From Actinomycetota bacterium (GTDB lineage: Bacteria > Actinomycetota > Acidimicrobiia > Acidimicrobiales > Microtrichaceae), in contig VGBZ01000019.1 of NCBI GenBank assembly GCA_016870275.1, positions 1 to 44,365 on the forward strand: DNA of 44,365 bases, written 5' to 3'. A program made the position numbers and the translations under genes. Shown here piece after piece: positions 1 to 44,365 of this stretch. Below the pieces are notes generated by a model. The model was given only the letters and a program-made list of their open reading frames with translations, searched no databases and had not been told where the DNA came from. Every line of letters starts with the position of its first letter. Within the stretch, counting starts at the first letter, position 1.

Positions 1-124
1 ACCGCCACCCGGGGCCATGCCACCGCCACCCGGGGCCTTGCCACCGCCACCCGGGGCCATGCCACCGCCACCCGGGGCCATGCCACCGCCACCCGGGGCC
101 ATGCCACCGCCACCCGGGGCCATG
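1..124 (+). repeat. 21-bp coding tandem repeat (VNTR-like)
   Basis: Five complete 21-bp units (20-40, 41-61, 62-82, 83-103, 104-124) and one partial unit at the edge encode PPPPGAM. Only one unit differs, with ttg for atg at 38-40. The near-identity indicates recent expansion by slippage. More units may lie upstream. Confidence 0.9.
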
Positions 125-547
125 CCACCCGGAGGCTTCATTCCCTCTCCAGCGGCGTACCCAGTTCCGTCCGGCCAACCCGGTGGCAGCAACGGTCTGG
201 CCATCGGTGGTCTGGTGTGCGGGATCATCGGGTTGCTGACCTTCTGGATCTGTGGACTCGGAGGTCTGCTCGGTGTGGTCGCCGTGATCCTCTCGGCCAT
301 CGGACTCAACTCCGCCAAGAAGCGCAGCGATGGATCCGGCCGCGGCATGGCCATCGGTGGGCTCATCACCGGCGGCCTCGCCATCTTGGCGAGCATCGCC
401 TTCGTCGTATTCTTCTTCGTGATCGCCGACTCCACGACGAGCGAACTCGAGAACCTCGACTCCAATGACTTCTTTCCCGAGTTGAACAGCGACCCGGCCG
501 ACGGCGTGTGCGACAGTGACCGATTCATTCAGGACCCGGACTGCTGA
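2..547 (+). CDS. DUF4190-type membrane protein with proline-rich N-terminal repeats (5' end outside window)
   Basis: The frame is open to the left edge, so the gene probably starts upstream and is partial here; the first internal ATG is at 17. The visible protein opens with heptad repeats PPPPGAM, followed by a two-helix membrane region of DUF4190 type (LAIGGLVCGIIGLL... and MAIGGLITGGLAILASIAFVVFFF) with a short basic linker between (KKRSDGSGR). It ends in an acidic, aspartate-rich C-terminal tail with two cysteines. Proteins of this build are common in actinobacteria; the proline-rich part is normally cytosolic and the function is unknown. The gene converges with the lipoprotein gene, the two stop codons lying 9 bp apart. 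Confidence 0.75.
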   Translation, partial: PPPGAMPPPPGALPPPPGAMPPPPGAMPPPPGAMPPPPGAMPPGGFIPSPAAYPVPSGQPGGSNGLAIGGLVCGIIGLLTFWICGLGGLLGVVAVILSAIGLNSAKKRSDGSGRGMAIGGLITGGLAILASIAFVVFFFVIADSTTSELENLDSNDFFPELNSDPADGVCDSDRFIQDPDC

Positions 548-548
548 G

Positions 549-567
549 GTCGACGTTCAACGTCGAC
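549..567. terminator. short inverted repeat between convergent genes
   Basis: GTCGACGTT and AACGTCGAC form 9-bp arms around a single central base. The repeat sits just after the DUF4190 gene stop and covers the lipoprotein stop codon. There is no T tract and a 1-base loop cannot form as drawn, so a terminator role is only a guess. Confidence 0.25.
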
Positions 568-1531
568 GACCGGAGTCGGGCTCGACCCGCAGGCGCTCTG
601 CGTCGACGGCGACGAGATCCGATCCGCTCACCGAGAGCAGGTCGCGAAGGCCGTTGTTGTCCCATCGCTGATCGGGTGCACCCGAGATGAACCACGACGA
701 CCCGTTGTCGGCCAGGATCATCCCGTGGACCTTGAGCGCCTCGGCGATCACCCGGGCCTGCGGATGCATCCAGGATGTGTCGTAGTCAGGACGTAGTCGG
801 AACCAGGCTCCCATCGGTGGTCGATTCGGATCGGGCGAGCTCGATGCGAAGTGGCGTGCCGGCCACAGGTAGCTGCGCTGGGTCCGGGGGGCAGTGAACC
901 GAACTGCGTGGTTGATCCGTCCGGAGACCACTTCGTCGTAACGGACGAGCCCCGGGAGGATCGGCAGGCCGGCGGCATCCGCCGAGGTCCACCCTGCACG
1001 CCGCAGAGCGTTCGACCTGAGGTTCCACACCGCTCCAGATCCGGCGTCCCAGGCACCGTTCGGAAGCGGTGTGGCGTCGTAGACCTCGTACAGCGTGCAG
1101 TCGGAGTCGTCCACAACGATGACGTGATGGTCAGAACCATGCTCCCGAGGTGCCCCCGGAGGAATCGGGTACGGGCCGGGGTCGCTCTCGTCGGGGTAGT
1201 AGAAGCTGATCGGGACGCGCTGTTGGCCGGCGCCGACCCGGGTGAAGGGAATGCCGATCGGTCCTCCGTCCCACGTGCCCGAACCGAAGTCCGCCTTCAG
1301 CCCGGCACCAGCGCCGATCGCCGAACGCCAGACCCCGGACTGCGGGTGTTCGGGGAGCGAGGAGACATCGGCGTACCAGTAGCTGTCTGCAGGGAACATC
1401 GAACATGGACCAACTCCCGGTCTCGGAGGCGAGCCGCCCGGAGCGCCGGGCACGCACGCCCCGATCGACAGGGCCACCCCCAGCCCCACCACAGCAGCCA
1501 ACCGACGACCCCGCCGTCGAGACGGTTTCAC
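557..1531 (-). CDS. predicted secreted lipoprotein of unknown function
   Basis: I chose the GTG at 1531 (about 324 residues) because the protein then begins with a short basic stretch (VKPSRRRGRR), a hydrophobic core and a lipobox ending in LSIGAC. Lipidation and export are therefore likely. An upstream start at 1585 would add 18 residues of poor signal-peptide character. The mature part has conserved-looking blocks: HHVIVVDDSDCTLYEVYDA, YLWPARHFASSS, and near the end ADNGSSWFISGAPDQRWDN followed by GSDLVAVDAE. I recognise this as a type of uncharacterised exported actinobacterial protein but know no assigned function. It lies 172 bp downstream of mftF on the same strand and could be transcribed with it, but nothing ties it to mycofactocin. 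Confidence 0.7.
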   Translation of the reverse strand: MKPSRRRGRRLAAVVGLGVALSIGACVPGAPGGSPPRPGVGPCSMFPADSYWYADVSSLPEHPQSGVWRSAIGAGAGLKADFGSGTWDGGPIGIPFTRVGAGQQRVPISFYYPDESDPGPYPIPPGAPREHGSDHHVIVVDDSDCTLYEVYDATPLPNGAWDAGSGAVWNLRSNALRRAGWTSADAAGLPILPGLVRYDEVVSGRINHAVRFTAPRTQRSYLWPARHFASSSPDPNRPPMGAWFRLRPDYDTSWMHPQARVIAEALKVHGMILADNGSSWFISGAPDQRWDNNGLRDLLSVSGSDLVAVDAERLRVEPDSGRRR

Positions 1532-1703
1532 TGCGAGGTCGGTGGATTGGCGATGTCCCAGTCGGCGCCGTCCGGCATGCTGCACGTTCGGTCCCCTCGG
1601 TCGTTCGGCTCCTCGTGGAGCACCACCGAATTCATCGACCGTCCCCTCGGAAACCCTGAGCGCCTCGGATCCGGTGAGGTTCCAACTGCCCTGATCGTGC
1701 TGG

Positions 1704-3071
1704 TCAGGTGCCGACAGTCGGAGTCAGCGGTCCCGCCCGCCGACCACGGACACATCCGGTCCACACACCGGCGCCGTAGGCGACATCCTCGGTGACGGCG
1801 AGCGGGACGTCGCGGACCGGCAGCGGTGCGCCTCGGTTCCACCATCTGACCGCAACGGCGGCGGCGAACAAGCGCGCCGCCGGTCGACGGGTGGGGCGCA
1901 GCGCCAGGGCGAGGAGCACCAGGGGCCACCAGACCCGGATCGACGCCCGGGCGAATGATGCGCCAGCTGCGACGTGACCCTCGAGCCCGATGCGCACGGC
2001 GGGCAGTGGTGGCACTCCGGACAGGCGTCGCACGAGCGGCAACGCCGTCCCGGTGGCCACAAGCACCGCTGCGAACGGGTGACCGGCGAGGGCGGCCGCC
2101 ACCACGGCCAGGCTCGACCACGAGGACCGCCAGGGAGGCACGGACCCCGGGTGCCGCTCGTCGAGCGCTTCGGCCGAAGTGCCGTAGGCGAAACGCTGGG
2201 CCACCCACGACCGGAGGTCCTCCCGGGGCGAGTGGTGACACTCCACCTGCGGCTCGTAGCGCACCACGCCACCGGCTGCGGTCAGGCGCCAGACCAGATC
2301 GACGTCCTCCCCGACTCGCATCGTTGCGTCGAACCCGTCGGCGGCCGCGTCCCGGCGCACCATCAGGAGCGCTGCAGGCACGTGGCCGATCCTCCGGCCG
2401 GGACCGACGGGCCCGGGATCGGCTCCCAGGTCGAGCGGACCGTTGCGCTGCTCGTAGTCACCGATCCAACCGGGAACGGCGGCGGACCGGACCCGGCCAG
2501 CCACGGCCACCACCTGCGCATCGGCGAGGTGTGCGGAGAGGCCGGCGATCCAACCCGGGGTGACCGTGACGTCGGAATCGACGAACACGACGATCGGGTG
2601 GGATGCCGCCTCCAACCCCAGGTTGCGGGCGCCTCCCGGCCCGTGCGGTGTCTCAGCCCGCAGACAACGAGCGCCGTGGGCCTCGGCGACCCTCCGGTGC
2701 GCCTGGCCGTCGGTGGATCCGTCGTCGACGACGATGATCTCATCCGGTTCGTCACCACTCCGTCGCACCGAGTCGAGCAGTTCGGCGAGCGCAGCGGCTC
2801 GGTCACGAACCGGGACGACCATGGTCACTCCTCGACGATGGCCACGCAGCGCAGGGTCGGGATCGGGGTGCAGGACACCGCTCGATGTGAGCCGTTCGAG
2901 CAGTGCCACCTCACCCGGTGTCGTTGGCTCGCACGGTTCCTCCGGACTCACGAGCCGATCGACCCACGCCGCACCGGCGTCACTGAGGCGGAACAGCCGT
3001 CCGGGAACGCCGCCGAGGACGACCCGCCCGCCGTCGAAGCGCCGTGCGGCGTGGTCGAGTCGGTAGCGCAC
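1704..3071 (-). CDS. mftF: mycofactocin glycosyltransferase MftF
   Basis: A 455-residue family-2 glycosyltransferase. The GT-A domain starts near residue 82 (TMVVPVRDR), with the nucleotide-binding VVDDGSTDG, the metal-binding DSDV and an acceptor-loop GEDVDLVWRL. Hydrophobic segments follow residue 310, so membrane association is likely. The first 70 residues look like a small winged-helix segment (VVLGGVPGRLFRL) reminiscent of PqqD-type peptide-binding domains. In mycobacteria MftF adds a beta-1,4-glucose chain to premycofactocin. The GTG start lies 3 bp after the SDR stop codon, so co-transcription and probably coupled translation are expected. It is the last gene of the mft operon here. 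Identification rests on sequence character plus gene order. Confidence 0.9.
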   Translation of the reverse strand: MRYRLDHAARRFDGGRVVLGGVPGRLFRLSDAGAAWVDRLVSPEEPCEPTTPGEVALLERLTSSGVLHPDPDPALRGHRRGVTMVVPVRDRAAALAELLDSVRRSGDEPDEIIVVDDGSTDGQAHRRVAEAHGARCLRAETPHGPGGARNLGLEAASHPIVVFVDSDVTVTPGWIAGLSAHLADAQVVAVAGRVRSAAVPGWIGDYEQRNGPLDLGADPGPVGPGRRIGHVPAALLMVRRDAAADGFDATMRVGEDVDLVWRLTAAGGVVRYEPQVECHHSPREDLRSWVAQRFAYGTSAEALDERHPGSVPPWRSSWSSLAVVAAALAGHPFAAVLVATGTALPLVRRLSGVPPLPAVRIGLEGHVAAGASFARASIRVWWPLVLLALALRPTRRPAARLFAAAVAVRWWNRGAPLPVRDVPLAVTEDVAYGAGVWTGCVRGRRAGPLTPTVGT

Positions 3072-3074
3072 CGC

Positions 3075-3866
3075 TCAGACGGCAGTCATGCCGCCGTCGA
3101 CCGCGAGCACTGCGCCGGTCACGCCGGAAGCAGCGGGGTCGCACAGCCAGGCGACGGCGGCAGCGACCTCGTCGGCTTCGATGAGCCGGCCGACGGGGTG
3201 ATGCGCAGCGAACTCACCGGGCGAGTCCAGGTCGTAGACCGCAGCCGATGCCGCCAGGATGTCCGTATCGGTGGACCCTGGCGCAACGGCGTTCACGGTG
3301 ACCCCGCTGTCGGCGAGATCCGCCGCCAGGCTGCGCACGAGCCCCACCACGGCGTGCTTGGCGGCGCTGTAGGCACCGAGGTGCAGCAGCCCCCGACTCG
3401 ACCCGGCCGACGCCAGGGCGACGAAGCGTCCGCAACGGGGTGTGGGCTGGGCCAACAGCGCCGGGACAGTGGCCCGGATCAGGTGGTAGACGCCTCGGAC
3501 GTTGACGTCCATGACGACGTCCCAGACCCGCTCAGGCATCTCCCAGAGCGGAACGCCACCCCAGACCACACCGGCACCGGCGACCACGATGTCGAGTCGG
3601 TCCAACTCGGCGACGATCCTCTCCAGCGATTCGCTGTCACGGACGTCGCAGACCACCCCCTCGGCGCCAGGTCCGCAGTCGGCGACCACCTGTTCGAGTT
3701 GCGCCATGGTCGCCAGTGGGTAGTCGAGCAGGTCATCGCTGCCACAGGCATCGGAGTTGCAGGCGTCGAGGACCACCACCCGGTGTCCTGTCGCCGACAG
3801 CCGCCGACAGACCGCAGCCCCGATGCCTCGGGCACCACCGGTGACGAGAGCGACGGGGGCACTCAC
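3075..3866 (-). CDS. mycofactocin-system short-chain dehydrogenase (SDR)
   Basis: A 263-residue SDR starting at the GTG at 3866, which overlaps the mftE stop codon as GTGA. The NAD-binding motif TGGARGIG lies at residues 9-16 and the catalytic Y-x3-K at 166-170 (GAYSAAK). Between the second beta strand and the DVRD motif there is an insertion of about 30 residues (SDDLLDYPLATMAQLEQVV). That insertion is the hallmark of mycofactocin-associated SDRs, which are thought to hold NAD(H) without exchange and to pass electrons to mycofactocin. Its position between mftE and mftF fits the mycofactocin-associated SDR subfamily usually encoded inside mft clusters. The substrate is unknown. Confidence 0.88.
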   Translation of the reverse strand: MSAPVALVTGGARGIGAAVCRRLSATGHRVVVLDACNSDACGSDDLLDYPLATMAQLEQVVADCGPGAEGVVCDVRDSESLERIVAELDRLDIVVAGAGVVWGGVPLWEMPERVWDVVMDVNVRGVYHLIRATVPALLAQPTPRCGRFVALASAGSSRGLLHLGAYSAAKHAVVGLVRSLAADLADSGVTVNAVAPGSTDTDILAASAAVYDLDSPGEFAAHHPVGRLIEADEVAAAVAWLCDPAASGVTGAVLAVDGGMTAV

Positions 3867-4618
3867 CGCTGTGCCCCGACGCCGGATGCAGACGGATCGA
3901 CGTCGACGCCCGACACCGTCAGGTTCGCACGCCACGAACGCACGGCGTTGGACAGGTCCTCGACCAGTGCAGCGACGATCCGCTCCCCCTCTTCCGCCGA
4001 CGCACCACGAGGATCACCGAGGACGCCGTTCGGACTCACCGCTGCGAGTCCGTCCCGCACCACGACGTCCCGGACATCGCGCCATCGCACGGTCGAACCG
4101 GCCTCGATCCGGTCGAGGCGAACTGCTTCGGGGTCGAGGTACAGCAGCACCGACGTCTCGGTGTGTCCGGCGTGAGAGTCTCCACCGGCTACCTGCGGAT
4201 GCCACACCAACACGGGGCGCCCCTCGTCTGCGAGCAGCGCCGCCGCCGTTGCGGTCGCCTCGACATTCCCTCCGTGGCCGTTGACGATGACCATCCCGTA
4301 GAACGGTTGCGGCAGATCCGACCCCAACGGAGGCAAGGCCGAGCGAGCCAACTCCACGAGCACGTCGACCAACGCCGTCGAACCGATCGACAGCGTCCCG
4401 GGGAACGACTGGTGCTCCCCCGAGGCACCGATCCCGATCGGTGGTGAGACGAGCGCCTCGGGGAGATGCTCAGCGACCGACGCGGCGAGCGCCACGGCGA
4501 TCCGGGTATCGGTGTCGAACGGGAGATGGGGTCCGTGTTGTTCGCAACTCCCGAGGGGGACCAACAGCAACCGCCCGGCCGTCACCTCGGTCCAGGTCAT
4601 CCCGGCGAGCGCACTCAC
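3863..4618 (-). CDS. mftE: mycofactocin precursor peptidase MftE
   Basis: A 251-residue creatininase-family metallohydrolase. Metal ligands are visible in GSCEQHGPHLPFDTD near residues 23-37 and in the NGHGGN and HAGHTETS motifs. In characterised systems MftE releases the C-terminal Val-Tyr-derived AHDP from the MftC-modified precursor. The GTG start at 4618 overlaps the fixA stop as GTGA, and its own stop overlaps the SDR start the same way. It therefore sits in a translationally coupled chain joining the Fix module to the mycofactocin genes. The last 15 residues after VSGVDVD are likely disordered. Confidence 0.92.
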   Translation of the reverse strand: MSALAGMTWTEVTAGRLLLVPLGSCEQHGPHLPFDTDTRIAVALAASVAEHLPEALVSPPIGIGASGEHQSFPGTLSIGSTALVDVLVELARSALPPLGSDLPQPFYGMVIVNGHGGNVEATATAAALLADEGRPVLVWHPQVAGGDSHAGHTETSVLLYLDPEAVRLDRIEAGSTVRWRDVRDVVVRDGLAAVSPNGVLGDPRGASAEEGERIVAALVEDLSNAVRSWRANLTVSGVDVDPSASGVGAQR

Positions 4619-5442
4619 GCCGGATCCGGCTCGTCGAGGTAGCCCCAGCTGCGGAGTTGCTCGAGGATCATCCCCGCAGCCTCCGGTGGATCGAGCGCAA
4701 CGGTGCGCGGCGGCGTCCGCTCGACGAGCGCCCCGGTGAGTTCGACAACTCGGTCGAGCGGCGTTCCAGTCGGCGCCGAGGCCACCCGAGTCGGCGGCGA
4801 GAACGCGCGCGTCGGGAGCGTCCGGACCGAGAGGGGGACGTCGGTGGCCACCACCTCCACGGGGACGGCGTCGGCGAGCACCGAACGCAACGGAGCTCGT
4901 CGGAGTTCCGCCACGCTGCCCTCCACCGACATCACTGCGGGCGCATCGACCACCGCCACCTCCCGGCGACCTCCGTCGAGCCGGCGCACGACCCGCAACG
5001 AGCCGGGGCCCTCCGTGTGGACCTCGACGAGCCCCAACGCCTGGGCAGCGCCGAGGTGATGAGCAATGAACGCCGGCACCGACCCCGACCCCCGATCACT
5101 CGAGTAGTCACCGCAGACGACCACATCGGCACCCACGTCGGCGAGCGTTGCTGCGAGCAGCCGGCCCACCGTCGAGGAGTCGACCCCACGCGGTGCGTCG
5201 ATGCGGACGGCAGCGTCGATGCCGACAGCGGCGAGTTCGACGAGCAGCGGCTCGGCCCGGGGCGGGCCGACGCTGATGAGGAGCGTCCGTGCCGACCATG
5301 ACTCAGCGAGTCGACGGACCACTTCCACCGCGGCACGATCAGCAGCGGAACATCCGACCTCCCGACCGGGATCGACCGAACCGGTGAGCGGATCGACCAG
5401 CGGGCGGATTTCGACGAGCTTGACGCACGCAGCGATCAGCAC
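4615..5442 (-). CDS. fixA: electron transfer flavoprotein beta subunit, FixA-like, mycofactocin-associated
   Basis: A 275-residue ETF beta subunit starting at GTG 5442 (VLIAACVKLVEIRP), chosen because GGAG lies about 9 bases upstream and the start is 5 bp after the fixX stop. The family pattern is visible: an N-terminal strand, a D-x-A-A segment, the AMP/FAD-region CGDYSSDRGSGSVPAFIAHHLG, and later APAVMSVEGSVAELRRAPL. It would pair with the FixB-like alpha subunit. It is divergent from housekeeping EtfB, as expected for an associated paralogue. Whether it carries the bifurcating FAD cannot be judged by eye. Confidence 0.85.
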   Translation of the reverse strand: MLIAACVKLVEIRPLVDPLTGSVDPGREVGCSAADRAAVEVVRRLAESWSARTLLISVGPPRAEPLLVELAAVGIDAAVRIDAPRGVDSSTVGRLLAATLADVGADVVVCGDYSSDRGSGSVPAFIAHHLGAAQALGLVEVHTEGPGSLRVVRRLDGGRREVAVVDAPAVMSVEGSVAELRRAPLRSVLADAVPVEVVATDVPLSVRTLPTRAFSPPTRVASAPTGTPLDRVVELTGALVERTPPRTVALDPPEAAGMILEQLRSWGYLDEPDPA

Positions 5443-5447
5443 GGCGT

Positions 5448-5771
5448 TCAGCTCCGGTGGAACACGACCCCGTGCCCGCCCTCGGGGTAGGTCCAGGTGA
5501 TCGCACCTTCCTCGTTGCACACGAGGTAACAGGTGCCGCACTCGAAGCACTGCTCGTAGTTGAACAGGATCCCGCCGGCAGCGGTCGGAACGAACAGGTT
5601 GGCCGGACACGCCGTGATGCAACCCCGCGTCGTGCAGTCCCGGCACACGGTGTCATCGACGGTGATGTGCGCCCGATCTGAGTCGACCCGGAACTCGACA
5701 GTGCTCATCCGGCGCTCGAAGCTGATCTCGGGGTACGACGACGCAGTCATGACTCCTCCAGCATCGCTCAT
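5448..5771 (-). CDS. fixX: ferredoxin-like protein FixX
   Basis: A 107-residue ferredoxin-like protein. Two cysteine sets are present: C43-x2-C46-x4-C51-x3-C55 and C75-x2-C78-x2-C81-x3-C85, enough for two [4Fe-4S] clusters or one plus a degenerate site. The second set, CFECGTCYLVC, is followed by IxWTYPEGGHGV, a signature of the FixX/ETF-QO C-terminal ferredoxin. In Fix systems this protein works with FixC to pass electrons to quinone or ferredoxin. The ATG overlaps the fixC stop (ATGA), so the two are translationally coupled. Confidence 0.93.
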   Translation of the reverse strand: MSDAGGVMTASSYPEISFERRMSTVEFRVDSDRAHITVDDTVCRDCTTRGCITACPANLFVPTAAGGILFNYEQCFECGTCYLVCNEEGAITWTYPEGGHGVVFHRS

Positions 5772-7072
5772 CCGAACGTGCGCAGCGCACGCAGGCCCTC
5801 ACGGAACAGGTCACGCAACCGAACCCCGTGGCGACGGAGACGCTGCCGGACGATGCGGCGCATGCCCGGCTTGGGCGTGGGGTTCGTCACAGTGAACACG
5901 TCCTCCACGACACCACAGGCCACTGCAGGCAGCACCCGCTGGGCGAGATCGCTCATGACGAGGTGCGGGGCGTCACGGAGTCGGCGGTGATCGGACAGGA
6001 CGAAGCTCGACTCGAGACTCGATCGGTAGCCGGCCAGACCCGCAGCGGATGCATCACCGCGTCGAGCGGCGAGCGCTGCGGTGCGGCCGGCCAGGGCACC
6101 GGAGCCGATGGCGAAGTTGACACCCTCCAACCAGATCCCGGCGGCCAGACACATGGCGGCCGCATCGCCGGCGACCAGGATCCCGTCACCGACGAGCTCG
6201 GGCATCATGTCGTAGCCGGCCTCGGGAATCACGTGAGCCGAGTACTCAACGACCTCGCCCCCCTCGATCAACGGCGCGATCGCCGGGTGGGCCTTGAGCA
6301 GCCGGAGGATCTCCTCGGGACGGGTGCCACCGGCGGCGAGTGCTGGAAGCGACAGGACGAGCCCGACCGCCACAGTGGAACGGTTGGTGTAGACGAACCC
6401 GCCGCCGGGAACGTCACCGGTGCATCCGAGGATCTCGATGTCCACGCCCTCGTCACCGCGGACGGCGAACCGCTCGTCGATCACGTGGCGCGGCAGGGCG
6501 ATGGTCTCCTTCACGCCGACGGTGAAGTTGGACGGATCGTCGTGGGGGTACATCCCGGCCTCCTTGGCCAGGAACGAGTTCACGCCGTCACAGGCCACGA
6601 CCACCGAGGCCCGCAGGTCACCGTTCGGGCGGTCGGTGCGAACGCCCACCACCTGCCCGGCCTCACGGATCAGACCGGTCGCCGTCGTCGAGCACACCAG
6701 TTCGGCACCGGCGTCCACCGCCACGCCGGCGAGCCAGCTGTCGAACTCGGGTCGGTAGGCGGTCGCTCCGTTGTGCGGAGCCTCGCCCCATCCGGGGTTG
6801 CGGAAGTCGACGGTGAGCGCCTGGTCCCCGGAGATCAGCATGGTGCTCCGCCGGGTCACCCACCGCTCGACTGGCGCCTGTTCCCACCACGCCGGAACGA
6901 GCGTGTCGAGGATGCGTCCGTAGACGACGCCGCCGTACATGTTCTTGGACCCTGGCGACGGACCTCGCTCGAGGAGGCAGACCGACCGACCGGCCCGCGC
7001 CACCTCGATCGCAGCTGCAGACCCCGCCGGGCCAGCGCCCACGACAACCACGTCGAAGTCGGTTCCGCTCAC
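5768..7072 (-). CDS. fixC: FAD-dependent oxidoreductase FixC (ETF-quinone oxidoreductase-like)
   Basis: A 434-residue FixC/ETF-QO family flavoprotein. The dinucleotide-binding GxGxxG is at the N terminus (VVVGAGPAGSAAA), followed by LLERGPSPGSKNMYGGVVYG, the conserved substrate/quinone-side region, and a second FAD motif VAGDAAAMC around residue 300. With FixX it forms the equivalent of ETF-quinone oxidoreductase and would act at the inner face of the membrane. The GTG start overlaps the fixB stop as GTGA. Placed inside a mycofactocin operon, it is a candidate route for oxidising reduced mycofactocin (inference). Confidence 0.92.
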   Translation of the reverse strand: MSGTDFDVVVVGAGPAGSAAAIEVARAGRSVCLLERGPSPGSKNMYGGVVYGRILDTLVPAWWEQAPVERWVTRRSTMLISGDQALTVDFRNPGWGEAPHNGATAYRPEFDSWLAGVAVDAGAELVCSTTATGLIREAGQVVGVRTDRPNGDLRASVVVACDGVNSFLAKEAGMYPHDDPSNFTVGVKETIALPRHVIDERFAVRGDEGVDIEILGCTGDVPGGGFVYTNRSTVAVGLVLSLPALAAGGTRPEEILRLLKAHPAIAPLIEGGEVVEYSAHVIPEAGYDMMPELVGDGILVAGDAAAMCLAAGIWLEGVNFAIGSGALAGRTAALAARRGDASAAGLAGYRSSLESSFVLSDHRRLRDAPHLVMSDLAQRVLPAVACGVVEDVFTVTNPTPKPGMRRIVRQRLRRHGVRLRDLFREGLRALRTFG

Positions 7073-8010
7073 GCCGTCGCTCCGGTCGAGTCAGCCGGTG
7101 CCGGTTCATCGAGGAGCCGGGCGAGTTCGGCGATGGTCTCGTTGGCGTCGGCCACGATCGCCACGTCGGCCATGGACATCATCGGACAGTGCGGCTCGGT
7201 GTTGATGCTGATGATGTGGTCCGGATCGCCCAGGCCGGCGGTGTGCTGCACGGCGCCGGAGATCCCGAAGGCCAGGTACAGCGCCGGATCGACGACCACA
7301 CCGGTCGTCCCGATCTGACGTTCGTGGGCGAGCCACCCCCGGTCGGTGACCACACGGGTCGCCCCCATGGCCGCTCCGATCCGACCCGCCACCGCAGCGA
7401 GTTGTTCGAATCGCCCCGGGCCGTCGAGGCCGGCTCCTCCTCCGACCAACCTGGGCGCCTCCACGAGGTCCATGGTGGAGAGGTCCGGGGCGAGCACCTC
7501 GACGGTCACGGCGTCACGTGCTCCGCCGGTTCGGATCTCGAGATCGACCGGTTGTGGTCCCGTCCCGTGCTCGTGCGACTCAGCGGTCACCGCCACCGGC
7601 TGGACCGTCCACACCACCGGCCCCTCGACGGGAACATCGACCATCACCGACCCGCCCCAGGCGGAGACGGTCAGGACCCCGTCATCATGTTCGACGACCC
7701 CGGCGACGAGCGGTCGGCCGAGTTCCGCCGCCAAGCGGGGAGCGAGATCGCGGCCATCCGGTGACCCAGGGAGGATCACCGCATCGAACCGCTCGACGAA
7801 CTCGGCGAGCGGCGCCGCCCACCGCCCCGGCGAGAACCCGGAGGTCTCCCAGACCCACAGGTCAGATGCCGAGGCACCGAGGTGCGCCGCCGCCTCGTCG
7901 GTGCCGTCACCGACGAGCAACGCCGCGCCACCGGCTGCGGCCACGGCCCGCAGCGATCCGGACGGCAGGACTCCACTCCGGACGCAGACGATGGCGAGGG
8001 CGTCGGGCAT
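7069..8010 (-). CDS. fixB: electron transfer flavoprotein alpha subunit, FixB-like, mycofactocin-associated
   Basis: A 313-residue ETF alpha subunit. The C-terminal FAD domain is clear: ERQIGTTGVVVDPALYLAFG, then ISGAVQHTAGL, then IISINTEPHCPMMSMADVAI, matching the family pattern QVGxTGxxVxPxLYxAxGISGAxQHxxG. The N-terminal half is more divergent. The start at ATG 8010 lies 6 bp after the upstream OYE stop. Together with fixC, fixX and fixA it completes a FixABCX set. The order B-C-X-A differs from the usual fixABCX order. Confidence 0.92.
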   Translation of the reverse strand: MPDALAIVCVRSGVLPSGSLRAVAAAGGAALLVGDGTDEAAAHLGASASDLWVWETSGFSPGRWAAPLAEFVERFDAVILPGSPDGRDLAPRLAAELGRPLVAGVVEHDDGVLTVSAWGGSVMVDVPVEGPVVWTVQPVAVTAESHEHGTGPQPVDLEIRTGGARDAVTVEVLAPDLSTMDLVEAPRLVGGGAGLDGPGRFEQLAAVAGRIGAAMGATRVVTDRGWLAHERQIGTTGVVVDPALYLAFGISGAVQHTAGLGDPDHIISINTEPHCPMMSMADVAIVADANETIAELARLLDEPAPADSTGATA

Positions 8011-8016
8011 CGGGAC

Positions 8017-9993
8017 TCAGCGACCGACCAGCACGGCGCTGGCCGCCATGATCCCGGCGCCGACCCGCTCACCGTCGATCACTGCGGCGTGGGCCCGTCG
8101 GGGAGCGACGGCGTCGCCGACCCGGTGCACGGCGTAGCCAGCCGCCTGCAGCTCTCCGAAGAGGGCGTCGGCCGGGGTCGAGGGGACTGCGAGAACCACC
8201 CAGTCCACCCGGCGCTCCTGTTCGGTGCCGGTCGGGTGGTGCTGAAACGTCACCGAGTGGTCCCCTGCGGACATGGGGACCAACTCGGTGGTCTGCTCGA
8301 TCCCCTTGGCCTCAGCTCGAATCCACCAGTTCTCCAGATCCAGTGTGATCCCGAGGTCCTGACCGACGACCATGCCCGGGGTGACGACCTCGACCTGGCA
8401 CCCGCGATCCGCGAGCAACTCGGCAACCGACGTGGCGTGGTGGAACCCGAGTTCATCGAGCACCAGCACCGAACCGTTCGGCTGCACGGACCCCTCCAGG
8501 ACGTCGCGCACGTCGACGATCCACTCGGCATCGTCCGGCGCCCACCACGGTCGGGCCGGGACCGATCCGGTGGCCACGACCACGGTGTCAGGATCCCGAC
8601 GTCGGACCTCGGCGAGGTCCACGTCGACACCACACTCGATCTCCACGCCGAGCCGGCCACACTCCTGCAACTGGTTGCGCACCAGATCGCCGAACTCGGC
8701 CCGGTTGGGAACGGTGGCGGCCAGTCGCACCTGCCCGCCGGCGTGTTCGGACCGCTCGAGCACCGTGACATGGTGACCGTTTCGGGCTGCAGCGATGGCC
8801 GTCTGGAGACCGGCGGGTCCGGCGCCGACGACGAGGACCCGTCGGCCCACACTCACCGGTCGGGCCTGTCCGACACCGAGTGACTCCCGTCCAGCGGCGG
8901 GGTTCTCGATGCACCCCAACCAGCGATTGAGACCCATCCGCCCGACGCACTCCTGGTTGCAGGACAGGCACAGGCGGGTGTCATCGGTGTGACCGGCACG
9001 GGCCTTGGCGACGAACTCAGGGTCAGCGATCTGACCTCGCACGACCCCGACCAGGTCGCACTGGCCCTCGGTGAGCGCCCGCTCCACCTGGAGCGGATCC
9101 TTGAAGCGCCCCACCCCCACGACCGGCAGGTCGACGGCCTCACGGATGGCCGAGGGGATGAACATGGAGTAGCCCGGCGGGATGTGCATCGACGCCTCGA
9201 TCATGAACAGCGACGCCGTGGCCACACCGATCGAGGTGTTGATGTAGTCGACCGATCCTGTGGCCTCGACCATGCGGGCCACTTCCACGGCCTCGTCGAT
9301 CGTGGTGCCACCTTCGATGAGCTCGTCGCCGCAGAGGCGCACGCCGAGCGCCAGGTCGGGCCCGATCACCCTCCTGACCTCAGCGACGATCTCGAGCAGG
9401 ATCCGAGCCCGATTGGCGAGGCTCCCGCCGTAGTCGTCGTGGCGGCGGTTGGTCGCCGGAGAGAGGAAGCCGCGCACGATGGAACTGTGGGAGCACTGCA
9501 GTTCGACGCCGTCGAACCCACCTTCGGCGCAGTGCTCGGCGACGAGCCCGTACGACGCCACGATCTCGGCGATCTCAGAGGTGGTCACGGCCTTGGGGAC
9601 CTCTCGGAAGAGCGGATCGGCCACCGGCGACGGCGCCCACACCGGCAACCTCGAGTACATCGAGCTCGCCTGCCCACCGTTGTGGTTGATCTGGGCGAGA
9701 ATCGGAACACGGTGACGATGCACCGCCTCGGTGATCCGCCGGTAGCCGGGGATCACCTCGGGGTGGAATCCGTGGATGAGCTTCTCGTACGGCCAGTCGG
9801 TCGGGTGGGTCGAGTGCTCCTCGGTGATGATCAGTCCTGCTCCACCCGCAGCCCGGGCGGCGTAGTAGGCCGCATGCTGCTCGGTGGGAAGACCGTTCTC
9901 GGCGTAGTTGGTGAGGTGCGCCGAGAAGACGATCCGATTCCTGACGGTCAGCGGCCCGAGTTGGAGCGGCGACCAGATCAACGGATCAGCCAT
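8017..9993 (-). CDS. mycofactocin-system FadH/OYE-family iron-sulfur flavoprotein (promoter-distal copy)
   Basis: A 658-residue member of the 2,4-dienoyl-CoA reductase/trimethylamine dehydrogenase family. An OYE-type FMN barrel covers residues 1-340 with the conserved DDYGGSLANR near 186-195. A [4Fe-4S] motif follows at C342-x2-C345-x3-C349-x11-C361, then an FAD/NAD(P) domain beginning at VLVVGAGPAG. Mycofactocin clusters of some actinobacteria are known to carry two such OYE-type proteins, and this locus has both. The electron donor and substrate are not established. The gene is separated by 146 bp of repeat-rich DNA from the small gene upstream and is followed closely by fixB. Confidence 0.9.
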   Translation of the reverse strand: MADPLIWSPLQLGPLTVRNRIVFSAHLTNYAENGLPTEQHAAYYAARAAGGAGLIITEEHSTHPTDWPYEKLIHGFHPEVIPGYRRITEAVHRHRVPILAQINHNGGQASSMYSRLPVWAPSPVADPLFREVPKAVTTSEIAEIVASYGLVAEHCAEGGFDGVELQCSHSSIVRGFLSPATNRRHDDYGGSLANRARILLEIVAEVRRVIGPDLALGVRLCGDELIEGGTTIDEAVEVARMVEATGSVDYINTSIGVATASLFMIEASMHIPPGYSMFIPSAIREAVDLPVVGVGRFKDPLQVERALTEGQCDLVGVVRGQIADPEFVAKARAGHTDDTRLCLSCNQECVGRMGLNRWLGCIENPAAGRESLGVGQARPVSVGRRVLVVGAGPAGLQTAIAAARNGHHVTVLERSEHAGGQVRLAATVPNRAEFGDLVRNQLQECGRLGVEIECGVDVDLAEVRRRDPDTVVVATGSVPARPWWAPDDAEWIVDVRDVLEGSVQPNGSVLVLDELGFHHATSVAELLADRGCQVEVVTPGMVVGQDLGITLDLENWWIRAEAKGIEQTTELVPMSAGDHSVTFQHHPTGTEQERRVDWVVLAVPSTPADALFGELQAAGYAVHRVGDAVAPRRAHAAVIDGERVGAGIMAASAVLVGR

Positions 9994-10050
9994 GTGCGCA
10001 GGCTACCCACGAAGTACATCGCGCAACGATCCCGACACACGGTGGACCTG

Positions 10051-10098
10051 GGGACGGCGGCGCCAAGGGACGGCGGCGCCAAGGGACGGCGGCGCCAA
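10051..10098. repeat. three tandem 16-bp repeats
   Basis: Three exact copies of gggacggcggcgccaa in the gap between the OYE gene (start 9993) and the 113-residue protein gene (stop 10140). Each copy contains the palindrome ggcgcc. No coding role is apparent. Confidence 0.92.
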
Positions 10099-10120
10099 GG
10101 GACTGCAGCGGGCGCAGGTG

Positions 10121-10148
10121 GGCTCGGCTCAGGCTCGGCTCAGGCTCG
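10121..10148. repeat. 11-bp tandem repeat, 2.5 copies
   Basis: ggctcggctca occurs twice with a further partial copy. It overlaps the end of the 113-residue protein gene. Confidence 0.85.
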
Positions 10149-10481
10149 ACGGCGGCCACGCAGCACGGCCGTGGCCACGCCGGCGACGGTCGAGACCGCA
10201 GCCGCAGCTCCTCCGGCGACGGCCGCGAGGCGACCCCAGAGGAACTGTCCCGGTCCGCCGTCGGGGAGGCCGATCACCCGACGCTGCGCATCGACGAGGA
10301 CGTCGCCGACGGGTTCGAGTCCGAAACCCACGAGACGCCCGTTGCGAACGTGGCCGAACAGTCCGCCCGGCATGGCCACTGCCACATCCTCGTGGGAACG
10401 AAATGCCGAGTCGGCTGACTTGGCGAGCTCAACGGCCTGGGAGATGGTCCGCTCGAGCAGTTCCTTGGTGGTGTTCAACAT
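10140..10481 (-). CDS. unrecognised 113-residue membrane-anchored protein inside the mft operon
   Basis: I do not recognise a family. The gene is credible because the ATG at 10481 has a strong ribosome-binding site (GGAGG, 6 bases upstream) and it lies between two same-strand OYE genes. The N-terminal 35 residues look helical and amphipathic (LLERTISQAVELAKSADSAF). A compact segment follows with GGLFGHVRNGRLVGFGLEPVG and GLPDGGPGQF. A hydrophobic alanine/valine-rich segment near residues 82-106 (LAAVAGGAAAAVSTVAGVA) ends in RGRRRA. It would be a tail-anchored protein with its N-terminal part in the cytosol. A role in tethering the OYE or Fix proteins to the membrane is possible but only an inference. 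Confidence 0.7.
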   Translation of the reverse strand: MLNTTKELLERTISQAVELAKSADSAFRSHEDVAVAMPGGLFGHVRNGRLVGFGLEPVGDVLVDAQRRVIGLPDGGPGQFLWGRLAAVAGGAAAAVSTVAGVATAVLRGRRRA

Positions 10482-10578
10482 GGTCGCCTCCGGAAGCCGG
10501 CCGAGACGCCCGCTCGCCCCGCCAGCCTCTTCATGCTACCTGCTCACGCCACCCATCGGAAGGCCCCGGCCGGGTCGA

Positions 10579-12564
10579 TCAACCCGAGAACGTGCCGGCG
10601 ACACGGCGGCCCTCGAGGACTGCTTCGTGGACGGTCCTCGGCGCCACGGCGTCGCCGACCCAACGCCCGTCGGCGGCCACACCGAGGTCACCCGAAGCGC
10701 TCGCCGCCGGGAGCCTGTGACCGGCATCGACGACGGCGACCACGTCGAGTTCGTAGCGACGAGCGGTGAACCGGTCCTCGAGCGTCGCCGTCGTGGGGGC
10801 CACCGAGCGCAGCACACTTCGCCGGTGCATGGTCACCCCGGAGCGAGCGAGTCGGCCGTTGGCGTCGCCGAGGTCTCCCGAGCGGGCGAGTTCGTTGCCG
10901 ACGATGAAGTCCAAGGTGGCGAGGTGGACGTTCCGTCCCGCTGCGGCGAGGAGTTCGGCGACGCCGACGCCGATCGGTCCGCCGATCGGATCCCAGACGA
11001 GCACGTCACCGTCGGGGATCTGATCGCCGGAGAGCACGCTGCGTGCGGGGACGAACTCCGCTCCATCGAGCAGGTCCACCCCGGGGTCGCCGTCGGTCCC
11101 GCCAACCGCGACGACCACCGGGCCATTGGCGCTCAGCGCTGCTGCGTCGGAGGTATCCACGTCGGAGCTGGTCTCGGCACGCACACCGAGGCGGAGCAGC
11201 TCGCGTTCGTACCAACGGGCGAGATCGGCGAAACGCTCACGGCCCGGGAGCGCGGCCACGGTCCAGAGGAGGCCGCCGAGGTGATCGCCACGCTCGAGGA
11301 CGGTGACGGGACGACCGAGCCCAGCCGCCACCCGGGCCGCCTCGAGTCCGGCGGGCCCACCTCCGACGACGGTCACGGCTGTTCCGCTGCGGCTCGGCGA
11401 GGTGTTCGCAGCAACGTCGAGTGCACTCAGCAACGGCTCGTCGGCCTCGTGGCCGGTGGCCGGGTCGACCGTGCAGCTCACGATCGGGTTCCTGTTGTCG
11501 CGCACGGCGCACTGCTGGTTGCACAGCACACACGGCCGAATCCGTTCGGGCGTCCCGACGGCGAGCTTGGCCACCAGGTCGGCGTCGGCGAGTTGCGCTC
11601 GCGTCATCTCGACCAGATCAGCGACGTCGTCGTCGATCGCCCACGCTGCCTGGTCAACGTCGACGATCGACCCCTGGGCGCAAATAGCGACCCTCCCGTC
11701 CGTGGCGGCCACGACGGCTCGTCGAACCGAACGGGTCAGCTCCAGGTTGAATCCCGGGTCGGTGTGGCCGTCGGGTCGGGTCGCCCCAGCGGAGTAGATG
11801 GAGCCGCGCACGACGGTGAGGAGGTCGACACGTGACGGACCGGAGACGAGCGCTGCGGCGAGATCCGGGGCCTGCTCGGGGGTGATGCCCGCCCACGGGG
11901 CGAGTTCGTCGCACGACAACCGAAGGGCGAGCACGGCGTCGGATCCGATCGCCGCCCGGACTGCAGCGAGCACCTCGACGAGGAACCTGCTCCGATCCGC
12001 CCCCCACTCGTCGTCGCGGGTGTTGGTGAGGCCCGAGAGGAACTGCCGGGCCAACGAGTACTGACCGGCGTTGACCTCCACGCCGTCGCAGTCGGACCCG
12101 ACCGCCAGCGAAGCAGCAGAGGCGAAGCCCGCCACCACCGCCTCGATGTCGCCCGCCTCCATCACCTTGGGGATCTCCCGGGTGTTGACCTCGGGCACCG
12201 GGGACGGTGCCCACAGCTCACGCTGGCTCCAGTGCGACGTGCCCTGCCCGCCGCTGTGGCCGATCGCCGCCAACACCACAGCCCCGGCGTCGTGACAGAC
12301 CCTGGACACCTCCGTCCAACCGGGTCCGCACTCTGTGGCGAGCGGAGCCCGCTCGAGCGGCCAGTCCGACGGGTGGACCGAGGCCTCCTCGGTGATGATC
12401 AACCCCGTGCCGCCCTCGGCCCGGCGGCGGTAGTAGGCGACGTGACGTTCGGAGATGCTGCGCCCACGGCCGAGGTTGGTCTCGTGTGGTCCGAGGACGA
12501 TCCGGTTGCGCACCGATCGACTGGCCAGGTCGAACGACTCGAGCAGTGGGGACACGCCGCTCAT
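10579..12564 (-). CDS. mycofactocin-system FadH/OYE-family iron-sulfur flavoprotein (promoter-proximal copy)
   Basis: A 661-residue paralogue of the other OYE in this operon with the same layout: FMN barrel, [4Fe-4S] motif C345-x2-C348-x3-C352-x11-C364, then an FAD/NAD(P) domain starting at VTVVGGGPAG. It is more divergent. The DDYGGSL motif of its partner is replaced by DDEWGADRSRF, and the C-terminal dinucleotide domains carry fewer standard glycines. The two probably have different partners. Start at ATG 12564, 114 bp after mftC. The pairing of two OYE enzymes with mycofactocin is known from comparative genomics; their chemistry is not. Confidence 0.88.
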   Translation of the reverse strand: MSGVSPLLESFDLASRSVRNRIVLGPHETNLGRGRSISERHVAYYRRRAEGGTGLIITEEASVHPSDWPLERAPLATECGPGWTEVSRVCHDAGAVVLAAIGHSGGQGTSHWSQRELWAPSPVPEVNTREIPKVMEAGDIEAVVAGFASAASLAVGSDCDGVEVNAGQYSLARQFLSGLTNTRDDEWGADRSRFLVEVLAAVRAAIGSDAVLALRLSCDELAPWAGITPEQAPDLAAALVSGPSRVDLLTVVRGSIYSAGATRPDGHTDPGFNLELTRSVRRAVVAATDGRVAICAQGSIVDVDQAAWAIDDDVADLVEMTRAQLADADLVAKLAVGTPERIRPCVLCNQQCAVRDNRNPIVSCTVDPATGHEADEPLLSALDVAANTSPSRSGTAVTVVGGGPAGLEAARVAAGLGRPVTVLERGDHLGGLLWTVAALPGRERFADLARWYERELLRLGVRAETSSDVDTSDAAALSANGPVVVAVGGTDGDPGVDLLDGAEFVPARSVLSGDQIPDGDVLVWDPIGGPIGVGVAELLAAAGRNVHLATLDFIVGNELARSGDLGDANGRLARSGVTMHRRSVLRSVAPTTATLEDRFTARRYELDVVAVVDAGHRLPAASASGDLGVAADGRWVGDAVAPRTVHEAVLEGRRVAGTFSG

Positions 12565-12678
12565 GCTGCCCCGTGGTGAACGGCCCGCCCCAACCCGGAG
12601 ACCGTGGTTCGGCCGACGTCGACGACGTCGCCTCTCAGCAGAGCGAAGCTGCGACGGCCTGGGTGCAGGAGGGTCAGC

Positions 12679-13857
12679 TCACGCCCCGGAACGCCTGGTG
12701 GGGCGCAACGTCACCGGCGACGGCACCGACACCCCGGGCCTCGAGTGGTCGACTCGTGCCCGAGGGACAACGGAATCCGTGCCGAGCGCAGCGAGCAACG
12801 GCTCGGCATGGCCGAGAACGCACTCGGGGTCCGGGTCGGTCAGGTCGAATCCGACGAAGAACTTCGACGCCATGCACCCTCCCTGGCAGGCGTCGTAGCT
12901 GCCGCAGCTCACGCACGCCCCTTCGCTGTCGGGCTCCCGGAGCGATGTGAACAGCTCCGACTCGCGCCACACGCTGGTGAACCCGCCGTCGTTACGGACG
13001 TTGCCGGCGAGGAACTCGTCGTGGATCACGAAGGGACAGGCGTAGACATCACCGACCGGGTCGATGAGGCAGACCACCCGGCCGGCACCGCAGAGGTTGA
13101 GCCCCGGGAGTGGCTCGCCCAGTGCGGACAGGTGGAAGAACGAGTCGCCGGTGAGCACGGCGGGACGTTCCAGGAGCCAGTGGTAGAGCTGGCGCTGTTG
13201 TTCCTGGGTCGGGTGGAGATCGTGCCAGGTGTCGGCGCCCCGGCCGGAGGGACGGAGACGGGTGACCCGGAGCTGGGCGCCGTACTGCGCTGCGATGTCG
13301 GCGAACGCATCGAGTTGGTCGACGTTCTGGCGGGTCACCACGACGCTGATCTTGAACGGACCGAAGTCAGCGTCGGCGAGATGATCCATGGCCTGACGAG
13401 CTGCTGCGAAGGATCCCCGACCTCGCAGCGCATCGTTGACTCCGGAGGTGGCACCGTCGATGGAGATCTGGACGTCGAGGTAGTCCATCCCGGCGAGGCG
13501 TCGAGCCGCAGCAGCGTCGATGAACGTTCCGTTGGTCGAGAACTTCACCCCCACGTGGTGGGACACGGCATGGTCGACGATGTCGAAGAAGTCGCTTCGC
13601 ATCATCGGCTCGCCGCCGCCGAGGTTCACGTAGAACACCTGCAGGCGCTGGAGTTCGTCGATGACGGCGAAGCACTCCTCCGTGCTCAACTCCGCCGGAT
13701 CACGTCGCCCGGAACTCGACAGGCAGTGGGCGCAACTCAGGTTGCACGCATACGTCAGCTCCCAGGTCAGGCAGATGGGGGCGTCGAGGCCGAGGCGGAA
13801 CTCCTCGACGAGCGGTCGGGTGGCCGCCGGCGGTTGGGAGACGACCTCAGGTCGCAC
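12679..13857 (-). CDS. mftC: mycofactocin radical SAM maturase MftC
   Basis: A 392-residue radical SAM/SPASM enzyme. The SAM cluster motif C38-x3-C42-x2-C45 (CNLSCAHC) is near the N terminus, followed by GGGEPMM. The C-terminal SPASM region includes LNLCGAGRVVCLIDPVGDVYACPF and CVSCGSYDACQGGC. MftC decarboxylates and cross-links the C-terminal Val-Tyr of MftA. The GTG start overlaps the end of mftB by 11 bp. A roughly 30-residue arginine/proline-rich tail follows the last cysteine. Confidence 0.96.
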   Translation of the reverse strand: MRPEVVSQPPAATRPLVEEFRLGLDAPICLTWELTYACNLSCAHCLSSSGRRDPAELSTEECFAVIDELQRLQVFYVNLGGGEPMMRSDFFDIVDHAVSHHVGVKFSTNGTFIDAAAARRLAGMDYLDVQISIDGATSGVNDALRGRGSFAAARQAMDHLADADFGPFKISVVVTRQNVDQLDAFADIAAQYGAQLRVTRLRPSGRGADTWHDLHPTQEQQRQLYHWLLERPAVLTGDSFFHLSALGEPLPGLNLCGAGRVVCLIDPVGDVYACPFVIHDEFLAGNVRNDGGFTSVWRESELFTSLREPDSEGACVSCGSYDACQGGCMASKFFVGFDLTDPDPECVLGHAEPLLAALGTDSVVPRARVDHSRPGVSVPSPVTLRPTRRSGA

Positions 13858-14122
13858 AGAGCACCTCTGAGTCCGACAGCGTGGCCAAGGCCGTCAGGAA
13901 CGAGGCGTGGCGCCCGGAGTCGACGCCGGCGGAGTCGAGCACCTCACCAACGGTGCGTTCCCCGTCGAGCGCCTCGACCACGGCGAGCAGGTCGACGTGC
14001 TTGATGAACGACAACCGGCGGTTGCCGAAGTGGTAGGCGAGCGCTCCGAAGCGCTCCGGCCGGAGGGCCACGTCGGGGTGGAGGACCAGGCGGTCCGCAA
14101 GGGTCACTGGCACCGGGTCCAT
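13847..14122 (-). CDS. mftB: mycofactocin precursor-binding chaperone MftB
   Basis: A 91-residue PqqD-like RiPP recognition protein that presents MftA to MftC. The pattern VxLHPDVALRPERFGALAYH followed by RRLSFIKHVDLLAVVEALDGERTVGEVLD is typical of MftB. ATG at 14122, 39 bp after the mftA stop. The length fits the family. Confidence 0.95.
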   Translation of the reverse strand: MDPVPVTLADRLVLHPDVALRPERFGALAYHFGNRRLSFIKHVDLLAVVEALDGERTVGEVLDSAGVDSGRHASFLTALATLSDSEVLCAT

Positions 14123-14161
14123 ACTGTGTCGTCCTGAGGGTTGTTGCAGCCGAGACCGGGA

Positions 14162-14323
14162 TCAGTAGACCCCGCACATCCCATCGATCGAGACCTCCTC
14201 GACCAGGAGCTCCTCGACCAGGTGCTCCTCGACCACGGGTTCCTCGACCACGGGATCTGCGTGAGGAGACTCCTCACCGGTTGCAGCAGCCTGGTTGCTC
14301 GTCTGGATGGATGCGTTCGACAC
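14162..14323 (-). CDS. mftA: mycofactocin precursor peptide MftA
   Basis: A 53-residue precursor ending in the invariant core IDGMCGVY, whose last two residues become the redox cofactor. I chose the GTG at 14323 because a perfect AGGAGG lies 6 bases upstream; a longer frame from 14395 lacks support. The leader carries the acidic repeat PVVEE-PVVEE-HLVEE-LLVEE, encoded by four tandem 15-bp units at 14195-14254. Such an expanded leader is unusual. It is the first gene of the mft operon and diverges from the alcohol dehydrogenase gene. Confidence 0.97.
   Translation of the reverse strand: MSNASIQTSNQAAATGEESPHADPVVEEPVVEEHLVEELLVEEVSIDGMCGVY
14195..14254 (-). repeat. mftA: four tandem 15-bp repeats in the mftA leader
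   Basis: Units 14195-14209, 14210-14224, 14225-14239 and 14240-14254 share the core tcctcgacca. They encode [VL]VEE pentads in register just before the core peptide. Confidence 0.92.
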
Positions 14324-14492
14324 GGAGGGCCTCCTCGGACACGTTCGCCTGTGCGACAGGATCGTAGCCCCGACCGTCACGAACGGTGTGGGCACGGAGT
14401 CGCTCGGCTACCCCGACTGGCCCCGGTGGTGTAGAACCGCGTCGCAGCGCTTCGAGTAGCGGGGTGCACCTGAGAACCGCAGGGGGGGTCTG
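14324..14492. promoter_or_regulatory. divergent promoter region between mftA and the alcohol dehydrogenase gene
   Basis: This 169-bp gap must hold promoters for both directions. Two inverted repeats stand out. ACCGT-5 nt-ACGGT lies at 14373-14387, and CCTGT-3 nt-ACAGG at 14348-14360. Either could be a regulator site. I cannot fix -10/-35 boxes. The mftA side has AGGAGG and the dehydrogenase side a G-rich stretch 4 bases before ATG 14493. Confidence 0.55.
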
Positions 14493-15617
14493 ATGCCAAC
14501 CAAAACCAACGCCGCTGTGTTGTGGGGGCCGCAACAGGACTGGAAGGTCGAGCAGATCACCATCGACGATCCGGGCCCCGGTGAGATCCGTGTCCGGACC
14601 GCAGTGGCTGGAATGTGCCACTCGGACGAGCACGTGGTGCAGGGCGACATGATGATTCCCCACTTCCCGTTCGTCGGCGGCCACGAAGGTGCCGGTGAGG
14701 TCGTGGCGGTCGGACCCGGGGTCCGCTCCGTTGAGCTCGGAGATCACGTCGCCATGTCGTTCATCCCGTCGTGCGGACGCTGCAAGTGGTGTTCGACAGG
14801 TCGCCAGAACCTCTGCGACGAGGGCGCCAAGTTGTTCGACACCCACATGATGACCCGGGGACTCGGTGACCACTCGCACACGATCGGCGATGTCGACGTC
14901 GCCCGGTTCGCCCAGCTCGGGACCTTCTCCGAGGAGCTCCTCCTGAGCGAGAACTCCGTGGTCCGCATCGAGAAGGACCTCCCCTTCGACGTGGCGGCTC
15001 TCGTGTCGTGCGGCGTGGCGACCGGGTGGGGTTCGGCGGTGCACCGGGCAGAGGTGCAGCCCGGCGACAACGTGGCCGTCATCGGGATCGGCGGTGTTGG
15101 GATCAATGCCGTTCAGGGCGCACGGATGGCCGGTGCCAAGCGGGTCATTGCGATCGATCCGGTGGAGTTCAAGCGGGAGAAGGCCATGGAGCTCGGCGCC
15201 ACCCACACCTACTCCTCCATCGAGGAAGCCCTGCTCGCCGTGCCGGACCTCACGTGGGGAGACATGTGCGACTCGGTGATCCTCGTCCCCGGCGTCGTCA
15301 CCGGCGACATGATCGAACCCTCGCTCAACCTGGTGTCCAAGGGCGGGACGCTGGTCGTGACCGCCATCGGGAACATGCTCGAGTCCAACGTCACGATGAA
15401 CCTGTTCATGCTGTCGATGATGAACAAGGAGGTGAAGGGCACCGTGTTCGGCTCGGGCAATCCTCGGGCCGACATCCCCGCCCTGCTCTCCATGTACCGC
15501 GAGGGCGAACTGAAGCTCGACGAGCTCATCACCAACCGATACACCCTCTCCGAGGTCAACCAGGGCTACCAGGACATGCGCGACGGGGTGAACATCCGCG
15601 GCGTCATCGAGTTCTGA
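14493..15617 (+). CDS. NDMA-dependent (nicotinoprotein) alcohol dehydrogenase, mycofactocin-coupled
   Basis: A 374-residue zinc MDR enzyme. Catalytic zinc ligands C42 and H64-E65 (GGHEG), structural zinc cysteines C94, C97, C100, C108, and the NAD motif GIGGVG at 198-203 are all visible. The C-terminal stretch YTLSEVNQGYQDMRDGVNIRG and the GCGVATGWGSAV-type segment match the NDMA-dependent alcohol dehydrogenase family (the Rxyl_3153-like type). These enzymes bind NAD(H) tightly and need mycofactocin, or the artificial acceptor NDMA, to be reoxidised. It is encoded divergently from mftA, and its MoxR and VWA genes follow closely. The alcohol substrate is unknown. Confidence 0.93.
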   Translation: MPTKTNAAVLWGPQQDWKVEQITIDDPGPGEIRVRTAVAGMCHSDEHVVQGDMMIPHFPFVGGHEGAGEVVAVGPGVRSVELGDHVAMSFIPSCGRCKWCSTGRQNLCDEGAKLFDTHMMTRGLGDHSHTIGDVDVARFAQLGTFSEELLLSENSVVRIEKDLPFDVAALVSCGVATGWGSAVHRAEVQPGDNVAVIGIGGVGINAVQGARMAGAKRVIAIDPVEFKREKAMELGATHTYSSIEEALLAVPDLTWGDMCDSVILVPGVVTGDMIEPSLNLVSKGGTLVVTAIGNMLESNVTMNLFMLSMMNKEVKGTVFGSGNPRADIPALLSMYREGELKLDELITNRYTLSEVNQGYQDMRDGVNIRGVIEF

Positions 15618-15636
15618 GCCGGAGCGACGAGCGGCG

Positions 15637-16560
15637 GTGGTCAACTTCGGCTCGGACCTGATCGACCGACTCCGTCATCGGGTCGTCGGCCGGGACGCTG
15701 CGCTCGAGGTGGTGGTCGCCGCACTCGCCGCCGGACGCCACCTACTCGTCGAGGGGCCCCCAGGCACCGGCAAGTCGACGATCCTGCGGGCGATCGCCGA
15801 GGAGACCGGCACCGGGTTCGAGTTCGTCGAGGGCAACGCCGAACTGACGCCGGCCCGCCTCGTCGGGAACTTCGACCCGGCCGCAGTCCTGAACGATGGC
15901 TACGTGCCCGAGGTCTTCACCGACGGCCCGCTGTTGCGGGCACTGCGGTCAGGTTCGCTGCTGTACATCGAGGAGATCAACCGGATCCCCGAGGAGACGT
16001 TGAACGTGCTCATCACCGTCATGAGCGAGGGCGAGGTCCACGTCCCCCGGCTGGGTTCGGTGCAGGCGGCACCGGGGTTCCGTCTGGTGGCGGCCATGAA
16101 CCCGTTCGACGCCGTGGGCACCGCCAGAATCGCCGGAGCCGTGTACGACCGATGCTGCCGACTCGCCGTGGACTACCAGGGGGCTGAAGACGAGGCGACG
16201 ATCGTCGCTGCGGCGGCGCCCGAGGCGACCGAGCGGTTGGGGGAGGACGGTCTCCGCCGAGTGGTGGCACTGGTGCGCTCAACCCGGAACCACCCTGACG
16301 TCCGGACCGGCTCCTCGGTCCGGGGGGCGGTCGACATGACGCTCGTGGCCCAGGAGCTCGCACCACTGCGAGGTTGTGACCCAGCCGACGACCGGGTCAC
16401 GCTCGATGCGGCGTTGGTCGCCCTCTCCGGACGCATCCGGGTCCGGGAGGGGTCGGGTCGCCGGCCGGAGGACGTCGTTGCGGAACTGTGGGAACTGCAA
16501 CGTCGGAACGCCGACTCCAGCGGTTCCGATGCCGCTGCGGATCGCCAGGGAAAAGGCTGA
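15637..16560 (+). CDS. MoxR-family AAA+ ATPase
   Basis: A 307-residue MoxR ATPase starting at GTG 15637, 19 bp after the dehydrogenase stop. Walker A GPPGTGKS occupies residues 40-47 and Walker B LLYIEEIN lies near 108-115, with a MoxR-type helix-2 insert between. AMNPFDAVGTARI contains sensor 1. MoxR ATPases work with VWA partners as chaperones for metal or cofactor loading (CbbQ/CbbO, NorQ/NorD, methanol dehydrogenase maturation). Its VWA partner is the next gene. Placement behind a mycofactocin-dependent dehydrogenase suggests that enzyme as client. Confidence 0.9.
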   Translation: MVNFGSDLIDRLRHRVVGRDAALEVVVAALAAGRHLLVEGPPGTGKSTILRAIAEETGTGFEFVEGNAELTPARLVGNFDPAAVLNDGYVPEVFTDGPLLRALRSGSLLYIEEINRIPEETLNVLITVMSEGEVHVPRLGSVQAAPGFRLVAAMNPFDAVGTARIAGAVYDRCCRLAVDYQGAEDEATIVAAAAPEATERLGEDGLRRVVALVRSTRNHPDVRTGSSVRGAVDMTLVAQELAPLRGCDPADDRVTLDAALVALSGRIRVREGSGRRPEDVVAELWELQRRNADSSGSDAAADRQGKG

Positions 16561-16577
16561 CCCCGCCCCGGAGCGGG

Positions 16578-17513
16578 GTGTCCGACCAAGAGGTCCTCGA
16601 GGGCGGTGCCGCCCGCGACGCAATCAACGAGGCCGGTCGTCGAACCACTGCACGCCGTCACCTCGAGCAACGTGAGCATTTCGAGGAGATCTCACCAGAG
16701 CTCGGCGTCCTCGACGAGTCGGCATTCGATGATCTGCTCGAACGGCAACCCGACGATGCACTCGCCCTGCTCGCCGACCTGACCGGTGCCACCGACGAAC
16801 GGCTCCGCCACCTCGCTCGACGGCTCGCCGGGCGTGTGATGGTCGATGTGGCCCGGACCGGCGGCGCACTGCGGCCCGGGCTGGGCCGCCTGGGATCGTC
16901 ACCGATCGACTGGGCCGAGGGCGACATCGATGTGGACCGGTCGCTCGACGCCCTCACCACCTGGCGACGGGGCGGACCACCCGATCGGGACGGCCTGCAC
17001 GTCGTTCACTGGCACCGGCCGGCAACGTCGGTGTGCCTGCTCGTGGATCGCTCCGGGTCGATGGGCGGCGACCGGCTCGCCACGGCCGCCGTGGCGGCCT
17101 CGTCGGTGCTGTACCGCGTTCCCGATGCGTGTTCGGTGGTGGCCTTCGCCGAGCAGTCGGTCGCCGTGGTGTCCCAACAGGAGTACCGGTCACCCGACGA
17201 CGTGGTCGTGGATCTGCTCCGGTTGCGTGGATTCGGGGTCACCAACCTCGATCTGGCCCTGCGTACCGCCGGAGCGCAGCTCGACCGAGCTCCTGCCGGA
17301 CGGCGGATCACCGTCCTCCTCTCGGACTGTCGGGCGACCACCGGAGTGGATCCGACCGGGGCCGCGTTACGACTCGACGAGCTCGTCGTCATTGCACCCG
17401 CTGGTGACAGTGCCGATGCCGAGAGCTTCGCCGAGTCCGTCGGCGCTCGCTGGGCCACGGTCGACGGGCCGATGTCGGTCCCCGACGCCTTCGCCGACGT
17501 GCTCGGCCGCTGA
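16578..17513 (+). CDS. VWA-domain protein, MoxR partner
   Basis: A 311-residue protein beginning at GTG 16578, preceded by GGAG with a 4-base spacer and placed 18 bp after the MoxR stop. The N-terminal half (1-145) is helical and charged. The C-terminal VWA domain has the MIDAS motif DRSGS at 157-161, a later threonine (GFGVTNLDLAL) and an aspartate in LLSDCRATTG. CoxE/CbbO-like VWA proteins of this layout bind a MoxR ATPase and the client enzyme. It forms an operon with the dehydrogenase and MoxR genes. Confidence 0.85.
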   Translation: MSDQEVLEGGAARDAINEAGRRTTARRHLEQREHFEEISPELGVLDESAFDDLLERQPDDALALLADLTGATDERLRHLARRLAGRVMVDVARTGGALRPGLGRLGSSPIDWAEGDIDVDRSLDALTTWRRGGPPDRDGLHVVHWHRPATSVCLLVDRSGSMGGDRLATAAVAASSVLYRVPDACSVVAFAEQSVAVVSQQEYRSPDDVVVDLLRLRGFGVTNLDLALRTAGAQLDRAPAGRRITVLLSDCRATTGVDPTGAALRLDELVVIAPAGDSADAESFAESVGARWATVDGPMSVPDAFADVLGR

Positions 17514-17534
17514 GTTCCGCCACCCCACCGGACC

Positions 17535-17592
17535 CCCTGCTTTGTGGTGCGAGCGACATGCATATGCATGTCGCTCGCACCACAAAGCAGGG
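17535..17592. repeat. perfect 58-bp palindrome between convergent genes
   Basis: Arms of 29 bases (ccctgctttgtggtgcgagc... read inward to gacatgcat) meet at the centre atgcat|atgcat with no mismatch and no spacer. It lies 21 bp after the VWA stop and 28 bp before the end of the acetoacetyl-CoA synthetase gene. A bidirectional terminator is the conservative reading: RNA could pair with a small loop formed by opening the central AT-rich bases. A G-rich tract follows at 17593-17640. The lack of any spacer is unusual for a terminator. Confidence 0.9.
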
Positions 17593-17620
17593 AACGGGGA
17601 CGGGGCGGGGCGGGGCGGGG

Positions 17621-19666
<2,046 letters not shown>

Positions 19667-19721
19667 GCTCAGGCTCTAGCACACCTGCAACGACCCGCAC
19701 GGTGGGATCTACGATCGCAAG

Positions 19722-20189
19722 GTGCCGGTCCGACGACTCAACCACGCCGTCCTCTACGTGCGCGACGCCCACCGGTCGGCGGCGTTCTACAGCGAGGCGC
19801 TGGGAATGGAGGTCCTCACCGACCTGGGCCGCGCAGTGTTCCTCACGCTGCCCGCCGGCGACGCCCATCACGACCTCGGGCTCTTCGAAGTCGGCGGCGA
19901 CGGGCCGGCGGCGGGATCGGGACCGGGCCTCTACCACCTGGCTTGGGAGGTCGAGCGGTTCGAGGACCTGGTGGACCGCCGAACCCGGCTCCTCGACCTC
20001 GGTGCGCTCACCGGGGAGTCGGACCACGGAGCGACGCTCAGTCTCTACGCCGTCGATCCCGACGGGATCGAGTTCGAGGTCTGCTGGCAGCTCCCCGAGG
20101 AGGCGTGGGCCGGTGTCGAGAACCAGGCCGTGACCCGTCGGCTCGACTGGGCGGCTGCCGCCGACCGCTGGGCGGACCACCCCGGCTGA
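19722..20189 (+). CDS. VOC-family (glyoxalase/extradiol dioxygenase-like) protein
   Basis: A 155-residue single VOC-domain protein starting at GTG 19722. Residues LNHAVLYVRDAHRSAAFYSEALGMEV and later GLYHLAWEV and YAVDPDGIEFEVCW show the paired beta-alpha-beta-beta-beta modules. The histidine at the N-terminal module, the histidine in YHLAWEV and the glutamate in IEFEV could be metal ligands. The substrate is not predictable. Confidence 0.85.
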   Translation: MPVRRLNHAVLYVRDAHRSAAFYSEALGMEVLTDLGRAVFLTLPAGDAHHDLGLFEVGGDGPAAGSGPGLYHLAWEVERFEDLVDRRTRLLDLGALTGESDHGATLSLYAVDPDGIEFEVCWQLPEEAWAGVENQAVTRRLDWAAAADRWADHPG

Positions 20190-20262
20190 GGCACCCGACG
20201 AACACGGTCGCTCGGCGACCTCGGGTCGGCCGCACCGGTTCGACATCCTCCGGACGGACGGG

Positions 20263-21645
20263 TCAGCGGGCGAGGATGTCCGGGCCGGCGTCGCGCCGAC
20301 GGGGTGCGACGAGTCGGGCGGCGAGCAGTGTCGTGAGGGGCACCGACGCCACCAGGCCGATCGAGCCCACGAGCGTGCGGACCAGTTCGGTGGCGACCAC
20401 CTCAGACGTGAGCACCCGGGATAGCGGGCGGTCGTACTCGATGAACAACACTAGGAGCGGCAGCGACGCACCGGCGTAGGCGAGCGCCAAGGTGTTGACC
20501 GTCGATGCGATGTGGTCCCGGCCGATACGGGAACCGGCCCGATAGAGAGCAGCGAACCCCATGGTCGGATCGGCCCGACGCAGCTCCGCCACTGCCGACG
20601 CCTGCGTGACGGTCATGTCGTCGAGCGCTCCGAGGGCACCGAGGATGATCCCGGCGAGCAGGAGCCCGCCGAACTCGAGGTCTCCGCCGAAGGCGCGGAT
20701 GTACTGCGCCTCCTCGGACAGTCCCGACAACACGGTGAGCTCGGTGAAGACCCACGACAGCACGCCGACCAGGACCAGCGACGCCAGGGTGCCGAGCAGC
20801 GCCACGGTCGTGAGCGGCGAGAAGCCATGGGCGAGGTAGAGGGCGAGGTACGCCACGAGTGACGCCGCAGCGATGGCCACGGGGACCGGCGGTTCGCCCC
20901 CGACGAGCGCCGGCAGCACGAACACCACGATCACCCCGATGCTGGCGACGAGCCCGGCCAGCGCAGCGAAACCGCGGAGTCCACCCTGAACGACGACCAG
21001 GACGGCGAAGGCGATCGCCAGTGCCACGAGCGGCCACCGCCGTTCCCGCTCGAAGGACTGTGCGTACTGGTACTCGGGGAGAGCGTCCTCGAGGTACGGG
21101 ACCACGAGTTGGTCACCGACCTCCACCTCGGGATACGGGGCCCAGTCGAACAGTTCGACGGTTCGTTCCTCGCCGGCATCGGGTCCTTGTTCGAGGAGGA
21201 AGGTGACGGTCAGGCACACCGCTGGTTCGGACGACGACCCAGCGACGGGCGACGTCGTCTTCGTGGCCCCGCCGCTCTCGCCCGACGACCCTGGGTCGAC
21301 GGTGGACGGTGCTGTTCCCGGGCAGTCGAAGGGATCAACGGCGGTGACCGTGGCGTCGAAGTAACCGTCGGCCACCCCGAGCGAACCGGGATCGGCGCGG
21401 CGATCGCTGTGAGGCCACCAGAACGCCACCCCGACGAGGGTAACGACGAACAACCCGGCGCCGATCAGGTTCAAGCGGCGCCGGAGCGACTGGTCGAAGC
21501 TCGACGAGAGGTCTCGCAGGTCGTGGGAGTGGCCGGCGGATGCCGCGGCGACGTGCTCGTGGCGATGAGCTGGGTGGCCGTCGTCGGGATCCGGATCAGT
21601 TCCGGTTCGGCGCTCCGACCACCCCGGTTCGGGGTCGTCCTCCAT
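20263..21645 (-). CDS. YibE/F-family membrane protein
   Basis: A 460-residue protein with a histidine/aspartate-rich cytosolic N terminus (HPAHRHEHVAAASAGHSHD), one early membrane helix near residue 65, an extracytoplasmic domain, and then a block of about seven helices typical of YibE/F (LAHGFSPLTTVALLGTLASL, GALGALDDMTVTQASAV). The function of the family is unknown. The start is ATG 21645 after a GTG at 21648; it overlaps the end of the esterase gene by 50 bp. The long overlap and weak ribosome-binding site leave the exact start uncertain. Confidence 0.88.
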   Translation of the reverse strand: MEDDPEPGWSERRTGTDPDPDDGHPAHRHEHVAAASAGHSHDLRDLSSSFDQSLRRRLNLIGAGLFVVTLVGVAFWWPHSDRRADPGSLGVADGYFDATVTAVDPFDCPGTAPSTVDPGSSGESGGATKTTSPVAGSSSEPAVCLTVTFLLEQGPDAGEERTVELFDWAPYPEVEVGDQLVVPYLEDALPEYQYAQSFERERRWPLVALAIAFAVLVVVQGGLRGFAALAGLVASIGVIVVFVLPALVGGEPPVPVAIAAASLVAYLALYLAHGFSPLTTVALLGTLASLVLVGVLSWVFTELTVLSGLSEEAQYIRAFGGDLEFGGLLLAGIILGALGALDDMTVTQASAVAELRRADPTMGFAALYRAGSRIGRDHIASTVNTLALAYAGASLPLLVLFIEYDRPLSRVLTSEVVATELVRTLVGSIGLVASVPLTTLLAARLVAPRRRDAGPDILAR

Positions 21646-22954
21646 CACCGGTCATTGTGGGCTCATGACTGGTCGCTGGGGACGGATCCCCCGACTCGGT
21701 CGGTTCGGGACCGTCGGAATGGCTGAGTTCCCGACCGGCGAGGGCCACGTCGTGGGTCCAAGTCAGGAACCGTTCCACGTACTCGACGGTCTGCACCGCT
21801 CGGACGCTCGGGAAGATCTCAAATGCGTGCTGGGCACCGTGGAGCTCGACGTAGACGACCGGGTTGGTCGACGCCCGTGACAACTCACTGGCGAAGCGTC
21901 GCGCTCCCCCGACCGGAACGAGCACGTCGGAGTCTCCGTGCAGGAGCATCATCGGCGGCGCATCACCGTGGATCCGGTCGATCGGTGAGTAGGACGCCCA
22001 GCCCTCCGGATCCTGCTCGGGATGGCTCCCCATCACCACCTGCTCGATGAACCGCAGGAACGTGTCGACCTGATCCTGTCCTCGATCGAACAGGTCGTAG
22101 ACGCCGTAGAACGGCACAGCGGCCTGCACCGAGGTGTCGGCGTCGGCGAACCCCGGCTGGAACTCGGGGTCGTTCTCCGTCAGCGCCATGAGCGCACACA
22201 GGTGACCTCCGGCCGACCCTCCGGTGACGGCAATGAACTCCGGGTCGACCCCGAACTCGTCGGCGTGCTCGCGGACCCACGCCAACGCTGCCTTGCAGTC
22301 GACGAGGTGGGACGGGAACTTGGCATTGGGACTGAGCCGGTACTGGATGTTGAACCCGACCCAGCCGAGCGACGCCAGATGGTTCAACAGCGGGACACCC
22401 TGTTCGTCCTTGGATCCGACCACCCATGCGCCGCCGTGGATCTGGATGATCGCCGGGCGTCGCTGGCCCGACGACGGCGGATCGAGCGGCTCGTAGACAT
22501 CCAGCTTCAGGCGATGTCCGTCGACCTCCCGGTAGACGAGCCCACGGACCTTCCTCCGCCGCTTGCGTCCGTTGAGCACGGGCAGCACTGCACCCCTCCG
22601 GTCGCATGGCGGTCGGGCGTCGAGGAACGATGCCGGCACCACGCCGCTGAGGGCGCCGCGGAGTTGCTCGCCTGCACGGGCACCGTCGAGCACCTCACGC
22701 AGGAGGATCCCCGCCGCCGCTCCGGTGAGCCCCACACCCACAGCATCAGCGACCCCCAGCCGTCTCCGGCGACCGAACAGATCGGCCACGGTCCTGATCC
22801 CCCACCACCCGAGCCACACCGGCGCCGCCTCCGTGGCCAGCCACGAAGCGAAGAACGATGGGACCGTCAGGAGTCGATTGCGATGGACCGGGTAGCGGGC
22901 GTTGAGTGCGACGACGATCCGCACGAGTCCCTGACGAAGTAGGGGTGACACCAC
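21596..22954 (-). CDS. alpha/beta-hydrolase, hormone-sensitive-lipase type esterase
   Basis: About 452 residues from the GTG pair at 22954/22951; a longer frame to 23122 would overlap the divergent WS/DGAT gene and is not preferred. The first 130 residues include hydrophobic helices, suggesting membrane attachment. The hydrolase part carries the oxyanion motif HGGAW, the nucleophile elbow GGSAGG, the aspartate in HGDSDVLVP and the histidine in GAQHAFE. The neighbouring WS/DGAT suggests a role in neutral lipid or wax ester turnover (inference). Confidence 0.85.
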   Translation of the reverse strand: MVSPLLRQGLVRIVVALNARYPVHRNRLLTVPSFFASWLATEAAPVWLGWWGIRTVADLFGRRRRLGVADAVGVGLTGAAAGILLREVLDGARAGEQLRGALSGVVPASFLDARPPCDRRGAVLPVLNGRKRRRKVRGLVYREVDGHRLKLDVYEPLDPPSSGQRRPAIIQIHGGAWVVGSKDEQGVPLLNHLASLGWVGFNIQYRLSPNAKFPSHLVDCKAALAWVREHADEFGVDPEFIAVTGGSAGGHLCALMALTENDPEFQPGFADADTSVQAAVPFYGVYDLFDRGQDQVDTFLRFIEQVVMGSHPEQDPEGWASYSPIDRIHGDAPPMMLLHGDSDVLVPVGGARRFASELSRASTNPVVYVELHGAQHAFEIFPSVRAVQTVEYVERFLTWTHDVALAGRELSHSDGPEPTESGDPSPATSHEPTMTGDGGRPRTGVVGAPNRN

Positions 22955-23093
22955 CGAGGACCCTAGTTCCGGTTCACGGGCACGGTGCCGGTCGGATGCG
23001 GCAGACTGCGCACGTGCGGGTCGCTGGGCCCGAGCAAGGGAGCCACTCACGACGGGTGCAGTGGCCGATCGACTCCAGTAGCGGAGCAGCAGC

Positions 23094-24572
23094 ATGGAAC
23101 GACTGTCGGGAATGGACGCCACCTTCCTCTACCTCGAGACTCCGGCAGGTCACATGCACGTGGCCATGGTCGGCATCTTCGATGCGAACACCATGCCCGG
23201 CGGCTACTCGTTCCAGCGGATCAAGGACACCATCCGCGAGCGACTCCCGCTGGTGCCGCCGTTCAGACGGCGACTCGTGCGGGTGCCGTTCGATCTGCAC
23301 CACCCCGTATGGATCGAGGACCCGCACTTCAACCTCGACTACCACGTCCGACGAATCGGCTGTCCCTCGCCGGGAGGCCGGCGTGAACTCGCCGAGGTCG
23401 CCGGACAGATCGTGTCGATACCGCTCGATCGGAACCGTCCGTTGTGGGAGATGTGGATCGTCGAAGGCCTCAAACAGAATCGGATCGGGTTCGTCTGCAA
23501 GGTCCACCACGCTGCGATCGACGGAGCCGCCGGCGCCGAGATCATGACCGAGCTGTTCGATCTGTCACCCGAGGGTCGGGACCTCGCACACGAGCCGGTC
23601 CTTCCCGATCACGTGCCGAGCGACCTCGAACTCGTCTCGTATGCAGCAGCGTCCAAGCTCCGTCTCGCCAGCGATGCGTTCGGACTGCTCGGCCGGACGG
23701 CCCGCTCGATCGCCCGGCTGCTCGGCAACATCCGGAATCCAGCCATGGGCCATGGCGCAGTGCCGCTGACCGCCCCCCACACCCCGTTCAACCAGGCGAT
23801 CGGACCGCATCGGACCGTGGCGTTCGCCCGGGTTCCGCTCGACACGGTCAAGCAGGTCAAGACCGCTCTCGACGTGAAGGTCAACGACGTCGTGCTGGCG
23901 ATATGCACCGGTACGCTCCGCCGCTACCTCCAACGCCACGATGCACTCCCTGACAGCCCGCTCGTGGCGGTCGTCCCCGTGTCGGTGCGGACCGACGCCG
24001 AGACCGGTGCCGGCGGCAACAAGGTCTCGGCCATGTTCACGGCGCTCCCAGTCAACCTTGACGACGTTGCCGAGCGGGTCGACGCCATCATTGCGAGCAC
24101 GCAGGGCGCCAAGGAGGATCACAACGCCATCGGAGCCACCATGTTGACCGAGTGGGCCGAGTGGGCCGCCCCCCGGACCTTCGGCCGGGCCGCCCGCCTC
24201 TACTCCTCCATGGGCCTCGCCAGTCAGCACCGTCCGATCCACAACCTGGTGATCTCGAACGTCCCCGGACCTCCGTTCCCGCTCTACTTCGCCGGTGCAG
24301 AGATGGTCGCCACCTATCCGATGGGCCCGATCATGGACGGAGCCGGACTCAACATCACGGTCCTCAGCTACCGCGACCACGTCGACATCGGCTTCCTCGC
24401 AGATGAGGAGCTCGTCGCTGACATATGGGACCTCGCCGCCGACGTCGAACCGGCATTCGGTGAAATCGTCGAGCTCGCCGGGAGAATCGACCCGACCCTC
24501 ACCAAGCGACCGGCGCCGGTCACGCCGACCTCGACCCGAGCTCGCGCCGAAGCCGGGCCTGCGCCGGCCTGA
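23094..24572 (+). CDS. wax ester synthase/acyl-CoA:diacylglycerol acyltransferase (WS/DGAT)
   Basis: A 492-residue WS/DGAT enzyme that makes triacylglycerol or wax esters at the membrane. The catalytic motif HHAAIDG is at 138-144; the N terminus MERLSGMDATFLYLET, the PLWEMWIVEG block and the C-terminal NLVISNVPGPPFPLYFAGA are typical. The length is normal. A GNAT gene follows 18 bp downstream. Storage lipid formation is widespread in actinobacteria. Confidence 0.94.
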   Translation: MERLSGMDATFLYLETPAGHMHVAMVGIFDANTMPGGYSFQRIKDTIRERLPLVPPFRRRLVRVPFDLHHPVWIEDPHFNLDYHVRRIGCPSPGGRRELAEVAGQIVSIPLDRNRPLWEMWIVEGLKQNRIGFVCKVHHAAIDGAAGAEIMTELFDLSPEGRDLAHEPVLPDHVPSDLELVSYAAASKLRLASDAFGLLGRTARSIARLLGNIRNPAMGHGAVPLTAPHTPFNQAIGPHRTVAFARVPLDTVKQVKTALDVKVNDVVLAICTGTLRRYLQRHDALPDSPLVAVVPVSVRTDAETGAGGNKVSAMFTALPVNLDDVAERVDAIIASTQGAKEDHNAIGATMLTEWAEWAAPRTFGRAARLYSSMGLASQHRPIHNLVISNVPGPPFPLYFAGAEMVATYPMGPIMDGAGLNITVLSYRDHVDIGFLADEELVADIWDLAADVEPAFGEIVELAGRIDPTLTKRPAPVTPTSTRARAEAGPAPA

Positions 24573-24590
24573 GGTCGGTTACCGCTGACC

Positions 24591-25001
24591 ATGATCGAGG
24601 TCGTCGCCCGCACCCCGACCGCCGAGGAGTACCGGTCTATTCGTGAGGCTGTTGGATGGAAGGTCCCTCGCCCCGACGACTGCGACAGGGCCCTTGGTTC
24701 CACCATCGATGCTGCGGTCGCCGAGCGTGGTGGCGAGGCCGTCGGCATGGGGCGAACCGTCGGAGACGGGGTCTTCTACTCGTTCGTCGTGGATCTTGTC
24801 GTCCGCCCTGAACACCAGGGTCTTGGATTGGGAAGTCGGCTGCTCGCCGTTCTCGTACAGGCAGCTGCGCTGCGCTCGACCACCGGCCTGCTCCAACTTG
24901 TTGCCGAGGGCCATCTGGGGCGGTTCTACGAACGGAACGGGTTCTCCCGGGACAGCTTCGGTCTCTACTCCATGCGCCTGAGGCCGGCCTTCGCTGGCTG
25001 A
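24591..25001 (+). CDS. GNAT-family N-acetyltransferase
   Basis: A 136-residue single-domain GNAT protein. The acetyl-CoA-binding pattern VVRPEHQGLGLGSRLL is central, and the end FYERNGFSRDSFGLYSMRL is the usual C-terminal motif. It lies 18 bp after the WS/DGAT gene and probably shares its transcript. The acceptor is unknown. Confidence 0.88.
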   Translation: MIEVVARTPTAEEYRSIREAVGWKVPRPDDCDRALGSTIDAAVAERGGEAVGMGRTVGDGVFYSFVVDLVVRPEHQGLGLGSRLLAVLVQAAALRSTTGLLQLVAEGHLGRFYERNGFSRDSFGLYSMRLRPAFAG

Positions 25002-25043
25002 ACGCCTTCCGAGACAGATGCTGGCGCGAGCACTGGACCCTCG

Positions 25044-25367
25044 TCATGTTCGTAAGCGGAGGTTGCTTCTGACGAATCCCTTGGCACCTTGGGACCCGTG
25101 GCGTATCCGACTGTGCCTGAGTCGCGCGGGGCGCTTTTGCGGAAGCGCCCCCACCACACTCGCTGACGCCGTGGGTGCTGGATCCCACATTCGGTGACCG
25201 AAGCGCTTCCGCCGAAGCGCCAACATGGTCGTGTGTCGCAGGGTGAGCGTCGCCACCGACATCACGAGAACGACCGTCGGCGCAGTGATGCCGTTCCAGT
25301 CACCGACGCGGAGATGGGCCGCCACTGCGATCAGGAAGTAGATCACCGCCCCTGACGCCGCAGCGAT
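25044..25367 (-). pseudogene. remnant of a DoxX-like membrane protein (C-terminal part only)
   Basis: On the minus strand the frame reads RIAAASGAVIYFLIAVAAHLR, then a further hydrophobic helix (VVLVMSVATLTL). The segment ending xYFxxAxxAHLRxGD is the last part of DoxX-like small membrane proteins. The frame is closed by TGA about seven codons before this block, so the first helices are missing. After the second helix the sequence turns into arginine-rich, unlikely protein. I read it as a decayed gene, though a short expressed membrane peptide from GTG 25346 cannot be excluded. Confidence 0.5.
25128..25151. terminator. stem-loop, possible terminator
   Basis: GGGGCGCTT and AAGCGCCCC pair perfectly around the six-base loop ttgcgg, 126 bp after the GNAT stop. 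No T tract follows on either strand, so termination is uncertain. Confidence 0.35.
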
Positions 25368-25480
25368 CCTTCATCGTCTGCGGCGACTAGGGACAGACCC
25401 AGTGAGGTCGGTTCCCGCTGGCGCGGGGCCGGTACGGACACAGTCGGGCGCGCCGAGCACAGGTGCTCTAGTTTTCCGGT

Positions 25481-27109
25481 GTGCCGTACAACATTGCCGA
25501 CCTGTTCGAACACACCGTCGACTCCGTGCCGGACCGGCTCTGCGTGATCGACGGCGACCGCCGCTTCACCTTCGCCGAGCTCGACGCCCGGGCCAACCAG
25601 TTCGGGCACTACCTCGACTCCGCTGGGGTGACCGCTGGCGACCACGTGGGGATCTACGGGTTCAACTCCGAGCAGTGGGTCACTGCGATGCTGGGATCAC
25701 TCAAGGTCCGAGCGGTCCCGATCAACATCAACTACCGCTACGTCGAGAGCGAACTTGCTCACATCATCAACAACGCCGGACTGGTGGCGTGCGTATTCGA
25801 CCAGACTTTCGCAGACCGGTTGTCGCATGTCGCTGGAGAGTCGCCGGACCTCCGAGTCTTCGTGCACATCGAGGACGACAGCGGTGCGGATGCCTCCGGG
25901 CTCCTCGGATCGGTCCCCTTCGAGCAGGCCGTGGCCAGCGGCTCGCCTGATCGCACCTTCCCGGCCCGCTCCGGCGACGACCACTACGTCATCTACACGG
26001 GCGGCACGACCGGCCTGCCCAAGGGGGTCGTGTGGCGCAGCGAGGACATCTACTTCGCACTCGGTCAGGGCATCGACGCGCTCACCGGCGAGAAGGTCGC
26101 CTCTGAGTTCACCAAGGCGGAACAGGCCGCTGCGTCCGAAGCGGGCATGGTCTTCTGCGTCATCCCGCCCCTCATGCACGGCGCTGCGCAGATCGCGACG
26201 ATGAGCCAGTGGTTCATCGGGACGACCATCGTGCTGCTCCCGAAGTTCGAACCCGACGCTGTCTGGGACCTAGTCGACGAACACGGCATCAACGCCATGC
26301 TCATCACCGGCGACGCCATCGGTCGGCCGCTCATCGAGGCGCTCGAAGCCGAGCCCGACCGGTGGGACGCGTCGAGCTTCATCGTGTTGTCCTCGAGTGC
26401 GGCGCTGTTCAGCCAGTCGGTCAAGGACCGGTTCCTGGAGCGGTTCCCCAACCTGATCATCACCGACTCGATCGGCTCGACCGAAGGCGGCTTCAACGGG
26501 ATCACCTACGCGGCCAAGGGCCAGGCGATCGAAGGGGGTGGACCCACCGTGGACCCCGGACCCGACGTGGTCGTCCTCGACGACGACCTGCAGCCGATCG
26601 AGCCCGGCGACGACCGCATCGGACGGCTCGCCCGCTCCGGGAACATCCCGATCGGCTACCACAACGACCCGATCAAGACCGCCGAGACGTTCGTCGAGGT
26701 TGACGGTCGTCGGTACGCCGTCGCCGGCGACTTCGCCCGGTGGACCGAGGACAGCCGCTTGGTGATGCTCGGCCGCGGCACGGTGAGCATCAACTCCGGC
26801 GGCGAGAAGATCTTCCCCGAGGAGGTCGAACAGGCCCTCAAGTCGCACCCGGCCGTATTCGACTGCATCGTCGTCGGGGTGCCGGACGAGCGCTGGGGTC
26901 AGCGCGTCGCTGCAGTGGTCCACTTCCGGGACGGTCACGACGCCACCGTCGAGGAACTCGCCGACCACGCCCGGTCCCACGTCGCCGGATACAAGGTCCC
27001 CCGTGAGCTCCACCGGGTCGAGGCGATCCAGCGGTCGCCGTCGGGCAAACCGGACTACCCGTGGGCCAAGCAGGTCGCGGAGTCCGGCGACCACCTCGTC
27101 ACCAACTGA
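25481..27109 (+). CDS. acyl-CoA synthetase (FadD19-like AMP-forming ligase)
   Basis: A 542-residue AMP-binding enzyme starting at GTG 25481. The ATP motif YTGGTTGLPKGVVWR with its VVWR extension, the DSIGSTEGG motif, the A8 hinge MLGRGTVSINSGGEKIFPEEVE and the catalytic lysine in RSPSGKPDY are all present. This subgroup (FadD19-like) activates steroid side chains or other bulky acids in actinobacteria. The substrate here cannot be read from sequence. It is convergent with a paralogue, with 18 bp between their stops. Confidence 0.88.
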   Translation: MPYNIADLFEHTVDSVPDRLCVIDGDRRFTFAELDARANQFGHYLDSAGVTAGDHVGIYGFNSEQWVTAMLGSLKVRAVPININYRYVESELAHIINNAGLVACVFDQTFADRLSHVAGESPDLRVFVHIEDDSGADASGLLGSVPFEQAVASGSPDRTFPARSGDDHYVIYTGGTTGLPKGVVWRSEDIYFALGQGIDALTGEKVASEFTKAEQAAASEAGMVFCVIPPLMHGAAQIATMSQWFIGTTIVLLPKFEPDAVWDLVDEHGINAMLITGDAIGRPLIEALEAEPDRWDASSFIVLSSSAALFSQSVKDRFLERFPNLIITDSIGSTEGGFNGITYAAKGQAIEGGGPTVDPGPDVVVLDDDLQPIEPGDDRIGRLARSGNIPIGYHNDPIKTAETFVEVDGRRYAVAGDFARWTEDSRLVMLGRGTVSINSGGEKIFPEEVEQALKSHPAVFDCIVVGVPDERWGQRVAAVVHFRDGHDATVEELADHARSHVAGYKVPRELHRVEAIQRSPSGKPDYPWAKQVAESGDHLVTN

Positions 27110-27127
27110 GTGTTCCGTGGCCGATCC

Positions 27128-28762
27128 TCAACCCGCTGACGCCACAACCTGACGCGCCCACCGGTAGTCGGCCTTGCCAGTCGGTGAGCGCTCGATCACC
27201 TCGACCACGACGAGCGCCTTGGGCAGCTTGTAGCCCGCAAGGTGTTCCCGGGCGTGCTCGGTGAGCTCCTCGAGGTCGACCCGCTCCCCGGAGACCGGTT
27301 GCACCACGACGGTCACCTGCTCCCCCCACCGCTCGTGCGGCACACCGACCACGACGCAGTCGTACACGGCGGCGTGCGACTTGAGGACCCCTTCGACCTC
27401 CTCGGGAAAGACCTTCTCGCCGCCGGAGTTGATACTGATCGACCCACGGCCGAGCAGGACGATCGAGCCGTCCTCAGCCACGCGGGCCATGTCGCCGTTG
27501 AGTGCGTAGCGGCGACCGTCCACCTCGACGAACGTCTCAGCGGTCTTGGCCGGATCGTTGCGGTAGCCGAGGGGCAGGTGTCCCGAGTGCGCCACCCGCC
27601 CGATGCGATCGTCGCCGGGCTCGATGGGTCGCAGGTCGTCGTCGAGGACCGCCGTGCCGGAGACGACCTGATCGAATTGCGCGGTCCCTGCACCTCGGGT
27701 CCCGGGCTCGAGCCGGCTACTGCCCTGGATCCCCGTCTCGGACGACCCGAACCCGTCGGTGAACACCACGCCGGGGAGAATCACCTGGAGTCGTTCACGC
27801 ACCGAACTCGACAACGGTGCACCTCCATTGGAGAAGGCGAACAACGACGACGTGTCGTACGGGCCGGTGCGCTCCCACTCGTCGCACAGCGGTCGGGCCA
27901 TGGCGTCGCCCACGACCGTCGTCGTCGACACCTGCTCCTCGGCGATGGTGCGCCACACGGTCGCAGGGTCGAAGGGACCCCGGTGCAGCACGACCCGTGC
28001 TCCGGCGAAGAGCCACATGAACGAGACCCACTGGGCGGCAGCGTGGATCAACGGTGCGAGTGCATAGAACGTGAAATCGAAGTCGACGATGCGGTCGAGC
28101 ATCTCGGCGGGCGACGTGACCGGGCCGGAGAGCCGCATCGGATCGCCGCCACCCAGGCAACCGAAGAACGCATCGCCCATGCGCCACTCGACTCCCTTCG
28201 GCCTGCCCGTCGTCCCGCCGGTGTAGATGATGTACCGGTCCTCATCTCCACGACCGGCGATCTCGGGTCGGTGATCCGGAGCCACCCGAGTGGCATCGTC
28301 GAACCACCGCACCTCGACGGCCCCCTCGGGCAGGAGAACCTCGGTGCTGTTGCCGACGACGAGCACGGATCGCAGGTCCGGCAGATCGTCGGCGATCGCC
28401 ACGACCCGCTCGAGGAGGTGTGCGTCCACCACGCCGACGACTGCAGCCGAGTCGGTGTAGAGGTACGCCAGTTCCTCAGCGGTGTACCGGTAGTTGACGT
28501 TGACCGGGACCGCCCGGATCTTCCAGGCCGCAATGAGCGTCTCGAGGTACTCCGAGGAGTTGCCGAGGTGGCACGCCACGGTGTCGCCGGGTCCGACTCC
28601 GAGCGACAGCAACACGTGCGCCAGTCGATTCGCCCGGCGTTCGAGTTCACCGTAGGTGAGTCGACGATCGCCGACGACGAGCGCCTGCCGATCCGCCGCC
28701 ACATCGGCCACCGCCTCCCAGATATCGGCGAAGTTGTAGGTGCTCAGGCCCGGTGCAGACAT
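27128..28762 (-). CDS. acyl-CoA synthetase (FadD19-like AMP-forming ligase), paralogue
   Basis: A 544-residue ligase with the same motifs as its convergent neighbour: YTGGTTGRPKGVEWR, SSETGIQGSS, LLGRGSISINSGGEKVFPEE and the catalytic lysine in RSPTGKADYRW. The common blocks (PIEPGDDRIGR, ETFVEVDGRRYA) indicate a duplication. ATG at 28762. A hairpin lies 55 bp upstream of its start, so it probably has its own promoter. Confidence 0.88.
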   Translation of the reverse strand: MSAPGLSTYNFADIWEAVADVAADRQALVVGDRRLTYGELERRANRLAHVLLSLGVGPGDTVACHLGNSSEYLETLIAAWKIRAVPVNVNYRYTAEELAYLYTDSAAVVGVVDAHLLERVVAIADDLPDLRSVLVVGNSTEVLLPEGAVEVRWFDDATRVAPDHRPEIAGRGDEDRYIIYTGGTTGRPKGVEWRMGDAFFGCLGGGDPMRLSGPVTSPAEMLDRIVDFDFTFYALAPLIHAAAQWVSFMWLFAGARVVLHRGPFDPATVWRTIAEEQVSTTTVVGDAMARPLCDEWERTGPYDTSSLFAFSNGGAPLSSSVRERLQVILPGVVFTDGFGSSETGIQGSSRLEPGTRGAGTAQFDQVVSGTAVLDDDLRPIEPGDDRIGRVAHSGHLPLGYRNDPAKTAETFVEVDGRRYALNGDMARVAEDGSIVLLGRGSISINSGGEKVFPEEVEGVLKSHAAVYDCVVVGVPHERWGEQVTVVVQPVSGERVDLEELTEHAREHLAGYKLPKALVVVEVIERSPTGKADYRWARQVVASAG

Positions 28763-28816
28763 GCGGGGAACTTATCCGAGGGCCAGCCGGACACTCCCGG
28801 GGCCGAGAGAACAGAA

Positions 28817-28849
28817 CGGGCCCCGGGGTGAGAACACACCCGGGGCCCG
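28817..28849 (-). terminator. intrinsic terminator-like hairpin (minus strand)
   Basis: A GC stem (cgggccccgggtg with caccccggggcccg, one bulged G) and a six-base loop are followed, on the minus strand, by TTCTGTTCTCT. It is oriented to end transcription coming from the TetR gene, whose stop is 183 bp upstream, before the ligase gene starts at 28762. Confidence 0.6.
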
Positions 28850-29032
28850 GAGAGGATCGCAACGCCAGCGATGGGGCGGGCGGACGTTGCAGTCCCAGAC
28901 GAGACTGTGGCTCAGCATCCTCCGGGAGTCTCCACTGGACCGCCAGGAGTTCACATTCCTGTTGCCAATCGAGCGCCCACCACCGCGCAGATGTTCAGTC
29001 CAACGATCGGCGCAGGAGTGGTTCGAATGACC

Positions 29033-30289
29033 TCAGGACGGGACGTTGACGAGTCGCAACGCCAGCGCCGCCACGACGTGCGGCGCCACCGCCGGCCGGG
29101 TGAGGCTGTACGAGAGGACCGTGTCGACGACGAGGCGACTGAGGTCGGTGCGTTCGCCATCGGTCCCGTTCACACCGATCGCCCGGAGCGCAGCCTGCAC
29201 CGCCAGATCGAGCGGAACATCGACGTGGATCCCGGGCCCGGATTCGAACACCGCCCGCTGACGCTCGAGTCCGAGCGCACCCCACACGATCGGGTCGATC
29301 CTGGCCAGGCGAGCGATCTCGCAGAGGTAGTCGGTGAGCGCCAGTTCGATGTCCTGGTCGAGCCGCCGCTCCACGGCCGCGCGCAACTCCTTCATGTAGC
29401 GGTGAACCGAGACTGCGGCCACCTCGTTGGAACTGCGGAACCGATCGGCGACCATACGGACGCTCGTTTCGGAGGCAGCAGCGACATCGGTCAGGCTGAC
29501 CTGGTTGGCGGGTCGGTCGAACAGGGGGGCCGCAGCGGCCGCCACGTGCCGCCGCCACTCGAGCAGTTCCGGATCGACTTCGTCGGGCCGACTCAACGAA
29601 CGCATCGACGCCTCGAGCTCGTCGATACCAAGCCGAGCGTGGTCGGGCTTCAGCACCGCGCTGAAGAACGCCACCATGGCGTCGGCTGCTAGATCGGGGC
29701 GGATCGACTCCGGATCGATCATGTACTGGTGGAGCAACCGCTCGACGGTCGCTGTTGCGATCCGGGCCACTTCCAGGCTGGTGAACGGCTCGACGAAGCG
29801 CAGCTGCTGCGAGACGCACACCGCGTCTATCAGCGCCGTGAACGACCCGAGATACTCACGCCACACGCCGTCACGGAGCCGTGCGGCAATGCGGTCGCCA
29901 TCTGCGCTCGACCCAGTGGCGGCGAGCGTTCGCATCAATCGCCTCTCGAAGACAGCCGACTCGGGGCGGACGAGTTCGTCCCAGTCGCCCTGAGCAGCGA
30001 GGCGCACGAGCTCCGAGGCATCCAAGCCGATGGAATCGGAGCCGAGCATCTCAGTGAGCACCCGCAGTGGCTCGAGGTCACGCTCCTCGACCAACGAGTC
30101 GATCATGGCCCAGGCGAGTCCCTCCTGACTGCCGAAGTGGTAGCTGACCGTCGACGGCGAGATGCCGATCTCCTCGGCGATGTCCCGCACGGACACCCCA
30201 GCGACCAACTGCACGACGCCCCGACGGTCGACGAGCCTCCATGCCGCCTCGATGATCGCTCTCCGGGCGCTCTCCCTCGATCTCGACAT
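29033..30289 (-). CDS. TetR-family regulator with two tandem TetR-like modules
   Basis: A 418-residue protein, about twice the family norm. I chose ATG 30289 (MSRSRESARRAII) with an AAGG-type site upstream over a TTG at 30313. The first DNA-binding domain is clear: VSVRDIAEEIGISPSTVSYHFGSQEGL. From about residue 235 a second, weaker TetR-like N-terminal domain appears (VSLTDVAAASETSVRMVADRFRSSNEV), followed by another helical ligand-type region. The fused architecture is seen in some actinobacterial regulators. It is downstream of the unknown 30345-31208 gene and 270 bp upstream of the ligase gene, which it might control. Confidence 0.82.
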   Translation of the reverse strand: MSRSRESARRAIIEAAWRLVDRRGVVQLVAGVSVRDIAEEIGISPSTVSYHFGSQEGLAWAMIDSLVEERDLEPLRVLTEMLGSDSIGLDASELVRLAAQGDWDELVRPESAVFERRLMRTLAATGSSADGDRIAARLRDGVWREYLGSFTALIDAVCVSQQLRFVEPFTSLEVARIATATVERLLHQYMIDPESIRPDLAADAMVAFFSAVLKPDHARLGIDELEASMRSLSRPDEVDPELLEWRRHVAAAAAPLFDRPANQVSLTDVAAASETSVRMVADRFRSSNEVAAVSVHRYMKELRAAVERRLDQDIELALTDYLCEIARLARIDPIVWGALGLERQRAVFESGPGIHVDVPLDLAVQAALRAIGVNGTDGERTDLSRLVVDTVLSYSLTRPAVAPHVVAALALRLVNVPS

Positions 30290-30344
30290 CGGTGACCCTT
30301 CCGTGTCGGCCAACCGGCCCTGCGGCCGACCGAACTCCCCGAAG

Positions 30345-31208
30345 TCAGGATGGCACAGCGAGCCGTCGACCCGGAAGCGTGGACCGTCTCACCCCAGTGC
30401 GCTGGATCACACCGACTGCGTCAGTCATGGAGTCGGTGTTGGCGCACCCACCGTCCTCGTGGCGCTGGAAGGTCGGGGTGACCCAGTTCGGCGCCGTGGT
30501 TCGGCCGTCGACACCGACCACCAACGGATCGGACCAGCGAACACTCACCGACGGAGCGTCACAACGGGCGAACACCTCTGACCAGACGAGACAGCCCGCC
30601 AGCTCGGAGCCACCCGGAACGAGCAGTCGCCGTATCTCCACACCCGGCCCTGCGGGCGTGCGGCGGTCCGAACCGAGCTCGACGATCGAACCGGTCCACG
30701 CAGTGGCGTCGCCGGTCACTCCGGCGAGCGCAATACGCAAACGGTACGGAACACCCGGCCGCCATTGGAAGTCACGTGTGTTGGGGTTCTGCGTCGAGGA
30801 CGGGAGCGTCGAGAGGGTTCCCTCGAGTTCCCGGCCGGTGTCGTCGTAGCCGCCCCAGTTCACCGCCGTCGACCCGGGGTGGCGAGCGAACCACTGCAGG
30901 CCGAGGTGGGCTCCACCTCGATGGTGTCCCGTCCGGTCGGTGAAGTCCGCCTGCAGTGCCCAGAAGTACAGCGAGTCGACCTGCGGTGGTTCGAGCACCT
31001 CGAGGGTCACCTCGGCCGAGGCGAACCGGCCGTCGATCTCCCACCGGAGGTGGAACGATGACGCACCGTTGGCCGATGGCGGGAGACCCGAGGTGCGTTC
31101 ACCGGCTCGCAGGAGACGCTCGAACCATCGGGCCACCCCACCAGCGTGGACCATGCCGGTCCCCGGGTCGAACTGCAGCAGATCCCGAGTGGCCGCGTAG
31201 AGTCCCAA
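30345..31208 (-). CDS. uncharacterised protein, possibly beta-sandwich
   Basis: A 287-residue protein of no family I recognise (269 residues if ATG 31154 is used instead of 31208). It is soluble, with no signal peptide. Alternating polar/hydrophobic stretches rich in tryptophan and glycine (RGGAHLGLQWFARHPGSTAV, VNWGGYDDTGRELEG, DFQWRPGVPYRLRIALAGV) suggest a lectin-like or concanavalin-like beta sandwich. It diverges from the amidohydrolase gene 9 bp away and is 55 bp upstream of the TetR gene on the same strand. Confidence 0.65.
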   Translation of the reverse strand: MGLYAATRDLLQFDPGTGMVHAGGVARWFERLLRAGERTSGLPPSANGASSFHLRWEIDGRFASAEVTLEVLEPPQVDSLYFWALQADFTDRTGHHRGGAHLGLQWFARHPGSTAVNWGGYDDTGRELEGTLSTLPSSTQNPNTRDFQWRPGVPYRLRIALAGVTGDATAWTGSIVELGSDRRTPAGPGVEIRRLLVPGGSELAGCLVWSEVFARCDAPSVSVRWSDPLVVGVDGRTTAPNWVTPTFQRHEDGGCANTDSMTDAVGVIQRTGVRRSTLPGRRLAVPS

Positions 31209-31217
31209 CCCGTGGGT

Positions 31218-32084
31218 ATGCCGACCGATCTCCCGATCATCGACACGATGATCGGGTTCCCGAGCACCGATCGTCGCGAGATCTACCGGTTCATGGCCGA
31301 CGACCTGCGCGACAGCGAATCAGGCACCTTCAAGATGCCGGCGCAGTACATGTTCAACGACGTACCCGCCGAGATCGAAGACGGTGTCGATCCCGTTGCC
31401 GTGACCCTCTACACGATGGACCGCTTCGGGATCGACCGGGGTCTGGTGAACGTGGGCAACGAGACACGGGAGGATCCGCGACGAGCGGTGCGGCAGCATC
31501 CGGGCCGGTTCCTCGCTGCGCTCGAGGTGGATCCCCGCCGCGGCGTCGATGAGATCCGGCGGATCCGCCGCTTCCACGAGGAGTTCGGACTCGTGGCGCT
31601 CTCGACGTTCCCGTCCGGCTACCGCACTGCCATCAACGAGGCCCCCTACTACCCGATCTACGCCACCGCCGTGGAACTCGGGCTGCCGATCTTCATCACC
31701 GTCGGCGTCCCCGGCCCGCGGCTACCGCTGGCACCCCAGAAGGTCGAGTATCTCGACGAGATCTGCTGGTTCTTCCCCGAGCTGACCGTGGTCATGCGCC
31801 ACGGTGCAGAGCCCTGGGAGGAACTCGCGGTCAAGCTGATGCTCAAGTGGCCCAACCTGCACTACTCCACCTCGGCGTTCGCTCCGAAGCACTACCCCAA
31901 GGCCATCATCGACTACGCCAACACCCGAGGCGGCGACAAGATCCTGTACGCCGGGTACTTCCCCGCCGGACTCACCTACGACCGCATCATGGACGAACTC
32001 CCGAACGTGCCGCTGCGGGATGAGGTCTGGCCGAAGTTCCTCCGCCACAACGCCGCTCGGGTCCTCGGACTCGAGTCGATCTGA
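31218..32084 (+). CDS. amidohydrolase-2 family protein
   Basis: A 288-residue amidohydrolase from ATG 31218. The N-terminal IIDTMIGFPS replaces the usual D-x-H with D-T-M. Later blocks AVELGLPIFITVGVPG, FPELTVVMRHGAEPW and KILYAGYFPAGLTY are those of the ACMSD/amidohydrolase-2 fold, ending in FLRHNAARVLGL. The missing first histidine pair suggests altered or absent metal binding at that site, as in a subset of actinobacterial members. The substrate is unknown. Confidence 0.85.
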   Translation: MPTDLPIIDTMIGFPSTDRREIYRFMADDLRDSESGTFKMPAQYMFNDVPAEIEDGVDPVAVTLYTMDRFGIDRGLVNVGNETREDPRRAVRQHPGRFLAALEVDPRRGVDEIRRIRRFHEEFGLVALSTFPSGYRTAINEAPYYPIYATAVELGLPIFITVGVPGPRLPLAPQKVEYLDEICWFFPELTVVMRHGAEPWEELAVKLMLKWPNLHYSTSAFAPKHYPKAIIDYANTRGGDKILYAGYFPAGLTYDRIMDELPNVPLRDEVWPKFLRHNAARVLGLESI

Positions 32085-32097
32085 CTCCAGCTGCGCC

Positions 32098-32715
32098 TCA
32101 GGCCTCGTCCGGGCCTGCGCCGAAGAGGAACCGGGCGGCCCCGGAGAGTTTCTCCACGAGTCGCTCCGGCGGCTCGATGCCCGTGATCCAACTCACCAGC
32201 GAGGCCAGCCAGACGTCGGTCAGGAGATCGATCGCCTCCTGAGGATCGATGTGTTCACCCTGGGGCGTACCGAGGCCCAGGGCGTCGGTGATGATCCGGC
32301 GCATCAAGTCCCGGACACCCGCCACGGCGGGGGCGACGGCCGGTCCACCGGTGACCAGCGCCCTGATGAGGGTCTCGGTGACTGACGGCTCCCGCAGCAA
32401 CGCCCGGTTGGCCCGACGGAGCACGTCGCTCACCCGCTCGACAGGATCGGTGCCCTCGGGCGGCCGAACCGCGAGCCGCTCCGCGAGGCCCGTCACCTGC
32501 TCGTGCATGAGCGAGACGAGCAGGTACTCCTTGGACGGGAAGTACCGGTACAGCGTCCCGAGCGCCACGCCCGAGTCCCGAGCGACCTCCCGCATCTGCA
32601 CCCCGTCCCAACCGCCTGTCCGGGCGAGCTCCACCGCAGCGTCGAGGATCCGTCGACGACGGTCCACCTGCGCCGGACTGAGATCCCGGCCGGTGTCGAC
32701 GTCGGCGGGATTCAC
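32098..32715 (-). CDS. TetR-family regulator, KstR-like
   Basis: A 205-residue regulator. GTG 32715 overlaps the methyltransferase stop (GTGA), so the longer frame to 33030 is rejected. The DNA-binding domain RRRRILDAAVELARTGGWDG, then VQMREVARDSGVALGTLYRYFPSKEYLLVSL, closely resembles KstR, the repressor of sterol and fatty-acid catabolism genes. The C-terminal ligand domain is of normal size. A consensus KstR operator is not obvious nearby, so the regulon is open. Confidence 0.85.
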   Translation of the reverse strand: MNPADVDTGRDLSPAQVDRRRRILDAAVELARTGGWDGVQMREVARDSGVALGTLYRYFPSKEYLLVSLMHEQVTGLAERLAVRPPEGTDPVERVSDVLRRANRALLREPSVTETLIRALVTGGPAVAPAVAGVRDLMRRIITDALGLGTPQGEHIDPQEAIDLLTDVWLASLVSWITGIEPPERLVEKLSGAARFLFGAGPDEA

Positions 32716-34253
32716 CGGCGCCGTCGCGAGGCGGACACCCCGATCGCCCCGGTTTGCGGTGACTGGGCCCCGAGCAACTGCTCGAAGCTCCCGACTGGAT
32801 CCTCGTCGAGGTCGACCACGGCGGTCACGGTGCCCGAGCGGACAGCTGCGGAGAGCATCGACCCGAGTGACGTGGACGGCCCGGGCAGCCCCGGTGCGAG
32901 GAGTACGACCCGGGCGGAGTCGTCGAGTGAACGAAGCGCCGAAGCGGTCCCGAGCGCCCGGAGGACCCCGTCGCTGCGACGCAGACCGGGACGGGTGGCG
33001 GAGTATCCGCCGCAGACGAGCACGTGCCACGGACCGTTGCGATCCGTGAACGCGACGTCGACGCTCAGGCCCGCACCGACTGCAACGTCGGTGAGCACCT
33101 CGCCGGGATCACCCCCGAACCCGGCGACGGCCGAGCGGACCACAACAGCGGCGCACTCTCTCGCCGAGCAACCCCGAGCGCGTGCGTCGGACAGGGCGAG
33201 AGGGCCGCCGTCTGATCGGACCTCGATCGGACCGGGTGCCGGGCGGCCTGTCAGAGCGGCTCGCTCGGCGGCCACCCGTTCGGCGGCCACGGCGAGGTAG
33301 TCGGCTTCCGTGTCGTATCCGACGTAGTGCCGCCCGGTGCGGAGCGCAGCGACCGCTGTCGTCCCTGCACCGACGAACGGATCGAGGACGAGATCACCGA
33401 GGTACGTGTACAGGCCGATCAGACGTTCGGGGAGCGCCACCGGGAACGGAGCGGGGTGACCGACCCGGGTGGCCGACTCGGGAGGGAACTCCCAGACGTC
33501 GAGGGTGGCATCCATGAACTCGTCCCGCTGCAACGTCGAGGCCCACGGCAGACCGATCCTGCGGCGATCAGCGACGTTGACCGCACGGTCGAACCGACCC
33601 TTGGACGCAATGATGATCCGCTCGGTGGTGTCACGCAGCACCGGGTTGCCCGGCCGCTGGAACGAACCCCAGGCACACGACCCCGCCGACCCTCGCTGCT
33701 TGAGCCAGACCACCTCGCCGCGCAGCAACAGGCGCAGACGGTCCTGCAGGATCGCCGTCACATCGGCTGCGAGCGAACGGAACGGCCGCCGCCCGAGATT
33801 GGCCACGTTGACGGCGATCCGCCCTCCGGGTTCGAGCGTGCGTACGCACTCACCGAACACATCGGTGAGCATCTCGAGGTACTCGACGTACGAACCCGGA
33901 ACCGGCCCTGCGCCCAACTCGGACTCGTAGTCCTTCCCGGCGAAGTACGGCGGTGAGGTCACGACCAGCGCCACGGAGTCCGATGGAACCGCACCCATGC
34001 TGCGGGCGTCGCCGCAGAACAACTCGTCGAGCGCCCGCTGGGTTGAGGGGTCAGCCGGTGAGGCGTCGAGGTCGAGTTGGGGGGCACTGAATCGGGCGTA
34101 GAACCCACTCGAGTCGTGCGACTCCCGTCTCGAGACTCCGAAGGTCGATGTCACGGTGCCACGACGTGACGATGCGCCAGAGTCGGTGGCGGCGGCGGGA
34201 TCGTCGACCGGCGCAGCATGTGGCGCGTCGGAACCGTCGGAACGGCGGGGCAC
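32712..34253 (-). CDS. DNA methyltransferase (amino-methyl, beta class), orphan, with C-terminal extension
   Basis: A 513-residue protein. The catalytic motif TSPPY is at 99-103 and precedes the SAM motif DPFVGAGTT at 291-299, the order of beta-class N4-cytosine/N6-adenine methyltransferases. SPPY is more common in N4-cytosine enzymes. The first 70 residues are disordered. About 175 residues after the methyltransferase core form an extra alpha/beta-looking domain (VLVCGGYSATRPG, ARVVLLAPGLPG) I do not recognise. No restriction endonuclease gene is adjacent. It overlaps the KstR-like gene by 4 bp. Confidence 0.87.
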   Translation of the reverse strand: MPRRSDGSDAPHAAPVDDPAAATDSGASSRRGTVTSTFGVSRRESHDSSGFYARFSAPQLDLDASPADPSTQRALDELFCGDARSMGAVPSDSVALVVTSPPYFAGKDYESELGAGPVPGSYVEYLEMLTDVFGECVRTLEPGGRIAVNVANLGRRPFRSLAADVTAILQDRLRLLLRGEVVWLKQRGSAGSCAWGSFQRPGNPVLRDTTERIIIASKGRFDRAVNVADRRRIGLPWASTLQRDEFMDATLDVWEFPPESATRVGHPAPFPVALPERLIGLYTYLGDLVLDPFVGAGTTAVAALRTGRHYVGYDTEADYLAVAAERVAAERAALTGRPAPGPIEVRSDGGPLALSDARARGCSARECAAVVVRSAVAGFGGDPGEVLTDVAVGAGLSVDVAFTDRNGPWHVLVCGGYSATRPGLRRSDGVLRALGTASALRSLDDSARVVLLAPGLPGPSTSLGSMLSAAVRSGTVTAVVDLDEDPVGSFEQLLGAQSPQTGAIGVSASRRRR

Positions 34254-34330
34254 GAAACGAGACTACGAGGCACCGGCTCACCGAGGAGTGATCCTGCAAT
34301 CGGTCCCGGTCCCGGTCCCGAGGACTGGGT

Positions 34331-35245
34331 TCAGTAGCGCAGACCCGGTGCCCGTGTGTGGAACACATCGGTGGCGAGTCGCCCGCCGAGCGAGTTTGCA
34401 TCCCAGCGCTTGGCGCCATTGGTGATCGTGGCGCCGTCCGCCCAGCCGTTCATCAGGATGATCCGCTCGCCGACGGCGCGGATGATCTGACCGGTGACAT
34501 GGTCGGCCTCATCGGATGCGAGCCACGCCACGAGCGGAGAGGACACCGACGGATCCATCGGGTTCCACTCATCTGCGGGGATCTCGTCGGGTTCGATCAC
34601 CGCCGGGGCGTTGGGCATGGTGGCGGTGATCCGCGTCGCCGCTGCGGGACCCACGGCATTGACTGTGACTCCCGTGCGCTGCAGTTCGAGGCTCAGTGTC
34701 TGGGTCAGGCTCGCAATGGCGGCCTTGGCCGGGGCGTAGTTGGACTGCCCGAAGTTGCCGGTGAGTCCGGCGCCGGAGACGGTGTTGATGATCCGTCCGT
34801 TGACGGGTTGGCCTGTCTCCTTGGCGACCGATCGCCAGTGGACTGCAGCGTGCTTGCACGGAAGCCACGTCCCCCGCAGGTGAACCCGCACCACGGCGTC
34901 GAAGTCATCGACGGACATGTTGAAGATGGTTCCATCCCGAACGATCCCGGCGTTGTTGACGAGAATGTCGAGTCGACCGAACTCTGCGATGGCCTGGGCG
35001 ATCATCTCCGCCGACTGGACCTCATCGGCCACGTCGGCGTAGTTGGATCGGGCGACCCCACCCCGCTCCTCGATGAGCGCCACGGTCAGGTCGGCGTCGC
35101 GACCGGCACCTTCTCCGGTCACCGAGCCCCCGAGGTCATTGATGAGCACCTGTGCACCGTGACGAGCGAGTTCGAGGGCGTGACCCCGGCCGATGCCGTG
35201 TCCGGCGCCCGTCACGATCGCCACCTTGCCGTCGAGCAGTCCCAT
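34331..35245 (-). CDS. short-chain dehydrogenase, 3-hydroxyacyl-CoA dehydrogenase type
   Basis: A 304-residue SDR. The NAD motif is TGAGHGIG, followed by INDLGGSVTGEGAGRDAD, the loop typical of peroxisomal MFE-2/Hsd4-like 3-hydroxyacyl-CoA dehydrogenases. NNAG and the active-site region SGAGLTGNFGQSNYAPAKAA (Y-x3-K) are present. It lacks the mycofactocin-type insert. ATG 35245 has AGGAGG 7 bases upstream. An inverted repeat at 35297-35317 lies in its promoter region. A role in beta-oxidation of fatty or steroid acids is inferred. Confidence 0.9.
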   Translation of the reverse strand: MGLLDGKVAIVTGAGHGIGRGHALELARHGAQVLINDLGGSVTGEGAGRDADLTVALIEERGGVARSNYADVADEVQSAEMIAQAIAEFGRLDILVNNAGIVRDGTIFNMSVDDFDAVVRVHLRGTWLPCKHAAVHWRSVAKETGQPVNGRIINTVSGAGLTGNFGQSNYAPAKAAIASLTQTLSLELQRTGVTVNAVGPAAATRITATMPNAPAVIEPDEIPADEWNPMDPSVSSPLVAWLASDEADHVTGQIIRAVGERIILMNGWADGATITNGAKRWDANSLGGRLATDVFHTRAPGLRY

Positions 35246-35296
35246 GTCTCGTCCTCCTGTGTGCCGCCGATCCGGGCCACGGACATGACCACACCA

Positions 35297-35317
35297 GATC
35301 TGACGAAGCGTCAGATC
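35297..35317. promoter_or_regulatory. perfect inverted repeat, likely TetR-type operator
   Basis: GATCTGACG-3 nt-CGTCAGATC lies 52 bp upstream of the SDR start and 37 bp before the stop of the ligase gene at 35354. A 9-3-9 dyad at this place is the usual form of a TetR-family operator. It does not match the KstR consensus. Confidence 0.6.
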
Positions 35318-35353
35318 GTACGGGCCCGGTCGATGGACGGCGAAACCGCAGCG

Positions 35354-36886
35354 TCAGTCGGTGTACTGCTCCCGCAGTACGTGCTTGAGAACCTTGCCGG
35401 CAGGGTTGCGCGGCATCACGTCGACCACCTCGACCTGCTCGGGAAGCTTCTGGTTCATCAGCCCCTGCTCCCGGAGGTACGCAACCACGCCGTCGAGGTC
35501 GAGCGGCTCGGTCCCGTCGACGAACTGCAGGACCGCACAGACCCGTTCACCACTCGCCGGATCGGGCAGACCGATCACTGCGACGTCGGCCACATCGGGA
35601 TGGGCGTGGAGCAGATCCTCGACCTCCTTGGCCGAGACATTCTCACCCTTGCGGATGATCACGTCCTTGAGTCGACCGGTGATCACGACGTTGCCGCGAT
35701 CGTCGATGCGGCCCAGGTCGCCGGTACGGAAGTAACCCTCGTCGTCGAAGGCTGCGGCGTCGAGCGAGGCATCGAGATAGCCGCGCATGATCTGCGGCGC
35801 CTTGGCTCGGATCTCACCCTCTTCGCCGGGCCCGGCCACGGCACCCTCGAGCGTGACCAGCCTGAGTTCCACTCCGGGCATGGGCTTGCCCTCGCTCGTT
35901 GCGAGCTCATCGTCGGAGTCGGTCGTGGCCGCCATCGTGAGGATCGGCGCCTCGGTGAGTCCGTATCCCGACAGGACCGGAGCCCCGAACACCTCTCGCA
36001 GCTCCGCCACCAGCGACGGTGGTTTGGGGGCGCCACCACCGGGGAACCCGCGCACGTCAGGGAAGAGCGGTGAGTCTGCGGACCGCTGGCACGCCAAGTA
36101 CGCCTGGTGGAACACCGTGCCACTTCCGGCGAGCGTGACGCCCTCTCGGGACAGCACGGTCGCAGTGTCCTGCGGGTGGAACCCCTCAGTCAGGATGTTC
36201 GAGCATCCCGACTGCAGGCCAGCGAACAACCACGTGATCCCACCGATGTGCGTGAACGGGAACACGAGCGCATTGTGGTCCTCCGGCATCAAGGCCAGTC
36301 GTTCACCCATGCCGTAGGCAACAGCGGCGATCGATGCGTCGGTGTGTTGAGCACCCTTGGGGTCCGCCGTGGTTCCCGAGGTGTAGAACAGCCAACGAAC
36401 CGGCTGGTGCTCTGCGTCGAGGGCCGGGGCGAGCGGCGGCAGGCTTGCGGGGTCCGCCTCAGGGAGGGAACGGTCGGCGACGAGGACCGACGAGCCGGGC
36501 ACGTCGGCGACCACCGACCGGGCCATGGCCTCGTAGTCGAAGCCCCGCCAGACCGACGGAACGATGAACAGTGCCGCCTGGGCCTGACGAACGATGAAGC
36601 CGACCTCGCGCTCCCGGTAGATCGGGAGGAGCGGGTTCTGAACGGCTCCGAGACGACTGAGCGCTGCCACCAGAACGAGCGATTCGAGCCACGTGGGCAA
36701 CTGCCACGACACGACGGTGTCGGGGCCGACGCCGAGGTCGGCGAGTCCGGCCGCTACCCTCTCGGACCGGTCACGGAACTCACCGAAGGTGAGCGTGCGA
36801 CCGTTCTCGTCGACAGCGAGTCGATCATCGGGTGTGATTTCGACCCGCTGATCGATCAGTTCCCACAGTGTCAATCCCGGCAACAT
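35354..36886 (-). CDS. AMP-forming acyl-CoA ligase
   Basis: A 510-residue ligase starting at ATG 36886. ATP motif LFYTSGTTADPKGAQHT, SGYGLTEAP, GYFRTGDLGRIDDRGNVVITGRLKDVIIRKGENVSAKEVE and the catalytic lysine in RNPAGKVLK are all present. It is a cyclohexanecarboxylate/benzoate- or medium-chain-type ligase rather than FadD19-like. The substrate is undetermined. It lies upstream of the SDR gene on the same strand, and the SDR has its own promoter region. Confidence 0.88.
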   Translation of the reverse strand: MLPGLTLWELIDQRVEITPDDRLAVDENGRTLTFGEFRDRSERVAAGLADLGVGPDTVVSWQLPTWLESLVLVAALSRLGAVQNPLLPIYREREVGFIVRQAQAALFIVPSVWRGFDYEAMARSVVADVPGSSVLVADRSLPEADPASLPPLAPALDAEHQPVRWLFYTSGTTADPKGAQHTDASIAAVAYGMGERLALMPEDHNALVFPFTHIGGITWLFAGLQSGCSNILTEGFHPQDTATVLSREGVTLAGSGTVFHQAYLACQRSADSPLFPDVRGFPGGGAPKPPSLVAELREVFGAPVLSGYGLTEAPILTMAATTDSDDELATSEGKPMPGVELRLVTLEGAVAGPGEEGEIRAKAPQIMRGYLDASLDAAAFDDEGYFRTGDLGRIDDRGNVVITGRLKDVIIRKGENVSAKEVEDLLHAHPDVADVAVIGLPDPASGERVCAVLQFVDGTEPLDLDGVVAYLREQGLMNQKLPEQVEVVDVMPRNPAGKVLKHVLREQYTD

Positions 36887-36962
36887 TTCGCCCCCAGTGG
36901 CTCGTCAGTGCGGCAGGGACTGTAGATCCCCCGCAAACGTGGCTGTCGATTCGAGGGCCGGC

Positions 36963-37607
36963 TCAGGAACCGTCCAGACCGGGGATCGGAGTGCCGGGCG
37001 ACACCACCACGACGGGTCGACTGCCGATCGGCGACTCGAGCGGCACCGAGATCACCTCCGGTGGTGTCTCGGGTTGGCACGGGACACCGGCCCTCGGCAC
37101 CAACCCGACCACCAGGACGGTCACCGCAGTCGGGTCCTCGGTCACCGAGATCTGGACCAACGCCTCCTCGGCGCTCGCTGCGCACCCGACGCTGAGTGTC
37201 AGGCCTGTGCCATCGGCGGTCGGCACCGCCGTGGTCGGGAAGATCGCAGTGTCACTCGCCGCCGCCGATACCGACTCCGGAACCGCGAAGGTGTAGGTCG
37301 TCACGGAGTTCTCCCGCAGAACCCCTGAGACGCCGTCCGGAGCCGGCGCCCCGCCCGGGACGGTCACCGGGATCGAGGCGCCGGGCGCCTCGGCGGGCAT
37401 GGTCCCGACCGTCGTCTGGGGAACCACGATCTGTTCGCTGTTGGACCTCTGGGTGCTGTATCCGAGCAGCACACCGATCAGACCCACCACTCCGAGGAGC
37501 AGGAAGGCCGCCAAGAAGGGCCAGATGCTGACGGTCCGCCTGACGCTGGGAGCCTCCTCGTTCGGTCGACGCCGGCTGCTTCGGCGTGAACGGAACCCGA
37601 TGGCCAC
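36963..37607 (-). CDS. single-pass membrane protein of unknown function
   Basis: About 214 residues from GTG 37607, 10 bp after the cyclase stop; the frame continues further upstream only as arginine/serine-rich antisense of the cyclase gene. An arginine-rich cytosolic N terminus (RSRRSSRRRPN) is followed by one strong helix (IWPFLAAFLLLGVVGLIGVLL). The remaining 150 residues are extracytoplasmic and rich in Val, Pro, Thr, with two cysteines (GCAASAEE and VPCQPE) that could pair. I do not recognise a family. Confidence 0.65.
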   Translation of the reverse strand: MAIGFRSRRSSRRRPNEEAPSVRRTVSIWPFLAAFLLLGVVGLIGVLLGYSTQRSNSEQIVVPQTTVGTMPAEAPGASIPVTVPGGAPAPDGVSGVLRENSVTTYTFAVPESVSAAASDTAIFPTTAVPTADGTGLTLSVGCAASAEEALVQISVTEDPTAVTVLVVGLVPRAGVPCQPETPPEVISVPLESPIGSRPVVVVSPGTPIPGLDGS

Positions 37608-37617
37608 TGCGGACCGC

Positions 37618-38574
37618 CTAGAGGACGACGACCGGAGCGACAGGCGTGCTCGACGCTCCGACGATCGGCTCAGGCGCAGCGACGAGGAGGACGTCACCTC
37701 GTTCGAGTTCCTCACACCGCTCGGCCAGACGCTCGAAGTTCCAGTTCTGTCCCTGCAGCAGACCCATGTCCCGCACCTGCAGGAGATGCACCGCCAGACA
37801 GTCGGACCAGTCCGGGAGTGACGGCGGGAACGCCTCGTAGGCATAGGAGTCGGTGAACGCACCAGCCACGTCGTGGCGATGCATCCACTCGACGGAGTGC
37901 TCCGAGAGACCGGGCATGGAGTGCTCGCTGCCGACGGCGTAACGCACCCGGTCACCACGGTGGAAGTGACGCATCATGCCGGTGCGTACCAGGACCACGT
38001 CGCCGGCGACAACGTCGACCCGAGCGAGGTCGACAGCGGCGTCGAGGTCGTCAGCAGTGATTGCGTATCCCGGGTCGATCACATCGAGGCCTTCCACACC
38101 GTGGACCCGTGGGATGTCGAGCAGCACAGCTCGGGTGACGATCTGCGGCAACCGCTCGGCGCCGAGCACCGTGGCGCCGTACTGCGCAGTGACCGCCGTC
38201 GTGGGGAAGCCGTTGTAGAGCAGACTGTCGTAGGCCACGTGCGAGAGCGCATCCATGTGGGTCCCGGCGCACGTCGACATGAACACTGCGTCGTCGGTGC
38301 CCTCCCAGATCCCGGGGGCGAACTGGTCCCGCTCGTTGAGTGACGTGACGGTGAGAATCGGGTTGTAGCGCCGGGCGGGCTGCCCGACCTGGATTCCGTC
38401 CGCACGCAGCTCCACGGCCAGACTCAGGTGTTCCCCGGTCCGCACCGAATCCCGGCCGCGGCGTGCGGCCTCCGCATCGAGCAGATTGCCGCAGCCGAGT
38501 TGGTCATCGTCACCCCACCGTCCCCAGTTGGAGACCTGCTCGCCGAGTTCGATGAGATGATCCGGGAGCGGCAC
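37618..38574 (-). CDS. cyclase-family metal-dependent hydrolase (kynurenine formamidase-like)
   Basis: A 318-residue cyclase-family protein. The metal-binding motif STCAGTHMDALSHV corresponds to the family's HxGTHxDxPxH, with an unusual CAGTH in place of HxGTH. Later blocks DVVLVRTGMM and HDVAGAFTDSYAYE fit. GTG 38574 is 7 bp after the alcohol dehydrogenase stop, so the two are co-transcribed. The substrate is unknown; amide or lactone hydrolysis is likely. Confidence 0.85.
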   Translation of the reverse strand: MPLPDHLIELGEQVSNWGRWGDDDQLGCGNLLDAEAARRGRDSVRTGEHLSLAVELRADGIQVGQPARRYNPILTVTSLNERDQFAPGIWEGTDDAVFMSTCAGTHMDALSHVAYDSLLYNGFPTTAVTAQYGATVLGAERLPQIVTRAVLLDIPRVHGVEGLDVIDPGYAITADDLDAAVDLARVDVVAGDVVLVRTGMMRHFHRGDRVRYAVGSEHSMPGLSEHSVEWMHRHDVAGAFTDSYAYEAFPPSLPDWSDCLAVHLLQVRDMGLLQGQNWNFERLAERCEELERGDVLLVAAPEPIVGASSTPVAPVVVL

Positions 38575-38581
38575 GTCGGTC

Positions 38582-39655
38582 TCAATCCCCCATCACCACG
38601 ACGCCACGGGCAAGACGCCCGTCGTGCAGTTCTGCCAGTGCGTCGTCGAACCCCTCGATCGGGTAGGTGGCGGTGACGAGCTCGTCGAGCTTCAGTCGTC
38701 CGGCACGGTAGAGATCGACGACGAGCGGAACATCGTGGGCGGGCCGCGCCGAGCCGTAGCGGCAGCCGAGCAAGCCCTTGTCGTTGTACATCGTGTTGAC
38801 CACGAAACTGGCCTCGGTGCCCATGCGTGGCACCCCGAGCATGACCACCGAACCTCCGAAGTCCAGCAGATCGGTGGAGAGCCGGATGAGCGCCGTCGAC
38901 CCGACGCACTCGAAGACCCAGTCGACGCCGTTCGGGCAGACCTCGCGGACCGCAGCCACCAGGTCGTCGTCGGGCTGGGGGCAGATGAAGTGCGTGGCGC
39001 CGAACTGCCGAGCAACGGCCTCTTTGCCCGGGTTGGTGTCGACCGCAATGATCGGGAGCGAGTCGCTCAGCCCCAGCCCTTGGATAACGTTGAGGCCGAT
39101 CCCGCCGACGCCAATGACGACCGCCGATTCACCGTGGATGACGCGTGCCCGGTTGAACACGGCCCCGACCCCGGTGAGGACGCCGCAACCGATCAGGCAG
39201 GCGCTCGTGAGCGGCACGTCGGCCGGGATCGGGATGGCCGATGTGGCGGGTACCACCGTCGACTCGACGAAGACCGACGTGTTGGCGAACTGGAAGGCCT
39301 TCTCGCCACCGACGGTGAACGGCCGGGAGAGCTTGCCGAGACTCGTCCGACAGAACGTCGGCTTGCCACGGGCACACGCCGCACAGGTCCCGCAGTTCCC
39401 GAGCGTGGTCAACACGACGTGATCGCCGACTTTGGTGGAGGTGACGTCGTCGGCGACCGCCTCGACGACGCCGGCGCCCTCGTGGCCGAGCACGACCGGG
39501 GTGGGAAACATGATCGTGCCGTCGAGCACCGAGACGTCGGAGTGGCACAGCCCGGCGGCGGCGAGGCGGACCCGGACCTCACCCGGCCGGAGATCGCGTA
39601 CCTCGACGTCGTTGCGGAGCCCTGCGGTCTCGCCGTCCCAGACGATGCCCTTCAC
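38582..39655 (-). CDS. zinc-dependent alcohol dehydrogenase (MDR, class III-like)
   Basis: A 357-residue enzyme from GTG 39655, chosen over a TTG at 39673 because GGTGGA lies 6 bases upstream. Zinc ligands appear in GLCHSD and GHEGAG, the structural-zinc cysteines in CGTCAACARGKPTFC, and the nucleotide motif in GVGGIGLN. It belongs with zinc alcohol dehydrogenases near the NDMA-dependent and class III groups. It lacks the diagnostic C-terminal YQDMRDG block of the mycofactocin-coupled enzyme at 14493-15617, so ordinary NAD use is more likely. Confidence 0.9.
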   Translation of the reverse strand: MKGIVWDGETAGLRNDVEVRDLRPGEVRVRLAAAGLCHSDVSVLDGTIMFPTPVVLGHEGAGVVEAVADDVTSTKVGDHVVLTTLGNCGTCAACARGKPTFCRTSLGKLSRPFTVGGEKAFQFANTSVFVESTVVPATSAIPIPADVPLTSACLIGCGVLTGVGAVFNRARVIHGESAVVIGVGGIGLNVIQGLGLSDSLPIIAVDTNPGKEAVARQFGATHFICPQPDDDLVAAVREVCPNGVDWVFECVGSTALIRLSTDLLDFGGSVVMLGVPRMGTEASFVVNTMYNDKGLLGCRYGSARPAHDVPLVVDLYRAGRLKLDELVTATYPIEGFDDALAELHDGRLARGVVVMGD

Positions 39656-39821
39656 TCGTGGTCCACCTGTCAACCTCCACTACGGCCGGACACCCACCGG
39701 GACGAACGCCCGGGTGTGCGAGCGTAGCCGTAGGTTCACAGACCGCCACGTTCAACGAGGCGAGCCGACCGACATCAACGCAACTCGCCGCCGGCAGGTC
39801 ACCAGAGCGGCCGAGGTGATG

Positions 39822-41507
39822 TCACGACGAGCAGCTCGGCCCGCTCGAGACCGACTTGGAACCGCCGCCTGAGTTGCCGGCGCCGTCGGTCGCAGTCGCA
39901 GAGAAACTCACCGATGTCGCCGGCTGGGGGAACGAAAGGGTGACCGTGACTGACTTGCCGTTGGCGGACTTCGAACCGGAGATGGCCCCCGTCCAGGAGA
40001 TCTTGATGTTGTTGACACCGGACGGATCCGACGCCGACGCCGTGAACGTGCCGCTCCCACCCCAAGGGACACACGAGGGGCCGGTGATCGACACCGCTGG
40101 GCCCTTGACATCCGGGGGCTGCGTCGTGGTCGTGGTCGTGGTCGTGGTCGGTGCGGGCGGCGGTGCGGGTTGGGGTACGGGCGGCGGTGCGGGTTGGGGT
40201 ACGGGCGGCGGTGCGGGTTGCGGTACCGGGGGTGGCACGAGCTCAGTCACCGGCGGGGCCGGTCGGCGACCGGTCGGTGTCGTCGTGCTGCTCGTCGGAC
40301 GAGCTGCGGCGGTCACCGGTCGCTCTGGCTCGGCGGGAGGCTCGAGGCCCGGGAGGAGCAGCACGGTGCTCGAGGGGGGAACGGTTGGAGGAAGAGTGGC
40401 CTCGGACGTCGACGTGCTCGTGGGCCCCGGCGGAGCCGCCACCACCTGCTCGACCTCTCCCCGATCGAGCAGGAGCCCCCCACCGCCGAGGACGAGGAGT
40501 GCGATCCCGAGCACCCCGACGGCGACGGGCCACCGGCGTCGCCCTGCATCGCTGGGCGGGAACCCGTCGGCTCGCCACCGGCCGCCGCGGGGCACGCCCA
40601 GACGGGCAGGCGCCTCGCTGAGGAACCGCTCCCGGGCCGAGATCGGTGCGGCCAGCACGGTTGACTGCGCCGACACGGCGAGAGCTGTGCCCGAGAGCAC
40701 CGCCTTGGAGACACGCGACCGCATGGAACTGCACCGCTCGCACTGATTGATGTGCCGAGCGAAACGCTTGCGCCACAGGACGTTGAACTCGCCGTCCCAA
40801 CGGTCGGCCACCTCGTCCAGACCGTCGCAGGTGGAACGTCCGGACCGGGCGATCAGCAGCGCCGAGGTCGCAGCCTCGAGGCGCTCCTTCATCCGGTGGA
40901 CGAGTTGATAGCCGTGGTCCCGCTTGACGCCGAGCGCATCGGCGAGGTCCTGTCCGTCGAGACCCTGGGCCAGGTGGAGCTCGAGCACCATGCGGTCGCG
41001 GTCGTCGAGTCCGGCGGCGGCATCCTGGAGCAGGGCGGCGAGCTCCTCGGGCCGGGCACCCGCACCGGGGCCGACGCTGTCGTTCGGCTCATTCGACAAT
41101 GAGCCGAACGGGTCGGCGACGACGAAGTCGTCGACTGCGGCGAGATCCTCGAAATCGGCACCACTGTCGGCGAATGCGTCCTCATCGGCAGCGAGGTTCC
41201 CGGCGGCGGCGCCCAGCGCCGACAGCGGGACCTCCCGACGCCGGTGCCGGCTGCGGCGGTAGACCTCATTCCGGGCGATCGCATAGAGCCACGGCTTCAG
41301 CTTCTCCGGGTCCCGCAGCTGGCCGAGACGTTCGGCGGCGGTGAGGAAGACCTCGGCGGTCACATCGGCCGCAGCGTCGTCGTTGCGGAGCATGTGGACG
41401 CACATGGTGTGAATGCGATCGGCGTAACGGTCGTAGAGGATCGCTAGTGAGTCCGTCTCACCGTCGAGAATGCGCTCCACGAGCGCAGCGTCAGTGAGTG
41501 TGTTCAT
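39822..41507 (-). CDS. ECF sigma factor fused to zinc anti-sigma motif, membrane helix and Ig-like tail
   Basis: A 561-residue protein from ATG 41507 (AAGGGG upstream); an open frame upstream to 42071 is rejected because it covers the neighbouring gene. Sigma region 2 lies at about 10-80 (ILYDRYADRIHTMCVHML, YAIARNEVYRR) and region 4 at about 165-215 (LELHLAQGLDGQDLADALGV). An anti-sigma-like zinc motif follows: H252-x3-C256-x2-C259. One membrane helix spans 326-347. The external part has Ser/Thr/Pro stretches, three PPPVPQPA octads, a threonine run, and a C-terminal Ig-like domain of about 90 residues (GTFTASASDPSGVNNIKISW). ECF groups with fused anti-sigma domains are known in actinobacteria (ECF52/53-like). 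Confidence 0.9.
   Translation of the reverse strand: MNTLTDAALVERILDGETDSLAILYDRYADRIHTMCVHMLRNDDAAADVTAEVFLTAAERLGQLRDPEKLKPWLYAIARNEVYRRSRHRRREVPLSALGAAAGNLAADEDAFADSGADFEDLAAVDDFVVADPFGSLSNEPNDSVGPGAGARPEELAALLQDAAAGLDDRDRMVLELHLAQGLDGQDLADALGVKRDHGYQLVHRMKERLEAATSALLIARSGRSTCDGLDEVADRWDGEFNVLWRKRFARHINQCERCSSMRSRVSKAVLSGTALAVSAQSTVLAAPISARERFLSEAPARLGVPRGGRWRADGFPPSDAGRRRWPVAVGVLGIALLVLGGGGLLLDRGEVEQVVAAPPGPTSTSTSEATLPPTVPPSSTVLLLPGLEPPAEPERPVTAAARPTSSTTTPTGRRPAPPVTELVPPPVPQPAPPPVPQPAPPPVPQPAPPPAPTTTTTTTTTQPPDVKGPAVSITGPSCVPWGGSGTFTASASDPSGVNNIKISWTGAISGSKSANGKSVTVTLSFPQPATSVSFSATATDGAGNSGGGSKSVSSGPSCSS
40155..40226 (-). repeat. 24-bp coding tandem repeat (PPPVPQPA)
   Basis: Three units, 40155-40178, 40179-40202 and 40203-40226. 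The third has one substitution. They lie in the extracellular stalk of the sigma/anti-sigma fusion. Confidence 0.88.
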
Positions 41508-41725
41508 GGACCCCGACCCCTTCGCCTGGTGCGGAACCATCTTGCACCACGACCGGCGGGTTGTGACCGTCAGGTACGACAACGGCAGACCCGCACCGGT
41601 GGCCGCAGCGAGCGGCCGAACGGATCTGGGGCGGTCACCCGGCCGGAGTGCGTCCTCCGAGGGCGCTGCCCCCTCCGGCTCCGTCTCGGACCGGCCGTCG
41701 GCGGGGCCTTGAGATCGGGACCCGC

Positions 41726-42157
41726 TCACGACTGCACCCGACGGCCCACCGACCCGACAGCACCGAACACCAGCGCAGCGACGAGCAGTCCGATTCCGAC
41801 CACGGGGAGCGGTGAATCCACACCGATTGTTGCGGCCCAGCCCAAATCGTGGCCCACCACCAGCGTGGGCAACTCGACGGTGCTCGTCGGAGCGATGAGC
41901 GGCTCGGGCACGGTGTCGAGGACGACAACCTGCACCGGTTCGGCCACCACCGAGGAGTCGAGTGCGTCGTCGACGAGCGCCCCGGCGACCGCAGCCACCG
42001 AGGCCAGGGCGGCCGAGGTCAACAGGGCGACGACCGCTGCCGTCGTCGCTGCGGCGATGATCCGCAACCACAGCGGTTCGAGAATCAGCCCACTGGCGAC
42101 CGGCCGGGGTGAACCCGTCTGGCCACCGGCTTGGCGAACGACCTTCGCAGTACTCAC
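41726..42157 (-). CDS. small two-helix membrane protein between the ECF genes
   Basis: A 143-residue protein starting at GTG 42157 with an excellent site (GGAGGTGA, 4 bases upstream). One hydrophobic helix lies near residues 30-60 (LRIIAAATTAAVVALLTSAALASVA) and another near 120-137 (VVGIGLLVAALVFGAVG), with a 55-residue hydrophilic stretch between. No family is recognised. It lies in the same direction between two sigma/anti-sigma fusion genes, so it could be a partner or target. Confidence 0.7.
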   Translation of the reverse strand: MSTAKVVRQAGGQTGSPRPVASGLILEPLWLRIIAAATTAAVVALLTSAALASVAAVAGALVDDALDSSVVAEPVQVVVLDTVPEPLIAPTSTVELPTLVVGHDLGWAATIGVDSPLPVVGIGLLVAALVFGAVGSVGRRVQS

Positions 42158-42298
42158 GAGGTCACCTCCGAATCCTGCGGCGACCCGTTGCCGCCTTCAC
42201 CTGCAGGAGTCCGGAGCGTCCCGGTCTGACACTTTGTGCCCCGGCGAGATCGCTGCGACGGACCCAGCGCCCGGTCGTGGCGCCGGGTGCGGCCTTGG

Positions 42299-43798
42299 TC
42301 AGCGGCCCCCGCCGAAGCCGGTCAACCCGCCGGATCCGCCCGGCAGTGACGAGCGTGGGATCGTGGGACGCGACCCACCGCCACCCGATGGCGTGCCGGG
42401 CGGCGTACCGGGCGGCGTCGTCGGACGCGACCCAACGCCACCGGTCGGCCTATCGGGCGGCGTATCGGGCGGCGTCGTCGGACGCGACCCACCGCCACCC
42501 GATGGCGTGCCGGGCGGCGTACCGGGCGGCGTCGCCGGAGGTGACCCACCGCCACCGGTCGGCCTATCGGGCGTCGTATCGGGCGGCGTCGCCGGAGGTG
42601 ACCCACCGCCACCGGTCGGCCTATCGGGCGTCGTCGGAGGTGACCCACCGCCACCGGGGTCGCGGCCGGAGCCACCCCCCGCGTCGGGGGGGTCGACTGA
42701 TGTCTCAGGCGACGACTCCGGAGCGGTCGGCACCACCGCATCACCCGATCCGCCGACTGGAACCTCACCAGTGATGCCACCCGAGCCCGATGGACGGTTC
42801 GGCTCCGTCGTCGACGGCGGTGTCGTTGACGGCAGCTGCTCGAGCGACGGTGGCGAACCGGCATCTCCGAGGACGACGGCGGCGCCGAGTATGACCACGA
42901 GCGCCACGAGGACCGCCAACCCGGCAGCAACGAGCCGACCGGCACGCCGATCCCCCGGCGGGAACCCGTCACCTGGCCACGGCCGACCGGTGGCGACCCC
43001 GAGCGTGGCGGACTCGAGCACAGATGTGCGCAACGAGATCGGTGCCGGGACAACCTCTGCGGCGCCGGCGACGCCCTCGAGGATGGTCCCGGGGATTCTC
43101 CGGCGACGTTCGGAACAGACCGCACAGCCGTCGACGTGCCGGGCGACCCGCTTCCTCCATAGGACCGAGAACGTCCCATCCCAGCCGTTGAGCACCTTCG
43201 CCAGCGCATCGCAATCGTCGCGGCCCTGTCTGGCCACCATGAGGGCTCCGATGGAGCGCTCGAGACGTTCCTTCATCCGGTGCGACGCCTGGTAGGCGTT
43301 GGTGGCCGAGACACCGAGAGCGTCGGCGAGGTCAGAGCCCTCGAGGCCCTGCAGGTGCAGTTCGAGGACCATCCGATCGCTCTCATCGAGGCCCGATGCT
43401 GCGTCGTGGAGGACGCGTACGATCTCCGTCGATTCCGTGGCGGTCTCCACGACGCTCCCACCATCCCCGACGACCGGAGTATCCACGTCAGCGTCCTCGC
43501 CTGTGAGGACGGTCCGGGACCTGAGGTTCGTGCGTCGGTAGACCTTGCGCCGGGCGATGGCGAACAGCCACGCCCGGAGCCGTGACGGGTCCCGGAGTTG
43601 GCCGAGTCGCTGGGCGGCCGTGAGGAACACATCGGAGGTGACCTCTGCGGCATCGTCCCGGTTGGACAACATTCGCAGACAGGTGCTGAAGATCCGGTCG
43701 GCGTAGCGGTCGTAGATCTCGGCAAACGCTGCCCGGTCGCCGTCGCATGCCAGAGCAACCAGATCGGCGTCGGGAAGTTCGTCGACCACGACGCTCAC
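42299..43798 (-). CDS. ECF sigma factor fused to zinc anti-sigma motif, membrane helix and repeat tail
   Basis: A 499-residue paralogue of the fusion at 39822-41507, starting at GTG 43798. Region 2 (IYDRYADRIFSTCLRMLSN), the FAIARRKVYRR segment, and region 4 (LELHLQGLEGSDLADALGV) are clear. The zinc motif H221-x3-C225-x2-C228 and a helix at 288-311 follow. The external tail from about 312 is low complexity and ends in 19-residue Gly/Ser/Pro/Thr repeats rather than a folded domain. It is first in a three-gene cluster with the small membrane protein and the second fusion. Confidence 0.9.
   Translation of the reverse strand: MSVVVDELPDADLVALACDGDRAAFAEIYDRYADRIFSTCLRMLSNRDDAAEVTSDVFLTAAQRLGQLRDPSRLRAWLFAIARRKVYRRTNLRSRTVLTGEDADVDTPVVGDGGSVVETATESTEIVRVLHDAASGLDESDRMVLELHLQGLEGSDLADALGVSATNAYQASHRMKERLERSIGALMVARQGRDDCDALAKVLNGWDGTFSVLWRKRVARHVDGCAVCSERRRRIPGTILEGVAGAAEVVPAPISLRTSVLESATLGVATGRPWPGDGFPPGDRRAGRLVAAGLAVLVALVVILGAAVVLGDAGSPPSLEQLPSTTPPSTTEPNRPSGSGGITGEVPVGGSGDAVVPTAPESSPETSVDPPDAGGGSGRDPGGGGSPPTTPDRPTGGGGSPPATPPDTTPDRPTGGGGSPPATPPGTPPGTPSGGGGSRPTTPPDTPPDRPTGGVGSRPTTPPGTPPGTPSGGGGSRPTIPRSSLPGGSGGLTGFGGGR
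42350..42665 (-). repeat. 57-bp coding tandem repeats in the ECF fusion tail
   Basis: About five units of 57 bp encode 19-residue repeats starting GG[GV]GS[PR]PxTPP and ending PDRPT or PGTPS, the two endings partly alternating. High DNA identity between units (for example cccaccgccac with ggcgtgccgggcggcgtacc) points to recent duplication. Boundaries are approximate. Confidence 0.85.
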
Positions 43799-44365
43799 AG
43801 CGCAATCCTGCCATGGGAGCCGACCCCCGCGAGATTTGAATCAGATGTGTTCCGAGCTGCAGACCGGCGGGGTTGTGTCGTTGCCGAGCCGGGAACCGCA
43901 CCGGCCCCCGGGCGGCGAAGGCCACCAGCCGCTCCCCGGTACTCAGCGTCCACACGACGGCCCTCGAACGCTCGCCCGACGCTCCGGGGCGCTCCACTCT
44001 TGGAGTCCTCTGGCGCCGATCGGAATCCCATAGTCACCCACGATTGCTCCTGTCCCGCAGCGATCACGTTCACTCGTCATCTCCGGAGAGCTTCCCGACG
44101 ACGATTCCTGACACTTCTCCTCCGCACCGTTCCCACTCCCGCACCGACCAACCCAACCCCCCCCTGCGAACTTGTACGGCTCATGCGTCTGAAACGAACC
44201 ACACGTACAAGATCGAACTTGTACCGCCAGACCACCGACCCGCACCCCCGTACAAGATCGAACTTGTACGGCTCATGCGTCTGAAACGAACCAGACGTAC
44301 AAGATCGAACTTGTACCGCTCATGCGTCTGAAACGAACCACACGTACAAGATCGCAGGGGGGTGG
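43799..44365. other. 567-bp right-end region without a recognisable gene
   Basis: Open frames here have no protein-like character. From 43799 to about 44160 I see nothing beyond the upstream region of the ECF gene. The part from 44161 to the edge holds the repeat array described separately. Confidence 0.6.
44166..44355. repeat. array of 20-bp inverted repeats and 22-bp conserved linkers
   Basis: The dyad gtacaagatcgaacttgtac (7-bp arms, 6-bp spacer) occurs complete at 44205-44224, 44250-44269 and 44297-44316, with half copies at 44166-44177 and 44344-44355. The block ctcatgcgtctgaaacgaac plus ca occurs at 44180-44201, 44272-44293 and 44319-44340. The period is about 47 bp, interrupted once by a different 25-bp spacer at 44225-44249. 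The array probably continues beyond the window. Confidence 0.92.

Follow-up and report, generated by a model that had tools for sequence, protein, structure and literature searches.

Gene content of the mycofactocin locus

The window, by which we mean the whole 44,365-nucleotide stretch analysed, carries an operon of mycofactocin (mft) genes and, transcribed divergently from it, the gene of a client alcohol dehydrogenase (Table 1). An earlier note on this DNA described mft genes, two OYE flavoproteins and an ETF/Fix set on one strand; all are present and in the stated order, the strand being the minus strand, and profile matches bear out the block OYE1-OYE2-EtfA-FixC-FixX-EtfB between mftC and mftE. 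The operon start given in that note, 4615, is the end of etfB; the operon reaches mftF (1704-14323).

Table 1. Genes of the mycofactocin locus in the window, with profile scores. Cut-offs are the curated NCBIfam cut-offs, except where Pfam is named.
Gene	Product	Position	Strand	Evidence and remarks
mftF	glycosyltransferase	1704..3071	-	TIGR03965 366 bits, cut-off 280
SDR gene	mycofactocin-coupled SDR dehydrogenase	3075..3935	-	TIGR04504 325 bits, cut-off 250
mftE	peptidase	3863..4618	-	TIGR03964 265 bits, cut-off 172
mft etfB (fixA-like)	ETF beta subunit	4615..5442	-	TIGR04503 223 bits, cut-off 200; proposed start GTG 5442
fixX-like	4Fe-4S protein	5448..5771	-	similarity; PRK15449 51.7 bits, below cut-off; Fer4 families
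fixC-like	flavoprotein (ETF:quinone oxidoreductase)	5768..7072	-	similarity; PF21162 ETFQO_UQ-bd 28.0 bits, cut-off 27.7
mft etfA (fixB-like)	ETF alpha subunit	7069..8010	-	NF038209 354 bits, cut-off 240
OYE2	mycofactocin FadH/OYE family oxidoreductase 2; proposed AHDP dehydrogenase	8017..9993	-	TIGR03997 983 bits, cut-off 793
113-aa ORF	no known family	10140..10481	-	between OYE1 and OYE2; Pfam: no match
OYE1	mycofactocin FadH/OYE family oxidoreductase 1	10579..12564	-	TIGR03996 704 bits, cut-off 628
mftC	radical SAM maturase	12679..13857	-	TIGR03962 599 bits, cut-off 265
mftB	chaperone	13847..14122	-	TIGR03967 93.4 bits, cut-off 33
mftA	precursor peptide, 53 aa, C-terminus IDGMCGVY	14162..14323	-	TIGR03969 (C-terminus) 45.5 bits, cut-off 25; GTG start
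NDMA-ADH gene	NDMA-dependent alcohol dehydrogenase (mycofactocin client)	14493..15617	+	TIGR03989 534 bits, cut-off 440; divergently transcribed

All four FixABCX gene kinds lie together in the window, FixC and FixX being named by similarity only, as their best NCBIfam models stay below the cut-offs (PRK10157/PRK10015, 329 bits against 466 and 610; PRK15449, 52 bits against 166). The longest reading frame of etfB, from 5646, overlaps fixX, and the TIGR04503 match starts at its residue 71; judged from the sequence, the proposed GTG is probably the start. The 113-aa ORF has eight matches among the retrieved mft loci, the window counted, all of them in family f1. An AAA/VWA pair considered common to the window and haloarchaeal clusters was rejected: the archaeal pair is distant and chelatase-like (AAA 28% over 160 aa, VWA not significant).

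The key fact passed over by the earlier note is the absence of mftD, the gene for premycofactocin synthase. The window cluster does not contain it and the block occupies its slot; nor does any protein of the window genome exceed the MftD cut-off (TIGR03966; the two top scores are 255 and 224 bits, the cut-off 471). The same block recurs with mftC across many unrelated genomes, which is more than chance.

Distribution of the block and of MftD

As the earlier note supposed, the ETF/Fix set is tied to mycofactocin: within the window's class, mft_etfA is found in 36 of 95 genomes with mftC and in 1 of 300 without it. Profile searches of 123 mftC-bearing genomes (95 of the class and 28 outside it) found MftD missing from 36 of the 37 genomes with mft_etfA and present in 80 of the 86 without it (Fisher p 1e-23, uncorrected for kinship). 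The sole genome of the 37 that has both holds two mft clusters, and five of the six that lack both have a more divergent block. In all, 42 of the 123 genomes were counted as lacking MftD. Neither protein is over its cut-off in G197, a fragmented mft genome, or in the named genome L121.

The split extends beyond the class. It is also seen in 80 named loci, anaerobes included, one case apart; these loci overlap with the 123-genome set, L107 and G205 having identical MftD coordinates. None of the 22 named loci outside the class with the block EtfA in view has MftD in the locus, and a search of 28 named genomes (27 of ETF type and L083, of unassigned type) put MftD over cut-off in none. Outside the class, 15 named genomes of the ETF/OYE type all stay below the mft_etfA cut-off (240), the best scoring 187 bits. 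On plasmids (a search of plasmid records only) the split holds in 12 of 12 mftC plasmids: MftD occurs in 4 of 72,556 records (E 1e-90), exactly those four of the 12 that have no OYE match.

The block and mftD occupy one gene slot, mftC-block-mftE or mftC-mftD-mftE, also inside the genus Streptomyces, where Streptomyces sp. NBC_00564 has a cluster with the block. In a quick tree built from 175 MftC rows the exclusion appears in 8 of 8 independent pairs (p 0.008), and on a careful tree of 75 rows in 9 of 9 (p 0.004), with both traits coded from one classification that is backed by genome searches for some rows and by locus flanks for the rest. Missing from the trees are G223 and G300, in which MftC is split or partial, and also G197, G212 and G221; of the 28 genomes among the 123 that lie outside the class, the trees include G405, G434, G565 and G743 and lack the other 24. 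L083 and L121 were kept in the quick tree but given no state, the pair tests exclude both G283 rows, and for the careful tree nine near-identical rows and 11 genomes that were distant or on long branches were dropped. We found no publication of the exclusion between ETF and MftD; a missing mftD together with an OYE gene has already been published for Saccharopolyspora.

MftG and the re-oxidation of mycofactocinol

In one of the two readings offered by the earlier note, the module is a stand-in for MftG that re-oxidises mycofactocinol (MFTH2) into the quinone pool. The reading is tempting as an answer to a published question: MftG is missing from about 25% of mft genomes, and what takes its place there is open (excerpt of PMC11778925). 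MftG, a GMC-family mycofactocinol dehydrogenase, would likewise link mycofactocin chemistry to respiration. The mft ETF is nearly confined to genomes with mftC (36 of 37 in the class), and the note was right that MftG is not found here: in the window genome TIGR03970 has no match that reaches E 1e-40. With MftG scored by TIGR03970 alone (TIGR04542 and NF038210 left out), 1 of 42 ETF-type and 12 of 80 MftD-type genomes are over cut-off (Fisher p 0.03), but all 12 belong to one family, f83, and the contrast may be one event.

Within the class, the presence of MftG does not track the ETF module: it is over cut-off in 1 of the 95 mftC-bearing genomes and in none of the 54 MftD-only genomes, which are also without mft_etfA. 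As MftG is absent whether a genome has the block or not, MftD is the more likely of the two to be replaced by it, and the exclusion of MftD by the block points to a biosynthetic step rather than to mycofactocinol re-oxidation. One genome, G380, carries the module and MftG together, and a replacement of MftG leaves the MftD exclusion unexplained. We therefore rank it behind the MftD reading (80 + 44 genomes, TIGR03970) and regard it as rather unlikely, although the module may also take up electrons from mycofactocinol in addition to its main role.

The flavoproteins and a candidate deamination route

OYE2 is present in all 36 ETF-type genomes and over cut-off in none of 44 MftD-type genomes. 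It is more widely spread and more conserved than OYE1, which is not in view in G565, L082, L089, L091-L098 and L100-L102. Both proteins keep the 4Fe-4S cysteines, and their profiles align to the end with 3k30 and 6de6 (OYE barrel, 4Fe-4S and nucleotide domain). The FadH NADPH site is covered by 72 of 74 OYE2 and 44 of 54 OYE1 sequences, and none of these has GxGxx[GA] there; the reductase 6qkg is also without GxGxxG at the aligned place.

The solved proteins that match along the full OYE2 are of five kinds, three of them amine oxidisers (histamine dehydrogenase, trimethylamine dehydrogenase (TMADH) and 6-HPON amine oxidase), and for both OYE1 and OYE2 the best-scoring solved proteins are two reductases, 2-naphthoyl-CoA reductase and 2,4-dienoyl-CoA reductase. 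The OYE2 model fits 2tmd (Z 44.5, 629 aligned, rmsd 3.7) and FadH 1ps9 (Z 44.7, 624 aligned) equally well. In the fold comparison, which re-examined proteins listed by Foldseek, no more than 3 Z units separate 2-naphthoyl-CoA reductase, FadH, TMADH and 6-HPON amine oxidase, so the chemistry of OYE2 cannot be read from its structure. The cysteine that carries 6-S-cysteinyl FMN is Cys30 in TMADH. At that position OYE2 has L in 68, R in 3, M in 1 and a gap in 2 of 74 sequences, and OYE1 has C in 1 of 54; with the FMN cysteine absent, we dropped the claim that OYE2 is a member of the TMADH family.

The separate FixC and FixX are shared with the FixABCX/EtfABCX sets of diazotrophs and Thermotoga, in which the same four gene kinds occur; unlike those, the mft set is tied to mycofactocin genes, and its EtfA and EtfB form NCBIfam families of their own. 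A bifurcating complex, the other reading of the earlier note, would send part of the electrons to quinone and part to ferredoxin or an OYE substrate. The separate FixC and FixX speak for it, as do the top EtfB matches, the bifurcating 4kpu and 7koe (103 and 94 bits), but the ETF of TMADH (1o94_C) follows at 92 bits, with no clear gap. Moreover, the 4kpu stretch GRQAIDGDTAQVGP, presumably a mark of the FAD or AMP site, reads CGDYSSDRGSGSVP in the window EtfB. The EtfB scores do not separate the two kinds of ETF; as the account of the module we give bifurcation a very low probability.

With moderate confidence, we favour the reading that OYE1-OYE2-EtfA-FixC-FixX-EtfB stands in for MftD without being homologous to it. 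In many bacteria and some archaea with mft genes, MftD, the enzyme known to complete the core of the cofactor, is absent and a flavin/Fe-S electron-transfer block probably does the same job, with electrons going to the respiratory chain. Apart from the slot and the presumed substrate (AHDP) and product (PMFT), the two are unrelated: MftD is a single FMN-dependent dehydrogenase (PF01070, Haft 2011), the block six proteins of the OYE, ETF, FixC and FixX families. In the proposed route, MftC and MftE (or another peptidase) would produce AHDP. OYE2, with OYE1 as partner where present, would move two electrons from the amino-bearing carbon of AHDP to FMN, and hydrolysis of the imine would yield the keto-amide of premycofactocin and ammonia. 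The 4Fe-4S cluster of OYE2 would pass the electrons to the mft ETF, and FixC/FixX from there to the quinone pool. TMADH offers a precedent for electron hand-over from a 4Fe-4S cluster to ETF (excerpt of PMC8097209). TMADH and histamine dehydrogenase share with the mft OYE proteins the barrel, the 4Fe-4S cysteines and a nucleotide domain without the FadH GxGxxG; they possess the FMN-binding cysteine that OYE2 lacks, and serve catabolism rather than, as we propose here, cofactor biosynthesis. ETF is their acceptor, and for the mft OYE proteins gene linkage suggests the same. Two OYE paralogues and a dedicated ETF with FixC/FixX in the operon also set the mft block apart.

The replacement of MftD is supported by the observed exclusion inside and outside the class, the tree pairs, the shared slot, the plasmids and the like precursor ends, by the TMADH precedent and the three amine-oxidising kinds among the full-length OYE2 matches, and by two published reports: deletion of mftD in M. 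smegmatis abolishes PMFT and AHDP accumulates (excerpt of PMC7491314), and Saccharopolyspora clusters have no mftD and do have a TIGR03997 (OYE2) gene (PMC11162802, whose excerpt mentions no ETF/Fix genes and proposes no MftD replacement). Precursor ends, 4Fe-4S cysteines and the missing GxGxxG are likewise observed; from these data we infer the reaction, the order of the electron carriers and which OYE is catalytic. The reading is weakened by the nine MftD-type loci with OYE genes described below, by the lack of the FMN cysteine, by reductases as best-scoring relatives, and by G197 and L121.

Organisms without MftD might instead make a different end product, with the amine kept or changed otherwise, and the module might use this variant cofactor. 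Of 22 named ETF-type loci, 21 show no MftE-like protein in view, which suggests that the pathway may differ further. But MftA genes, chosen by the end pattern GxCGxY, end in CGVY in 52 of 52 ETF-type and 52 of 52 MftD-type loci, so that the core Val-Tyr is common to both; loci of both types have genes for MFT-coupled SDR and NDMA-ADH; and S. erythraea, without mftD, is reported to make methylated mycofactocin (cited in PMC11162802, excerpt). A variant product is thus very unlikely.

Alternatively, the module could serve both tasks, with OYE2 deaminating AHDP, OYE1 oxidising mycofactocinol, and one ETF with FixC/FixX shared between them. One ring carbon bears both the AHDP amine and the mycofactocinol alcohol, two diverged OYE paralogues go with a single ETF in most clusters of the class, and the wider spread and stronger conservation of OYE2 would fit such a division. 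Clusters with one OYE exist, however, and Rhodococcus retains both OYE genes without the mft ETF, and we judge the double role unlikely.

We tentatively suggest, as a possibility we would not yet lean towards, that the module is the older, anaerobic way of making premycofactocin, a respiratory premycofactocin synthase whose OYE-type amine dehydrogenase would feed the electrons of AHDP deamination via its own ETF and ETF:quinone reductase to quinone. The single gene mftD would then have come later, spreading among aerobic actinobacteria and taking over the module's slot on many occasions. No text consulted states that MftD uses O2. At 0.01% oxygen, M. tuberculosis raises its mftD transcripts about 55-fold (excerpt of PMC8406134), so that oxygen as the cause of the swap is not secured.

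So far, mycofactocin biosynthesis has been described with MftD as an invariable step. If the block replaces it, a considerable part of all mft clusters would rely on an unrelated multi-protein system here, a dedicated respiratory chain would exist for one biosynthetic deamination, and anaerobes would have a route to mycofactocin. Cluster detection that depends on MftD would miss ETF-type clusters; antiSMASH 6.1.1 needs the MftD profile to call mycofactocin clusters (excerpt of PMC11162802). The reading is testable in culturable Streptomyces and Saccharopolyspora.

MftD, OYE1 and OYE2 occur together without ETF in 9 of 48 MftD-type named loci (Rhodococcus, Prescottella and Speluncibacter). This rules out that OYE genes as such are incompatible with MftD; in these loci they may have another role. 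On a quick OYE2 tree the nine form one clade within a starred (99) group that also holds the ETF-type G283, G229, G308 and G390, a lead only, as three of the nine are flagged for odd letter make-up.

An electron-transfer block in the mftD slot

The mycofactocin operon of the window has no mftD; six genes encoding OYE1 (TIGR03996), OYE2 (TIGR03997), EtfA, FixC, FixX and EtfB lie between mftC and mftE. Reading of the window confirms the arrangement described in the earlier note, with ETF/Fix and OYE genes amid mft genes on one strand. The window genome (3.2 Mb, 137 contigs, 96% complete) contains no MftD (TIGR03966) over cut-off, the top match scoring 255 bits against a cut-off of 471, and a genome search for the mycofactocinol dehydrogenase MftG (TIGR03970) found no match at E 1e-40 or better, in agreement with the earlier note.

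Features of the window and of two haloarchaeal loci
Feature	Location	Position	Strand	Remarks
Mycofactocin operon	window	14323 down to 1704	minus	mftA-mftB-mftC-OYE1-(113-aa ORF)-OYE2-etfA-fixC-fixX-etfB-mftE-SDR-mftF
MftA leader	window	14165-14250		repeated VEE-type units (VVEEPVVEEHLVEELLVEEV) immediately ahead of core
113-aa protein	window	10140-10481		between OYE1 and OYE2; no Pfam match
NDMA-dependent alcohol dehydrogenase	window	from 14493	opposite to operon	mycofactocin client
MoxR-type AAA ATPase and VWA-domain protein	window	15637-17513		after the alcohol dehydrogenase
Chelatase-like VWA protein and AAA ATPase	L205	21305-24479		adjoin haloarchaeal mft cluster
Chelatase-like VWA protein and AAA ATPase	L206	20874-23998		adjoin haloarchaeal mft cluster

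The stretches fetched for 43 genomes with the block (ETF type, G385 included) contained EtfA in 43, FixC in 41, OYE2 in 39, OYE1 in 38, FixX in 35 and EtfB in 33, several gaps being contig or stretch ends and EtfB of G565 and G134 falling below the threshold used. None of the six genes was found in the fetched stretches of 14 genomes whose cluster carries mftD (MftD type). The order C-OYE1-OYE2-EtfA-FixC-FixX-EtfB-E of the ETF type stands against C-D-E in the MftD type (G743). In several genomes of family f2 the ETF part is on a separate contig from mftABC, yet together with mftE and mftF. A genome-wide search found OYE2 in all 36 ETF-type genomes; it exceeds the cut-off in 34, and contig ends truncate the copies in G173 and G338. 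None of the 44 MftD-type genomes has a match above the cut-off of 793 bits, their highest score being 572.

Relatives of the 113-aa protein were seen in 8 cases among the scanned loci, exclusively in the window's own family, f1. Relatives of the window AAA ATPase occur in 26 scanned loci and of the VWA protein in 25 (window counted), in both types, and the pair may activate mycofactocin-dependent dehydrogenases or supply them with metal. The haloarchaeal pair is just distantly related to it.

Distribution of the block and of MftD

The EtfA of the block is recognized by the NCBIfam model mft_etfA (NF038209), which was over cut-off in 37 of 395 genomes sampled from the class Acidimicrobiia, with a clear gap between the lowest member (279.7 bits) and the next protein (184.6). 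These comprise 36 of the 95 genomes with mftC over cut-off and 1 of the 300 without (Fisher p 4e-24), which upholds the association of ETF with mft genes raised in the earlier note. The sole exception, G385, is split into 250 contigs; its congeneric species G019 and G051 carry both genes. Among 80 of the 95 mftC-positive genomes, MftD was over cut-off in 44/44 without mft_etfA and 1/36 with it; the remaining 15, all without mft_etfA over cut-off, include 10 with MftD. A phylum-wide draw of 396 genomes added 28 mftC-positive genomes from outside the class, 26 of them with MftD; of the remaining two, G434 exceeds the mft_etfA cut-off. For all 123 mftC-positive genomes, those with mft_etfA divide into 1 with and 36 without MftD, and those lacking it into 80 with and 6 without (p 1e-23, Fisher values taking no account of kinship, which the tree pair tests below do).

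Both occur together in G283 alone. It holds two mft clusters (A-B-C-D-E-SDR-F and A-B-C-E-SDR-F), and its six-gene block lies apart from them on a third contig (L047, L048, L007). Six genomes had neither over cut-off: a more divergent OYE-ETF-Fix block adjoins mftC in G358, G134 and G332, a divergent one with a single OYE in view adjoins it in G565, and G214 has a more divergent block on a different contig from mftC. In G197 mftC is at a contig end and neither MftD nor block was seen; G221 and G212, of the same genus, have MftD. Single absences are weak evidence, since many of the genomes are split into numerous contigs and several were assembled from metagenomes, and the pattern rests on many genomes.

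The quick MftC tree, with 175 rows, required at least 17 changes of type; with G283 left out, MftD and the block went in opposite directions in 8/8 independent pairs on starred branches (p 0.008; 16 pairs if every branch is counted). The careful tree, with 75 rows, showed 12 changes, and the two were again opposed in 9/9 pairs (p 0.004; 12 if every branch is counted). Both types are found inside families f2, f3, f4, f5, f16, f19 and f36 and inside genera g41 and g48. With a midpoint root, the ETF type occupies the deep branches (Desulfuromonadales, Pelotomaculum, G565, a Bacillota genome), with the MftD types nested, a lead only towards an ancestral ETF type and a derived MftD, as no root was inferred and flags were set on long branches.

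Genome contigs were also scanned with an MftC profile led by the divergent G565, and the best 80 of at least 581 loci were kept. Among these 80, 28 loci (27 genomes) are of ETF/OYE type, with EtfA in view in 22 and MftD in none; their hosts are Pelotomaculum, Peptococcaceae, another Bacillota, Desulfobulbaceae, Geobacter, other Desulfuromonadales, Oligoflexia, Competibacteraceae, Alphaproteobacteria, Dormibacteraeota, an Actinomycetes genome and others. MftD was over cut-off in 0 of 28 genomes searched, namely these 27 and that of L083, a 4-kb contig showing just mftC and mftF. Of four other genomes searched, those of L103, L107 and L155 have MftD over cut-off and that of L121 does not; the L121 locus shows mftB, mftC and mftE, and its genome has neither MftD nor mft_etfA over cut-off. 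As mft_etfA reached its cut-off (240 bits) in 0 of 44 named genomes, the best of the 15 ETF/OYE-type ones, which lie outside the class, scoring 187 bits, those genomes were typed by gene order. MftD is present in 48 of the same best 80 loci, and EtfA, EtfB, FixC and FixX in none of these 48 at the thresholds used.

Nine of the 48, from Rhodococcus and kin (L114, L115, L117, L118, L123, L128, L139, L148, L151), hold OYE1 and OYE2 besides MftD, and neither mft ETF nor Fix genes are in view. Their OYE2 sequences group with those of the ETF type. An MftE profile built from the first genome set had no match in 21 of 22 named ETF-type loci (range L082-L112; only L106 positive), where a different peptidase may release AHDP. 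An annotated ETF-type Streptomyces plasmid does carry mftE.

Among 72,556 plasmids, 12 carry mftC at E 1e-60. Four have MftD (Mycolicibacterium chubuense, Streptomyces NBC_00080, Tsukamurella and Thermomicrobium), and no further plasmid does at E 1e-90. The other eight have an OYE match: identity is 68-71% in the six from Streptomyces and 37% in those of the archaea Haloterrigena and Halolamina, whose annotation gives a single OYE with EtfA, FixC, a ferredoxin and EtfB. Plasmid records were read for 11 of the 12 regions; the S. lavendulae plasmid is unannotated and was typed from its matches alone. A ninth plasmid with an OYE match (R. rhodochrous, 36% identity) is outside the mftC set.

A candidate replacement for the MftD step

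We infer the function of the block from distribution, gene order and sequence. MftD is reported to deaminate AHDP to premycofactocin (PMFT), its deletion in M. smegmatis abolishing PMFT and accumulating AHDP (PMC7491314). MftA genes chosen by the end pattern GxCGxY read CGVY in 52/52 cases of the ETF type and 52/52 of the MftD type, the pattern presetting all but V. The Val-Tyr core, and hence AHDP, should therefore form in both types, so that something must substitute for MftD. The 2011 study by Haft describes the MftD family as not universal and leaves its role undecided (PMC3023750). Saccharopolyspora clusters are reported to be without mftD and with a TIGR03997 gene, and S. erythraea to make methylated mycofactocin (PMC11162802), which indicates independently that clusters carrying OYE2 but no MftD can be productive.

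The earlier note offered oxidation of mycofactocinol into the quinone pool, the role of MftG, as one reading of the module, and the distribution does not support a stand-in for MftG: MftG (TIGR03970) is over cut-off in 1 of 95 mftC-positive genomes of the class, the ETF-type G380, and in 12 of 28 outside it, all MftD-positive and in family f83. The 25% of mft genomes without MftG are left as a standing question in PMC11778925.

ETF subunits and OYE enzymes are already labelled mycofactocin-associated in NCBIfam. Within literature coverage that leaves out most subscription papers, we found no paper containing both 'mycofactocin' and 'electron transfer flavoprotein' and no treatment of ETF/Fix genes as an MftD substitute, which is no proof of absence. 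An explanation of the swap by oxygen, from the anaerobic hosts, is a guess; M. tuberculosis mftD is induced at 0.01% oxygen (PMC8406134), which counts against its simple form.

The OYE enzyme would hand electrons on to ETF. Four cluster cysteines are kept in 50 to 53 of 54 OYE1 copies; in OYE2 three are kept in 73/74, the fourth position being C in 62 and D in 11. Both retain the first GxGxxG. At the position of the NADPH site of 2,4-dienoyl-CoA reductase (FadH), GxGxx[GA] is found in 0/72 OYE2 and 0/44 OYE1 covering the stretch. The main alignment with FadH ends there; that with histamine dehydrogenase, which both enzymes resemble at this stretch, reaches the end. Absence of the second motif fits an ETF-donating enzyme and is no proof, as 2-naphthoyl-CoA reductase is without it too. 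In trimethylamine dehydrogenase (TMADH), the 4Fe-4S cluster is the donor that reduces ETF (PMC8097209). The FMN cysteine of this enzyme is absent from OYE2, so the likeness is one of working, not of membership.

OYE2 is the likelier catalyst: conservation is higher than in OYE1 (in the aligned sets, copies share 46-83% identity with that of the window, against 30-66% for OYE1), and some loci show OYE2 with no OYE1 in view. The predicted structure of OYE2 (pLDDT 83.5) matches at full length 2-naphthoyl-CoA reductase (Z 46.3), FadH (44.7), TMADH (44.5), 6-HPON amine oxidase (43.4) and histamine dehydrogenase (42.9); the modelled fold would fit reduction and amine oxidation alike and does not choose between them. 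In the window EtfB, ELRRAPL aligns to what we take to be the partner-recognition loop of ETF, and this would fit a private partner.
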